The position numbers and the translations under genes are program-made. A DNA stretch of 56,385 nt from Ideonella aquatica (GTDB lineage Bacteria > Pseudomonadota > Gammaproteobacteria > Burkholderiales > Burkholderiaceae_C): assembly GCF_018069755.1 (NCBI RefSeq), contig NZ_JAGQDE010000025.1:1-56385 (forward strand), in the 5' to 3' direction. This document shows positions 1-56,385 of this stretch, piece by piece (within the stretch, counting starts at the first letter, position 1; the number at the start of each line of letters is the position of its first letter). The notes beneath the pieces are model-generated. The model was not told the origin of the DNA. It did not search any database and was given only the letters and a program-made list of their open reading frames with translations.

Positions 1-183
1 GGTGTCCATGGTTGCAGCTCCGTTGATCAACGAGGCCAATCGCCTCGCTATTCAACTTCGCACAACCCAATGCCGCGACCACCGTCTCAACGCATCGAGG
101 TCGCCTACCGCGAGAGCGGTTTAGTCCACTTGGGGATCGCGGACCGTTGACACTGCCACTTACACTGCGGCAAAGAAGACACC
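1..183. other. Leading segment without a recognised gene
   Basis: No recognisable coding sequence lies here. Its base composition looks less GC-rich than the rest of the window. A perfect TTGACA hexamer at 147-152 could be a -35 box for the capsule gene, but the hexamer 17 bases further on (gcaaag) is a poor -10, so I do not call a promoter. A frame open from the window edge to about 150 has no recognisable protein and may be chance. Confidence 0.4.
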
Positions 184-1439
184 ATGCTGGTGCATGCGAG
201 GGATTCCAGCGTGTCACCGGCGGCGGTGGCTCATCCTGAAGTAGCCATGATTCCGCATTCTCTGGACCATTTGCTGTCGCGCCAACGCACCCTGATGCTT
301 CAGGGTCCGATGGGCGACTTTTTCGCGCGTCTGGCCCAGACGCTGCGCAGCAACGGCCAGGCCGTCTGGAAGATCAACTTCAACGGCGGCGACGACCTGT
401 TCTTCAGCGGCACCGACGTGCTGCGCTTTCACCAGCCGGCCGCCTACTTCGCCGAGTGGTTCGCCCACCTGCTCGATGACCTGCAGCCCGACACCCTGGT
501 GCTGTTCGGCCAGTCGCGCCCGCTGCACGCGATGGCCATTCCGCTGGCCCGCGCCCGCGGCCTGGCGGTGTTCGTGTTCGAGGAAGGCTATGTCCGCCCC
601 GACTACGTGACGCTGGAGCAGGGCGGTGTGAACGCCGCCTCCACGCTGCCGCGCGACGCCGCCTACTACCGCGCCCGCCTGCCCGAAACCCTGCCGGCGC
701 CGCAGCCCACGCACCAGACCTTCGGCCAGGTGGCCAAGATCGCCATCCGCTATGCGCTGGCCTGCCGCGCCGAGCGCCGCACCTACCCGCACTACCGCCA
801 CCACCGCGAGATCGACACCGTCGCCGAGGGCCTGCGCTGGGTGCGCGGCTGGGCGCGCAAGCACTGGCACCACTGGCGCGAGCGCAAGGACTCGGCCTTC
901 CTGGCCGCGCCCGAGCAGCACAAGCGCTTCTTCCTGGCGCCGCTGCAGGTGTGGAACGACAGCCAGATCGTGGTGCATTCGCGCTACGGCGAGATGGGCG
1001 ACTTCATCGACGAGGTGCTCAGCTCCTTCTCGCTGCATGCGCCCGCTGACACGCTGCTGGTGTTCAAGCACCACCCGCTGGACCGGCCCTACTCCGACTA
1101 CACCGCCTCGATCGCCCGCCGGGCTGAGGAGTTCGGCGTGGCCGACCGCGTGCGCTACATCCACGACCAGCACCTGCCCACGCTGCTGCGCCAGGCGCGC
1201 GGCGTGATCACCGTGAACAGCACCACCGGCCTGCAGGCGCTGTTCCACGGCACGCCGGTGATCACGCTGGGCGATGCCGTCTACGACGTCGAAGACCTGG
1301 TCTTCGACGGCGAACTCGACGACTTCTGGAAGAACCCGGGCACGGTGGATGCGGCGCTGTTCCACGCCTTCCGCAACCACCTGGTCACCGAGACCCAGCT
1401 CAACGCCAGCTTCTACGCTGACACGCCGGGCCTGCCGAC

Positions 1440-4181
<2,742 letters not shown>

Positions 4182-4191
4182 CAATGGGCAG

Positions 4192-4205
4192 GCGGGCTCA
4201 CCCGC
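4192..4205 (-). promoter_or_regulatory. Short hairpin between SAH riboswitch and metH start
   Basis: The sequence gcgggctcacccgc has complementary 5-base arms with a 4-base loop. It lies between the riboswitch aptamer and the metH start codon, where an expression platform would be expected. Its role in gating translation is inference. Confidence 0.35.
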
Positions 4206-4214
4206 ATAAAGGTC

Positions 4215-4297
4215 GGGCGAGCGTGGTTGTTGGGCCCCAAGCCTGACAGCACCCGGTCCTGTGGCAGGCCGGCGCGCTGCTGCAACGCTCCTTGGAA
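4215..4297 (-). promoter_or_regulatory. S-adenosylhomocysteine (SAH) riboswitch
   Basis: Read on the minus strand, the leader contains the conserved blocks of the SAH riboswitch in the right order: CCAAGGAGCGUUGCAGCA, then UGUCAGGCUUGG, then CCACGCUCGCCC. CCAAG (4295-4291) pairs with CUUGG (4241-4237) as P1. GCAGCA pairs with UGCUGU as the P2 stem, which here carries a longer variable loop. GAGCG (4290-4286) can pair with CGCUC (4223-4219) as the pseudoknot. The family normally raises expression of metH or ahcY when the inhibitor SAH accumulates. It sits directly in front of the C-terminal metH gene. Covariance-model scoring was not possible. Confidence 0.88.
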
Positions 4298-4304
4298 GCG
4301 GGCA

Positions 4305-4310
4305 ATTTTA
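4305..4310 (-). promoter_or_regulatory. Candidate -10 box for riboswitch-metH transcript
   Basis: TAAAAT on the minus strand would start transcription near 4298, just before P1 of the riboswitch, which fits well. No convincing -35 is seen 17 bases upstream. Confidence 0.4.
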
Positions 4311-4373
4311 ACGGAGGCCGATGCGCACCCGGATGGACGCCGCCGCCACGCAAGGTAAGGTCGCAGGCTGACC

Positions 4374-4994
4374 ATGACCGACCCCGCCGCACCCCAGCTG
4401 ATCAGCCGCTCGATGGCCGATGAACCGGTCTGGGCCGAATGCGCCGCCGACCTGATGCGGCGCGCCGAGGGCCTGGTCGGCCTGAGCGCGCTGGATGCGC
4501 ACTGCATCGTCTCCTACACCCGCCTGCTGCGCTGCGCCGAAGGCCAGGTGCTCACGCGCGAGGGCGAGCCTGCGGGCGACGGTTTCATGCTGCTGGTGCT
4601 GTCGGGCGAGGTGACGGTGGAGACCATCGTGGCCCGGCGCGACGAGCCGGTGGTGGTGTCGGTGGCCGGTCCCGGCCATTTGATCGGCGAGACCGCGCTG
4701 CTCGATGGCGGCCCGCGCACGGCCACCTGCACCGCCACCGCGCCGGTCATCGGCGCCGGCCTCAGCCGCAACGCGCTGCAGCGCATGATGCGCGCCGAGC
4801 CCGAGGTGGCCGCCAAGCTGATGGCCGGCGTAGCCCACCGCATGGCCCAGCGCCTGCGCGACCTGACGCGCCAGCAGCGCGTCTACCACCAGTTGGTGAG
4901 TGCGATGCAGGGCGAGGTCGATGAGCTGCAGCGTCAGCTGCAGCAGGTCATGGACGGCGCCGCACGGCGCACGGCTCAGCGACGCGAGGACTAA
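4374..4994 (+). CDS. Cyclic nucleotide-binding domain protein without DNA-binding domain
   Basis: A 206-residue protein with a Crp/Fnr-type beta-barrel: the phosphate-binding cassette is recognisable as GHLIGETALLDGGPRTATCTA (residues about 100-120). The usual C-terminal winged helix-turn-helix is missing. After the cassette come helices and a Gln/Arg-rich, possibly coiled-coil tail (QGEVDELQRQLQQVMDG). It therefore probably senses a ligand and acts through protein contacts, not as a classical transcription factor. It sits between the two metH halves on the opposite strand, and a long palindrome starts at its stop codon. Function and ligand are unknown. Confidence 0.75.
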   Translation: MTDPAAPQLISRSMADEPVWAECAADLMRRAEGLVGLSALDAHCIVSYTRLLRCAEGQVLTREGEPAGDGFMLLVLSGEVTVETIVARRDEPVVVSVAGPGHLIGETALLDGGPRTATCTATAPVIGAGLSRNALQRMMRAEPEVAAKLMAGVAHRMAQRLRDLTRQQRVYHQLVSAMQGEVDELQRQLQQVMDGAARRTAQRRED

Positions 4995-5158
4995 GGCGAC
5001 GCTGAACAAGTCGCCGCGGATGGGCGCGCCCTGATTCGGGATGGGCTGCAAGGCGCACACCACAGCCATAGCTCGGGCTATGGCGAGGATGTGCAACGCC
5101 GCAGACCGCCCGAAGCAGGGATGCGCACGCCGCGAGGGACTCGTTCAGCGTTGCCCTA
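4993..5158. repeat. 165-bp near-perfect palindrome (MITE-like) between convergent genes
   Basis: The whole gap between the cNMP-binding gene and the convergent metH half folds on itself. The outer arms read ggcgacgctgaacaagtc (from 4995) and, on the other strand, gggcaacgctgaacgagtc (from 5156). The centre is CCATAGC-tcgg-GCTATGG at 5066-5083, the exact midpoint, and intermediate segments also pair imperfectly. It touches both stop codons, so it may act as a bidirectional terminator. Its layout, with terminal inverted repeats and no coding capacity, suggests a small non-autonomous mobile repeat. I cannot assign a family. Confidence 0.75.
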
Positions 5159-6220
5159 AGCCACCGCCTGCGCGACCAGCCGGCTGAACGGCCGGCTGGC
5201 CAGCGCGCGCGGCTGGTAGCGGCCCACGCGTTGGGCGATGGCGGCGATGTGCGCCGGCGTGGTGCCGCAGCAGCCGCCGACGATGTTCAGGAAGCCCGCC
5301 TTGGCGAACTCTTCCATCAGGCCGCCGGTGACCTCGGGCGTTTCGTCAAAGCCGGTGTCGCTCATCGGGTTGGGCAGGCCGGCGTTGGGGTAGCAGCTGA
5401 CGAAGGTGTCGCCGGCCACGCGGCCCAGCTCCTCGATGTAGGGCCGCATCAGCGTGGCGCCCAGCGCGCAGTTCAGGCCGATGGCCAGCGGCCGCGCGTG
5501 GCGCACCGAGTGCCAGAAGGCGCCCACCGTCTGGCCGCTGAGGATGCGACCCGAGGCGTCGGTGACGGTGCCGGAGATGATCACCGGCAGGCGCTCGCCG
5601 GTGGCCTCCATCAGCTCATCAAGCGCAAAGATCGCGGCCTTGGCATTGAGCGTGTCGAAGATGGTCTCGACCAGGAACAGGTCGACCCCGCCCTCCAGCA
5701 GCCCCTCGGCCTGCTCGCGGTAGCTGTCGCGCAGCTGGTCGAAGCTGATGTTGCGCGCGCCGGGGTCGTTGACATCGGGGCTGATGCTGGCGGTGCGCGG
5801 CGTGGGGCCCAGCGCGCCGGCCACGAAGCGCGGATGATCGGGCGTGCTGTAGCGATCCGCCGCCTCGCGCGCCACGCGGGCGGCGGCCACGTTCATCTCG
5901 CGCGCCAGGTGGCCCAGGGCGTAGTCTTCCTGTGCGATGGAGGTGGCGCCGAAGGTGTTGGTCTCGATGATGTCAGCCCCGGCGGCCAGGTACTGTTCGT
6001 GGATCTCGCGGATCACATCGGGCCGGGTCAGCACCAGCAGGTCGTTGTCGCCCTTCAGGTCTTTCGGGTGATCGGCCAGCGCGGCATGGCGGAAGTCGGC
6101 CTCGCCCAGCTTGTAGCGCTGGATCATCGTGCCCATCGCCCCGTCGATGATGACGATGCGCTGGGCAAGCAGCGCCGGCAGGGCGGCGCCGCGGGTGTAG
6201 GCGGGGGCAGGGGTGGTCAT
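5156..6220 (-). CDS. metH: Methionine synthase, N-terminal homocysteine S-methyltransferase half
   Basis: A 354-residue homocysteine S-methyltransferase domain matching the first domain of MetH. It carries the opening block [13 protein letters not shown], the ETNTFGATS segment and the zinc ligands: Cys in GLNCALG (near residue 251) and the pair in VGGCCGTTP (near 316-317). It would bind homocysteine and accept methyl from the cobalamin carried by the product of 1440-4181. A GTG eight codons upstream (6244) is an alternative start, but it would lie upstream of the -10 box. Unlike the other half, its upstream region shows no riboswitch. The stop codon lies at the edge of the long palindrome. 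Confidence 0.93.
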
Positions 6221-6226
6221 GCCCCG

Positions 6227-6232
6227 ATTGTA
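6227..6232 (-). promoter_or_regulatory. Candidate -10 box, six bases from the start codon
   Basis: TACAAT on the minus strand lies six bases before the ATG of the N-terminal metH gene. A sigma-70 promoter here would start transcription at or next to the ATG, giving a leaderless or nearly leaderless mRNA. A TCGACA lies 20 bases upstream, a wide spacing for a -35. Confidence 0.45.
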
Positions 6233-6325
6233 GGAAACCCGCACCCCGGACCTGTCGACGCCGGGCTTTACCTGGCTTCACCCGGCATCGACGCTGGCGC
6301 AAGCCCAGGCGGCCAGACTGGCGCC

Positions 6326-6871
6326 ATGAATCGACGATGGCACACCGTGGCTGCCCTGGGCAGTCTGTTGACGAGCGTGGCCGTGGTGGCCCAGCCGATG
6401 GGGGGGATGGGTCCGGGGCGAGGGCCTGGTGACGGCCCGCCCGGCGCACGGGGTCCGGCCCGCGCTGAACGCTCGCTCGACGAGATGCTGCCGCCTGATC
6501 CCTGGCGGCTGTGGCTGCAGCGGGTGTCGCTGGAGCGCGGTGCGCTGACCACCCGCCCGGAGCAGACCGCGGTGGTCGACGCCTTCGTGCAGGCGCTGGA
6601 GACGGTGCAGCGGCTGTCCGCCCAGCGCCAGCGACAGTTCACGCAGCCGCCCGCGCCGCCACCGCCCATGGGGCTGGACCTGGCGCGCGAACTGCACGCC
6701 GAGGTCGACGACGCCCGCGTCTGGACCGACGCCCTGGCCGCGCTGGAGCGTGGCTGGCGTGCCGCTGCCGATGTGCTCGACGGCGGCCAGCGTGCGCGCC
6801 TTGAGGGCGCCTACCTGGCAGCGTTCGCGCCCCAGCCTAGCCGAGACCGATCGGCGCCGGCGCGCGATTGA
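6326..6871 (+). CDS. Small secreted protein of unknown function
   Basis: Encodes 181 residues beginning with a signal peptide (MNRRWHTVAALGSLLTSVAVVAQ) followed by a Gly/Pro/Met-rich linker and a mostly helical domain rich in Arg, Leu and Glu. The general look (signal peptide, short helical periplasmic body) resembles small Spy/CpxP-like or heavy-metal-response proteins, but I see no diagnostic LTxxQ motif and do not assign a family. It is divergent from metH and its last 35 bases overlap the convergent hemerythrin gene. The reading frame is open upstream opposite metH, but the signal peptide fixes the start. Confidence 0.6.
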   Translation: MNRRWHTVAALGSLLTSVAVVAQPMGGMGPGRGPGDGPPGARGPARAERSLDEMLPPDPWRLWLQRVSLERGALTTRPEQTAVVDAFVQALETVQRLSAQRQRQFTQPPAPPPPMGLDLARELHAEVDDARVWTDALAALERGWRAAADVLDGGQRARLEGAYLAAFAPQPSRDRSAPARD

Positions 6872-7412
6872 GGATCTGCTGGAACAGCGGCCGGTAGCCG
6901 TCCTCGGGTTCATGGCCGGTCAGCGGGTCCTTGTTGGCGGCGAAGGCGGCGTCCAGCGCGGCCCAGTCCTCGGCACTGAGGTGCTCGAGCGCGGCGGGCA
7001 GCACCTCGCTCTCCTCCACAGCCATGTGGCGCAGGTAGTTGTCGATGTAGCGGTCCACCGCCTGCTCGAAGGCGGCGCGGCGCGGCTCGCCCATGACCTC
7101 GTAGGCCAGCAGCAGGTGCGCCAGGTCGCGCACCGCGCGCTCGCCGAACTCGTGGTCGCGGTCCAGCCGGTCCAGCGTGTCCTTCAGGGCCGGGACGCGC
7201 TCGCGCAGCTTGGGGAACAGCAGCTCGCTTTCCTTGGTGTGGTGCAGGCGTTCGGGGAATTCGTCGATATAAAACAGCATCGCGCGCACCAGCGCAAAGT
7301 CGGGCGGACGGCCTTCGCGGCGCGATTGCGCCAGCAGCAGCGGCAGCGACTTGAGCATGGCCGCCAGGGCCTGGTGCTCGTCCTTCATGATCGTCAGCGA
7401 CAGGGGCTTCAC
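6837..7412 (-). CDS. Hemerythrin domain protein
   Basis: A 191-residue helical protein with the spaced histidines of a hemerythrin HHE domain: DEHQALA (first helix), RLHHTKESELLFPKL (second), DRLDRDHEFGE (third) and RHMAVEESEVLP (fourth). These residues hold a di-iron centre that binds O2 or reacts with NO or ROS in family members. The start is a GTG at 7412, preceded by GGAGAG at good spacing; the frame stays open further upstream without similarity. Transcribed alone, convergent with the small secreted protein. Substrate and physiological role cannot be read from the sequence. Confidence 0.85.
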   Translation of the reverse strand: MKPLSLTIMKDEHQALAAMLKSLPLLLAQSRREGRPPDFALVRAMLFYIDEFPERLHHTKESELLFPKLRERVPALKDTLDRLDRDHEFGERAVRDLAHLLLAYEVMGEPRRAAFEQAVDRYIDNYLRHMAVEESEVLPAALEHLSAEDWAALDAAFAANKDPLTGHEPEDGYRPLFQQILNRAPAPIGLG

Positions 7413-7477
7413 GGTGTTCTCTCCAGCGGTGATGGCCGGAGATTGACAGCACACTGCCGACGTGGCCTTGAGTCAGG

Positions 7478-7867
7478 TCAAGGCTCAGGGGCTGAGCGGC
7501 CCCGCTGCAGGGCCTGGCGATCGGCCTGGCGTGGCGCGAAGGCGGCCTGCAGCGATGCCATCAGCGCCTCGGCCTTGGCGCTGTTGTCCTCGCCCAGGTT
7601 GCAGACATAGGCGTCCAGCGTCACCGCGCCCAGCTCGGGCCAGGTGTGTACCGCCAGATGCGACTCGGCCAGCAGCACCACGCCGGTCACGCCGGCCGGG
7701 CCGCCGCCGGGTGGCGGCGCAAAGCGGTGAAACAGCTCACCCACCGCCTGCAGCCCAGCTTGTTGCACCGCGCGCAGGCACAGCGCACGCAGCGCGGCGG
7801 GGTCGTGCATCACCGGCGCGGCCGGGTCGCAGCCACGCAGGTCGGCGGTCAGGTGCAGGCCTTGCAT
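7478..7867 (-). CDS. speD: S-adenosylmethionine decarboxylase proenzyme
   Basis: A 129-residue small prokaryotic AdoMet decarboxylase, a pyruvoyl enzyme supplying decarboxylated AdoMet for spermidine synthesis. The self-cleavage site is in LAESHLAVHTWPE: Ser69 would become the pyruvoyl group, with His74 as processing residue and Cys89 (YVCN) as catalytic acid. The start at 7867 fits family length; the frame continues far upstream antisense to tkt, which is an artefact of the GC bias. No spermidine synthase is adjacent. Divergent from tkt, with a -10 box seven bases before its ATG. Confidence 0.9.
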   Translation of the reverse strand: MQGLHLTADLRGCDPAAPVMHDPAALRALCLRAVQQAGLQAVGELFHRFAPPPGGGPAGVTGVVLLAESHLAVHTWPELGAVTLDAYVCNLGEDNSAKAEALMASLQAAFAPRQADRQALQRGRSAPEP

Positions 7868-7874
7868 CGGGCCG

Positions 7875-7894
7875 ATTATCAGGGCCGATAAAAT
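7875..7894. promoter_or_regulatory. Divergent -10 boxes for speD and tkt
   Basis: On the minus strand GATAAT (7880-7875) lies seven bases before the speD ATG, so that transcript could be leaderless. On the plus strand TAAAAT (7889-7894) would give a tkt start near 7901, leaving a short 5' leader. The -35 regions are not convincing. Confidence 0.4.
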
Positions 7895-7930
7895 GCCGGG
7901 TTCACCCTCCCCATCCCCCTCGGACGCGCC

Positions 7931-9978
7931 ATGCCCGCCACCACCCCCCGCAACGATCACCCGCTGATGGCCCAGGCCATCCGCGCCCTGGCGATGGACG
8001 CCGTGCAGCAGGCCAATTCCGGCCATCCCGGCGCGCCCATGGGCATGGCCGAGATGGCCCAGGCGCTGTGGACACGGCACCTCAAGCACAACCCGGCGCA
8101 GCCGCAGTGGGCCGACCGCGACCGCTTCGTGCTGTCCAATGGCCATGGCTCGATGCTGATCTACGCACTGCTGCACCTCAGCGGCTATGCGCTGCCGATC
8201 GAGCAGCTCAAGGCCTTCCGCCAGCTGCACAGCCTGACCCCGGGCCACCCCGAGGTGGACGTCACCCCGGGCGTGGAAACCACCACCGGCCCGCTGGGCC
8301 AGGGCATCACCAACGCGGTGGGCATGGCGCTGGCCGAGAAGCTGCTGGCGTCCCAGTTCAACCGCGACGGCCACACCGTGGTGGACCACCACACCTATGT
8401 GTTCATGGGCGATGGCTGCCTGATGGAAGGTGTCAGCCACGAGGCGATCGCGCTGGCCGGCGCCTGGAAGCTGAACAAGCTGGTGGCGCTGTACGACGAC
8501 AACGGCATCTCGATCGACGGCCAGGTGGCGCCCTGGTTCATCGACGACACGCCGGCGCGTTTCAAGGCCTGCGGCTGGAGCGTCATCGGCCCGGTCGACG
8601 GCCATGACGTGGACGCGGTGGACGCCGCGATCGTCCAGGCCAAGGGCAGCGCTGACAAGCCCACGCTGATCGTCTGCAAGACCCACATCGGCAAGGGCTC
8701 GCCCAACCGCGCCAACACCGCCAAGGCGCACGGCGAGCCGCTGGGCGCCGAGGAAATCCGCCTGACCCGCGAGGCCATCGGCTGGACGGCCGAGCCCTTC
8801 GTCATCCCGGCCGAGATCAAGGCTGCCTGGGACGCCACCGACCGTGGCGCCGTGGCCCAGGCCGAGTGGGAGAAGCGTTTCACCGCCTATGCAGTGGCGC
8901 ACCCGGACCTGGCGGCCGAGTTCCTGCGCCGCATGGCCGGCGAGCTGCCCGCCAACTTCGCCGAGATCGCCGTCGAGGCTGTGGCCAGCGCCCACGACAA
9001 GGCCGAGACCGTGGCCAGCCGCAAGGCCAGCCAGATCGCGCTGGAGACCTTCACCGCCCAGCTGCCCGAGCTGCTGGGTGGCTCGGCCGACCTGACTGGC
9101 TCCAACCTCACCAACACCAAGAGCACGCCCCACCTGCGCTTTGACGCCAGCGGCGCCGTGGTGAAGAACGAGGCAGGCTTGGGTGGCCGCCACATCAACT
9201 ACGGCGTGCGCGAGTTCGGCATGGCCGCCATCATGAACGGCATTGCGCTCCATGGTGGCTTCATTCCCTACGGCGGCACCTTCCTGACCTTCAGCGATTA
9301 CAGCCGCAACGCGATCCGCATGGCCGCGCTGATGAAGCGCCGCGTGATCCATGTCTTCACGCACGACAGCATCGGCCTGGGCGAGGACGGCCCCACCCAC
9401 CAGAGCATCGAGCATGCCGCCAGCCTGCGCCTGATCCCGGGTCTGGACGTCTGGCGCCCGGCCGACACCACCGAGACCGCGGTGGCCTGGACCATGGCGC
9501 TGGCCAACAAGAACCGCCCCAGCGCGCTGCTGCTGAGCCGCCAGAACCTGCCCTACGCGCCCAAGACCGACGCCGACGTCATCACCCGCGGCGCCTATGT
9601 GCTGGCCGACCCGACCGAGGTGGGCATGAGGCGCAAGCCTGTGGCGGTGATCATCGCCACCGGCTCCGAGGTGCAGCTGGCGCTGCACGCGCAGGCCGCG
9701 CTGGCCGACCTGAAGATCCCGGTGCGCGTGGTCTCGATGCCCTCGACCAGCGTGTTCGACCGCCAGGACCGCGCCTACAAGAAGGAGGTGCTGCCGCCCA
9801 AGCTGCCGCGCATCGCCATCGAGGCCGGCGTGACTGATTTCTGGTGGAAGTACGGCTGCGACGCCGTGATCGGCATCGACCGCTACGGCGAGTCGGCCCC
9901 GGCCAATGTGCTGTTCCCGCTGTTCGGCTTCTCGGTCGAGAACCTGGTGCAGACGGTGCGCAAGGTGCTGGCCAAGTG

Positions 9979-9979
<1 letters not shown>
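7931..9979 (+). CDS. tkt: Transketolase
   Basis: A full-length 682-residue transketolase, which moves two-carbon units between sugar phosphates in the pentose phosphate and Calvin-type cycles using thiamine diphosphate. Visible motifs: [13 protein letters not shown] at the N-terminus, the ThDP-binding GDGCLMEG followed by the conserved [12 protein letters not shown], the central [15 protein letters not shown] and the C-terminal RYGESAPA phosphate-binding segment. First gene of an operon: its TGA overlaps the ATG of the next gene. Pairing with gap suggests a central-carbon operon; no cbb genes are in the window. Confidence 0.97.
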
Positions 9980-11990
<2,011 letters not shown>

Positions 11991-12010
11991 TCGGCCTGGC
12001 GCACGCAGGA

Positions 12011-12034
12011 AAGCCCGCTTCGGCGGGCTTTTTT
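12011..12034 (+). terminator. Rho-independent terminator after gap
   Basis: AAGCCCGC-ttcg-GCGGGCTT forms an 8-base stem with a UUCG-type loop and continues into a run of six T residues (counting from the stem end), 21 bases after the gap stop codon. Confidence 0.92.
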
Positions 12035-12112
12035 CATGGCTGAGTGCAGGCTTGCACACGGCAACATCCCGGCAATGTCCTGCGCCCTAGACTCGCGGGC
12101 GAGGAGAAGCAC

Positions 12113-14323
12113 ATGGCGATGATCAAGGGACGGACCTTTCTGCTGGCCGGGCTGCTGGCGCTGAGCACCGTGGCCGGCGCGGCCGAACAGGGGCCGCTGC
12201 GCGCCACCGCCACCGCGGCGGCCCGCAGTGAGCAGGCCCGGGTGATCGTGCGCTACCGCGAGGACAGCAGCGTCGTGCGCGCTGCCGCCGCGCGCGGCCA
12301 GGACCAGGCGCAGCACGCCGGCACGCTGGGCGCGCGCGTGGGCCTGAGCCTGCGCGATGGCCGGGCGATGGGCCAGCGCCAGCAACTGGTGCAGGCCAGC
12401 GGCCTGAGCTCGCAGGCGCTGGCCAAGCGTCTGGCCCAGGACGCGCAGGTGGAGTGGGCGGTGCCCGACCGCCGTCGCCGCGCCAGCTTCGTGCCCAACG
12501 ATCCCTTCTTCGCCAGCGGCCAGTCCAGCCCGATGCCGCCGGCCGGTCAGTGGTGGCTGCGGCCCTTTGACGCCACGCTGGTGTCGGCCACGCGCAGCAC
12601 CGTGGCCTGGGACACCACCCGCGGCAGCGGCGTGGTGGTGGCGGTGCTGGACACCGGTGTGCGCAGCGAGCACCCCGACCTGGCTGGCCGTTTCCTGCCG
12701 GGCTACAACATGATCTCGCCCGACAGCGGCGGCTGCCTGACCGGCAACGGCTCCTGCCGCAACGCCGATGCCACCGATCCCGGCGACTGGGTCAGCCAGA
12801 CCGACGTCAACAACCACCCCAGCCTGTTCGACAGCAGTTGCCTGGGCGACAGCAGCTGGCACGGCACGCAGGTCTCGGGCATCGTCGGCGCCGGCACGAA
12901 CAATGCGCTGGGCGTGGCGGGTGTGGCGGGCAGCGCGCAGATCCTGCCGGTGCGGGTGCTGGGCAAGTGCGGCGGCTATGACTCGGACATCATCGACGGC
13001 ATGCGCTGGGCGGCCGGCCTGACGGTCACCGGCGCTCCGGTCAACCCGAATCCGGCGCAGGTGATCAACCTCAGCCTGGGCGGCAGCGGCGCCTGCGGCA
13101 GCGCCTACCAGCGCGCGATCAACGAGGTGCTGGCGCTGGGCGTGACCGTGGTGGTGGCGGCCGGCAACGAGGGCGATGCGGTGGGCGCGCCCGCCAACTG
13201 CACCGGCGTGGTCGCCGTGGGCGGTCTGCGCCATGTGGGCACCAAGGTGGGCTACTCCAGCCTGGGGCCGCAGGTGGCGATCAGCGCGCCGGCGGGCAAT
13301 TGCGTCAACGAGAGCGGCGCCTGCCTGTACCCGATCGTCACCACCGCCAACGACGGCGCCACCACGCCCGGCAGCTCGATCTACACCGATGCCTTCAACT
13401 ACTCGGTGGGCACCAGTTTCTCGGCGCCGATCGTGGCCGGCACGGCGGCGCTGATGAAGTCGGCCAATGCCTCGCTGACCGGCACGCGCATCCGCACCCT
13501 GCTGCGCGCCACCGCGCGGCCCTTTCCCACCACCGGCGGCGATGCCAGCAGCGGCGTCTGCCACGCGCCCAACGGCATACCGCAGGACAGCGAGTGCTAC
13601 TGCACCACCAGCACCTGCGGCGCCGGCATGCTCGACAGCGCGGCGGCGGTGGCGGCCGCGCTCAGCGACGTGGCCGCCAGCATCAGCGCCTCGCCCAGCA
13701 CGGCGGTGGCGGGCGCCCGCGTGACGCTGTCCAGCAGCGGCTCCAGCGTGGGCAGCGGGCGCAGCATTGCCTCGTATGCCTGGAGCATCACCGGTGGCGC
13801 CAGCCTGGCCAGTTTTGTCAGCGCCACCAATGCCGCCAGCGCCACGCTGGACACCAGCGGCGCCGGCACCGTCACCGTGAGGCTGACGATCACCGACGAC
13901 CTGGGCCACAGCGGCAGCAATACGCTGGCGCTGACCGTGAGCGAGTCGGGCCTGCAGGCGGCGATCAGCGCCACGCCCAGCGCGCCCGAGGTGGGCGACA
14001 GCGTGGCGCTCAGCGCCGCCGGCAGCACGGTCGACAGCGGGCGCAGCATCGCGGCCTACCAGTGGGAGATCGTCGACGGCGGCACGCGCGCGGCCTTCAG
14101 CGGCAGCACCACTGGCGCCAGTGCCACGCTCACCACCAGCGCGGCGGGCACGGTCACGCTGCGCCTGACGATCACCGACAGCCAGGGCCTGTCGTCCAGC
14201 GTCCAGCAGACGCTGAGCATCACCGCGCCGCCGGCCGCGTCGTCGGGCGGCGGGGGCGGCAGCACCTGGCTGTTCGGGCTGGGCCTGGGCCTGGCCGGGC
14301 TGGGGCTGCGGCGCCGACGCTGA
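12113..14323 (+). CDS. Secreted S8 serine protease with two PKD-like repeats and GlyGly-CTERM-like tail
   Basis: A 736-residue subtilase. Signal peptide ends around VAGAAEQ, then a propeptide to about residue 130. The catalytic triad is Asp180 (VLDTGV), His250 (SWHGTQVSG) and Ser435 (GTSFSAP). After the catalytic domain two tandem repeats of about 90 residues (nt about 13669-13947 and 13948-14226) share GSGRSIASYAW/DSGRSIAAYQW and TVxLRLTITD, an Ig/PKD-like pattern. The C-terminus is a Gly-rich hinge, a hydrophobic helix and four arginines, the layout of GlyGly-CTERM sorting signals handled by rhombosortase. Strong ribosome site GAGGAGA. Paired with a homologous protease downstream. Confidence 0.9.
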   Translation: MAMIKGRTFLLAGLLALSTVAGAAEQGPLRATATAAARSEQARVIVRYREDSSVVRAAAARGQDQAQHAGTLGARVGLSLRDGRAMGQRQQLVQASGLSSQALAKRLAQDAQVEWAVPDRRRRASFVPNDPFFASGQSSPMPPAGQWWLRPFDATLVSATRSTVAWDTTRGSGVVVAVLDTGVRSEHPDLAGRFLPGYNMISPDSGGCLTGNGSCRNADATDPGDWVSQTDVNNHPSLFDSSCLGDSSWHGTQVSGIVGAGTNNALGVAGVAGSAQILPVRVLGKCGGYDSDIIDGMRWAAGLTVTGAPVNPNPAQVINLSLGGSGACGSAYQRAINEVLALGVTVVVAAGNEGDAVGAPANCTGVVAVGGLRHVGTKVGYSSLGPQVAISAPAGNCVNESGACLYPIVTTANDGATTPGSSIYTDAFNYSVGTSFSAPIVAGTAALMKSANASLTGTRIRTLLRATARPFPTTGGDASSGVCHAPNGIPQDSECYCTTSTCGAGMLDSAAAVAAALSDVAASISASPSTAVAGARVTLSSSGSSVGSGRSIASYAWSITGGASLASFVSATNAASATLDTSGAGTVTVRLTITDDLGHSGSNTLALTVSESGLQAAISATPSAPEVGDSVALSAAGSTVDSGRSIAAYQWEIVDGGTRAAFSGSTTGASATLTTSAAGTVTLRLTITDSQGLSSSVQQTLSITAPPAASSGGGGGSTWLFGLGLGLAGLGLRRRR

Positions 14324-14355
14324 TCGCTTCAGTCCGTCGGCACCCTCGCCGATAT

Positions 14356-14376
14356 CCGGTCAGACCCACTGACCGG
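14356..14376 (+). repeat. Inverted repeat abutting the second protease start codon
   Basis: CCGGTCA-gacccac-TGACCGG gives a perfect 7-base stem ending on the base before the ATG at 14377. It could hide the start codon in mRNA or be a protein-binding operator; both are inference. No Shine-Dalgarno sequence is visible apart from it. Confidence 0.5.
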
Positions 14377-16233
14377 ATGACCGGCATGCCTGACCTTGTT
14401 CCACGCCTGCGCCCCTGGCTGGGCGCCGTCGCCTGCGGCCTGCCGCTGCTGGCTGCAGCGGCCCCCACGGCGGCCCCTGAGGCCTTCATCCTGCGCCTGC
14501 GCGACGCGCCGGCACACACCGAGCTGAGTCCGCCGCAGGACCGCCGACAGGCCAGCGTGGCTACGCGCAGCCAGGCGCTGCGCCTGGCCCAACGACGCCA
14601 ATGGCAGGCGGTGCTCAGCGGCAGCGGCCTGGACGCCGAAACCGGCTGGCGCCTGGAGCCGGTGGGCCGGGCCTCGTGGCGGCTGGTGCCGGGCCACCGC
14701 CTGAGCGCCACCGAGGCGCGCCGCTGGCAGGCCGCGCTGGCCGCCCAGCCGGGCCTGGCCTGGGTGGAGCCCGACCGCCGCGAAAGCCGCCTGCAGGCCC
14801 TGCCCGACGACCCGCTGTACAGCGAGCAGTGGTGGCTGCACCCGGCCGGCGGCGCCAATGCCAACGCGGCGTCCGAGCGCCGCCGCGGTGCCCCGGGTTT
14901 CCAGACCGCCTGGGCCCGCCTGGGCGCCGGCAGCGGCCCGGTGGTGGCGGTGCTCGACACCGGCCTGACGCCGCACCCCGACATCGATGCCAGCCGCGTG
15001 CTGCCCGGCTTTGACATGGTCAGCGACTGGGACAGCAGCGTCGCCCGTGGCCTGGCCGCCGACGGCAACGGCCGCGACAGCGACCCCACCGACCCCGGCG
15101 ACGCCGTCACCGACAGCGAGCGCAGCGCCGACCCCACCCGCTACGCCGGCTGCAGCAGCAGCGCCAGCAGCTGGCACGGCACCGCGGTGGCAGGCCTGCT
15201 GGCGGGCCACAGCCGCGACGCCAGCGGCGGTGCCGGCGCCTACGACGGGCTGCGCCTGCTGCCGGTGCGGGTCTCGGGCCAGTGCGGCGCCAGCCTGCGC
15301 GACATCGTCGACGGCCTGCGCTGGTCCGCCGGCCTGACGGTGTGTCAGCGCTGGGCCGATGCCCAGGATCCGGGCTCGGGTTGCGCTGAGTGGGCGCCCA
15401 CCAACCCCTACCCCGCCAAGGTGGTCAACCTGAGCTTTGGCGCCCAGGTGGACTGCGGCTCGGAGTACCAGGCGGCGATCGACGAGCTGTGGGCGCGCGG
15501 CGTGCTGGTGGTGGCCCCGGCCGGCAATGCCCACGGCGCCCCGGCCCGGCCGGCCAATTGCCGCCATGTGGTGGGCGTGGCCGCGCTCAACCGCGACGGC
15601 TTCAAGGCCAGCTACTCCAACTTCGGCAGCGCGCTGGCGATAGCCACCGTGGGCGGCGACGACAACCAGGGCCTGTGGGGCGCGCTGCTGGCCGATCCCG
15701 GCCTGCTGGGCCCGACCAACGAGGGCCTGGACCGCGCCGCCAACCCCGGCTGGGGCACGCACTACGGCAGCAGCTTTGCGGCGCCGCTGGTCTCGGCGAC
15801 GCTGGCGATGATGCTGGCGGCCGACCCGCAGCTCAGCGCCGCGCAGCTGGTGGACGGCCTGGGCCGCAGCGCGCGGCCGCATGTGCGCTCCACGCTGATC
15901 GGTGCCTGCAGTGTCGACAACCCGGGGCGCTGCCTGTGCAGCACCGCCAACTGCGGCGCCGGCATCCTGGACGCCGACCAGGCCCTGGCCTGGGCCCAGG
16001 CGCAGGCCGCCGGCAGCTCCTGGCAGGCGCCGAACTGGCCCACCGAATGGCTGGACACCGACGAGCTGCGCCAGGCCGTGGCGCTGGGCCCCGACCGCGA
16101 GCCCACCGCCACCACCGGCAACGGCAGCGGCAGCGGCTCGGGCAGCCCGGCGGGCGGGGGTGGCGGCGGCAGCACGCCGTGGTCGGCGCTGGGCTTGCTG
16201 GGCGCGGCGCTGGCGCTGCGGCGGCGCCGCTGA
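14377..16233 (+). CDS. Second secreted S8 serine protease with GlyGly-CTERM-like tail
   Basis: A 618-residue subtilase homologous to its upstream neighbour. It has a signal peptide (LPLLAAAAP), a propeptide, and catalytic residues Asp194 (VLDTGL), His267 (SWHGTAVAG) and Ser466 in GSSFAAP, where the more common GTS is GSS. It lacks the PKD-like repeats: the catalytic domain leads through a short Gly/Ser linker to a GGGGGGSTPW hinge, hydrophobic helix and RRRR end. Paired cysteines near the C-terminus (CSVDNPGRC, CSTANCGAG) match those of the first protease. Probably a diverged tandem duplication. Confidence 0.88.
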   Translation: MTGMPDLVPRLRPWLGAVACGLPLLAAAAPTAAPEAFILRLRDAPAHTELSPPQDRRQASVATRSQALRLAQRRQWQAVLSGSGLDAETGWRLEPVGRASWRLVPGHRLSATEARRWQAALAAQPGLAWVEPDRRESRLQALPDDPLYSEQWWLHPAGGANANAASERRRGAPGFQTAWARLGAGSGPVVAVLDTGLTPHPDIDASRVLPGFDMVSDWDSSVARGLAADGNGRDSDPTDPGDAVTDSERSADPTRYAGCSSSASSWHGTAVAGLLAGHSRDASGGAGAYDGLRLLPVRVSGQCGASLRDIVDGLRWSAGLTVCQRWADAQDPGSGCAEWAPTNPYPAKVVNLSFGAQVDCGSEYQAAIDELWARGVLVVAPAGNAHGAPARPANCRHVVGVAALNRDGFKASYSNFGSALAIATVGGDDNQGLWGALLADPGLLGPTNEGLDRAANPGWGTHYGSSFAAPLVSATLAMMLAADPQLSAAQLVDGLGRSARPHVRSTLIGACSVDNPGRCLCSTANCGAGILDADQALAWAQAQAAGSSWQAPNWPTEWLDTDELRQAVALGPDREPTATTGNGSGSGSGSPAGGGGGGSTPWSALGLLGAALALRRRR

Positions 16234-16240
16234 GGCGGGT

Positions 16241-16873
16241 TCAGCGGCAGTCGCGCCAGGCCGGTGTGGCCGGCAGGCGCGCACGCGCTGCGCTGGAGGC
16301 GCGCTCGATGCGCAGCCGGTGCTCCACCGTGGGCGCCTGCAGCACCTGCACGCGGGCGGTGCGCACGCCGCGCGTCTGCAGGCGCTGCAGCGCGGCGTCG
16401 GCCTGTTGCGGATCGGTGTAGCGGCCCAGCAGCAGACCCGGCGCCAGCGCGCCCGGGGCGGGCTCGGCCGTCACGTTGATGCGCTGCAGTTCCTCGAGCT
16501 TGCGCTTTTGCTGCTCGGCGTCGGCGAAACGGCCCATGTACAGCCCCCAGCTGCCCGGCAGCTCGCGGCGCAGCTCCACCCAGGCCTCGGGTCCGATGCC
16601 GGCCAGCGCCATGCCTTGGCGCGCCTGCGCGAACGCGGCATCGTCCAGCGGGCCGGCTTCCAGGCAGGCCATCACCTCGGTGGCGCCGCTGGCGGCCGAG
16701 GCCGCGCGCGCCGGGGGCAGCAGCTCGACGCGCTCCGGGTGGACCTGGCGCGCCTGGCGCTGCGGCTCGCGCTGGTCGGCGCCCAGGCCCAGCGGTTCGG
16801 CCAGCGGCGGCCAGTGCAGGGCCCACCAGACCAGGTTGGCCAGCAGCAGCAGGATGACAAACAGGCGCAGCAT
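16241..16873 (-). CDS. SPOR-domain membrane protein
   Basis: A 210-residue protein with one N-terminal membrane anchor (MLRLFVILLLLANLVWWAL), an Arg/Gln-rich linker and a C-terminal SPOR-like region: WGLYMGRFADAEQQKRKLEEL followed by GLLLGRYTDPQQADAALQRL, two halves typical of the fold that binds denuded peptidoglycan at division sites. It directly follows birA by one base. In many betaproteobacteria a SPOR protein lies next to birA and coaX; coaX is absent here. The frame extends upstream through birA but the membrane helix fixes the start. Confidence 0.75.
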   Translation of the reverse strand: MLRLFVILLLLANLVWWALHWPPLAEPLGLGADQREPQRQARQVHPERVELLPPARAASAASGATEVMACLEAGPLDDAAFAQARQGMALAGIGPEAWVELRRELPGSWGLYMGRFADAEQQKRKLEELQRINVTAEPAPGALAPGLLLGRYTDPQQADAALQRLQTRGVRTARVQVLQAPTVEHRLRIERASSAARARLPATPAWRDCR

Positions 16874-16874
16874 C

Positions 16875-17651
16875 TCAGTCGGGCCGCACGCTGACCTCGC
16901 CGCTGACGATGCGCTGCACGCGCCCGTCGCAGCGCAGGCGCAGCGCGCCGTCGGCATCGACGCCATCGGCCAGGCCGCCGGGCAAGGCGGGGTCGGTGGT
17001 GCGGATCGCGCGGCCCATCAGCACGTCACGCGTGGCAAAGGCATCGGCAAAGGCGCCAAAGCCCTGGGCGTCAAAGCGGCGCAGTGCGGCGGCCAGCGTC
17101 GGCGCCACGCGGGCCAGCAGCGCGGGCGCGTCCAGCCCGGGCGCGACATCGGCCAGGCCGGCGGCCTGCAGCGCGGCGTCAGCCGGCGCGCGCAGGTTCA
17201 GGCCCACGCCCACCACCGCCACCCGCGGCCCCTGCGGCAGGGGCAGGCCCTCGACCAGGATGCCGCCCAGCTTGCGGCCATCGGCCAGCCACAGGTCGTT
17301 GGGCCACTTCAGGCGCAGCCAGGCGTTGGCGGGATCGATCGCCTCGGCCAGCGCCACGCCCACCGCCAGCGACAGGCCCGACCAGTCGGCGCGCGCCAGC
17401 GGCACCGCCAGCGAGAAGGTCAGCGCATCGCCCACGCCCGACTGCCACTGCCGGCCCAGACGGCCGCGGCCGGCGCTCTGGCGCTCGGCCACCAGCAGGC
17501 AGGGCGCGAAGGCCGCTCCGGCCTCGCGGGCGCGCTGCAGCAGCTCGGTGCTGGTCGAGCCGATCTCTGGCAGGGCCTCGGCCACCAGGCCGGGCCAGTG
17601 CGCGGCCAGGGCCGCACGCAGCTCCGGGATGCGCCAGTCCTGCATGGCCAC
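16875..17651 (-). CDS. birA: Biotin--[acetyl-CoA-carboxylase] ligase
   Basis: A 258-residue monofunctional BirA that activates biotin with ATP and transfers it to the biotin carboxyl carrier protein. The catalytic domain has STSTELLQ, the biotinyl-AMP loop SAGRGRLGRQW, the KWPNDLW block and GILVEGL; a C-terminal SH3-like segment follows (MGRAIRTTD to VSGEVSVRPD). The N-terminal helix-turn-helix of E. coli BirA is missing, so it should not act as the bio operon repressor. Lies in a minus-strand run between the SET and SPOR genes. Confidence 0.93.
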   Translation of the reverse strand: MAMQDWRIPELRAALAAHWPGLVAEALPEIGSTSTELLQRAREAGAAFAPCLLVAERQSAGRGRLGRQWQSGVGDALTFSLAVPLARADWSGLSLAVGVALAEAIDPANAWLRLKWPNDLWLADGRKLGGILVEGLPLPQGPRVAVVGVGLNLRAPADAALQAAGLADVAPGLDAPALLARVAPTLAAALRRFDAQGFGAFADAFATRDVLMGRAIRTTDPALPGGLADGVDADGALRLRCDGRVQRIVSGEVSVRPD

Positions 17652-17657
17652 GGGCGC

Positions 17658-18149
17658 TCAGCGGCGGCGGCGCTTGGGCACCAGCATCGTGCCGGTGCAC
17701 CGGGGCGAGCCGCAGCGGCACGCGAAGCGCTTCTTCAGCGCCGGGGTGTAGCGCTCGTCCAGCGTCAGGCCGTAGATGTAGTTCAGCTCCTCGCCGGCAC
17801 GGATCGCACGCAGGGTCTTGATGAAGACGCGGCCGTCGGTTTCCTCGGCCTCGCAGTTGGGCTCGCAGGCGTGGTTGATCCAGCGCGAGGCATTGCCGCC
17901 GTAGAGGGCGTCGATGGTCTCGCCGGTCTCGAGCTGGAAGTAGAAGGTGTGGTCGGGCTGGTCAGGGTCGTGGGGGTGGCGGCGCAGCGCCTCGTCCCAG
18001 TCGATGCGCTCGCCGGTGTACTCGATGACGGTCTCGCCCGGCTCGAAGTCGCGGGTGGCGAACACCCCCTTGCCGTGTACGCCGCTGCGGCGCACCTGGA
18101 TCCCGGAGCCCAGGCGAGGGCGGGGCGTTTCTTGCGGCGTGTTCTTCAT
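17658..18149 (-). CDS. SET-domain protein lysine methyltransferase
   Basis: A 163-residue protein that is almost only a SET domain. Visible motifs: GKGVFATRDFEPGETVIEYTGE (AdoMet-binding start), NASRWINHACEPNCEAE (the NHxCxPN pseudoknot) and GEELNYIYG with the catalytic tyrosine, then a post-SET zinc cluster CRCGSPRCTGTM and a basic tail. The family transfers methyl to lysines of proteins, in bacteria of largely unknown targets. ATG at 18149 chosen; ATG at 18158 is possible. Divergent from topB across a Z-DNA-prone tract. Confidence 0.88.
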   Translation of the reverse strand: MKNTPQETPRPRLGSGIQVRRSGVHGKGVFATRDFEPGETVIEYTGERIDWDEALRRHPHDPDQPDHTFYFQLETGETIDALYGGNASRWINHACEPNCEAEETDGRVFIKTLRAIRAGEELNYIYGLTLDERYTPALKKRFACRCGSPRCTGTMLVPKRRRR

Positions 18150-18169
18150 TGGGTACATTGAAATCATGG

Positions 18170-18190
18170 GCGCGCGCGTGCGTACGCGTG
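18170..18190. other. 21-base alternating purine-pyrimidine tract (Z-DNA prone)
   Basis: Every base from 18170 to 18190 alternates purine and pyrimidine, mainly CG with TG and TA steps, in the intergenic region between the SET gene and topB. Such tracts adopt Z-DNA under negative supercoiling. The neighbouring gene encodes a topoisomerase, so a supercoiling-sensitive promoter is conceivable. Confidence 0.5.
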
Positions 18191-18221
18191 AGCGCGCGAG
18201 AGAACGCATTGTATGGAGGCG

Positions 18222-18239
18222 GCCGCAGCACCCTGCGGC
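18222..18239 (+). repeat. Hairpin in the topB leader
   Basis: GCCGCAG-cacc-CTGCGGC forms a perfect 7-base stem about 20 bases before the topB start codon. No U-run follows. It could affect translation, but nothing in the sequence proves this. Confidence 0.4.
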
Positions 18240-18258
18240 GGCCCTTGAACCGAGACCG

Positions 18259-20838
18259 ATGAGCAAATCACTGATCATTGCCGAGAAGCCCAGCGTGGCC
18301 CAGGACATCGTCCGCGCGCTGACCCCCGTGGCCGGCAAGTTCGAGAAGCTGGCCGACCACTTCGAGAATGACCGCTATGTGGTCACCTCGGCGGTGGGCC
18401 ACCTGGTGGAAATCAAGGCCCCCGAGGCCTATGACGTCAAGCGCGGCAAGTGGAGCTTTGCCCACCTGCCGGTGGTGCCGCCGCACTTCGACCTGGCGCC
18501 GATCGACAAGGGCAAGGCGCGGCTGAACGCCGTGGTCAAGCTGGTCAAGCGCAAGGACGTGACCGAGCTGATCAACGCCTGTGACGCGGGGCGCGAGGGC
18601 GAGCTGATCTTCCGCCTGATCGTGCAGTACGCCGACACCGGCAAGACGCCGCTGGCCAAGCCGATCCGTCGCCTGTGGCTGCAGAGCATGACGCCGCAGG
18701 CGATCCGCGACGGCTTTGCGCAGCTGCGCAGCGACCAGCAGATGCTGGGCCTGGCCGACGCCGCACGCAGCCGCTCCGAGGCCGACTGGCTGGTGGGCAT
18801 CAACGGCACGCGGGCGATGACCGCGTTCAACTCGCGCGATGGCGGCTTCTTCCTGACCACCGTGGGCCGGGTGCAGACGCCCACGCTGTCGATCGTGGTG
18901 GAGCGCGAGGAGAAGATCCGCAAGCACGTGCCGCGCGACTACTGGGAAATCAAGGCCACCTTCGGTGCCGCGGCCGGCCAGTACGACGGCAAGTGGTTCG
19001 ATCCTGCCTTCAAGAAGAACGACGACCCGGACCGCCGCCAGGACCGCCTGTGGACGCTGGCCGAGGCGCAGGCCATCGTCGCCGAGGTCACCGGCCAGAG
19101 CGGCACCGTCACCGAGGAAAGCAAGCCCAGCAGCCAGTCCAGCCCGCTGCTGTACGACCTGACCACGCTGCAGCGCGAGGCCAACAGCCGCTTCGGCTTC
19201 TCGGCCAAGACCACGCTGTCGATCGCCCAGGCGCTGTACGAGAAACACAAGGTGCTGACCTACCCGCGGACGGACTCGCGCGCGCTGCCCGAGGACTACC
19301 TGGGCGTGGTCAAGCAGACCTTCGAGATGCTGGCCGACGAGGAACTGCCCGGCCCGCTGCGCAGCCTCAGCCAGCACGCCCGCAAGGGTCTGAACGACGG
19401 CTACGTCAAGCCCACCAAGCGGGTGTTCGACAACGCCAAGGTGTCGGACCACTTCGCCATCATTCCCACGCTGCAGGCGCCCAAGAGCCTGACCGAGATC
19501 GAGGCCAAGCTCTACGACCTGGTGGTCAAGCGCTTCCTGGCGGTGTTCTACCCGCCGGCCGAGTACCAGGTGACCACCCGCACCACCGCGGTCAAGCAGC
19601 ACCGCTTCATCACCAACGGCAAGGTGCTGGTCAACCCGGGCTGGCTGGCGGTCTACGGCAAGGAGGCCCAGGACGAGGACGCCACGCTGGTGCCGGTCCA
19701 GCCGAACGAGACCGTGGCCACCGACGAGGTGGCGCTGAACGCGCTGCGCACCAAGCCGCCCGCGCGCTACACCGAAGCCACGCTGCTGAGCGCCATGGAA
19801 GGCGCCGGCAAGCTGATCGACGACGAGGAGTTGAAGGCCGCGATGCAGGAGAAGGGCCTGGGCACGCCAGCCACGCGCGCCGCCATCATCGAAGGCCTGA
19901 TCACCGAGAAGTACATGCTGCGCGAGGGCCGCGACCTGATGCCCACCGCCAAGGCCTTCCAGCTGATGACCCTGCTGCGCGGCCTGGGCGTGGAAGACCT
20001 GACCAAGCCCGAGCTGACCGGCAACTGGGAGCACCAGCTGGCCGAGATGGAGCATGGCCGCCTGTCGCGCGAGCGCTTCATGGGCGAGATCGCCAAGATG
20101 GCCGAGCGCATCGTCAAGAAGGCCAAGGAATACGACCGCGACACCATCCCCGGCGACTACGCCACGCTGCAGGCGCCGTGCCCGCACTGCGGCGGCGTGG
20201 TCAAGGAGAACTACCGCCGCTTCACCTGCACCGGCGCTGACGGCGCGGCCGAGGGCTGCGGCTTCTCGATGACCAAGATCCCGGCCGGCCGCAGCTTCGA
20301 GCTGCCCGAGGTCGAGCGCTTCCTGACCGACAAGCGCATCGGCCCGCTGGAGGGCTTCCGCTCCAAGGCGGGCTGGCCCTTCACCGCCGAGCTGCAGCTG
20401 GTCTTTGACGACGAGATCGGCAACTGGAAGCTGGAGTTTGACTTCGGCGACGACGACAAGGCCAAGGACGACGGCGAGCCGGTGGACTTCAGCGGCCAGC
20501 AAAGCCTGGGCGCCTGCCCCAAGTGCGCCGGCCACGTGTACGAGCACGGCAGCAACTATGTGTGCGAGCACGCGGTGGGCGCGCACGTCACCTGCGACTT
20601 CAAGACCGGCCAGATCATCCTGACCCAGCCGATCGACCACGCCCAGGTGCACAAGCTGCTGACCACCGGCAAGACCGACCTGCTGGAGAACTTCGTCTCG
20701 AACAAGACACGGCGCAAGTTCAAGGCCTTCCTCACCTACGACAAGAAGGAAGGCAAGGTGATCTTCGAGTTCGAGCCGCGCGCCGCCAAGGTGCCGGCCA
20801 AGAAGGCCGCCGCCAAGAAGGCCACCGCCAGCGAGTGA
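18259..20838 (+). CDS. topB: DNA topoisomerase III
   Basis: An 859-residue type IA topoisomerase that passes single strands and decatenates DNA. The N-terminal Toprim domain has LIIAEKPSVAQDI and NACDAGREGELIF; the active-site tyrosine is Tyr335 in LTYPRTDSR; GLGTPATRAAIIE is the conserved later motif. The C-terminal part holds zinc-ribbon-like cysteine sets (CPHCGGVVKE and CPKCAGHVYE) and ends in a Lys/Ala-rich tail. The start at 18259 matches the family; upstream in-frame sequence is antisense to the SET gene. Its TGA overlaps the GTG of the next gene. Confidence 0.96.
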   Translation: MSKSLIIAEKPSVAQDIVRALTPVAGKFEKLADHFENDRYVVTSAVGHLVEIKAPEAYDVKRGKWSFAHLPVVPPHFDLAPIDKGKARLNAVVKLVKRKDVTELINACDAGREGELIFRLIVQYADTGKTPLAKPIRRLWLQSMTPQAIRDGFAQLRSDQQMLGLADAARSRSEADWLVGINGTRAMTAFNSRDGGFFLTTVGRVQTPTLSIVVEREEKIRKHVPRDYWEIKATFGAAAGQYDGKWFDPAFKKNDDPDRRQDRLWTLAEAQAIVAEVTGQSGTVTEESKPSSQSSPLLYDLTTLQREANSRFGFSAKTTLSIAQALYEKHKVLTYPRTDSRALPEDYLGVVKQTFEMLADEELPGPLRSLSQHARKGLNDGYVKPTKRVFDNAKVSDHFAIIPTLQAPKSLTEIEAKLYDLVVKRFLAVFYPPAEYQVTTRTTAVKQHRFITNGKVLVNPGWLAVYGKEAQDEDATLVPVQPNETVATDEVALNALRTKPPARYTEATLLSAMEGAGKLIDDEELKAAMQEKGLGTPATRAAIIEGLITEKYMLREGRDLMPTAKAFQLMTLLRGLGVEDLTKPELTGNWEHQLAEMEHGRLSRERFMGEIAKMAERIVKKAKEYDRDTIPGDYATLQAPCPHCGGVVKENYRRFTCTGADGAAEGCGFSMTKIPAGRSFELPEVERFLTDKRIGPLEGFRSKAGWPFTAELQLVFDDEIGNWKLEFDFGDDDKAKDDGEPVDFSGQQSLGACPKCAGHVYEHGSNYVCEHAVGAHVTCDFKTGQIILTQPIDHAQVHKLLTTGKTDLLENFVSNKTRRKFKAFLTYDKKEGKVIFEFEPRAAKVPAKKAAAKKATASE

Positions 20839-21809
20839 GCGCGGTCCTCTTCGCCAAGCTGGCGGCGATCGGCCTGATCGCCGGCTTCGGCTGGGTGGTC
20901 GGCCGCATGCGCTGGCTGGGTGACGAGCGCGCCGAGCCGGCGCGGGTGCTGGCCAATGCGGCCTTCTTCCTGTTCGCGCCGGCGCTGCTGTTTCGCACCA
21001 CCGCGCGGCTGGACCTGGCCCAGCTGCCCTGGGCGATGCTGGCCGCCTACTTCGTGCCGGTGGTGGCGATGATGCTGGGCGTCTACGCCTGGCAACGGCT
21101 GTGGCAGGTGCGCCGCGGCCTGCCGGTGGCGGCGCCGTCGGTGCGCTCGATCAGCGCCACCTTCGGCAACACACTGCAGATCGGCGTGCCGGTGGTCTCG
21201 GGCGTCTTCGGCGAAACCGGCCTGGGCCTGCTGCTGACGGTGATCAGCGTGCACGCGCTGGTGCTGCTGCTGGTGTGCACCACGCTGGTCGAGCTGGACC
21301 TGGCGCGCGCCCACGCCGCGCCCGACAGCGGCCTGGGCCCGGTGCTGGCCAGCACACTGCGCAATGCGCTGATCCACCCGGTGGTGCTGCCGGTGGTGGC
21401 CGGGCTGCTGTGGAACGCCACCGGCTGGCCGCTGCCCGGGCCGCTGGACGAGGTGCTGATCCTGCTGGGCTCGGCGATGGTGCCGCTGTGCCTGACGCTG
21501 ATCGGCATGTCGCTGGCCTACCTGGGCCTGCCGCGCTCGCTGGGCGGCGCGCTGTCGGTGACCCTGCTCAAGCTGCTGCTGCAGCCGCTGCTGGTGTGGG
21601 CGGTGGCGGCCGGCGTGTTCGGTCTGTCGGGCCTGCCGCTGCAGGTGCTGGTGGTGGCCGCGGCGCTGCCCACCGGCAGCAACGCGATGATGTTCTCGCA
21701 GCGCTACCGCGCGCTGGAGGCCGAGACCACCGCCGTCAACGTGATCTCCACCCTGGGCTTTGCGCTCACCGTGCCGGCCTGGCTGTGGGCCTTGTCGCGT
21801 CTGGCCTGA
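20835..21809 (+). CDS. AEC family transporter (auxin efflux carrier-like)
   Basis: A 324-residue polytopic membrane protein with about ten hydrophobic segments and the AEC pattern: SATFGNTLQIGVPVVSGVFGE in the first half, ALIHPVVLPVVAGLLWN in the middle and LPTGSNAMMFSQRY near the end. Family members export or exchange organic anions such as malate; the substrate here is unknown. The start is GTG at 20835, overlapping the topB stop (GTGA), so translation is coupled. Two hairpins follow the gene. Confidence 0.88.
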   Translation: MSAVLFAKLAAIGLIAGFGWVVGRMRWLGDERAEPARVLANAAFFLFAPALLFRTTARLDLAQLPWAMLAAYFVPVVAMMLGVYAWQRLWQVRRGLPVAAPSVRSISATFGNTLQIGVPVVSGVFGETGLGLLLTVISVHALVLLLVCTTLVELDLARAHAAPDSGLGPVLASTLRNALIHPVVLPVVAGLLWNATGWPLPGPLDEVLILLGSAMVPLCLTLIGMSLAYLGLPRSLGGALSVTLLKLLLQPLLVWAVAAGVFGLSGLPLQVLVVAAALPTGSNAMMFSQRYRALEAETTAVNVISTLGFALTVPAWLWALSRLA

Positions 21810-21840
21810 GTCGCGCCTGCCACAAGCGCGGCCGGGCCGT

Positions 21841-21878
21841 GTGACCCGTGTCACTGGCGCCGGCCCTTTGCCGGCGCC
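21841..21878 (+). terminator. Tandem hairpins after the AEC transporter gene
   Basis: GTGAC-ccgt-GTCAC at 21841-21854 is followed at once by GGCGCCGGC-ccttt-GCCGGCGCC at 21856-21878, a perfect 9-base GC stem. There is no T-run, so intrinsic termination is uncertain, but the place fits the end of the topB transcript. Confidence 0.5.
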
Positions 21879-21958
21879 GCAGCGTGGGCACTGGACATCC
21901 CGGGGTGCGCAGCGGGCGATTCTGGGTTTAACCTACGGGTTGCGACAACCGTTGCACC

Positions 21959-23959
21959 ATGTCACGGTCGATACGCGGCGCGTCCCAGGACGCAGCCCCC
22001 GAAGAAGAGCCCAGGAGCGAGTCGTTGGAAGCCACCCCCCAGGAAGTCGGCGAGCCGCGCTTTGACGTGCGAGCGCGTCGAGCCCCCGACTGCCCCCTTG
22101 AGGGCCTGCAGCAGCGCCTGGTCGATCTGGCCCGCCTGCCGCCGGCCAAGGCGCAGTCGCTGGTCGAGGCCCTGCAGGCCGCGCCCACGGTGGTGCTGGG
22201 GCGTTCTGTCTCGCGCGAGCGCGCCGCCAAGGCCCAGCTCCTCAGCCGCGCCGGCCTGCACATCGAGATCACGCCGGTGCTGCAGCTGGCGCCCAAGCCG
22301 GTGTCGGATGTCGACGGCCGGGTCGAGTGCCCCGCCTGCGGCGAGATCATGGTGCCCGGGCCGCACCGCCAGTGCGCGCACTGCGGCGTCTACATCGACA
22401 AGGTCTCGCCCGAGGTGCTGATGCGGCGCAAGCTGCGCAAGCAGGAGCAGGCGCGCGTGCAGCTGCGCCTGGCGGCTGAGCAGCAGCAGTCGCGCCAGCG
22501 CGCTGAAGCCGAGATGGAGCAGCGCCTGCGCCAGGAGATCCGCGAGCAGCTGGAAAGCCGCCACGGTCTGGCGGGCCCGGGCCGGGCCCTGCCCGCCTGG
22601 CAGCGCCCGGCGATCCTGGGCGGCGGTGTGGTGCTGGCGGGCGCGGCCTTTGCCGCCGGCTGGTTCCTGCCCCACGGCGCCCCGCTGGACGCCGTGCCGG
22701 TGGCCACCGCCACTGCCGGCACTGCCGGGGTCCCCCCCGGCGAGCAGATCGAGCGCCTGCTGGCCCATGTGGACCGTGGCGAGCAGGCGCCGGGCGCCGG
22801 CCGGCGCCCAGCGCCGCCCATCTGGACGGTGGAGCCCGCCGACTCATTGCGCCCGGGGCCCGACGTGCCGCCGCAGTCCCCCGAGCAACTGCTGGCCACC
22901 TCCTTTGGGCGGGTCGAGGGCCTGCCGCCGCTGGGCGCGGGCCTGGCCTGGCCGGTCGACCTGCTGCCGGGCCTGCGCGCCGACCTGGCGGTGGCCCTGG
23001 CCGAATCGGGCCAGATGGGCCGCGCCGAGGAGCTGCTGCAGTCGCTGGAGCCCTGGCGCGCGAGCGTTGATCCGCGCCTGACCGAGCAACTGCGCCGCGC
23101 CCGCCTGTTGGTGCATGCCTGGGGCCTGTACGACCACGGGCTGACCACCGTGCAGCCGCTGCTGACGCGCCTGAGCGAGGGCCTGCGCAGCATGGTCGAC
23201 CCGATCGAGCGCGCCAGCCTGCTGGCCCAGGTGGTGCCGGTGATGGCCCGTGCGCCGGCGGTGTCCGACGAGGTGATCACCGGCCTGATCCGCCAGACCG
23301 GCGCCGCCGTCAAGGCCGTGGCCGAACCCGGTCCGCGCCACCGCCTGACCGAGGCCTGGATCGTGGCCGAGGCCCAGGTGCTGCTGGCCCGCGCCGAGCA
23401 CGAGGCTGTCAGCGGCCACTTCAGCCGCCTGCGCGCCCGCATCGCCGCGCTGGCGGCGCTGCAGCCGCAGACCATCGAGCCGGCCACCCAGGCGCGGCTG
23501 CTGGCCAGGCAGGTGCGCATCAGCCAGCTGGCTGGTGAATCCACCGAGCGGCTGGTCATGGCCTGGCTGCAGGCCGTCGAGCGTGTGCCCACGATGGCCG
23601 AACAGGCCGACCTGCTGCGCGAGGCCGTGGAGCAGCCCGGTGGCGCGCTGCTTGACGATGCGCGCCGCCTGGCCGGCCGCCTGGCCACCCGCGGCGAGGC
23701 GGCCGGCCAGGGCGCTGCCCGGGCCGAGGGCCTGGGGCGCCTGTCGCTGCTGTGGGCCGAGCTGGGCGACGCCGACCAGGCCTCGCTGTGGCGCCAGCGT
23801 GCGCTGCAGACACCGGGCCTGCAGCCCGAGACCGCGCTGCGCCTGCGCGCCCAGCTCACCACCGAGGCCGAGATCGGTCTGGCCCAGGCCACGCAGCGCC
23901 TGGGCGAACTGGCGCGCGCCGAAAGCCACTGGCGCCGCGTCGCCACCTACGTGCTCTGA
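21959..23959 (+). CDS. L7/L12-fold-like, zinc-ribbon, single-pass membrane protein with helical repeats
   Basis: A 666-residue protein with an unusual layout. Residues about 48-107 ([20 protein letters not shown], then [20 protein letters not shown]) resemble the ClpS/ribosomal L7/L12 C-terminal fold. A zinc ribbon follows with Cys124, Cys127, Cys139 and Cys142 (CPACGEIM and CAHCGVYI). Next come a charged coiled-coil-like stretch (about 155-200), one membrane helix (about 218-238) and a long Leu/Ala/Arg-rich helical region that looks like degenerate TPR repeats. It has no close neighbours in function: AEC transporter before, proA after. Role unknown; the first-domain assignment is my reading, not a search result. 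Confidence 0.7.
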
Positions 23960-23979
23960 ACAGCGCTGCCGCAGCCCAT

Positions 23980-23994
23980 CCGGGATAATCCCGG
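23980..23994 (+). promoter_or_regulatory. Palindrome with embedded -10 box before proA
   Basis: CCGGGAT-A-ATCCCGG is a perfect 15-base palindrome. It contains GATAAT (23984-23989), a good -10 box whose expected start point is at or one base before the proA ATG (23997). That predicts a leaderless transcript and a site where a dimeric regulator could block it. Confidence 0.45.
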
Positions 23995-23996
23995 GC

Positions 23997-25277
23997 ATGA
24001 ACCCGCTCGACATTCCCGCCTACATGGCCCATGTCGGTGTGGCGGCCCGTGCCGCCGCCACCGCCATGGCGCGTGCCGGCTCCCGCGAGAAGAACCTGGC
24101 CCTGACCGAACTGGCCGCGCGCCTGCGCAGCCATGGCCCGCAGCTGGCCCAGGCCAATGCGCAGGACATCGCCGCCGCCGAGGCTGCTGGCCTGGCTGCG
24201 CCGATGGTCGACCGCCTGCGCCTGACCCCCAAAGTGCTGGAGACCGTGGCCGAGGGCTGCGAGCAGCTCGCCGCGATGCCCGATCCGGTGGGCGAGATCT
24301 CGCAAGTCAAGCGCCGCCCCACCGGCATCAGCGTGGGCCAGATGCGCGTGCCGCTGGGCGTGTTCGGCATGATCTACGAGAGCCGCCCGAACGTCACGAT
24401 CGAGGCCGCTTCGCTGGCCATCAAGAGCGGCAACGCCTGCGTGCTGCGCGGCGGCTCGGAGGCCATTCACTCCAACCTGGCGCTGTGGAAGCTGGTGCAG
24501 CAGGCGCTGGTGGCCGCCGGCCTGCCGGCCGAGGCCGTGCAGTTGGTGGAAACCACCGACCGCGCCGCCGTGGGCCGCCTGATCGCCATGCCCGAGTACG
24601 TGGACGTGATCATCCCGCGCGGCGGCAAGGGCCTGATCGAGCGCATCAGCGCCGAGGCCAAGGTGCCGGTGATCAAGCACCTGGACGGCAACTGCCACAC
24701 CTACGTCGACGCCCAGGTCGACCTGGCGCAGGCGCTGGTGGTGACCGACAACGCCAAGACCCAGAAGTACAGCCCCTGCAATGCCACCGAATCGCTGCTG
24801 GTGCACGAGGCCGTGGCGCCGGACTTCCTGCCGCGCATGGGCGCGATCTTTGCTGCCAAGGGCGTGGAGATGCGCTGCGACGCGGCCAGCAAGGCGCTGC
24901 TGGCGGCGGTGCCCGGTGCGCAACTGGTGGACGCGCAGGACAGCGACTGGGGCGAGGAGTACCTGGCGCCCATCATCAGCATCAAGCTGGTGAGCAGCCT
25001 GGACGAGGCCATCGCCCACATCAATCTGCACGGCAGCCACCACACCGACGCCATCCTCACGACGAACCACCCGAACGCGATGCGCTTTCTGCGCGAGGTG
25101 GATTCGGCCAGCGTGATGGTCAATGCCAGCACCCGCTTTGCTGACGGCTTCGAGTACGGCCTGGGCGCCGAGATCGGCATCAGCACCGACAAGTTCCACG
25201 CCCGCGGGCCGGTGGGGCTGGAAGGCCTGACCTCGATGAAGTGGGTGGTGTTGGGGCAGGGCGAGATCCGGCGCTGA
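23997..25277 (+). CDS. proA: Gamma-glutamyl phosphate reductase
   Basis: A 426-residue ProA of the aldehyde dehydrogenase superfamily: it reduces gamma-glutamyl phosphate with NADPH, the second step of proline synthesis. Motifs seen: [47 protein letters not shown], and the catalytic cysteine region [17 protein letters not shown]; the C-terminal [15 protein letters not shown] is intact. The start ATG is close behind a palindromic -10 box. proB is not in the window. Followed by queC after two bases. Confidence 0.97.
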
Positions 25278-25279
25278 GC

Positions 25280-25993
25280 ATGGCCGTCGATCCGCGCACG
25301 GCGATCGTGCTCTTCTCGGGTGGGCAGGACTCCACCGTCTGCCTGGCCTGGGCGCTGGCGCGTTTCGCCCGCGTCGAGACGCTGGGCTTCGACTATGGCC
25401 AGCGCCACCGCATTGAGCTGGACTGCCGGCTGACCGTGCGCCAGGAGCTGGCCCGCCAGTTTCCGCAGTGGGGCGAACGGCTGGGCGAGGACCACCTGCT
25501 GGACCTGTCGCTGCTGGGCCAGATCAGCGACTGCGCGCTCACCGCTGAGCGCGCGATCGAGTTGCAGGCGAACGGCCTGCCCAACACCTTCGTGCCCGGG
25601 CGCAATCTGCTGTTCCTGGGCTTTGCCGCCACGCTGGCCTACCGCCGCAGCGCCAGCGTGCTGGTGGGCGGCATGTGCGAGACCGACTACTCCGGCTACC
25701 CCGACTGCCGTGACAACACGCTCAAGGCGCTGCAGGTGGCGCTGTCGCTGGGCCTGGACACGCCGATGACGCTGGAGACGCCGCTGATGTTCCTGACCAA
25801 GGCCGACACCTGGGCGCTGTCCCACAGCTTGGGCGGCGAGGCCTTGAACGCACTGATTGCCGAGCACACCCACACCTGCTACCTGGGCGAGCGCGGCCAG
25901 CGCCACGCCTGGGGCCATGGCTGCGGCCACTGCCCGGCCTGTGCGCTGCGCGCGCGCGGCCACGCCGAGTGGCTGGCCCGGGGAGCCGCCTGA
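25280..25993 (+). CDS. queC: 7-cyano-7-deazaguanine synthase
   Basis: A 237-residue QueC/ExsB: ATP-dependent conversion of 7-carboxy-7-deazaguanine to preQ0 for queuosine tRNA modification. The PP-loop [14 protein letters not shown] is at the N-terminus; [16 protein letters not shown] is the family core; zinc ligands lie in HTCYLGER and [13 protein letters not shown]. Two bases separate it from proA, and its TGA overlaps the ATG of the lemA gene, so all three probably share a transcript. Other queuosine genes are not present. Confidence 0.96.
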
Positions 25994-26559
25994 TGGACCT
26001 GCTGGACTGGGACACGCTGCGCCCCTGGCTGCTGCGCATGGCCGTGCTGGCGGTGCTGCTGTTCTGGGTGGTGGGCGCCTACAACCGGCTGATGCGCCTG
26101 CGCCAGGCCCTGGCCCAGGCCTGGGGCCAGATCGATGAGCAGCTCACCCGCCGCGCCGCCGCGCTGGAGCCGCTGCTGGCCCAGCTGCAAGAGCCCATGG
26201 CCAGCGAGGCCACCACGCTGGCCGCGCTGGCCGCTGCGCTCGACAAGCAGCAAGCTGCCGCCCGCGCCGCCCGCGCCCGCCCGGCCTCGGCCGTGGCCCT
26301 GCAGGCCTGGGTGGTGGCCGAGGGCGAACTGGCCTCGCCCCTGGCCCGCCTGTCAGCGCTGGTGGAGCAGCACGCCGAGCTGGCCCAGTCCGAATCCATC
26401 CGCCCGCTGCGCACCGCCCTGGCCGAGGTGACCCCCAACCTGGCCTACGCCCGCCAGACCTACACCGCCGCCGCCGACACCTACAACACCGCAATCGAGG
26501 AATTCCCGACGCGGCTGTTGATGCCGGTGTTCCGGTTCAGGGCAGCAGCGCGCGTGTAG
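25993..26559 (+). CDS. LemA family membrane protein
   Basis: A 188-residue protein with one N-terminal membrane helix (MAVLAVLLFWVVGAYNRLM) and a long helical body. The end contains the LemA signature: ARQTYTAAADTYNTAIEEFPTRL followed by a short basic tail. LemA proteins are membrane-anchored helical bundles of unclear function, often next to peptidases or TPM proteins; here the neighbour is queC. The usual family core NxLVxxRN is not obvious, so this is a diverged member. The gene is followed by a nested inverted-repeat region. Confidence 0.8.
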   Translation: MDLLDWDTLRPWLLRMAVLAVLLFWVVGAYNRLMRLRQALAQAWGQIDEQLTRRAAALEPLLAQLQEPMASEATTLAALAAALDKQQAAARAARARPASAVALQAWVVAEGELASPLARLSALVEQHAELAQSESIRPLRTALAEVTPNLAYARQTYTAAADTYNTAIEEFPTRLLMPVFRFRAAARV

Positions 26560-26572
26560 CGTGCGTCTGAAA

Positions 26573-26815
26573 TCTGCCCGGAGCAGCCGAAGGCTGCTGT
26601 GGGCAGAGCCCTTTTCCGTTGAGCTCCCCCCAGCCCCCCTCCAAGAAGGGGGCTCCAGCATGAGCTTCGGGCCGGCCTACCGGCCGGCGTAGCGCTGGCA
26701 CGCTGGGCGCATCACCCTTTGTCGTTCTGACTGGAGCCACCCTCTTGGAGGGGGGCTGGGGGGAGCTCCATGTGCGGGCCTCTGCCCGGAGCAGCCTTCG
26801 GCTGCTCCGGGCAGA
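26573..26815. repeat. Nested inverted repeats between convergent genes
   Basis: This 265-bp gap is built of nested repeats. Outermost are two near-identical self-complementary hairpins: 26573-26607 (GAGCAGCC-GAA-GGCTGCT) and 26781-26815 (GAGCAGCC-TTC-GGCTGCTC), both flanked by TCTGCCC/GGGCAGA. Inside are 38-base inverted repeats, 26621-26658 and 26731-26768, differing at only about three positions. At the centre, GGCCGGCC-TA-CCGGCCGG lies at about 26670-26688. There is no coding capacity. It may be a bidirectional terminator, a REP-like composite or a small mobile element; I cannot tell which. Confidence 0.75.
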
Positions 26816-26824
26816 AAACGGACC

Positions 26825-27268
26825 CTAAGTCGTGGGTGTCACTGCCGCGGGCAGATACACCGCACAGAACTCCGGCGGCATGCGGCGCGCCTGGCCGCTG
26901 CTGATCTCGATGCAGACCAGTTGCCAGCGGCCGCGCAACACGGTGGCGCCGTCGCGCAGGCGGCGCAGCTGGAAGCGGCGCTCCATGCGCAGGCGGCCGT
27001 CGCCGGGCAGCAGCCAGGTGGCCAGCTCCAGCGCGTCGCCCAGCTGGGTGGGCAGCAGGTAGTCGTACTCGCCGCGGTGGATGGCCATGGCGCGGTCCAG
27101 GCGGCGGTAGTCGGCGATCGACAGGCCCAGGGCCTCGGAGTGGGCCCAGCCGGCCTGCTCGCACCAGCGCAGGTAGACGGCGTTGTTGGTGTGGTCCAGG
27201 CCGTCGATGTCGCCGGGTTCAGGCGCCACGCGCAGCAGGAAGGGGCGGGGCAGGTCCCAGTCGTCCAT
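26825..27268 (-). CDS. YbgC/4HBT-type acyl-CoA thioesterase
   Basis: A 147-residue hotdog-fold thioesterase. The family motif with catalytic Asp is visible: GDIDGLDHTNNAVYLRWCEQAGW, then the usual EYDYLLPTQLGDALELATWL segment. It would hydrolyse an acyl-CoA or aryl-CoA; substrate unknown. ATG at 27268, five bases after aruG, makes it the last gene of the arginine operon. It could act on succinyl-CoA-linked metabolism or simply be a passenger; the sequence does not decide. Confidence 0.87.
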   Translation of the reverse strand: MDDWDLPRPFLLRVAPEPGDIDGLDHTNNAVYLRWCEQAGWAHSEALGLSIADYRRLDRAMAIHRGEYDYLLPTQLGDALELATWLLPGDGRLRMERRFQLRRLRDGATVLRGRWQLVCIEISSGQARRMPPEFCAVYLPAAVTPTT

Positions 27269-27273
27269 GCTCT

Positions 27274-28032
27274 TCAGCGCCGGGCACACCAGCTGTCCAG
27301 GTGGGTTTCGAAGACCGGGCCGCCGTCGACGATGTCGATGTGGTGGCTGTAGCGGAAGCCCGCGTCGGCCAGCGTGTCCATCCACAGTCGGGCCGAGGGC
27401 GCGGCCTGGGCCATGGCCGCCTGCGCGGCGGGGCTCAGGAAGGACGCGTAGACCACCTGGCGCGGCATCAGCGCGGCCAGCTGGGCGCGGCCATCCCCGC
27501 CCAGGCGCTGCAGCACCGCGTCGGGGTCGCCCGCGTGGAAATGCCGACCCAGGCCCTGCCAGAACGGCGAGCGGCCCTGGTCGTCGCGCAGGCCAGGCAG
27601 CTCGGCGATCACCATGCCGCCCTGCAGCGCGCGAGTGGCCTGCAGGTGCTCGCGCGCGGCCATCAGCAAGGCGCGCCAGGCCAAGGCCTGGGCTGCGGCG
27701 TCCAGCGCGGGGTGGTGCGCACCGGCGGCGAGTTCGCTGGCTCCGGTGTGGTCATTGCCCAGCAGCAGCGTGTGCTGGCGGTGGAACAACTGCAGCTCGG
27801 GCGCCGCATGCACCACGCAGCCCACGTGGTACCAGTGGCGCGGCCGCCGCAGGCCGATCGGGCCACGCACGCGCAGGCAGGCGGACGGACCGCAGGCGCC
27901 GTCAGCGCCCTCAGCCAACAACCAGGCGGCGGCAGTGCCGGGTTCGGGCAGCGTGGTGTCGGCCGAAGCGGGCAGCCAGGCGCTCAGCACCGGCACATCG
28001 GCAGCCTGCACGGGGCGAACAGTCCAGCGCAT
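27274..28032 (-). CDS. aruG: Arginine/ornithine N-succinyltransferase, AruG-like, short at the C-terminus
   Basis: A 252-residue member of the AstA/AruFG family, which moves succinyl from succinyl-CoA to the alpha-amino group of arginine. It keeps the core: TLLLGNDHTGASEL (as LSNDHTGSSEL in AstA), SPFWQGLGRHF, ALMPRQVVYASFL and HHIDIVDGGPVFETHLDSW. It then stops, while AstA, AruF and AruG are about 340 residues, so the last 80 or so residues are missing. Part of the N-terminal half also looks eroded (SCLRVRGPIGLRR in place of VFVLED). It may serve as a partner subunit of AruF. Two bases follow the aruF stop. Confidence 0.82.
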   Translation of the reverse strand: MRWTVRPVQAADVPVLSAWLPASADTTLPEPGTAAAWLLAEGADGACGPSACLRVRGPIGLRRPRHWYHVGCVVHAAPELQLFHRQHTLLLGNDHTGASELAAGAHHPALDAAAQALAWRALLMAAREHLQATRALQGGMVIAELPGLRDDQGRSPFWQGLGRHFHAGDPDAVLQRLGGDGRAQLAALMPRQVVYASFLSPAAQAAMAQAAPSARLWMDTLADAGFRYSHHIDIVDGGPVFETHLDSWCARR

Positions 28033-28034
28033 CG

Positions 28035-29087
28035 TCAGACTCCGTCGGGGCCATCCAGCGCGGCCACGCACAGGCTGTCGCCCACGCTGAGACCCAGCAA
28101 GGCGGCCTCGTCGTCACGCAGTGCCACGGCCGGCGCCGTGGCGTCCAGTTCCAGCAGTGTGGCGCGCCAGTGCTGCAGGCGCCGGCCTGCGGCCAGGTGG
28201 GTGGCGTGGCCGCCGCGCGTGGCGCGCGGCGCGGGCGGCAGCACGCCCACGCTGCGCAGGCGGCGCGCGGTCTTGAGCATCGGCAGCCGGGCCTCCATCG
28301 TCGGGCCGCCATCGAAGACGTTGAGCCAGGTGTCGGCGTCAAAGCCCTCGTCCAGCAGGATCGAGAAGGGCCGCTCGGCCACCGGGTGCAGCTGGCCCAA
28401 CGCCCACTGCGTGGCCTCGTCCAGCAGCGGCACGTAGATCGGCGACTGCGGCAGCAGCTCGGCCAGGAAGGCGCGGCCCTGGCCGCTGGCCAGGCGCTCG
28501 GCGGCGGGGTAGTCCAGGTGAAAGAAGCGCCGGCCCACCGCATCCCAGAACGGGCAGGCGCCGGATTCGTCGGCCAGGCCGGGGTGCTCCGAGACGATGC
28601 GGTCGGTGAAGCGCTCGGGGAAGCTGGCGATGAACAGCAGGCGGCCGCGCGACAGCAACTGCGCACCGGGGCCGGCCTCATGGGCGGGGTCGATGTGGAA
28701 GCCGGTGAGCACGGTGGCACCGGTCAGGTCGTGGCACAGGTGCAGCGTGTGGATGCGGTTGCGCGCCCCCAGGGCCGGGCTGGCGTGCACGGTGAACTCG
28801 TTGCGGTAGCTGTAGAAGCGGTCGCCCGCCCCGGCGCGCGCAGCGATGCCCGCGGTGCCCACCAGCGCGCCGGCCTGCTGGCGGTCTTCCAGCACAAAGA
28901 GGTAGTGGGCGTCGGGCTCATCGCCGTCGGCAAAGCTGTGCTGAGAGCGGATGATGCGCTCGCGCAGCGCCTCGCGGTCAGCCGGCAAGGAACTGATGCC
29001 GATCGCGCTGGCCCCGGCCAGGCGCTCCAGACCGGTCAGGTCGGCCAGCGCGGCCGGCCGCAGCAGGTAGCGTGGGGCGTCGGCCAT
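28035..29087 (-). CDS. aruF: Arginine/ornithine N-succinyltransferase, AruF-like subunit
   Basis: A 350-residue full-length AstA-family protein, closest in motifs to the AruF (alpha) subunit: GISSLPADREAL, HYLFVLED, the HLCHDLTGATVLTGF block, CPFWDAVGRRFFHLDY, FLAELLPQSPIYVPLL and WLNVFDGGPTMEARL. It starts the AST route, arginine plus succinyl-CoA to N2-succinylarginine. Gene order argR-aruF-aruG resembles Pseudomonas, but aruC, aruD, aruB and aruE do not follow, so the rest of the pathway must be elsewhere. Separated from argR by two bases and from aruG by two. Confidence 0.93.
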   Translation of the reverse strand: MADAPRYLLRPAALADLTGLERLAGASAIGISSLPADREALRERIIRSQHSFADGDEPDAHYLFVLEDRQQAGALVGTAGIAARAGAGDRFYSYRNEFTVHASPALGARNRIHTLHLCHDLTGATVLTGFHIDPAHEAGPGAQLLSRGRLLFIASFPERFTDRIVSEHPGLADESGACPFWDAVGRRFFHLDYPAAERLASGQGRAFLAELLPQSPIYVPLLDEATQWALGQLHPVAERPFSILLDEGFDADTWLNVFDGGPTMEARLPMLKTARRLRSVGVLPPAPRATRGGHATHLAAGRRLQHWRATLLELDATAPAVALRDDEAALLGLSVGDSLCVAALDGPDGV

Positions 29088-29089
29088 GC

Positions 29090-30109
29090 TCAGACGCTGC
29101 GCTCGTCGCGGGCCGCGTTGCCGGGTGCGGGCTGGGTGGCCGCGGCGTCGCGCCACGTCTGGGCGCGCAGGCCGCGCTCGTCGCGCGGCGTGCGGCCGAA
29201 GTGGGCGCGGTAGGCGTTGGAAAAATGCGGCCCGCTGGCAAAGCCGCAGGCCAGGCCGATCTGCAGGATCGACTGCGGCGTCTGGCGCAGCAGCGCCTGC
29301 GCGCGCTCCAGCCGCAGGCCCAGGTACCAGCGTGAGGGCAGCGCATCCAGGTGCTGACGGAACAGGCGCTCCAGGTGCCGGCGCGACACGCCCACCAGGC
29401 GCGCCACTTCCTCGGTGGGCAGGGGCTCGGACAGGTTGGCCTCCATCAGCGCCAGGGCTTCGGCCAGCTTGGCCGAGCCGGCGCCGCCGCGGCCACTGCC
29501 GGGCACGCGCTGACGCTCGTCGGCGGCACGCGGGCCGGCCAGGCCGGCCTGGGCCGCCAGCTCCTGCGCCAGCCGGTCGCCGTGGTGGCGGCCCAGCCAG
29601 GCGATCATCAGGTCGCGCGCGGCCTCGCCACCGGCGCTGCTCAGGCGCTGGCGGTCGATCTCGAAGCGCTGCTGCGACAGCACCACGCCCGGGTGGCGCT
29701 CGGCCTGGGCCGCCAGGTGCGGCCAATGCAGCGTGGCGCGGTGGCCTTGCAGCAGGCCAGCCTCGGCCAGCCAGGCGGCCCCGGTGCCCACGCCGCCCAG
29801 GCAGGCGCCAGCGGCGGCCTGCTCGCGCAGCCACTGCAGCACCGCCGGGCCCAGCGGGTCATGCGCGGTCCACGGCAGGTCACTGACCACCACGGCCAGC
29901 TGCAAGGGCGGCGCTGCGCGCAGTTCGGTGCAGACCACCCAGGCGCCCGAGCCCGCGCGCACCGGCCGACCATCGATCGACAGCATCAGCGGCTCGGGAA
30001 TGCGCCCCGGGTGCAGCGGCGCGGCCTGCGCCAGCGGGTCGATCACGCCCGCCAGCGTGCCCAGCGAGAAGCCGGGCAGCAACAGGCAGCCGACGCGTGC
30101 GGAGCTCAT
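29090..30109 (-). CDS. argR: AraC-family arginine regulator with GATase1-like domain
   Basis: A 339-residue regulator of the GATase1-AraC type, as in Pseudomonas ArgR. The N-terminal part is a DJ-1/GATase1-like sensor (VGCLLLPGFSLGTLAGVIDPL, then CLGGVGTGAAWLAEAGLLQGHRATLHW). The C-terminal 100 residues hold two helix-turn-helix units: EEVARLVGVSRRHLERLFRQHL and SILQIGLACGFASGPHFSNAYRAHFGRTP. It lies between aotP and aruF, the place of argR in Pseudomonas. It is the obvious candidate to bind the direct repeat upstream of the cyanophycinase gene (35701-35742), activating with arginine. Confidence 0.9.
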   Translation of the reverse strand: MSSARVGCLLLPGFSLGTLAGVIDPLAQAAPLHPGRIPEPLMLSIDGRPVRAGSGAWVVCTELRAAPPLQLAVVVSDLPWTAHDPLGPAVLQWLREQAAAGACLGGVGTGAAWLAEAGLLQGHRATLHWPHLAAQAERHPGVVLSQQRFEIDRQRLSSAGGEAARDLMIAWLGRHHGDRLAQELAAQAGLAGPRAADERQRVPGSGRGGAGSAKLAEALALMEANLSEPLPTEEVARLVGVSRRHLERLFRQHLDALPSRWYLGLRLERAQALLRQTPQSILQIGLACGFASGPHFSNAYRAHFGRTPRDERGLRAQTWRDAAATQPAPGNAARDERSV

Positions 30110-30116
30110 CGTGTGC

Positions 30117-30890
30117 CTACTTCAGTCCACCACTGAGGAACTGCCGCAGCCGATCGCTGGCCGGGCGCACCAGCACCTCGCGCGGCGCGCCTTGCTCTTC
30201 GATCACACCCTGGTGCAGGAAGATCGCATGGCTGGCCACCTCGCGGGCGAACTCCATCTCGTGGGTGACCACCAGCATGGTGCGGCCCTCGGCGGCGAGT
30301 TCGCGCATCACCTTCAGCACCTCGCCCACCAGCTCGGGATCGAGGGCCGAGGTGGGCTCGTCGAACAGCATCACCTCGGGGTCGACCGCCAGCGCGCGGG
30401 CGATGGCCACGCGCTGCTGCTCACCCCCCGACAGCTGCGCCGGGTAGACCTGCAGGCGGTGCGACAGGCCCACCCGCGCCAGCAGTTGCTCGCCGCGCTC
30501 CACCGCCTGGGCGCGCGGCTGGCCCAGCACATGGATCGGCGCCTCGATGACGTTTTCCAGCACGGTGCGGTGCTGCCACAGGTTGAAGCTCTGGAAGACA
30601 AAGGCCAGGCGGGCGCGCCAGTGGCGCAGCTGGGCGTCGTCGGCCGCGGTCAGGCTGCCGTCGCGGTCGCGCTTGAGGGCCAGGGTCTCGTCGCCCAGGC
30701 GCAGCGTGCCCTCAAACGGCTGCTCCAGCAGGTTCAGGCAGCGCAGCAGCGTGCTCTTGCCCGAGCCGCTGGAGCCGATGATGGCCACCACGTCACCCGG
30801 TTGGGCGCTGAGCGAGACACCGCGCAGCACCTCGCGCTCGCCGAAGCGCTTGTGCAGGTTGTCGACGCTCAGTCCGAGATGCGCACTCAT
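30117..30890 (-). CDS. aotP: Arginine/ornithine ABC transporter ATPase
   Basis: A 257-residue polar-amino-acid ABC ATPase of the HisP/AotP type. All catalytic motifs are intact: Walker A IIGSSGSGKST, Q-loop FVFQSFNLW, signature LSGGEQQRVAIARAL, Walker B VMLFDEPTSALDPE and H-loop VTHEMEFA. It would power import through AotQ/AotM with AotJ. Seven bases lie between its stop and argR. The start at 30890 (MSAHLGLSV) fits family length. Confidence 0.96.
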   Translation of the reverse strand: MSAHLGLSVDNLHKRFGEREVLRGVSLSAQPGDVVAIIGSSGSGKSTLLRCLNLLEQPFEGTLRLGDETLALKRDRDGSLTAADDAQLRHWRARLAFVFQSFNLWQHRTVLENVIEAPIHVLGQPRAQAVERGEQLLARVGLSHRLQVYPAQLSGGEQQRVAIARALAVDPEVMLFDEPTSALDPELVGEVLKVMRELAAEGRTMLVVTHEMEFAREVASHAIFLHQGVIEEQGAPREVLVRPASDRLRQFLSGGLK

Positions 30891-30900
30891 GGCCGCACCC

Positions 30901-32019
30901 TCAGACCGACAGCAGCGAGCCGCTGCGCCGCGCATCGGTGCCGGCCACCTTGCCCAACGCCATGCCGGCCACCGCGAAGCGGCGGTTCTCGCGGGCGAAG
31001 AACAGGCCGGTGGTGCCGGCGCCCAGGGTGCTGACCTGGCCGCTGATCGGGTCAATCACGTCGACGATCGGCTCGCCCTCTTCCACCTCGGCGCCCGGGT
31101 CCTTCAGGAAGACCACCATGCCGCCGTGCGGCGCCACCAGCGGGATCGAGCCCGCCAGTGGCGTGGGCTGGCAGCGCAGCGGCGGGATCTCGGCGGCGTG
31201 GTCGTCGCGCACGATGCCGCGCGCCACCAGCAGGCGCAGGATGCCGGCGGCATCCTGGGCGGCCAGGTCGTGGCGCACATCGCCCTCGCCGCGCAGCTCG
31301 ATCGTGGCGGCCAGGCACGAGGGCGGCAGCGGCACGCCAGCGGGCAGGCGCTCGGCGATCTGCGGCCAGACCATCGAGCAGGCCTCATCAAAGGGGTCGC
31401 CGCCCGAGCGTTCGGCGAGCAGCGCCACGCGGGCGTCGATGCAGCGCACCAGCAACTCGGCCTGGTCCCAGGTGGCGGGCGTGGTGTAGATGTGCAGCAG
31501 GCCTTCGCCATCACTGTGCAGGTCCAGCACCAGCTCGGCGTCGATCGCCAGGCCCAGCAGCAGGCGGCGCAGGTCTTCCAGCGGCGTGGTGGCCTTGAGC
31601 TCGGCCGCCGCCTCACGCAGCGCGCTGCGCACCAGGGCCACGTTGGTGGCGGCGTCGGCCCCCAGGCGGTCTTGCACGCGGGCCAGCACAGGCTCGGTGA
31701 GATCGGCAAAGTGGCGGTTGAAGTTCTCGCCGCTGGTGAACTCGAAGCGGCCCTGGTAGCCGCGCAGGTGCCACTGGCGCAGGCCCAGCGGGTTGGCGGC
31801 GGGCACCAGGATCACCTCGCCCAGCAGCCGGCCTTCGGCCTCGGCGCTGGCCAACAGGCCGCGCAGGTGGTGGGCCACCAGCAGGCCCGGCACCTCGTCG
31901 GCGTGCAGCGCACCCTGGATGTAGGCCTTGCGGCCGCCCGGCCTGCCGTAGTGCAGGCTGACCAGTTCGTGGCGGGTGCCGGGGGTGGCGGCAAGCAGGG
32001 TGTGGTGCAGGGTTCTCAT
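30901..32019 (-). CDS. aotO: AotO-like M14 succinylglutamate desuccinylase/aspartoacylase family protein
   Basis: A 372-residue zinc amidohydrolase of the aspartoacylase/AstE clan. Zinc ligands are His39 and Glu42 (QGALHADE) and His168 (LVLDLHSDGE); TIELRGEGDV holds the likely catalytic Glu, and a C-terminal barrel (GGMVVFLKDPGAEVEEGEP) resembles biotinyl-like domains of this family. It occupies the aotO position of the Pseudomonas aot operon, between permease aotM and ATPase aotP. AotO is, as I recall, not needed for transport and has no assigned substrate. In this locus beta-Asp-Arg or a succinylated amino acid are candidates. Starts two bases after the aotM stop. Confidence 0.87.
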   Translation of the reverse strand: MRTLHHTLLAATPGTRHELVSLHYGRPGGRKAYIQGALHADEVPGLLVAHHLRGLLASAEAEGRLLGEVILVPAANPLGLRQWHLRGYQGRFEFTSGENFNRHFADLTEPVLARVQDRLGADAATNVALVRSALREAAAELKATTPLEDLRRLLLGLAIDAELVLDLHSDGEGLLHIYTTPATWDQAELLVRCIDARVALLAERSGGDPFDEACSMVWPQIAERLPAGVPLPPSCLAATIELRGEGDVRHDLAAQDAAGILRLLVARGIVRDDHAAEIPPLRCQPTPLAGSIPLVAPHGGMVVFLKDPGAEVEEGEPIVDVIDPISGQVSTLGAGTTGLFFARENRRFAVAGMALGKVAGTDARRSGSLLSV

Positions 32020-32021
32020 CG

Positions 32022-32711
32022 TCAGCGGGCGCCCATCGGGGTGAGCCAGCGCCGCTCGGCGGCGCGGAAGATCGTCACCAGCACCGCCGTGATCGCCAGG
32101 TAGAACACGGCGGCGGTGAGGAAGGCCTCGAAAGGCAGGTAGTGGACCGAGTTGACCTCGCGTGCGGCGCCAGTGAGGTCGGCGATGGTGACCACGCTGG
32201 CCAGCGAGGTGCCGTGCAGCATCAGCACCACCTCGTTGCCATAGGCCGGAAGCGCACGCCGGAAGGCCTGCGGCAGCACGATGCGACGCAGCGTCAGCCA
32301 GCGGCCCATGCCCAGCGCGCGGGCGGCCTCGACCTCGCCGGCGGGCACCGCCTTCATCGCGCCGTGCAGGATCTCGGTGGTGTAGGCGCAGGTGTTGATC
32401 GCAAACGCTGCGATGGCGCAGAACCAGGCCGAGGACAGCAGCGGCCAGGCCGCCGTCTGGCGCACCCATTCGAACTGCGCCAGGCCGTAGTACAGCAGGA
32501 ACAGCTGCACCAGCATCGGCGTGCCGCGGATCACATAGGTGTAGAGCCACACCGGCTTGCTCAGCCAGGGGTTGGACAGGCTGCGCAGCATGGCCAGCGG
32601 CAGCGCCGCCGCCAGGCCCAGCACCAGGGCCAGCAGCAGCAACTGCACCGTGACCACTGCGCCGTTGACGTACAGCGGCAGGCTGGCGGCGATGACGTCC
32701 CAGTCCAGCAT
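32022..32711 (-). CDS. aotM: Arginine/ornithine ABC transporter permease
   Basis: A 229-residue HisM/AotM-type inner-membrane permease with about five hydrophobic segments. The EAA loop that contacts the ATPase is clear: AARALGMGRWLTLRRIVLPQ. The ATG at 32711 overlaps the aotQ stop (TGATG); a GTG one codon earlier is possible. It pairs with AotQ to form the channel for basic amino acids delivered by AotJ. Confidence 0.95.
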   Translation of the reverse strand: MLDWDVIAASLPLYVNGAVVTVQLLLLALVLGLAAALPLAMLRSLSNPWLSKPVWLYTYVIRGTPMLVQLFLLYYGLAQFEWVRQTAAWPLLSSAWFCAIAAFAINTCAYTTEILHGAMKAVPAGEVEAARALGMGRWLTLRRIVLPQAFRRALPAYGNEVVLMLHGTSLASVVTIADLTGAAREVNSVHYLPFEAFLTAAVFYLAITAVLVTIFRAAERRWLTPMGAR

Positions 32712-33397
32712 CACAGGCTCACCCGTCGCACGCCGATCGCCAGCCGCCGCGACAGCCAGGCAAAACCCAGCTCCGACACGCTGGTGAACAGCAGGTACAG
32801 CCCGGCCACGGCCAGGTAAAAGACGAAGGGCTCGCGGGTGGCACCGGCTGCCTGGCCGGCACGGGCCATCATGTCGTGCAGGCCGATCACCGAGACGATC
32901 GAGGTGCTCTTGATCATCACCAGCCAGTTGTTCGACAGGCCCGGCAGCGCGTGGCGCAGCATTTGCGGCCCCACCACCCGGCGCAGCACCTGGCCGCGCG
33001 TCATGCCGAAGGCCAGCGCCGCCTCGCGCTGACCCGGCGGCACCGCCAGGAAGGCGCCGCGCAGCACCTCGGCCAGGTAGGCGCCGAAGACGAAACCGAT
33101 GGTCAGCACGCCGGCCACGAAGGGGTCGATGTCCACGTACTCCCAGCCCAGGCGTTCACCCAGCGCATTGACCGCCATCTGGCCGCCATAAAACACCAGC
33201 AACATCAGCACCAGATCGGGCACGCCACGGATCAGCGTGGTGTAGGCCAGGGCCAGGGCATTGAGCAGGCGCGAGCGCGCCAGGCTGGCCAGCGCCCCGG
33301 CCAGGCCCAGCACGAAGGCAATGCCCAGGCTGCCCAGGGCCACTGCCAGCGAGAGCAGCGCGCCCTGCAGCAGGCTGGCGCCGTAGCCGTACAGCAT
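32711..33397 (-). CDS. aotQ: Arginine/ornithine ABC transporter permease
   Basis: A 228-residue HisQ/AotQ-type permease. Hydrophobic segments surround TLIRGVPDLVLMLLVFYGGQ and the EAA loop REAALAFGMTRGQVLRRVVGPQ. Second gene after the cyanophycinase, six bases after aotJ, and its stop overlaps the aotM start. Partner of AotM in the same importer. Confidence 0.95.
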   Translation of the reverse strand: MLYGYGASLLQGALLSLAVALGSLGIAFVLGLAGALASLARSRLLNALALAYTTLIRGVPDLVLMLLVFYGGQMAVNALGERLGWEYVDIDPFVAGVLTIGFVFGAYLAEVLRGAFLAVPPGQREAALAFGMTRGQVLRRVVGPQMLRHALPGLSNNWLVMIKSTSIVSVIGLHDMMARAGQAAGATREPFVFYLAVAGLYLLFTSVSELGFAWLSRRLAIGVRRVSL

Positions 33398-33403
33398 CAG
33401 CGC

Positions 33404-34192
33404 TTACTTGCCGTAGATGTCGAAGTCGAAATACTTGTCCTGGATCTTCTTGTACGTGCCATTGGCGCGCACCGCGGCGATGGCCACGTTGAACTTCTCG
33501 AGCAGTGCGGTGTCGGCCTTGCGCATCGCGATGCCCGATCCGGAGCCAAAGATCTCGGGGTCATCCACCGGGTTGCCCAGCACCGCGAAGCCCTTGCCGG
33601 CAGGCTTCTTCAGGAAGCCCTCGGCGCCGGCCACCTGGTCGCACAGCGTGGCATCGAGCCGGCCGGCGGCCAGGTCCAGGAAGATGTCGTCTTGCTTGGC
33701 ATAGCGCACGATCTCGCTGCCGGTGTAGTACTTGGTGGCGTAGCGGTCGTGGCTGGTGGTGCGCTGCACGCCGATCTTCTTGCCCTTCATCGCGCTGGGC
33801 GAGATGTCGCGCGGCGCGCCCTTGCCGATGAAGGCCGGCGGCGTGTTGTAGTACTTGACGCTGAAATTGACCTGCTTCTGGCGCTCAGGGGTGATCGCCA
33901 TGGAGGCGATGATGGCGTCGAACTTGCGGGCCTGCAGCGACGGGATCATGCCGTCCCACTCCTGCTGCACCAGCACGCACTCGGCCTTCATCTCGGCGCA
34001 CAGGGCCAGGGCCATGTCGATGTCGAAGCCCTTGAGCTTGCCGTCGGTGCCCACTTCGGAGAAGGGCGGGTAGGCGCCTTCGACGCCGATGCGCACCTTC
34101 TTCCAGTCGGGGGACTGGGCGTGGGCGCCGAGGGTGGCGAGGGCGGTGCAGGCCAGCGCGGCCAGCGCGGCGATCAGGGGGCGGCGGATCAT
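33404..34192 (-). CDS. aotJ: Arginine/ornithine periplasmic binding protein
   Basis: A 262-residue type 2 periplasmic binding protein with signal peptide (MIRRPLIAALAALACTALATLGAHAQ). The family features are VRIGVEGAYPPFSEVGTDGKLKGFD, IASMAITPERQKQVNFS, and LLEKFNVAIAAVRANGTYKKIQDKYF at the end, as in HisJ/ArgT/AotJ. It would bind arginine or ornithine, and perhaps the beta-Asp-Arg dipeptide released by the cyanophycinase. Good ribosome site GGAGA before the ATG at 34192; 14 bases from the cyanophycinase stop, so it depends on the upstream promoter. Confidence 0.93.
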   Translation of the reverse strand: MIRRPLIAALAALACTALATLGAHAQSPDWKKVRIGVEGAYPPFSEVGTDGKLKGFDIDMALALCAEMKAECVLVQQEWDGMIPSLQARKFDAIIASMAITPERQKQVNFSVKYYNTPPAFIGKGAPRDISPSAMKGKKIGVQRTTSHDRYATKYYTGSEIVRYAKQDDIFLDLAAGRLDATLCDQVAGAEGFLKKPAGKGFAVLGNPVDDPEIFGSGSGIAMRKADTALLEKFNVAIAAVRANGTYKKIQDKYFDFDIYGK

Positions 34193-34206
34193 CAGGGGGT
34201 CTCCGT

Positions 34207-35547
34207 TCAACGCGAGGTCCAGGGGGTGAACATCGGGCGGGCGATGCGCACGGGGGCAATGTCCAGGTAGAGGCTGGAGACGGTGTACTCGTCCGCGCCC
34301 AGCTCGTCAGAGTACCAGCCGACGCTGTCCTTGCCCTTGTACAGGCGGAACGAGAAGCCCAGATCGGCCACGGCCTCGCTGGGCGCAGCCTTGGGATCAA
34401 AGGCCAGGCCGCGCGACTCGTTCTGCTTGCTGTCGATCAGTTCGGCCATCGCGTTGTAGATGGTGGAGTCGCCGAGCATGTCGGTGTAGTAGGCCTCGCG
34501 CAGGAACTCGGGCTTGAACTCGGGCGTGCCCGCCTGAAGGCGCGTGCCACGCAGCTTGCGCGCCGAGGGCATGATCTTGTGCAGCCCCAGATCGTAGCGG
34601 TCGCCTCGGTCCAGGTAGGTCAGGCGCGCGCCCTGCACGTTGAAGGCACCGATCTTGGCGTCGGTGCGGGCCTCGCGCAGGTCCACCAGCAGCGCGCCCT
34701 TGGCGCCGATCACCTCGACCATGTCGCCCTGCACCACCGTGGCGGAGTTTTCGTCGATGCCCAGGCCCAGCTTGTAGCCGCGCGCCATCATCAGCGGCAG
34801 CATGCGGCCAAAGCGTCCGCGCTTGAGGAAGTGCTGGTCGACGAACAGGTTGGGGCCGACAAAGCCCAGGCCGCGGTCGACCTCCTTGCCGTCGCGCAGC
34901 TGGCCCTTCATGACGTTGAGCACGCTCAGCGCGTCGCGGAACATCACGGTGCTCATCACCGCCGCGCCGGCCGAGGTGCCGGCGATCACACCGCCGCGCT
35001 GGTACACGCCCCAGATCGCCTGCAGCATCGGCGTGGGCCGGCCGCCCGGGCTGAAGGTGTCGATGATGCGCTCCTGCGCGCCACCGCTGAAGAAGATGCC
35101 CTGGGCGTTGTTGACCAGCTCCAGCAGCGACGGATCACGCACCGCGCGCTCCAGATCGACCCACTTGAGCTGCGGCGCCACCGGCACGATCTCGGCCGTG
35201 GCACCGCGCAGCTCGAGCAGGTCGGCCAGGCGGCGTGCGGTCTTGTCCGGCGTTTGCGAGGCGGTGCCGAAGATCACCCAGCGCGAGCCCTTGCCGCCGG
35301 ACAGCTCCACCAGGCGGCGCCAGACGTCCTCGTTGTCGCCCTTGAGGGCGCCGCCGATGACCACGGCATAGCCCTTGATGGGGCCGTCGGTGACAGCGCC
35401 CGGCGCCGGCACACCGGCGGTCAGCGGCGCGGAGGCGGCCGGCGCGGCTGGCGCCAGCTGGGCCAGCGCCCAGGCCGGCATCAGGGCCAGCAGCAACGCG
35501 GCCAGGTGGCTGCGAAGACGAAATGGATTCATGTGATGGAGGCTCAT
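34207..35547 (-). CDS. cphE: Exported cyanophycinase
   Basis: A 446-residue cyanophycinase (peptidase S51 clan) with signal peptide (SHLAALLLALMPAWALAQ), so exported, unlike intracellular CphB. It cleaves the polymer multi-L-arginyl-poly-L-aspartate into beta-Asp-Arg dipeptides. The nucleophile is Ser192 in AGTSAGAAVMS. Also seen are FFSGGAQERIID, VDQHFLKRGRFGRML and LGIDENSATVV, all family blocks. It is longer than CphB (about 270) because of the signal peptide and a C-terminal extension of about 120 residues. ATG at 35532 (MNPF) is an alternative start. It heads the aot-argR-aruFG operon behind an ArgR-type operator. The symbol follows the extracellular type and is tentative. Confidence 0.93.
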   Translation of the reverse strand: MSLHHMNPFRLRSHLAALLLALMPAWALAQLAPAAPAASAPLTAGVPAPGAVTDGPIKGYAVVIGGALKGDNEDVWRRLVELSGGKGSRWVIFGTASQTPDKTARRLADLLELRGATAEIVPVAPQLKWVDLERAVRDPSLLELVNNAQGIFFSGGAQERIIDTFSPGGRPTPMLQAIWGVYQRGGVIAGTSAGAAVMSTVMFRDALSVLNVMKGQLRDGKEVDRGLGFVGPNLFVDQHFLKRGRFGRMLPLMMARGYKLGLGIDENSATVVQGDMVEVIGAKGALLVDLREARTDAKIGAFNVQGARLTYLDRGDRYDLGLHKIMPSARKLRGTRLQAGTPEFKPEFLREAYYTDMLGDSTIYNAMAELIDSKQNESRGLAFDPKAAPSEAVADLGFSFRLYKGKDSVGWYSDELGADEYTVSSLYLDIAPVRIARPMFTPWTSR

Positions 35548-35663
35548 GTCCCTGCAATGGCAGCGGCCCGCCTGGGGTCGGCCGGCCCGATGCGCGATCT
35601 TGGCACCGCGGCACGCCGCCCGCCCTGCTGGGCGACCCGGGGCAGCGCAATCACAACAGAAGA

Positions 35664-35679
35664 TGTCGCTTCGACGCAA
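35664..35679 (+). promoter_or_regulatory. Single ArgR-type half-site facing the TonB receptor
   Basis: TGTCGC-N8-AA matches the Pseudomonas AraC-type ArgR half-site exactly on the plus strand. The 21-base neighbours on either side do not match well, so it stands alone. A second plus-strand TGTCGC at 35749-35754 has AA one base early. They could extend control to the divergent receptor gene. Confidence 0.4.
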
Positions 35680-35700
35680 ACCGCCGGCCGGAATGCGCCG

Positions 35701-35742
35701 CACTCTTGCCTTGAAGCGACCGCAAGTTGCGCCAGCGCGACC
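35701..35742 (-). promoter_or_regulatory. Tandem ArgR-type operator upstream of the cyanophycinase operon
   Basis: Read on the minus strand there are two head-to-tail half-sites: GGTCGC-N8-AA-N5 at 35742-35722 and GGTCGC-N8-AA-N5 at 35721-35701. The recalled site for Pseudomonas ArgR is a direct repeat of TGTCGC-N8-AA-N5 with a 21-base period; here the period is exactly 21 and only the first T is changed to G in both. The operator lies about 150 bases from the cyanophycinase start and points towards it. The operon itself encodes an ArgR homologue. Confidence 0.72.
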
Positions 35743-35822
35743 ACAATGTGTCGCTTCAGTGAACGCCTTGCCGGCGCTTTCTAGACTGCCGGCAGCCCTC
35801 CTCACCGCCCCCCGGAGCCCCC

Positions 35823-38546
35823 ATGACCTCTGCCGCACGCCGCCGCTCTGCTGTCCGAGCCTTTCCGTTCGCCCTGTCAGCCGGCGCCGTGGCGCTGAGC
35901 CTGGCCCTGCCCGCCCTGGCCCAGACCGCCGCGCCACAGCGCGTGGAGATCACCGGCTCGGCGATCAAGCGCCTCGATGGCGAGACCGCGCTGCCGGTGC
36001 AGGTGATCACGCGGGAGGAGATCGACAAGACGGGTGTGACCACCGCCGCCGAGCTGATCGCACGCGTGAGCGCCACCGCCGCCAACCTCACCGATGGCGG
36101 CAGCGTGGCCTACGGGGGCTTTCGCGACCAGATGGGCTTCAATGGTGCCAACCTGCGCGGCCTGGGTGTCTCGTCGACGCTGGTGCTGCTCAACGGCCGG
36201 CGCATGGCCAATTTCGCATCGCCGGGTGACGCCGCCGGGGTCGACCTCAACAGCATCCCGGCCGCGGCGATCGAGCGCGTTGAAGTGCTGCTCGATGGCG
36301 CGTCCTCACTGTACGGCTCGGACGCGATCGGCGGCGTGATCAATTTCATCACTCGCAAGGATTTCAACGGCCTGGAAGTGCGGGCCCAGGTGGGCAACAC
36401 CACCGAGGGCGGCGGCGGCAACAAGCGCAGTGTGACGCTGGCCGGCGGTCTGGGTGACCTGGGCCGTGACGGCTACAACCTGATGGCGGTGGCCGATCTG
36501 CAAAAGACCAGCCAGCTGAACGCGCTGAACCGCCGCTTCATCTCCGACCTGAAGATCCCCGAGCGGCTGCCGGACCTGCTGTCCAGCGCCACCTTTCCGG
36601 GCAACATCCGCCTGTCGGGCTACCAGCTCGAGACGCTGGCGGGCGAAGGCTTCTCGACCAACGGCAAGACGGTGATCGACTCGCGCACGATCAACCTGTC
36701 GGCGGCCTCCGGGTGCAACCCGCCGGCCAACCTGTACCTGCCAGACGGCATCGGCGGCGTCGATGGCTGCACCTTCGACTACATGCGCGACATCGAGCTC
36801 TACCCCGAGTCGACCAAGTCCAGCCTGTTCGCCCGCGGCGTCCTCGATCTGAGCGGCGGACACCTTGGCTTCGCCGAAGTGTCGGTGGCCCGCGCCCGTA
36901 CGCTCTACACCGGCACGCCTAACCGCATCGACGCGGACATCGACGTGAGCCGGATCTCGGCCTTCAAGGACAGCGCGCTGAACGCGCTGGACGCCGATGA
37001 CGAAGAGCGGCTGATCACGGTGCGCACGCGCCTGGTCGATGCCGGCCTGCGCACCAGCGAGCTGGTGTCCACCACCCAGCGGGTGGTGGCCGGCACCAAC
37101 GGCGCGCTGGCCGGCTGGGACTACGAGTGGGCGGTGAACCACAGCACCAGCACCGTCTCGGACCGGGACTACCAAGGCTATCTGAACGAGCAGATGATCC
37201 TCGACGGCTTCGCCGACGGCACGCTCAATCCGTTCGGCGCACAGTCGGCGGCGGGCCTGGCGATGTTCGAGGCGGCCCAGATCCGCGGCGAGGTGCGCCG
37301 CGCCACTGGCGCCATGACCAGCCTGGACCTCAAGGTCTCGCGTCCCCTGATGAGCCTGGCTGGCGGTGACCTGGCGGTGGCGATGGGTGGCGAGTTCCGC
37401 CGCGAGCGCCAGAACTACCACCAGTCGCAGGCGCTGGCTGACGACCTGATCCTGGGCGAAACCTCGCAAGGCCCGGGTGCCGACTTCGGCCAGGCGCGCA
37501 AGGTGGCGGCGGTGTTCGGCGAGGTCTCGGCCCCGCTGACCAAGCAGTTGGAGCTGACTGGTGCCATGCGCTACGAGAAATACCAGGTGTCGGGTGGCGC
37601 GCTGAGCCCGAAGCTGGGCCTGAAGTTTGTGCCGACCAGCGAACTGCTGCTGCGCGCCTCGGTGGGCAAAGGCTTCCGCGCACCCAGCATGTCCGACCTC
37701 TACCGTCCGGTGACCCAGGGCTCGGCCGCCACGCTGGTCGATCCGCTGTGCCTGCAGCTCGACCCCGAGGCCACGCCCACCGACTGCTCCGACATCTGGA
37801 CCACCTACAACTACAGCAACCCCAACCTCAAGCCCGAGAAGTCGCGTCAGTTCGCGCTGGGTGGCGTCTTCGAGCCCAGCCGGGGCGTCAGTGTCAGCCT
37901 GGACTACTGGAACGTCCAGAAGAGCGACCTGATCAGCACGTTGGGCGTGGACGTGATCCTGGGCAACCTCACCAAGTACGGCTCGCTGGTGCACCGCGAC
38001 GAGGACCAGTGGATCGACCACATCGACCTGGTCAAGCAAAATCGCGGCAAGCAGAAGATCTCGGGCATCGATCTGGGCGTGTCGATCAGCAAGATCCGCA
38101 GCGCGATCGGCGAGCTGGGCGTGTCGCTCAACGGCACGCTGACCTTGCAGTCCAAGCAGCAGACCGGTGATGGCGACCCCTACGTCAGCAACCTGGGCCG
38201 CTTCATCAATGACGGCGTGGTCCAGCGCTGGCGCCACACGCTGGCCTTCGACTGGGCGCAGGGCGTCTTCTCGGCCACGCTGTCGAACAACTACCTGTCG
38301 GGCTACCAGGACCAGGTCATCGTCGGCAAGGCGGATCGGCGCGTCTCGGCGTACTCGCTGTGGAACCTCTCCGGCGCCTGGGCCTTCAACGACGCCCTGA
38401 CCCTGCGCGCCGGCGTGCGCAATCTGCTCGACACCGCACCGCCGTTCTCGCAGCAGGCCTACTTCTTCATCTCGGGCTACGACCCGAGCTATACCGATCC
38501 GCGCGGTCGCTTCGTCTACCTGAGCGCGCAGTACAAGTTCAAGTGA
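35823..38546 (+). CDS. TonB-dependent outer-membrane receptor
   Basis: A 907-residue receptor. Signal peptide ends at LPALAQ; a TonB-box-like segment PQRVEITGSAIKR follows; the plug has VITREEIDKTG, NLRGLGVSSTLVLLNGRRM and VEVLLDGASSLYGSDAIGGVINFITRKDF. The barrel ends in FVYLSAQYKFK with a near-terminal aromatic residue. The size and plug type fit receptors for larger organic substrates more than siderophores, but this is not decisive. Divergent from the exported cyanophycinase across a region with ArgR-type sites, so the likely cargo is cyanophycin fragments or arginine dipeptides (inference). Confidence 0.93.
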   Translation: MTSAARRRSAVRAFPFALSAGAVALSLALPALAQTAAPQRVEITGSAIKRLDGETALPVQVITREEIDKTGVTTAAELIARVSATAANLTDGGSVAYGGFRDQMGFNGANLRGLGVSSTLVLLNGRRMANFASPGDAAGVDLNSIPAAAIERVEVLLDGASSLYGSDAIGGVINFITRKDFNGLEVRAQVGNTTEGGGGNKRSVTLAGGLGDLGRDGYNLMAVADLQKTSQLNALNRRFISDLKIPERLPDLLSSATFPGNIRLSGYQLETLAGEGFSTNGKTVIDSRTINLSAASGCNPPANLYLPDGIGGVDGCTFDYMRDIELYPESTKSSLFARGVLDLSGGHLGFAEVSVARARTLYTGTPNRIDADIDVSRISAFKDSALNALDADDEERLITVRTRLVDAGLRTSELVSTTQRVVAGTNGALAGWDYEWAVNHSTSTVSDRDYQGYLNEQMILDGFADGTLNPFGAQSAAGLAMFEAAQIRGEVRRATGAMTSLDLKVSRPLMSLAGGDLAVAMGGEFRRERQNYHQSQALADDLILGETSQGPGADFGQARKVAAVFGEVSAPLTKQLELTGAMRYEKYQVSGGALSPKLGLKFVPTSELLLRASVGKGFRAPSMSDLYRPVTQGSAATLVDPLCLQLDPEATPTDCSDIWTTYNYSNPNLKPEKSRQFALGGVFEPSRGVSVSLDYWNVQKSDLISTLGVDVILGNLTKYGSLVHRDEDQWIDHIDLVKQNRGKQKISGIDLGVSISKIRSAIGELGVSLNGTLTLQSKQQTGDGDPYVSNLGRFINDGVVQRWRHTLAFDWAQGVFSATLSNNYLSGYQDQVIVGKADRRVSAYSLWNLSGAWAFNDALTLRAGVRNLLDTAPPFSQQAYFFISGYDPSYTDPRGRFVYLSAQYKFK

Positions 38547-38561
38547 TCCCTCCCGGGATCA
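38544..38561 (+). repeat. Inverted repeat spanning the receptor stop codon
   Basis: TGATCCC-tccc-GGGATCA has a perfect 7-base stem and includes the TGA stop codon. No T-run follows; the true terminator seems to be further downstream. Confidence 0.5.
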
Positions 38562-38608
38562 GCACCGGTTCACGCACATCCGTGTGAAACGCCGCGCAAG
38601 CGGCACCC

Positions 38609-38644
38609 AGGGCCTCGCGGCGATCCCGCGGGGCCCTTTCTCTT
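38609..38644 (+). terminator. Terminator after the TonB receptor
   Basis: AGGGCCTCGCGG pairs with CCGCGGGGCCCT (one G-U pair) across a 5-base loop, followed by TTTCTCTT. A strong GC stem plus pyrimidine run suits intrinsic termination, just before the convergent ABC ATPase gene. Confidence 0.75.
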
Positions 38645-38653
38645 GGGGGATGC

Positions 38654-39427
38654 TCAGGCGGTGGCGTCGGCGCTGCTGAGCGCCTCCAGCAGGCGCTTGC
38701 GAGCACGCTGACCGGCGGGCGTCTCCAGCCAGGCCGGCTCGCGCGGGACGGCGGTGTCCAGGCGCAGCTCGTCGAGCACGCGGCCCGGGCGGCCGCCCAG
38801 CACCAGCACGCGGTTGGCGTGCAGCAGGGCCTCATCCACATCGCGCGTGGCCAGCACGCAGGCCGGCGCGGCGGTGGTGCGCGCGGCCTCGGCCAGCACG
38901 CGGCGCAGTCCGGGGCGCGCGGCGGGCGAGACCTGGCTCAGCCAGTCGTCCAGCAGCAGCAGCGCCGGCTGCACCACCCAGGCGCGGGCCAGGGCCACGC
39001 CCATGCGCTGCGACTCGTCCAGCGCCTTGGGCAGCACATCGGCCAGGGCCTCCAGACCCACCGCGGCCAGCGCCTCGCGGGCGCGCTGTTCGCGCGTCTC
39101 GGCCGGTGCGGCCGAGCCCTGCAGGCGCAGCGGCAGCTCGACGTTCACCGCCGCACTCGCCCAGGGCATCAGTGCCGGCGACGAGAACACGAATGCCGCA
39201 TCGGCCTGCGTGCCGCGCAGCGGTTCGCCCTGGCGCAGCACCGCGCCCGCCAGCGGACGATCGATGCCGGCCAGCAGGCGCAGCAGCGAGCTCTTGCCGC
39301 TGCCGGCCAGCCCCAGCAGGGCCACGCGCTCGCCGCGCGCCAGGCGCAGGTCCAGTCCATCCAAGGCCAGCACGCCGGAATCGTGGCGGCGGCTGACGTC
39401 CTTCAGTTCGATCAAGGGTGCATTCAT
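38654..39427 (-). CDS. Orphan ABC ATPase-like protein with altered catalytic motifs
   Basis: A 257-residue protein of the nitrate/sulfonate/taurine ATPase group (SsuB/TauB-like). Walker A is intact (GLAGSGKSS, residues 39-47), but other motifs are changed: Q-loop Gln is Ser82 (FVFSSPALMPW), signature LSGGQ is LDESQ (136-140), Walker B Glu is Asp161 (LLLLDDW) and the H-loop His is Arg195 (ATRDVDEAL). It may bind ATP but probably hydrolyses it poorly or not at all. No permease or binding-protein gene is adjacent. It may be regulatory, a partner in a heterodimer, or decaying. Confidence 0.85.
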   Translation of the reverse strand: MNAPLIELKDVSRRHDSGVLALDGLDLRLARGERVALLGLAGSGKSSLLRLLAGIDRPLAGAVLRQGEPLRGTQADAAFVFSSPALMPWASAAVNVELPLRLQGSAAPAETREQRAREALAAVGLEALADVLPKALDESQRMGVALARAWVVQPALLLLDDWLSQVSPAARPGLRRVLAEAARTTAAPACVLATRDVDEALLHANRVLVLGGRPGRVLDELRLDTAVPREPAWLETPAGQRARKRLLEALSSADATA

Positions 39428-39498
39428 CGGGGCGTGACTGTAACGCGCCGTGCGATCATCGGCGGCTGCCGGCGACGGCCGTTTTTTGTGTTAAGCCG

Positions 39499-40467
39499 AT
39501 GCTGATTGGAACGCTGTTTGCGCTGGCCGCTGGCCTGATGTGGGGCCTGGTGTTCGTGGGGCCGCTGCTGTTGGCCGACTACCCCGCGGTGATGCTGTCC
39601 TTCGGCCGCTACCTGGCCTTCGGCCTGATCGCGCTGCCGCTGGCCTGGTGGGACCGCGCGGCGCTGCGCACGCTCACCCGCGCCGACTGGCTCGAGGCGC
39701 TGAAGCTGGCGCTGGTGGGCAACATCATCTACTACCTGTGCCTGTCCTCGGCCATCCAGCGCGCCGGCGCGCCGCTGCCCACGATGATCATCGGCACGCT
39801 GCCGGTGGTGATCGCGCTGGTGTCGAACCGCCGCAATGCGGCGCGCGACGGCACCCTGCCCTGGCGCCGCCTGGCGCCCTCGCTGGGCCTGATCGCGCTG
39901 GGCATCGGCCTGGTCAACCAGGCCGAGTGGCAGGCGCTGCGCGCCGACCCGCAGGCCGACCTGGGCCGCTATGCGCTGGGCGCCGCGCTGGCGCTGGCGG
40001 CGGTGGTGTGCTGGACCTGGTACCCGATCCGTAACGCCGACTGGCTGCGCGCCCACGCCGAGCGCAGCCCGCGCACCTGGGCCACCGCGCAGGGCATCGC
40101 CACGCTGCCGCTGGCGCTGCTGGGCTTTGCGCTCACCTGGCTGGTGTTTGCGCTGACCGATGCACCGTGGGTGATGCCGCTGGGCCCGCGGCCCGGCGCC
40201 TACGTGGGCCTGATGCTGGCCATCGGCCTGCTGGCCTCCTGGCTGGGCACGCTGTGCTGGAACGAGGCCAGCCAGCGCCTGCCCACCAACATCGCCGGCC
40301 AGCTGATCGTCTTTGAAACGCTGTCGGCGCTGGCCTATGCCTTCGTGCTGCGCGGCGAGTGGCCCGGCCTGCCCACGGCGGCCGGCATCGCGCTGCTGAT
40401 TGCCGGCGTGTGGTGGGCGCTGCGGGTCGATCCAGAGCCCGCCGCGGCGGATGCCCATCCGAACTGA
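39499..40467 (+). CDS. EamA/DMT family transporter
   Basis: A 322-residue membrane protein with about ten hydrophobic segments in two EamA repeats. The first begins LFALAAGLMWGLVFVGPLLL; the second includes ALALAAVVCWTWYPIRN and ends IVFETLSALAYAFVLRGEWP and GIALLIAGVWWAL. Family members export metabolites or amino acids; substrate unknown. Two bases separate it from the following AraC gene, which may control it. Confidence 0.9.
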   Translation: MLIGTLFALAAGLMWGLVFVGPLLLADYPAVMLSFGRYLAFGLIALPLAWWDRAALRTLTRADWLEALKLALVGNIIYYLCLSSAIQRAGAPLPTMIIGTLPVVIALVSNRRNAARDGTLPWRRLAPSLGLIALGIGLVNQAEWQALRADPQADLGRYALGAALALAAVVCWTWYPIRNADWLRAHAERSPRTWATAQGIATLPLALLGFALTWLVFALTDAPWVMPLGPRPGAYVGLMLAIGLLASWLGTLCWNEASQRLPTNIAGQLIVFETLSALAYAFVLRGEWPGLPTAAGIALLIAGVWWALRVDPEPAAADAHPN

Positions 40468-40469
40468 GC

Positions 40470-41303
40470 ATGCCGATCGACTCGCGCCTGGTGGCCCCGG
40501 CCGCCGACCTGGCCGACGTGGTGCGCGCCTTCTATTGGCATGACCTGCGCGGTGCCGATGCGCTGAGCCCGGCACAGCGCAGCACGCGCGTGCCTCCGGG
40601 GCCTTACAACGGCCTGGTGTGGCTGATCGATGGCCGGGCGCAGCTGGTCGAGTGCGGCGGCCAGGCGGTGGAGCGGGAACTGCCCGCCGTCTTTCTGACC
40701 GGCGCGCACCGCCACGACTACCGTTCGCTGGCCATCAGCCCCTACTGCTCGTTCGGCCTGGCCTTGCAGCCCGGCGTGCTGGCCCTGCTCAGCGGCCTGG
40801 AGCTGGGCGCCTGGCGCGACCGCATCGATGACGCGCGGCGGGCCCTGCCCGCCGATTGGCAGGCGCTGCTGGACGGCGTGGCACACGCGCACGACCATGC
40901 CGCACGCATCGCGCTGTGCGAGGCCTTTCTGCGGCCACGCTGGCAGGCGCTGGCGCCCCGGCAGGCCGGCTGGGTGCATCTGCTGCGCCACGCCTGGCGC
41001 CGCAGCAGCCTGCCCGCGGCACTGGCGCTGCAGCGCTGGAGCCAGCGCCACCTGCAGCGCCGCAGCAGCGATGCGGTGGGACTGCGCCCGGGCGAGGTGG
41101 AGCGCTACCTGCGCACCGAGCGGGCGATGCTGGCCGTGCGTGACGGCCACGCGGTGGCAGCCGAGGCAGCGGCCGAGCACGGCTTTGCCGACCAGGCGCA
41201 CTTCTCGCGCGAGGTGAAGGCCACTTTCGCCCACAGCCCGGCGGCGCTGCAACGGCGCCTGGCCAGCGACGACGGCGACGAGGACTGGCTGCTCAGGCTG
41301 TAG
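40470..41303 (+). CDS. AraC-type transcriptional regulator
   Basis: A 277-residue protein with an N-terminal ligand-type domain (DUF6597-like look, with VPPGPYNGLVWLIDG and FLTGAHRHDYRSLAISPYCSFGLAL) and a C-terminal AraC helix-turn-helix region: SLPAALALQRWSQRHLQRR as first unit and AAAEHGFADQAHFSREVKATFAHSP as second. Probably co-transcribed with the EamA transporter. The ligand is unknown. Its end overlaps the convergent membrane-protein gene by 11 bases. Confidence 0.87.
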   Translation: MPIDSRLVAPAADLADVVRAFYWHDLRGADALSPAQRSTRVPPGPYNGLVWLIDGRAQLVECGGQAVERELPAVFLTGAHRHDYRSLAISPYCSFGLALQPGVLALLSGLELGAWRDRIDDARRALPADWQALLDGVAHAHDHAARIALCEAFLRPRWQALAPRQAGWVHLLRHAWRRSSLPAALALQRWSQRHLQRRSSDAVGLRPGEVERYLRTERAMLAVRDGHAVAAEAAAEHGFADQAHFSREVKATFAHSPAALQRRLASDDGDEDWLLRL

Positions 41304-41718
41304 CGCGCCACGCCGCAGCACCCAGCGCCAGCGCCAGGCCCAGCGCCACCAGGGCGCCCCAGCGGTGCTGCCAGGCATCGGCATGCGCATGGGCCTCGCT
41401 GTTGCCAAGGCGCGCCGCCTGCCAGCGCCGCCACACCCAGACACTGCAGACGCCATTGGCCATCACCGCGCCGCCACCCGCCACCGCCATCAGCACCAGC
41501 GCCGGATCCGTCCACGACCCGGCCCAGGCGGCCACACCGGCGACCGTGGTCAGCGCCACCAGCGGCAACTCCACCCAGCAGTCGATGCGCCAGTGCAGCT
41601 CGGCGCGCCGAGCGTGGTCACCGGGGCGATCGAGTCCCTTCTCCAGCACCAGCTCGGTCAGCACACATCCCAGCCAGGCCGACGCCGACACCGCATGCAG
41701 CCACCCCCATCCGCTCAT
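41293..41718 (-). CDS. Small four-helix membrane protein, unknown
   Basis: A 141-residue hydrophobic protein with about four membrane segments: WGWLHAVSASAWLGCVLTELVL, VELPLVALTTVAGVAAW, LVLMAVAGGGAVMANGV and WGALVALGLALALGAAAW. Histidines lie near the membrane faces (WLHAV, ELHWR, AHAHADAWQHRW), which recalls CopD- or DUF2269-like haem/metal membrane proteins, but I cannot assign it. ATG at 41718 has GGAGG at fitting distance. Stands alone between the AraC gene and the glycolate operon. Confidence 0.65.
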   Translation of the reverse strand: MSGWGWLHAVSASAWLGCVLTELVLEKGLDRPGDHARRAELHWRIDCWVELPLVALTTVAGVAAWAGSWTDPALVLMAVAGGGAVMANGVCSVWVWRRWQAARLGNSEAHAHADAWQHRWGALVALGLALALGAAAWRATA

Positions 41719-41871
41719 CGCCAGGCCTCCGTCCTTGGGTACGCGACGGCAGTGTGGCGGACGGCTCCTCGGGCTGTCTTGAAGAAAAGCGACCTGGACA
41801 CAAGGGCCGAGCGCTGGTCGATCGAGGCGCACAGCACAGCCACCGCCCAGGCTGTAGCGGGTGAGAGACCC

Positions 41872-43149
41872 TCAGCTTGCCGCGCGCAGCGCGTCGTCCA
41901 GCACCTCGATCCAGTGGCGCACCGGCCGCGCGCTGCCCGACTGCAGATGCTGGATGCAGCCGATGTTGGCCGAGACGATGGCCTCGCCCTCCACCGCATC
42001 CAGCGCCTTGAGCTTGCGGTCGCGCAACTGCAGCGACAGCTCGGGCTGCAGCACCGAGTAGGTGCCAGCCGAGCCGCAGCACAGGTGGCTGTCACAGGGC
42101 GGCGTCAGCACAAAGCCCAGCGCCAACAGGTGCTGCTCCACGCCGCCGCGCAGCTTCAGCCCGTGCTGCAGCGTGCAGGGCGGGTGCCAGGCCAGCGGCA
42201 CCGGCTCGGCGGTGTCGGCCTCCAGGCGCGTGCGGCGCATCGTCAGCGCTTGCTGCAGCGCAGGCACGATGTCAGGCAGCAGCTCGCTGATGTCGCGCGC
42301 CAGGCTGCTGATGCGCGCGGCCTTCTCGGCGTAGTCCGCATCGCCCTGCAGCGCATGGCCGTAGTCCTTGACCGCCACGCCGCAGCCGCTGGCGTTGACG
42401 ACGATGGCCTCAACCTGGCCGGCGGCGGTCAGGCCTTCGACCAGCGGCCACCAGGCGTCGATGTTGCGGCGCATGTCGGCCAGCGCGCCGGCATGGTCGT
42501 TCAGGTGCTCGCGGATCGCGCCGCAGCAGCCGGCATCGTCGGCCACCAGGGTCTGGATGCCGGCCGCGTCCAGCACGCGGGCGGTGGCCGAGTTGATGTT
42601 GGGCATCATCGCCGGCTGCACGCAGCCCAGCAGCATCAGCACCTTGCGCGCATGGGGCCGATTGGGCCAGTGGTGGGCCTGCGGCGGCGGCGGCTCGGGC
42701 AGCTTGCGCTGCAGCGAGGCGGGCAGCACCGGGCGCACCGCCATGCCCAGTTTCAGCGCCGGTCCGAAGGCGGCCGAGGTCAGGCCCTCCCTCAGCAGCC
42801 AGCGCACCGTGCGCTCGCCGCGCGGGCGCTCGACCTTGTCCTCGACCAGGCGCCGGCCAATGTCGACCAGGCGGCCGTACTGCACGCCGCTGGGGCAGGT
42901 GCTCTCGCAGTTGCGGCAAGTCAGGCAGCGGTCCAGGTGCTGCTGGGTGGCGCGCGTGACCGCGCCGCCCTCGAGCAACTGCTTCATCAGGTAGATGCGG
43001 CCGCGCGGGCCGTCGAGCTCATCGCCCAGCAGCTGGTAGGTCGGGCAGGTGGCAGTGCAGAAGCCGCAGTGCACGCACTGGCGCAGGATGGCCTCGGCGG
43101 CCTCGCCGTCGGGGGTGCCGGCGTATTCGGGAGCGAGGTGGGTTTGCAT
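41872..43149 (-). CDS. glcF: Glycolate oxidase iron-sulfur subunit
   Basis: A 425-residue GlcF, which passes electrons from the flavin subunits towards the respiratory chain. Two 4Fe-4S motifs are intact: Cys25-Cys35 (CVHCGFCTATCP) and Cys75-Cys85 (CLTCRNCESTCP). Two CCG domains follow (LLGCVQPAMMPNIN ending DDAGCCG, and WHPPCTLQHGL with LCCGSAGTYS). It is the last gene of the glc operon, 16 bases after lrgB, and thus separated from glcE by three inserted genes. Confidence 0.96.
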   Translation of the reverse strand: MQTHLAPEYAGTPDGEAAEAILRQCVHCGFCTATCPTYQLLGDELDGPRGRIYLMKQLLEGGAVTRATQQHLDRCLTCRNCESTCPSGVQYGRLVDIGRRLVEDKVERPRGERTVRWLLREGLTSAAFGPALKLGMAVRPVLPASLQRKLPEPPPPQAHHWPNRPHARKVLMLLGCVQPAMMPNINSATARVLDAAGIQTLVADDAGCCGAIREHLNDHAGALADMRRNIDAWWPLVEGLTAAGQVEAIVVNASGCGVAVKDYGHALQGDADYAEKAARISSLARDISELLPDIVPALQQALTMRRTRLEADTAEPVPLAWHPPCTLQHGLKLRGGVEQHLLALGFVLTPPCDSHLCCGSAGTYSVLQPELSLQLRDRKLKALDAVEGEAIVSANIGCIQHLQSGSARPVRHWIEVLDDALRAAS

Positions 43150-43165
43150 GCGTGTGAAGACAGGT

Positions 43166-43879
43166 TCAGAACAGCCGCAGCGCCAGCGGCATCAACAACG
43201 AGGCCAGCAGCACCTGCACGCCCAGCGCCAGGCCGGCATAGGCGCCGGCATCGGGATGGACCTGCAACGCGCGCGCGGCGCCAATGCCATGCGAGGCGGT
43301 GCCCAGCGCGAAGCCGCGCACCGCCGGGTCGGACACGCGCAGCGCGTCAAAGAGGGGTTTGGCGCTGAGCGCGCCGGTCAGGCCCGCCAACAGCGCGCCC
43401 ACCGCGGCCAGCGCGGGGATGCCGCCCAGGCGCTCGGCAATGCCCATGGCCACCGGCGCGGTCACCGACTTGGGCGCCAGCGAGGCCAGTACCTCGGCCG
43501 GCAGGCCCAGGGCCCAGCCGATGGCCACCGCACTGAGGGCGGCCGCCGCGCCACCGGCCAGCGCCGCCAGCAGCACCGGCCGCCATCGGGCGCGCAGCTG
43601 CGCCCGGCGCTGCCACAGCGGCCAGGCCAGCGCCACCACCGCCGGGCCCAGCAGGAAGTGGATGAACTGCGCGCCCGAGAAGTAGGTGGGGTAGGCGGTG
43701 CCGGTGGCCATCAGCAGCAGCGACAGCGCCAGCACGGTCCACAGCACCGGGTTGGCCAGCGGCGGATGGCCCAGGCGCGCACTGGCCATCTGCGCCAGCA
43801 CATAGGCGCTGACGGTGGCGGTCAGGCCGAACAGCGGTGTCGCCGACAGGTAGACCCAGAGCTCGACAAAGGACGTCAC
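43166..43879 (-). CDS. lrgB: LrgB/CidB family membrane protein, likely glycolate transporter subunit
   Basis: A 237-residue LrgB-family protein with several membrane segments and the family core SLAPKSVTAPVAMGIAERLGGIPAL followed by GFALGTASHGIGAARAL. GTG start at 43879, one base after the lrgA stop. LrgAB was first described with murein hydrolase control; the plant LrgA-LrgB fusion PLGG1 moves glycolate and glycerate across the plastid envelope. Inside a glcDEF operon the transport role is the better guess. Confidence 0.92.
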   Translation of the reverse strand: MTSFVELWVYLSATPLFGLTATVSAYVLAQMASARLGHPPLANPVLWTVLALSLLLMATGTAYPTYFSGAQFIHFLLGPAVVALAWPLWQRRAQLRARWRPVLLAALAGGAAAALSAVAIGWALGLPAEVLASLAPKSVTAPVAMGIAERLGGIPALAAVGALLAGLTGALSAKPLFDALRVSDPAVRGFALGTASHGIGAARALQVHPDAGAYAGLALGVQVLLASLLMPLALRLF

Positions 43880-43880
43880 C

Positions 43881-44222
43881 TCAGTCCCCCTTGAGCAGCC
43901 TGCGCATGACCAGCGCGGTGATGGCCAGGCCGATCCAGGTGGACACGACGATGGCCACCAGCATCCGGCCGCCGAACTCGCTGAGCAGCGCCCCGTGGGT
44001 GATCACGCCCACGCCCACCGGCACGAACAGCAGCGACAAGTGACCCAGCAGGCCATCGGCCGCCATGGCCACGGGCGCGCGCAGCGCCGACCAGCGCAGC
44101 AAGCCCAGCAGCAGGCCGGCACCCAGCACCGGCGCCGGCAGCGGCGCGCCGCTCAGGCGCACCAGCACCTCGCCGGCCGACTGGCACAGCAGCAAGAGGG
44201 CCAAGCCTTGCAGCAGCGTCAT
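43881..44222 (-). CDS. lrgA: LrgA/CidA family membrane protein
   Basis: A 113-residue four-helix membrane protein of the CidA/LrgA family: GEVLVRLSGAPLPAPVLGAGLLLGLL near the start and LSLLFVPVGVGVITHGALL in the middle. Partner of LrgB, encoded immediately downstream. Its ATG overlaps the stop of the preceding methyltransferase gene (ATGA). Confidence 0.93.
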   Translation of the reverse strand: MTLLQGLALLLLCQSAGEVLVRLSGAPLPAPVLGAGLLLGLLRWSALRAPVAMAADGLLGHLSLLFVPVGVGVITHGALLSEFGGRMLVAIVVSTWIGLAITALVMRRLLKGD

Positions 44223-44890
44223 CGGTCCAGCCTGTAGTCCACGGCCCAGTAGTAGCCGAAGTCGTGCCAGCGCACCGCCTCGGCACGCGGGCCCAGGCGA
44301 GCGAGCACCTCGGCCTGCGACGGGAAGTTCTTCAGCACCTCATGCTGGCTGCCATCGAGCAAGCTGCGACGCTGGTAGCCGTTGCCATGCTCGTCAAATC
44401 GGGTCACGGGAGTGGAGTCCCCTTCGACATAGGCGTTGTCCAGCATCACCACGCGGGCGCCGACAGGCAGTGCGGCATGCACGCTGGCCAGCCAGGTGTC
44501 CAGGCGCTGCAGCGGCACATGGCTCCACCAGCAGCCGGCAAAGCAGGCATCGAAGCGCTCGTCGGGCAAGCCTTGCAGCGTGTAGGCGTCGACCTGGGCG
44601 AAGCGCACGCTGGCCGGCAGCGTCTTGGCCTGCGCCACGGCCAGCGTCTCGGGGTTCAGGTCGGTGGCCCACCAGGCCGCGGCGCGCGCTGCCGCGTGCG
44701 GCACCCACCAGCCGGTGCCACTGGCGATCTCCAGCACGCAGCGGTCGGCGAAGACCTCGGTCAGCCAGGCCTCGATGCGGCGCAGCGCCTGCTGACGGTG
44801 AGGCTTGTGATAGACCAGCTCGTACTCGCGCGCCCGTTGCGCGTAGTACTCGCGCATCGATTCAGGCGTGGCGAAGCTGGCGCCGTTCAT
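44219..44890 (-). CDS. Class I SAM-dependent methyltransferase
   Basis: A 223-residue methyltransferase. Motif I is VLEIASGTGWWVPHAA, followed by the acidic residue in WWATDLNPETL, and motif IV region FDACFAGCWWSHVPLQ. Substrate unknown. It overlaps the glcE stop (TGATG) and the lrgA start (ATGA), so it is a fixed member of the glc operon, though glycolate oxidation needs no methyl transfer. Confidence 0.85.
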   Translation of the reverse strand: MNGASFATPESMREYYAQRAREYELVYHKPHRQQALRRIEAWLTEVFADRCVLEIASGTGWWVPHAAARAAAWWATDLNPETLAVAQAKTLPASVRFAQVDAYTLQGLPDERFDACFAGCWWSHVPLQRLDTWLASVHAALPVGARVVMLDNAYVEGDSTPVTRFDEHGNGYQRRSLLDGSQHEVLKNFPSQAEVLARLGPRAEAVRWHDFGYYWAVDYRLDR

Positions 44891-45996
44891 CAGAGCTCCG
44901 GCAACAGGCGCTGGCGGTTGAAGATGCCGGCCGGATCGAAGGCGCGCTTGATCGCGCGGTGGATGCGCAGGCTGGCCTCGGTCAGCGGCTGGGCGGCGCC
45001 GGGGTGGTCGTGGGCGCTGCGGTAGACGCTGGCGTGGCCGCGGGCATCAGCGGCCAAGGCCATCAGGCGCGCAGGCGCCTCGCGCGAGACCACCCAGCGC
45101 AGCGCGCCACCCCACTCGATCAGTTGATGCTCGCCCTGGGGCAGCTCCAGCTTGGGCGCGGTGGGCGCCACCGACAGGCGCCACAGCGTGGCGCCGTCGG
45201 CCACCGCCTGCTGGGCCAACTGGAAGAACTCGTCGCGCTGGTCGCGCAGGCCGTCCCAGAAGCCCTGGGCCAGCTCGGTCGGGATCTCCTCGCCGCCCAG
45301 GCGCTGGTGGGCGGCGGCCACCGCCGCCTGGGCGCCACGCAGGCGCACGACCAGCGTGCCGTCCCACCAGGCGCTGGCGTTGAGTGGCAGCGGCTGACCG
45401 GCCCAGTCGTTGAGGCGGCGCAGCGCGCTGGCCTGGTCCAGGTCGAAGCGCAGCGTCAGCGTGGCAGGCGCCAGCGGCAGCACCTTCAGCGAGACCTCGC
45501 AGATCACGCCCAGCACGCCCATCGAGCCGGCCAGCAGGCGCGAGACGTCATAGCCGGCGACGTTCTTCATCACCTGGCCACCAAAACTCATCAGCTCGGC
45601 CTGGCCATTGAGCAGCGAGGCACCCAGCACATAGTCGCGCACGCCCCCCACCGCCGCGCGTGCCGGCCCGGCCAGGCCGGCCGCCACCATGCCGCCCAGC
45701 GTGCCGCCAGACTCGCCGAAGCGCGGCGGCTCAAAGGGCAGGCACTGGCCCTGTTCGGCGAGTGCCGCTTCCAGCTCAGCCAGCGGCGTGCCCGCGCGCG
45801 CGGTGATGACCAGCTCGGTGGGCTCGTAGGACGAGATGCCGCGCAGCGCCTGCACGTCCAGCGGCTCGCCGACCAGCGGGCCGCCATAGAAGTCCTTGCT
45901 GCCACTGCCGCGGATGCACAGCGGCTGCTCGCGCGCGGCGGCCTCGCGCACGCGCTCGATCAGGGCCTGCAGGTGGGGGTCGTGGAGTTCGCTCAT
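44890..45996 (-). CDS. glcE: Glycolate oxidase FAD-binding subunit
   Basis: A 368-residue GlcE with the PCMH-type FAD domain: CIRGSGSKDFYGGP, ISSYEPTELVITARAGTPLAELEAAL, FGESGGTLGGMVAAGLAGPARA, VRDYVLGASLLNG and KNVAGYDVSRLLAGSMGVLGVI. The C-terminus IHRAIKRAFDPAGIFNRQRL is as expected. Forms glycolate dehydrogenase with GlcD and GlcF. It follows the inserted secreted-protein gene by 31 bases. Confidence 0.96.
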   Translation of the reverse strand: MSELHDPHLQALIERVREAAAREQPLCIRGSGSKDFYGGPLVGEPLDVQALRGISSYEPTELVITARAGTPLAELEAALAEQGQCLPFEPPRFGESGGTLGGMVAAGLAGPARAAVGGVRDYVLGASLLNGQAELMSFGGQVMKNVAGYDVSRLLAGSMGVLGVICEVSLKVLPLAPATLTLRFDLDQASALRRLNDWAGQPLPLNASAWWDGTLVVRLRGAQAAVAAAHQRLGGEEIPTELAQGFWDGLRDQRDEFFQLAQQAVADGATLWRLSVAPTAPKLELPQGEHQLIEWGGALRWVVSREAPARLMALAADARGHASVYRSAHDHPGAAQPLTEASLRIHRAIKRAFDPAGIFNRQRLLPEL

Positions 45997-46027
45997 TGGC
46001 GGTGCTGCGGCACCGCCGGGGCGCCGC

Positions 46028-46936
46028 TCAGGGTTGGACGGTGGCGATCGGCCAGGTGCTGCCCTTGAAGCGCAGTCCGACGTACTGGAACGTGAAGGGG
46101 TTCCAGTAGCCGGCCTGGCCGCCGGACGGTGCCGTGGCACTGGCGAAGTCGGCCGGCACCGCCCCTTGGCCGCGCGCCGGAGGCCGCGGCGCGATGCCCA
46201 CGCCGAAGTAGCCGCCCGGCCGCGCCACGCTGAGGGTGGTGCCGTCGCTCGACAGGCCGGCCGTGGCGGGCAGCACGCTGCTGTTGGCGGGCGTGTAGCG
46301 GACCTCGGTGGTTTCGGTGGCGCTGATCTTCCAGTCGGTGATCTGCGCCGCGCCGATCGCGCCGGTGCTGCCATCGGTGGTGATGCTGCCGCTCAGCACC
46401 GTGCCGCTGGGGAAGTCCACCGGCACCAGCTTGAACACTGAGCTGCCCGGCGCCGCCTTGGCGACCACGCGCTTGCTGCCATTGGGGGCCGACAGCCACT
46501 GCCACTCGAAGACCGGACCGGCCAGGTAGAAGGCCACGCCACCGTTGGCATACGAGCCGGTGAAGTTGGCCACCTGCACGCCGTACTCCGGCCCCGGCCC
46601 GAAGCTGCCAAAGGCCAGCAGGCCGCCGTCGTTGACCCCGTCGGGCGAGGTGCGCACGCTCATCGTGCGGCCGTTGGCCGAGACGCTCACGCCGCTGGCC
46701 CAGACGCCCGGATGGCTGGGATCGAAGACCCAGCGCTGCGTCTGGCGCAGGCGCACATCCCAGTCGACCACATTGCCCGCCGACAGCGGGCCCAGCGTGC
46801 CATCGGTGGTGACGGTGCCCAGCAAGGTGGTGCCGCCGGGCAGCTGGACCGGCGCCAATGTGAAGACGGTGGCCGAGGCCGCCCCTGCGGCCAGCCAGAA
46901 CGCGGTGCCCCACAGGGCGCTCAGAGCGCGGTGCAT
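46028..46936 (-). CDS. Secreted protein with two tandem repeats inserted in the glc operon
   Basis: A 302-residue exported protein; signal peptide ends near AAGAASATVF. Two repeat units are visible: FTLAPVQLPGGTTLLGTVTT with VVDWDVRLRQTQRWVF, and FKLVPVDFPSGTVLSGSITT with ITDWKISATETTEVRY, each about 130-140 residues. The pattern (TxxG...LxGtvttDG...i.dW.v) resembles beta-rich domains of PEP-CTERM-type surface proteins, but no sorting tail is present. Strong GGAGGGG ribosome site. Lies between glcD and glcE in the same direction; no known link with glycolate. Confidence 0.7.
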   Translation of the reverse strand: MHRALSALWGTAFWLAAGAASATVFTLAPVQLPGGTTLLGTVTTDGTLGPLSAGNVVDWDVRLRQTQRWVFDPSHPGVWASGVSVSANGRTMSVRTSPDGVNDGGLLAFGSFGPGPEYGVQVANFTGSYANGGVAFYLAGPVFEWQWLSAPNGSKRVVAKAAPGSSVFKLVPVDFPSGTVLSGSITTDGSTGAIGAAQITDWKISATETTEVRYTPANSSVLPATAGLSSDGTTLSVARPGGYFGVGIAPRPPARGQGAVPADFASATAPSGGQAGYWNPFTFQYVGLRFKGSTWPIATVQP

Positions 46937-47017
46937 GATCGACCCCTCCATCGACGTGGTGGAGAGGATCATGGCGCCGGGCGCTGAATGAGGCCTTAAG
47001 CCGCTGCTTGAGCACGG

Positions 47018-48520
47018 TCAAAAGCGCTCCAGCTCGGGGAAGGGCAGCAGGCCCTTCTTCACATGCATCTTGCCGTACTCGGCACAGCGGTGCAGCGTGG
47101 GGATCACCTTGCCAGGGTTGAGCAGGCCGTGCGGGTCGAAGGCGTGCTTGAGCGCCATCATCTGCGCGCGCTCCTCGGGGCTGAACTGCACGCACATGCT
47201 GCTGAGCTTCTCCACGCCCACGCCGTGCTCGCCGGTGACCGTGCCGCCCATGGCCACGCTGGTCTCCAGGATGTCGGCGCCGAAGAGCTCGCAGCGGTGC
47301 ATCTGGTCGGGGTCGTTGGCATCAAACAGGATCAGCGGGTGCAGGTTGCCGTCGCCGGCGTGGAAGACATTGCAGCAGCGCAGCTGGTACTTCTTCTCCA
47401 TCTCGGCAATCGCGATCAGGATGTCGGCCAGGCGCTTGCGCGGGATGGTGCTGTCCATGCACATGTAGTCGGGGCTGATGCGCCCCGAGGCCGGGAAGGC
47501 GTTCTTGCGGCCGCTCCAGAACTTCAGACGCTGCGCCTCGTTCTGGCTGACCTCGATGCGGGTGGCGCCGGCCGATTGCAGCACGGCGGTCATGCGGCCG
47601 ATCTCTTCTTCCACCTCCTCGGGCGTGCCGTCGGACTCGCACAGCAGGATGGCTTCGGCGCTGAGGTCGTAGCCGGCGTGGACGAAGTCTTCCACCGCCG
47701 CGGTCATCGGCTTGTCCATCATCTCCAGACCGGCCGGGATGATGCCGGCGGCGATCACCGCGGCCACCGCGTCGCCGGCCTGGCGCACGTCATCGAAGCT
47801 GGCCATCACGCAGCGCGCCAGTTGCGGCTTGGGCGTGAGCTTGACGGTGACTTCGGTGATCACCGCCAGCATGCCCTCGCTGCCGACCACCGCGGCCATC
47901 AGGTCCAGGCCCGGCACATCGAGCGCGTCGCCACCGAACTCGATCGGGTCGCCCTCGGCGGTGAAGCCGCGCAGCTTCAGCACGTTGTGCACCGTCAGGC
48001 CGTATTTCAGGCAGTGCACGCCGCCGGAGTTCTCGGCGATGTTGCCGCCGATCGTGCAGGCGATCTGGCTGGACGGGTCGGGCGCGTAGTACAGGCCGTG
48101 CGGCGCGGCGGCCTCGCTGATCGCCAGGTTGCGCACGCCGCACTGGACCACCGCGGTGCGACTGAACGGGTCCATCTTGACGATGCGGTTGAACTTGGCC
48201 AGGCCCAGCGTCACGCCCATCGCGTGCGGCATGGCGCCGCCGGACAGCCCGGTGCCGGCGCCGCGCGCCACCACCGGCACGCCCAGGCGGTGGCAGGTGC
48301 GCAGCACGGCGGCCACCTGCTCCTCGGTCTCGGGCAGCACCACCAGCAGCGGGCGCTGGCGGTAGGCGGTCAGGCCGTCGCACTCGTAGGGCGTGGTGTC
48401 CTCGGGCTGGTAGAGCAGCGCGTGGGCCGGCAGCAGCGGCCGCAGGGCGGCCACCACTTCCGATTGCCGCGCGGAGCGGTCGGCCGGCTCGACGGCCGAA
48501 AGGTCTTGGATCGCGTTCAT
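47018..48520 (-). CDS. glcD: Glycolate oxidase catalytic subunit
   Basis: A 500-residue GlcD, the FAD subunit that oxidises glycolate to glyoxylate. FAD domain: PVVARGAGTGLSGGAMPHA, CTIGGNIAENSGGVHCLKYGL and AAVVGSEGMLAVITEV. The substrate/metal segment CNVFHAGDGNLHPLILFD and the C-terminal GGTVTGEHGVGVEKL with FDPHGLLNPGKVIP are intact. Second gene of the operon after lctP (90-bp gap). Confidence 0.96.
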   Translation of the reverse strand: MNAIQDLSAVEPADRSARQSEVVAALRPLLPAHALLYQPEDTTPYECDGLTAYRQRPLLVVLPETEEQVAAVLRTCHRLGVPVVARGAGTGLSGGAMPHAMGVTLGLAKFNRIVKMDPFSRTAVVQCGVRNLAISEAAAPHGLYYAPDPSSQIACTIGGNIAENSGGVHCLKYGLTVHNVLKLRGFTAEGDPIEFGGDALDVPGLDLMAAVVGSEGMLAVITEVTVKLTPKPQLARCVMASFDDVRQAGDAVAAVIAAGIIPAGLEMMDKPMTAAVEDFVHAGYDLSAEAILLCESDGTPEEVEEEIGRMTAVLQSAGATRIEVSQNEAQRLKFWSGRKNAFPASGRISPDYMCMDSTIPRKRLADILIAIAEMEKKYQLRCCNVFHAGDGNLHPLILFDANDPDQMHRCELFGADILETSVAMGGTVTGEHGVGVEKLSSMCVQFSPEERAQMMALKHAFDPHGLLNPGKVIPTLHRCAEYGKMHVKKGLLPFPELERF

Positions 48521-48610
48521 CGGTCACCCATGCCCACCGGGGGCCAGCGCACAACTGTACGACGCGCCGACACCGGCATGGCCGGCATCGGGGTCACAAC
48601 TCAGCTGACT

Positions 48611-50272
48611 TCAGTGGATGACGGTCAGCGTGAAGGGCCAGACATAGGCCTGCAGCGTCACGTACAGGCCCACCAGGCAGGCCAGCGCGATCGAGTGGAA
48701 GAAGACGTAGCGCAGGATGTCGCCCTCGTGGTGGAACCAGCGCGTGGCGGTGGAAGCCACGACGATCGACTGCGCATCGATCATCTTGCCCATCACGCCG
48801 CCCGAGGAGTTGGCCGCGCCCATCAGGTTGGCCGACAGGCCCAGCTGCTCGGCCGCCACTTTCTGCATGCCGCCGAACAGCACGTTCGACGCCGTGTCGG
48901 AGCCGGTCATGGCCACCCCGATCCAGCCCATCAGCGTGCCGAAGAACGGGTAGAGCGCACCGGTGCCGGCAAAGGCCAGGCCCAGCGTGGTGTCGGTGCC
49001 CGAGAAGCGGGTCAGCGTGCCCAGCGCCAGCATCAGCACGATGGTCAGCAGCGAGGTGCGCACCATCCACAGCGTGCGCAGGTAGGTGCTGACGATGGCC
49101 AGCGGCTTGTAGCCCATCACCAGCGCGCCGATGACGGCCGACAGCAGGATGCCGGTACCGGTGGCCGACAGGCCGTTGAGCACATAGACCGCCGCTTCCT
49201 TGTGCGGCGAGGGCACGACCGGCGGCACCTTCTCGATCAGGTTGTTCAGGCCCTCGATCGGGAACTTGGGCGCCCAGATGCCGTTGAAGAAGGTCTTCAC
49301 CGCCGGCAGGCCCCAGACGAAGACGAACACCGTCAGGATCAGCCAGGGCAGCCAGGCGCGGAACAGGTCGGCACGGCTGTGCGTGACCATGGTCACCGGG
49401 CGCGGCGGGGTGCCGCCATCGGCCTCATGGCCCTTGAGCGTGGGCGAGGTCCAGATCTTCTTCGGTTGCCAGAACTTCAGGAAGCTGACCAGCGCGATCA
49501 TCGAGACGATCGCCGCGATGATGTCCACCAGCTCCGGCCCGATGTAGTTGCTGACCAGGAACTGCGGAATGGCAAAGGACAGGCCGGTCACCAGGATCGC
49601 GGGCCAGATCTCCATCATCGCCTTGCGACCGGCAAAGGCCCAGATCAGCCAGAACGGCACCAGCAGCGAGAAGAAGGGCAGCTGGCGGCCGATCATGGCC
49701 GTCACCTCCATCAGGTCGTAGCCATGCACCTTGGCCAGCGTGATCACCGGCGTGCCCAGCGCCCCGAAGGCCACCGGCGCGGTGTTCGCGATCAGCGACA
49801 GGCCCGAGGCCGCCAGCGGCGAGAAGCCCAGGCCGATCAGGATGCCCGCGGTCACCGCCACCGGCGTGCCGAAGCCCGCCGCGCCCTCGAAGAAGGCGCC
49901 GAAGCAAAACGCAATCAGCAGCAGCTGCAGCCGGCGGTCCTCGGTGATGCCCGAGAGCGAGTCCTGCAGGATCTTGAAGCTGCCGTTGCCCTCGGCCAGC
50001 TGCTGCAGGAAGATGATGTTCAGCACGATCCAGCCGATCGGCAGCAGCCCGGTCAGGCCGCCATAGAAGGCCGCGTTGCCGGCCAGGCCGGCCGGCATGC
50101 CATAGCCGAACACCGCCACCGCGAAGGCCGCCAGCAGGCCCAGGCCCGCGGCGATGTGCGCCTTGATGTGCAGGAAGCCCAGCGCCACCAGCATCACCAC
50201 CACCGGCACCGCGGCCAGCAGGGTGGAGATGAACATGTTGCCGAAGGGATCGTAGACCTGTTGCCAGACCAT
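48611..50272 (-). CDS. lctP: L-lactate/glycolate permease
   Basis: A 553-residue LctP/GlcA-type permease with about twelve or more membrane segments. Family blocks: GGLTGLLPIGWIVLNIIFLQQL, FCFGAFFEGAAGFGTPVAV, GALGTPVITLAKVHG and GVAMTGSDTASNVLFGGMQ, plus the C-terminal NSSGGVMGKMIDAQSIVVAS. In E. coli GlcA and LldP import glycolate, L- and D-lactate. As first gene of the glc operon it is probably the glycolate importer (GlcA-like). The ATG at 50272 was chosen; the frame extends upstream without similarity. Confidence 0.95.
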   Translation of the reverse strand: MVWQQVYDPFGNMFISTLLAAVPVVVMLVALGFLHIKAHIAAGLGLLAAFAVAVFGYGMPAGLAGNAAFYGGLTGLLPIGWIVLNIIFLQQLAEGNGSFKILQDSLSGITEDRRLQLLLIAFCFGAFFEGAAGFGTPVAVTAGILIGLGFSPLAASGLSLIANTAPVAFGALGTPVITLAKVHGYDLMEVTAMIGRQLPFFSLLVPFWLIWAFAGRKAMMEIWPAILVTGLSFAIPQFLVSNYIGPELVDIIAAIVSMIALVSFLKFWQPKKIWTSPTLKGHEADGGTPPRPVTMVTHSRADLFRAWLPWLILTVFVFVWGLPAVKTFFNGIWAPKFPIEGLNNLIEKVPPVVPSPHKEAAVYVLNGLSATGTGILLSAVIGALVMGYKPLAIVSTYLRTLWMVRTSLLTIVLMLALGTLTRFSGTDTTLGLAFAGTGALYPFFGTLMGWIGVAMTGSDTASNVLFGGMQKVAAEQLGLSANLMGAANSSGGVMGKMIDAQSIVVASTATRWFHHEGDILRYVFFHSIALACLVGLYVTLQAYVWPFTLTVIH

Positions 50273-50408
50273 GGTGGGTGTCTCCGCTCGAAGTGTTGAA
50301 AAGCCTGACGGCCGTTGGGGGCGACCGTGAACCGAGCGGCAATGTAGGCAGCGCCCTGGGTGCGCAGATGAAACTTCCCGCGGCGCGGCGTGAGCCTTTT
50401 TCAATGCA

Positions 50409-50420
50409 CGGGTTAACCCG
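50409..50420. promoter_or_regulatory. Perfect 12-base palindrome in the lctP-phhB divergent region
   Basis: CGGGTTAACCCG is fully self-complementary. It lies about 140 bases before lctP and 75 before phhB, a fitting place for a dimeric regulator of either gene. No match to a named operator is claimed. Confidence 0.35.
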
Positions 50421-50493
50421 CATCAAAGGCCACCCTGGCGCGCGGGTCGGCCGCGGCTGACCAGAATCGACGGCACATTCCCCGGAGAACGCG

Positions 50494-50898
50494 ATGGCCG
50501 ACACCCTGATGCCCGATGACGAGGTCCAGCGCCGCCTGGCGGCCGAGCTGCCGCACTGGCAGCTGGAGGACGGCTGGATCCGCCGCCAGTTCAAGACCAG
50601 CGGCTGGAAGTCGACGATGCTGGCGGTCAGCACCATCGGCCACCTCGCCGAGGCCGCCTGGCACCACCCGGACCTGGTGGTGTCCTACGCGTTCGTGCGG
50701 GTGAAGCTGCGCACCCACTCGGCCGACGGCATCACCGCCAAGGACCTGGCGCTGGCCGCCAGGATCGAGCAGGTGCTGATGTGGCGACCGCAGGATGAGC
50801 CGGGCTCAGCGCTGGAGGGCACGCCCGACGAGGCGCGCTTTCGGCACATGAAGCACGAGCCCGCCCAGCCTGTCAGCGCGGCGCCTGGATCGGCTTGA
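50494..50898 (+). CDS. phhB: Pterin-4a-carbinolamine dehydratase
   Basis: A 134-residue PCD/DCoH enzyme that dehydrates the 4a-hydroxypterin made by phenylalanine hydroxylase. The catalytic motif is clear: AEAAWHHPDLVVSYAFVRV and LRTHSADGITAKDLALA. It has a C-terminal extension of about 30 residues beyond the usual domain. GGAGA lies at good distance from the ATG. No phhA is in the window, so it may instead serve general pterin recycling. Overlaps the convergent DUF3617 gene by 26 bases. Confidence 0.93.
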   Translation: MADTLMPDDEVQRRLAAELPHWQLEDGWIRRQFKTSGWKSTMLAVSTIGHLAEAAWHHPDLVVSYAFVRVKLRTHSADGITAKDLALAARIEQVLMWRPQDEPGSALEGTPDEARFRHMKHEPAQPVSAAPGSA

Positions 50899-51436
50899 GC
50901 GCGCCGCAGTCGGCGCTGACGAAGCGACCCTGCTGGGTCATCTGGATGGTCTCGGGCTGGCCCTTGACCACCGTCTTGACCGTCATCTGGGTGCTGTAGG
51001 ACGTGGGGCTGTTGATGGTGTAGTCGCCCTCGCCCGAGCTGGGCGGGTTGCCGCTGCACTGGAAGCTGTAGTGCATCCGGTTGCCACTGCGCTGGCTGAC
51101 CTGGTGGGTGCAGCGGCCGTCGGCGCGCGGCACCTCGCCGCCCTCGGTCTGCGCCTGGCTGAGGCACAGGCGCACGCTGGCCGGGGCGCTGCCCAGACCG
51201 ACGCCCCGCTGGGCCATCATCTGCTCGACCATCTTGCGCTGCTCCGGCGGCATCGCGGCCATCTGCGCCTGAGCCTGCGCCATCTGCGCTTCCATCTGGC
51301 CGCTGCCGGTCTTCATCTGCTGAGTCTGCTCCCACAGCCCAGGCTGCAGCCGGGTCTGCGCGGCGGCCGCGGCCGGCAGGCACAGCAACACGAACGGCCA
51401 GGCACGGGCCCGGCGCTGAAGAACTTGGTGTGTCAT
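50873..51436 (-). CDS. DUF3617-type periplasmic protein
   Basis: A 187-residue exported protein with signal peptide (ending LPAAAAAQ). It has the DUF3617 pattern: LQPGLWEQTQQMKTG at the start, an extended Met/Gln-rich helix (MEAQMAQAQAQMAAMPPEQRKMVEQMM), then SVRLCLSQAQ, CTHQVSQRSGNRMHYSFQC and a closing GRFVSADCGALKP. Four cysteines may form disulfides. Function of the family is unknown. Confidence 0.85.
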   Translation of the reverse strand: MTHQVLQRRARAWPFVLLCLPAAAAAQTRLQPGLWEQTQQMKTGSGQMEAQMAQAQAQMAAMPPEQRKMVEQMMAQRGVGLGSAPASVRLCLSQAQTEGGEVPRADGRCTHQVSQRSGNRMHYSFQCSGNPPSSGEGDYTINSPTSYSTQMTVKTVVKGQPETIQMTQQGRFVSADCGALKPIQAPR

Positions 51437-51513
51437 GGCATCCCTCCAGCGCGCAGCATGCGCGCGGGGCCGCGCGCGGGCAAGACCCGCGCCGAGGGGG
51501 ATCGCCCCTCGAA

Positions 51514-52401
51514 TCAGGGGGTGGCCAACGCGGTGCGCAGCCAGTCGGCAAAGGCCGCGCACTCCCAGCGCTCCATGGTGCCGGGCTTCCAGCACAGGTG
51601 GTGGTGCAGCGGCGAGGGCACGCTGCGCGGCGACAGGCGCACCAGGCGGCCGCTGTCCAGCCAGCTCAGGCCCAGGCGCAGGCGCATCAGCGCCACGCCG
51701 AAGCCGGCGGCGGCCGCGTCCAGCACCAGGCCCACATCGTTGAACTGGGCGCCGCCGCTGGGCTCGGGCAGCGCGATGCCGTGGGCCTGGAACCAGGTGC
51801 TCCAGGGCTCCAGCGGCGTGCGGATCAGGCGCGCCCGGCGCACATCGTCAAGGCTGGCGAATTCGCCGAAAGGGCCGGCCTCGTGCAGGTACTCGGGGCT
51901 GCAGACCGGCGTGACCTCGTCGCTGAGCAGGCGCACCTGCTCCAGGCCCGGGTAGGGACCGACGCCGTAGCGCACCTCCAGATCGGCCTCCTCGGCCTTG
52001 GTGTCGGCCAGCGGAATGGCCACCTGCAGCACCAGCTCGATCTCGGGGTAGGCATGGCGGAAGTGCGACAGCCGCGGCAGCAGCAACTGGCGCGAAAAGG
52101 TGGGCGTCACCGCCAGCCGCAAGCGCGCCGTGGCACCGCTGGGCACCGCCCGGCCCGGCAGCTGGGCCAGCGACTGCAGACCCTGGCGCACCGGCCCCAG
52201 GTAGGCCTGGCCTTCGGGGGTGAGGCCGAAGTCGCGCAGGAAGAGCTTGCAGCCCAGTTGCGTCTCAAGCTGGCGGATGCGGTGGCTGACGGCGCTGGGC
52301 GTGACGCTCAGCTCGTCAGCGGCCTGCGTCACGCTGCGCAGCCGGGCCAGTGCCTCGAAGGCCTGCAGGCACTGGATCGGCGGAATGCGCTCGGCCGCCA
52401 T
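51514..52401 (-). CDS. LysR-type transcriptional regulator, GcvA-like
   Basis: A 295-residue LysR regulator. The winged helix-turn-helix is at residues about 8-65 (LQAFEALARLRSVTQAADELSVTPSAVSHRIRQLE), and the GcvA-type effector domain follows (LRLAVTPTFSRQLLLPRL, YGVGPYPGLEQVRLLSDEVTPVCSP). Its start is two bases from the stop of the FIST gene, so it is likely co-transcribed. Target genes are unknown. Confidence 0.92.
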   Translation of the reverse strand: MAAERIPPIQCLQAFEALARLRSVTQAADELSVTPSAVSHRIRQLETQLGCKLFLRDFGLTPEGQAYLGPVRQGLQSLAQLPGRAVPSGATARLRLAVTPTFSRQLLLPRLSHFRHAYPEIELVLQVAIPLADTKAEEADLEVRYGVGPYPGLEQVRLLSDEVTPVCSPEYLHEAGPFGEFASLDDVRRARLIRTPLEPWSTWFQAHGIALPEPSGGAQFNDVGLVLDAAAAGFGVALMRLRLGLSWLDSGRLVRLSPRSVPSPLHHHLCWKPGTMERWECAAFADWLRTALATP

Positions 52402-52402
52402 G

Positions 52403-53566
52403 TCATTCAGCGGTGAAGACCGTCAACACGCCGGTGTAGCCGTACAGGTGGCGGTGGGCGATCTCGCCAGCGGCGAAGAAACCCACCAGCGGCACCTCGC
52501 CCAGCGCGTGGCGCAGGATGCGCAGCTCCTCGCTGTCGCCACCGAAATGCGGGCCGCCGCGGCCGGTGCAACTGACGTAGTGGGCGCCCAGGATGCGCCG
52601 CGGCGGTGCGCTGCCGTCGCCATCGACCTCGTCGCGGATCTCGGCGCAGATGCGCACCAGGTCGCGCCGCGCGGCCACCGGGTCGCGGGTGCAGAAGGCC
52701 AGCGACATGCCGGGCTCGACCAGGTCGGCCACGGCCACCGCCTCGCGCAGCGGGTCGATGCCGATCAGGTGGCGCACCCGGGTGTCGCCGCCGAACTGGC
52801 CGCCGGGGCCGCGCGCGGCGTCGCCCTCGTCGGTGAGACCGACCAGGGTGTGGCGCAGCGCGGCCATGGCCTGGCGCGGCTCGTCCAGCGTGACGCCCAG
52901 GTCCTGCAACAGCTGCGGCAGCGCCGGCTCGCCGTCCAGCGAGGCCACCAGGTTGCGCTCGGCGCCGGTGACGCGCCGCGTCGGGCCCACCGGCTGGCAG
53001 CCCTGGGTCACGCGCGAGACCAGGCCCACCGTCGGCGCAAAGGCCACGCCCGAGAGCCCACCGTGCATCGGCGCGCCACCCGCCCAGTGGCTGCGGTGCA
53101 GGCGCGCGCTGGGCAGGCCGCCGAACAGGTAGCCGGCGCGGGTGCGCTCGGCCAGTTCGTTCAGCAGCGCGCCCAGCTCGGGCAGCTCGGGGTCGGCGTG
53201 GACCAGCGCGCTGCCGGCCCAGTCCTCGGCCAGCGGGTGGCGGCCATCAAAGCAGCGGAACTGCGCCGCCGGCAGGTCGATCTGCCACAGCACCAGCGCC
53301 GGCTCGTCCAGGTACTCGACGCCATCGGCCGCCAGCCCCCAGGCGGCAGCGCCCACCCAGGCCACGCCGGGCCAGCGCCGGCGCGCCTCGTCCAGGCATT
53401 CGGCGGCGCGCTCGGCAAAGCCCTCGCTCAGATAGAGCAGGCCCAGCGTGGGCCGCCAGCCGGGGCGCTGCGCCGCCTGGGCGTCGATCTGCGCGGCAGC
53501 CAGCGCCAGCGCCATGCCGGCGTCGGGATGCGTGGCATGCGCCGCGAGGCAGGCGGTGGCGCTCAT
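52403..53566 (-). CDS. FIST domain signal-sensing protein
   Basis: A 387-residue protein with FIST N and FIST C domains, thought to bind small ligands in signalling. N-terminal part: GLLYLSEGFAERAAECLDEARRRWP, WVGAAAWGLAADG, and YLFGGLPSARLHRSHWAGG. C-terminal part ends ILGAHYVSCTGRGGPHFGGDSEELRILRHALGEVPLVGFFAAGEIAH, the typical FIST C signature. No kinase or receiver is fused. Start overlaps the phaM-like stop (ATGA). Confidence 0.92.
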   Translation of the reverse strand: MSATACLAAHATHPDAGMALALAAAQIDAQAAQRPGWRPTLGLLYLSEGFAERAAECLDEARRRWPGVAWVGAAAWGLAADGVEYLDEPALVLWQIDLPAAQFRCFDGRHPLAEDWAGSALVHADPELPELGALLNELAERTRAGYLFGGLPSARLHRSHWAGGAPMHGGLSGVAFAPTVGLVSRVTQGCQPVGPTRRVTGAERNLVASLDGEPALPQLLQDLGVTLDEPRQAMAALRHTLVGLTDEGDAARGPGGQFGGDTRVRHLIGIDPLREAVAVADLVEPGMSLAFCTRDPVAARRDLVRICAEIRDEVDGDGSAPPRRILGAHYVSCTGRGGPHFGGDSEELRILRHALGEVPLVGFFAAGEIAHRHLYGYTGVLTVFTAE

Positions 53567-54240
53567 CGCCGGCTGGCAGCTCCCTTGCGGGCCGGCGCCT
53601 TGGGCGCGGCGGCACTGGCACGGGCGCCGGCGGCCACGGCACCCGCGGCGGTCTTGGCCACGGTGGCGGGCACCGACACCGCCTTCTTGAGCGTCTCGCC
53701 CGCAGCATCGAAGCTTTGCTTGACCATCGCGCTGGCCAGGTTCTTGGCGGCGTCGGTGGCGCTGTCCTTCATGGCATTGGTGGCCAGCTCGGTGAACTGC
53801 TTGGTCAGCGCGCCCCACCACTGCATCGGGTCCACTGCGCCGGGCGCCGCCGGAGCCGCCGCCGCGGCCTTCTTGCGTGGCGCGGCCTTGGGCTTGGGGG
53901 CCGCGGGCGCGGCGGCGGCCACCGGCTCGGCCACTTCGGGCATCTTCAGCGTCATCGCCTCACGCAGGTCGCCCATCGAGACGTTCATGGTCTTCAGCGT
54001 GGACAGGGTCATGCGCTGCACCTCGAGGGCCTGGATCGTGGCGCCCAGCATGCGGGCGTTCTGCTCCAGCCAGAACTGCACGGTGCGCAGCTCCTCGATG
54101 CGCCTCTCCAGCTCCTCGGGGTTCAGCGTGGGCGCCACCCACTGGCCGATGCCCGGCAGCGCCGAGCCGGCGTTCTTGACCAGCCCCTGCAGGAATTCGA
54201 AGCCCGGAACCATCTTGGCGAAATCGGTGGCACTGCTCAT
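53563..54240 (-). CDS. phaM: PhaM-like polyhydroxybutyrate granule protein
   Basis: A 225-residue protein matching PhaM in layout: a conserved N-terminal region (VKNAGSALPGIGQWVAPTLNPEELERRIEELRTVQFWLEQN, then ALEVQRMTLSTLKTM) and a C-terminal Lys/Ala/Pro-rich, histone-like tail. In Ralstonia, PhaM activates PHB synthase and tethers granules to DNA. phaC and phaP are not in the window. Its stop overlaps the FIST gene start. Confidence 0.82.
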   Translation of the reverse strand: MSSATDFAKMVPGFEFLQGLVKNAGSALPGIGQWVAPTLNPEELERRIEELRTVQFWLEQNARMLGATIQALEVQRMTLSTLKTMNVSMGDLREAMTLKMPEVAEPVAAAAPAAPKPKAAPRKKAAAAAPAAPGAVDPMQWWGALTKQFTELATNAMKDSATDAAKNLASAMVKQSFDAAGETLKKAVSVPATVAKTAAGAVAAGARASAAAPKAPARKGAASRR

Positions 54241-54301
54241 GCCTTGTCTCCTCGTGCGGCCTGTGATGGTCGATTGTGCGCTCAGCTGGCTTGCACCGGG
54301 C

Positions 54302-55258
54302 CTACGGCGCGCCCGGCCCCAGCCAGGTCAGGCGAAAGCCGGCGCGCTGCAGGCGCTGCGGCAGGCCGTCCTCGCCCACCAGGTGCAGCGCGCCCACCGC
54401 CACCAGCGGGCGGGAGCCGGCCGCGTGCAGGCGCTCGATGTGGGCGGCCATGCGGGCGTTGCGCTGCAGCACCACGCGGTCGAACTCGGCGCGCTGCTGC
54501 GCGGTGTCCAGGCAGCGGCACCAGCGCGGGTAGGCGCTCAGCGTGGCCAGGTCGCCGGCGGCCCAGGCCTCGGCCAGGCGGTTCACCACGGCCATCGAGG
54601 CTGGGTTCTCCAGCTCGTCCAGCGCCTGGCGCAGCGTGTCGAGCTCGTCGCTGCCCACCAGGGCCTGGACCTGCTGGTCCACCGTCTCGATCGACTCCAC
54701 CGGCCGGCGCGCCTGGTGAAAGCGCTGCGACAGCATCGGCTCCTGGCCCCAGGCCGGGTCCAGGCCCGCGCCGCGGGCCGACAGCGCCAGCAGGGTGACG
54801 GCCTGCATCGACGGGGTCAGGCCGTCGAGCAGCGTGCCCACGCAGGCCCGCTCCAGCTGGCGGCGCAGGCGCGCGGCCAGGGCCTTGGGCGGCGCCGCCG
54901 GCGCGGGGCCGGAGGCGGGTGTTGGCGCGCGCAGGGCGGACTGGGTGTCGTCGGCCAGCGGGTCGATCTCAAGCACCAGCCGGTCGGCCTGTTCCAGCGC
55001 CTGCGACAGCGCCGGCCCGGGCACGCTCCAGGGCCCGCGACCCACATGCAAGGTGCCGAAGAGCCAGCCGCTGCGGCCGTCCTTCTCGTAGCGCCACAGC
55101 AGGCCACGGTCGCGCGCCTGGGCCTGCCACCGCGCCAGCGTGGCCGCATCGGGCGCCTGGGCCACGGGCGGGCAGGCCGGCGCCTTGCCCAGCACGGGCA
55201 GCACGGGCGCCAGCAGGGCCAGAACGCCGGCCAGCAGGGCGCTTCGCCAGCGCGTCAT
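54302..55258 (-). CDS. TraB/GumN family exported protein
   Basis: A 318-residue protein with signal peptide (LLAGVLALLAPVLPVLG). The TraB/GumN family blocks are seen: WLFGTLHVGRGPW, DRLVLEIDPLAD, the middle VESIETVDQQVQALVG and the end RNARMAAHIERL and LVAVGALHLVGEDGLPQRLQRAGF. GTLHV and GALHLVG correspond to the two GxxH motifs of the putative metalloprotease fold. Its ATG overlaps the stop of the upstream FAA-like gene. Confidence 0.9.
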   Translation of the reverse strand: MTRWRSALLAGVLALLAPVLPVLGKAPACPPVAQAPDAATLARWQAQARDRGLLWRYEKDGRSGWLFGTLHVGRGPWSVPGPALSQALEQADRLVLEIDPLADDTQSALRAPTPASGPAPAAPPKALAARLRRQLERACVGTLLDGLTPSMQAVTLLALSARGAGLDPAWGQEPMLSQRFHQARRPVESIETVDQQVQALVGSDELDTLRQALDELENPASMAVVNRLAEAWAAGDLATLSAYPRWCRCLDTAQQRAEFDRVVLQRNARMAAHIERLHAAGSRPLVAVGALHLVGEDGLPQRLQRAGFRLTWLGPGAP

Positions 55259-56070
55259 GGCCGCTGGCCGACCGCGTTGTCCAGGCGCCCGAAGGCGTCT
55301 TCGCCCAGCGGATCGGCCGCCTGCAGCGACAGGCCGTCGCCGGGTGCCAGGCCCTCGGCCTGGGTCAGCCCGCCCAGGTCGGCCGGCGGGGCGGCCAGCA
55401 TCAGCAGGCTGCCGGCGCGCAGCGGCCGGCGGCGCACCGCTTCGGCCAGGCGCTCGCCCAGGCCCTGCGGCAGCGCGTCGCCCAGGTCCAGACGCCCCAG
55501 CGACTGGCCATTGCGCCGCCACTGCAAGGGCGCCGACAGGCGACCGCCGCGCCAGGCCTCGCCCAGCTCGTCCGGCGTCAGGGCGACCGGGCCGATGCCG
55601 GCGCTCAGCGACTCGCCGTCCTGCTGCCATTCCAGGCCCAGTGCCAGCAGGCGCAGGCCCTCCAGGGCCTGGCCGGCGTCGGCGCCGGTGTCAATGTCGC
55701 CGGTGATCGCCACCAGGCCGGGCACGGCACAGAGCGCGGCCGTGGCACCGAACCAGACGTCGCGTGCGCCCATCAGCGCGTCGCTGGCGACACGGCGCAG
55801 CGGGCCGTCCAGCGGCGCCAGCAGGCGCGCCGGGGCCCGCGGCAGCGGCGCCATGCACATCGCCGGATCGAACGCGAAGGCGTGCCGCGCCTTGCCCTGG
55901 TTGAGCGTGGTCGACAGGTCTTCCAGCTGCGGCGACAGGAAGTTCCAGTCGTCGAGCAACTGCTGCAGGCGGGTGGCGATGTGGGTGGCGTAGTGCGCCT
56001 GCGTCAGGTCACGCGAGACGACGACCAACTGGCCATCGCGCGAGCCGTCCTGGTAGGTGGCAAGTTTCAT
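55255..56070 (-). CDS. Fumarylacetoacetase-like protein lacking metal ligands (probable pseudoenzyme)
   Basis: A 271-residue protein. The N-terminus (MKLATYQDGSRDGQLVVVSR, then WNFLSPQLEDLSTTLNQGKARHAF and CMAPLPRA) is typical of betaproteobacterial FAA hydrolases of about 330 residues, as is TPDELGEAWRGG. But the segment with the YVNHVELVRKAR block is missing, the metal-binding E-x-E of FEAEIAVVTGD is replaced (VPGLVAITGD), and the loop holding the remaining catalytic residues is deleted. It therefore should not hydrolyse acylpyruvates. It is nonetheless an open frame coupled to the TraB gene (ATGA). A structural or regulatory role is possible. Confidence 0.8.
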   Translation of the reverse strand: MKLATYQDGSRDGQLVVVSRDLTQAHYATHIATRLQQLLDDWNFLSPQLEDLSTTLNQGKARHAFAFDPAMCMAPLPRAPARLLAPLDGPLRRVASDALMGARDVWFGATAALCAVPGLVAITGDIDTGADAGQALEGLRLLALGLEWQQDGESLSAGIGPVALTPDELGEAWRGGRLSAPLQWRRNGQSLGRLDLGDALPQGLGERLAEAVRRRPLRAGSLLMLAAPPADLGGLTQAEGLAPGDGLSLQAADPLGEDAFGRLDNAVGQRP

Positions 56071-56116
56071 TCGGGGGCGGTCCCTGCCGGGCGGGGTTTG
56101 GTGGCAGTATTGTCCA

Positions 56117-56385
56117 ATGGCCGCCCGCGCCCCCCGACGTTGGCTGCAGTACCCCGCCCCACCCCGTCCGGACCGGTGGGTGCGGCCCATGGCCGGGTGG
56201 GCCCTGGGGTGCCTGGTGGGCACGCTCCACCTGACGCTGATCGACGCCGCGCTGCGCGCACCAGCGCCTGGCAGCGCGGCCGCGCCGCCCTCACCGGCCG
56301 GCCTGCGGGTGCGGCTGCAGGCCGCCTTGCCGCCCGCCGCTGCCGCACCGCCGCTGGTCGTGCCGACCACCGCGCCGCCGCGGCC
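56117..56385 (+). CDS. N-terminus of a membrane-anchored protein, cut by window end
   Basis: An open frame of at least 89 codons running off the window. It has a short basic/proline start, one membrane segment (MAGWALGCLVGTLHLTLI) and then an Ala/Pro-rich linker. This layout is like DUF3108 proteins or TonB-like anchors found in betaproteobacteria, but the diagnostic domain is outside the window. Divergent from the FAA-like gene, 46 bases apart. Confidence 0.5.
   Translation, partial: MAARAPRRWLQYPAPPRPDRWVRPMAGWALGCLVGTLHLTLIDAALRAPAPGSAAAPPSPAGLRVRLQAALPPAAAAPPLVVPTTAPPR

Follow-up and report, generated by a model that had tools for sequence, protein, structure and literature searches.

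The locus described here raises the question of why genes for arginine uptake and regulation should be headed by a cyanophycinase and face a divergent TonB-dependent receptor, and whether the whole serves one function. Cyanophycin is a polymer, rich in nitrogen, that cyanobacteria and many other bacteria build up as a store. The window, the whole 56,385-nucleotide stretch analysed, is from Ideonella aquatica (assembly GCF_018069755.1, contig NZ_JAGQDE010000025.1, positions 1-56,385, forward strand). By family assignment, it carries a clustered cyanophycinase, isoaspartyl dipeptidase and transporter, the grouping by which a cyanophycin utilisation locus is recognised. We conclude that such a locus, under ArgR, is quite probably the best explanation of the whole.

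Gene content and conservation of the locus

Genes for a cyanophycinase, AotJ, AotQ, AotM, AotO, AotP, an ArgR-type regulator, AruF, a short AruG and a thioesterase form one run on the minus strand, to which their coordinates below refer; all spans are free of stop codons and, from the coordinates, the spacing between genes is less than 20 bases. A 907-residue TonB receptor with plug and barrel domains (35823..38543, plus strand; PF07715, PF00593) diverges from this run. All genes named in the original prediction, the divergent receptor included, were present at the positions and on the strands it gave. Its reading of the ten-gene run as one unit held for most genes and failed for the last, a 4HBT thioesterase (26828..27268; PF13279), which was not seen in related clusters; with no match labelled in the related loci surveyed, we rejected it as a member of the conserved unit.

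The search of genomes for a cyanophycinase beside a receptor and aot/argR genes, proposed as a check in the original prediction, found the linkage to be both physical and shared across genomes. Among 180 genomes of the family, 45 matched CphE at E 1e-3, and 31 were kept after rows below 280 bits were dropped; the searches scored the best 5 (receptor) or best 11 (AotO, AruF) candidates per genome. The association is not due to chance, because most genes of the run recur in relatives, and the surroundings of the 29 loci in the family that carry receptor and cyanophycinase together sort into 12 groups; 15 of these 29 belong to one linked group, and related genomes share ancestry. No such receptor lay within 10 kb of 11 of the 42 CphE rows, and no AotO within 10 kb of 16 of the 42. 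The full gene order recurs at locus L100 of Ideonella benzenivorans, a cultured relative. The same partners occur in another order in Oxalobacteraceae, and also in a Niveibacterium and a Steroidobacteraceae MAG. Our survey of named loci is an undercount, with few or no genes called on some of them (e.g., L129, L134, L135 and L139).

The cyanophycinase gene (34210..35547, with the start at 35547 or 35532) encodes a CphE-type peptidase of family S51 that scored above the cut-offs of TIGR02069 (135 versus 126.6 bits) and PF03575 (39.1 versus 23.9), and its PDB matches were the cyanophycinases 7uqv and 3en0. The triad proposed for cyanophycinase consists of the Ser of GXSXG, a His and a Glu, according to the text available from PMC3235067. 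Among 16 aligned sequences the motifs SAGA and DQHF..R.R..R and the catalytic Glu were invariant, as were S187, H234, E261, Q233, R238, R240 and R243 (with numbering from the 35532 start). In cyanophycinase, Gln and Arg residues near the triad also have a role. A Sec-like signal peptide was read by eye. The signal-like leader and complete catalytic motif agree with the exported cyanophycinase originally predicted, and we infer that the enzyme is exported and would cut cyanophycin to beta-Asp-Arg outside the cell.

The gene labelled aotO (30904..32019) was in its predicted place, and its role as a dipeptidase had been missed. It encodes an AstE/AspA catalytic domain (PF24827), and its closest solved structures are 8ein and 8eip, entries titled succinylglutamate desuccinylase that we take to be CphZ; phmmer aligned it to 8ein over residues 10-362 (9.6e-78, 265 bits), and it retains HADE, DLH and the catalytic Glu in their places. 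AotO is thus likely a CphZ-type beta-Asp-Arg dipeptidase and should be labelled as such. It was present in all 31 CphE genomes in the family search. The study of CphZ reportedly identified the AotO of Pseudomonas as CphZ.

The remaining aot genes encode an ABC importer: AotJ (33407..34192), a periplasmic binding protein of the Lys/Arg/Orn family (TIGR01096, 258.7 bits against a cut-off of 256.35); the permeases AotQ (32714..33397) and AotM (32025..32711), whose best NCBIfam models were HisQ (260 bits, under its cut-off of 319) and HisM (238 bits, under 306); and the ATPase AotP (30120..30890; PF00005), closest to HisP and again under that model's cut-off. Some surveyed loci show a carrier swap, with a DcuC/YfcC-family carrier in place of the Aot importer.

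An AlphaFold model of the receptor (pLDDT 76) was nearest in fold to siderophore and B12 receptors, and the fold search returned only these and other generic receptors, which gives no substrate. In a tree from a quick search, with no bootstrap and with the L101 receptor left out, linked receptors and orphans occupied one side of a branch with an SH-aLRT of 100, opposite 20 paralogues; we therefore rejected the idea that just any TonB receptor would suffice. The search recovered the receptor subfamily from 26 of the 31 long-CphE genomes, not from the other 5, and from 0 of the 149 remaining genomes. CphE lay within 10 kb of 29 of the 36 receptor rows scoring at least 654 bits, compared with 0 of the 27 rows at 410-554 bits, rows below 410 bits being left out. 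This linkage suggests that the receptor imports cyanophycin products or short pieces. Against this, a dipeptide of the size of beta-Asp-Arg should pass ordinary porins and would have no evident need of a TonB receptor.

ARG boxes in the divergent promoter region

The regulator (29093..30109) carries an AraC-type helix-turn-helix domain (HTH_18, PF12833; 79.2 bits against a cut-off of 33.6). Its N-terminal part is a weak GATase1-like match (DJ-1_PfpI, 23.7 bits, under the cut-off of 26.6), and its best NCBIfam model, GbdR, matched over the full length with 265.6 bits, under the cut-off of 480. Two pieces of the protein share 46% and 54% identity with the regulator that lies close to the complete astC-aruF-aruG-astD-astB set of locus L190.

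Between the receptor and cyanophycinase genes we found a tandem pair of ARG boxes on the minus strand, each with 1 mismatch to TGTCGCN6GNAA: box 1, GGTCGCGCTGGCGCAA (35727..35742), lies 5 bases from box 2, GGTCGCTTCAAGGCAA (35706..35721), which reads toward the cyanophycinase gene. On the plus strand, a box in the opposite orientation, TGTCGCTTCGACGCAA (35664..35679), has no mismatch, and a possible fourth, TGTCGCTTCAGTGAAC (35749..35764), has 1. The text available from PMC10963909 gives TGTCGCN6GNAA boxes in tandem with a 5-bp separation for Pseudomonas ArgR; the repeat, separation and 21-bp period are the same here, although the consensus is from Pseudomonas and ours are predicted sites in Burkholderiales, in the promoter region from which receptor and cyanophycinase genes diverge.

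This is the only place in the I. aquatica genome at which the tandem pattern was found. The exact pattern occurred at 11 places in the 180 genomes, all 11 between receptor and cyanophycinase, and at 19 places in 3.15 Mb of locus DNA, 19/19 at that site, with 0 for the reversed control. When one mismatch was allowed genome-wide, the reversed tandem pattern gave more matches (84) than the true one (27). Boxes were present in 27 of 29 regions from loci with argR and at most 6 in shuffles of those 29, versus 3 of 15 regions without argR, a class that includes L052 despite a partial argR there. The boxes without a called argR were at L101 (a contig end), L080 (whose genome has argR elsewhere, at L086) and L042; the two regions with argR and no box, L053 and L110, are near-identical. 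The ArgR control originally predicted for this locus is therefore well supported by sequence, and we infer both binding of the regulator to the boxes and the sign of control.

AruF, AruG and alternative explanations

The aruF gene (28038..29087) encodes an alpha-type arginine N-succinyltransferase subunit (326.5 bits against the AOST subfamily cut-off of 284.35; PDB 1yle, 5.9e-87). The neighbouring aruG (27277..28032; 252 aa), an AstA-family partner subunit, is short, as originally described: it covers positions 74-262 of 335 in the AOST profile and 77-266 of 337 in PF04958, and its C-terminal part is missing. The AruF and AruG of the cluster form clades of their own in the tree, apart from AST-operon proteins. 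All 20 full AruF matches in the family (180 genomes) lay within 10 kb of the receptor, a count that took rows of at least 321 bits and left out 15 rows below 95 bits, mostly the AruG partner.

The released arginine was originally thought to be degraded by the AST pathway from AruFG onwards. Both subunits do carry AstA domains, and 27 of 28 AstA/AruF loci elsewhere in the class have astB, astC or astD nearby. However, the whole-genome search found astB in neither the I. aquatica genome (0/1) nor the 180 family genomes (0/180), the controls matching in E. coli and Caulobacter, and no astD exceeded the cut-off in I. aquatica; the separate clades of the cluster proteins also argue against this route. 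Since 11 of the 28 stretches elsewhere show no astB, it is not uncommon outside the family for this gene to be distant or divergent. With astB found in none of the 180 genomes, AruFG cannot supply the AST pathway as it is known; we rejected AruFG as its start, and consider degradation by this route very improbable.

It is also improbable, if a little less so, that an ordinary operon for the uptake of arginine and its regulation adjoins a cyanophycinase and an unrelated siderophore-type receptor by chance. The siderophore and B12 receptors among the fold matches would fit such an arrangement, as would the 42 of 68 family AotO rows that are not within 10 kb of CphE and the loci in which aotJQMOP stands alone (such as L089-L094). 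Yet receptor and cyanophycinase are paired without aot genes in the stretch at L042, L045 and L047-L050, the pair recurs in varied surroundings, and no member of the receptor subfamily turned up in the 149 genomes without CphE. Turnover of the cell's own cyanophycin, or that of lysed kin, in place of cyanobacterial material is somewhat better placed and still unlikely. The same genome encodes cyanophycin synthetase, which the original prediction overlooked: cphA1 lies beside a second copy of lower score on contig C22, and there is a single S51-family match. Across the family, cphA1 is in 28 of the 31 CphE genomes and 82 of the 149 others, which would fit recycling of kin material as well as scavenging. 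Against turnover, cyanophycin is made in the cytoplasm, whereas the cyanophycinase has a signal-like leader, and three CphE genomes (G011, G140 and G143) have no cphA1 at the threshold used.

Proposed mechanism and relation to known systems

As a cyanophycin utilisation locus under ArgR, the cluster may work as follows. The exported cyanophycinase, judging by its family and motif, would release beta-Asp-Arg from cyanophycin; the receptor, from its linkage, may bring the products, or short pieces of the polymer, through the outer membrane; AotJ-Q-M-P would import the dipeptide, as well as arginine, through the inner membrane; and AotO, given its kinship, would split beta-Asp-Arg to aspartate and arginine. 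Arginine would act through the ArgR-type regulator on the tandem boxes, whose position between receptor and cyanophycinase suggests that both transcripts respond together. AruFG may acylate arginine or a related product; it does not open the standard AST pathway in this organism.

A broader reading, to which we give slightly less than even odds, is that this receptor group is dedicated to cyanophycin pieces and forms a core unit with exported cyanophycinase across Burkholderiales, with single loci in Rhodocyclaceae and Steroidobacteraceae; that ArgR was recruited to the promoter; and that AruF and the short AruG, freed from AST in a family without detectable astB, perform a new acyl transfer, specific to the use of cyanophycin, with arginine or beta-Asp-Arg as acceptor. 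If the proposed mechanism is right, it shows how Burkholderiales members use cyanophycin as one arginine-sensed programme, names a candidate receptor family, open to testing, for a polymer of peptide-like character, and brings to light a pair of AstA-family enzymes that lack the AST enzyme acting next, which poses a concrete question for arginine metabolism.

Earlier publications describe cyanophycin utilisation loci, dipeptidases of the CphZ type and a receptor next to a cyanophycinase; in the open-licence literature searched, we found none that places ARG boxes or AruFG within a locus of this kind. Most parts are known, and the combination and some details look new. The aotJQMOP-argR order is that of P. 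aeruginosa, and the Pseudomonas locus shares it and the AotO family with that of Ideonella; unlike the Ideonella locus, it is not known to have an exported cyanophycinase or a divergent receptor, and it comes with a full AST gene set.

CphE of P. anguilliseptica and CphEal of P. alcaligenes resemble the Ideonella enzyme by description rather than direct alignment, with a Sec signal, a 1260-bp gene and GXSXG, His and Glu; their activity was shown by experiment, whereas that of the Ideonella enzyme is predicted (text available from PMC3235067). In Citromicrobium sp. JLT1363, as here, a TBDT lies near a cyanophycinase gene and cyanophycin was proposed as its substrate; the receptors are likened by description only, and the available text of PMC3400609 concerns one genome and describes no dipeptidase, regulator or operator. 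The cyanophycin utilization locus of strain L21-Spi-D4 (Ben Hania et al., as cited in the available text of PMC10206079) brings together genes for cyanophycinases, for an isoaspartyl dipeptidase and for a transporter. Like the Ideonella locus, it is a gene cluster read as scavenging outside cyanophycin; its dipeptidase is IadA, whereas the Ideonella locus has a CphZ/AotO dipeptidase, an Aot ABC importer, AruFG and an ArgR-type regulator together with ARG boxes, and its host carries cphA1.

Composition and linkage of the putative cyanophycin cluster

The minus-strand gene run and the divergent TonB receptor (26825-38546) were present as originally predicted, with coordinates and gene spans confirmed, on contig C17 of a 5.17 Mb genome in 58 contigs. 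Profile searches of the run identified a cyanophycinase scoring over its curated cut-off, a Lys/Arg/Orn binding protein (aotJ), two His/Arg-type permeases (aotQ, aotM), an ATPase (aotP), an AraC-type regulator (argR) with a weakly matching GATase1-like domain, an alpha-type AOST subunit (aruF), a shortened AstA-family subunit (aruG) and, as the last gene, a 4HBT thioesterase. Two neighboring plus-strand genes elsewhere in the window (12113-16230) encode long proteins with signal-like starts.

We assessed conservation in one draw of 180 family genomes, repeated, counting exported-type cyanophycinase (CphE) at 280 bits or more (filtered) and the receptor subfamily at 654 bits or more. CphE was found in 31 genomes; the receptor subfamily occurred in 26 of these and in none of the other 149. 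Within 10 kb of the 42 CphE rows we found a receptor 31 times, AotO 26 times, both 20 times and either 37 times. Conversely, 29 of 36 receptor rows, versus 0 of 27 lower-scoring receptor rows, lay within 10 kb of CphE. Among the best 80 named loci listed, 32 held the receptor subfamily, as 33 genes. In the receptor tree, 61 linked and 6 orphan receptors were split from 20 paralogues (branch SH-aLRT 100). Inheritance of a shared position could produce such linkage; because the 29 loci with receptor and CphE (window included) sort by flanking genes into 12 groups, the largest of 15, shared position is a partial explanation, not the whole one.

The cphA1 gene was present in 110/180 family genomes, including 28 of the 31 with CphE. 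In the host genome, cphA1 (976 bits) and an adjacent second copy (653 bits, below the cut-off) lie on another contig, C22, and there is one S51-family match in all. By cyanophycinase, the closest named relatives among the matches listed were a Burkholderiales MAG (94%) and two Ideonella (66-67%).

Gene order variants and predicted degradation enzymes

The arrangement of cyanophycinase beside aotJ and argR with a TonB receptor recurs elsewhere: the order cphE-aotJQMOP-argR-aruF-aruG with divergent receptor is the same at L053, L066, L100 and L130, and is kept at L061 and L062 with the receptor at the opposite end. At L086 the receptor adjoins argR-aruFG-aotJQMOP and the cyanophycinase is on a separate contig. 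At six family loci (L055, L056, L060, L063, L065, L068), where aotJQMP was not seen, aotO and argR are separated by the gene for a carrier of the DcuC/YfcC family; Pfam assigned the L056 carrier to DcuC, and YfcC is the name we presume for it. At 11 Oxalobacteraceae loci, genes for this carrier and AotO are oriented divergently with respect to receptor and cyanophycinase. Where the receptor-cyanophycinase pair lacks aot genes (L042, L043, L047, L048), a 548-aa transporter of the sugar/MFS family is encoded a few kb away and is possibly a third inner-membrane carrier; the family comes from a scan of the L042 copy, to which the others are 84-95% identical.

A gene of ~203-218 aa, presumably YceH/DUF480, flanks the receptor side of the pair at 12 loci (L042, L043, L047, L048, L056-L058, L060, L068, L073-L075; no receptor was called at L073), next to a 260-aa gene, presumably a short-chain dehydrogenase, in 11 of them. 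These common neighbors point to a single ancestral site. Loci L081-L085 have the receptor without cyanophycinase, CphE being elsewhere in those genomes, and a RecQ-type helicase gene (profile scan of the L085 copy). Since L049 and L050 carry receptor and CphE close to the same helicase gene, this suggests that L081-L085 are sites of cyanophycinase loss.

The cyanophycinase N-terminus reads by eye as a Sec-like leader. The Ser, His and Glu triad proposed in PMC3235067, with neighboring Gln and Arg residues, was invariant in 16 aligned sequences. Paired adjacent cyanophycinase genes occurred at L047, L048, L103-L105, L109, L137, L146, L153, L154, L158 and L173. Planctomycete MAGs were among the matches listed (L134-L136, L138, L140, L142, L144, L155, L175), with CphE-type enzymes of 41-47% identity; no receptor was called at these loci, where gene calling was poor.

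AotO was found in all 31 CphE genomes and in 23 other family genomes. Its closest solved structures were 8ein (9.6e-78) and 8eip (6.5e-77), titled succinylglutamate desuccinylase, which we take to be structures of CphZ. By this similarity, the second step of cyanophycin degradation is likely encoded within the operon; the likely dipeptide-cleaving role of AotO was missed by the original prediction.

The AruFG pair

Full AruF rows numbered 20 in 17 family genomes; all 20 had a receptor of the subfamily within 10 kb, and 19 were near CphE. The search for astB found it in none of the 180 family genomes, the host included, the controls being positive in E. coli and Caulobacter. Outside the family, a match occurred in 28 of 369 class genomes searched, the host aside. 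From 27 of these genomes, one of which contributed two, we took 28 loci, excluding one fragment; astB, astC or astD was nearby in 27 of the loci, and astB itself in 17.

In the trees, cluster AruF (31 rows) and cluster AruG (27 rows) were each set apart from the other proteins by a branch (100/99). AruF retains many AST-conserved positions. Glu at position 126 was found in 0/31 AruF versus 26/26 AruG, and Arg at AruF 149 in 31/31 versus 0/26; like AruF, the P. aeruginosa alpha chain (1yle) lacks the Glu. This pattern of retention and loss suggests that AruF and AruG would form a working alpha-beta pair, rather than products of decay. The predicted short form of AruG held for most rows, but 4 of 26 related proteins exceed 300 aa.

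Regulator, ARG boxes and known systems

The top curated model for the regulator was GbdR, at a score under the GbdR cut-off; two pieces matched, at 46% and 54% identity, a regulator encoded close to an astC-aruF-aruG-astD-astB set in another genome (L190). We scanned 44 divergent receptor-cyanophycinase regions for TGTCGCN6GCAA with at most one mismatch. Boxes were found in 27/29 regions of loci with argR versus 3/15 without (26/27 versus 3/15 with near copies removed), and in at most 6 of the 29 after dinucleotide shuffling. At aot operons without argR (L089-L098), a lone one-mismatch box was present in 2 of 12 aotJ upstream regions.

The exact tandem pattern occurred at 11 places in the 180 genomes, all between receptor and cyanophycinase, and once in the host genome. 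One mismatch added 16 places, 4 of them in receptor-cyanophycinase clusters, including one just past aruG. The reversed control gave 84 matches versus 27 for the true pattern at up to one mismatch (hand count); one-mismatch rows genome-wide are therefore mostly noise. A further scan of 167 DNA stretches totalling 3.15 Mb gave 19 exact matches to the tandem pattern, all in receptor-cyanophycinase regions (18/29 with argR, 1/15 without), and none to its reverse; within the 44 regions the reversed tandem pattern gave no match even when two mismatches were allowed.

According to PMC10963909, Pseudomonas ARG boxes read TGTCGCN6GNAA and are repeated in tandem 5 bp apart, a 21-bp period, with mostly variable spacing in P. 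alloputida. The candidate boxes here share the tandem layout and 21-bp period given there. A cyanophycin utilization locus (as cited in PMC10206079), a Citromicrobium receptor near a cyanophycinase (PMC3400609) and extracellular CphE (PMC3235067) are already in print. Searches of open-licence PMC literature turned up no account of a cyanophycin locus with ARG boxes or with AruFG, a weak negative because most subscription papers fall outside that scope. The cluster is real, conserved and explained mostly by known parts, beyond which two points stand out: the receptor cargo, and an AruFG pair without AstB.
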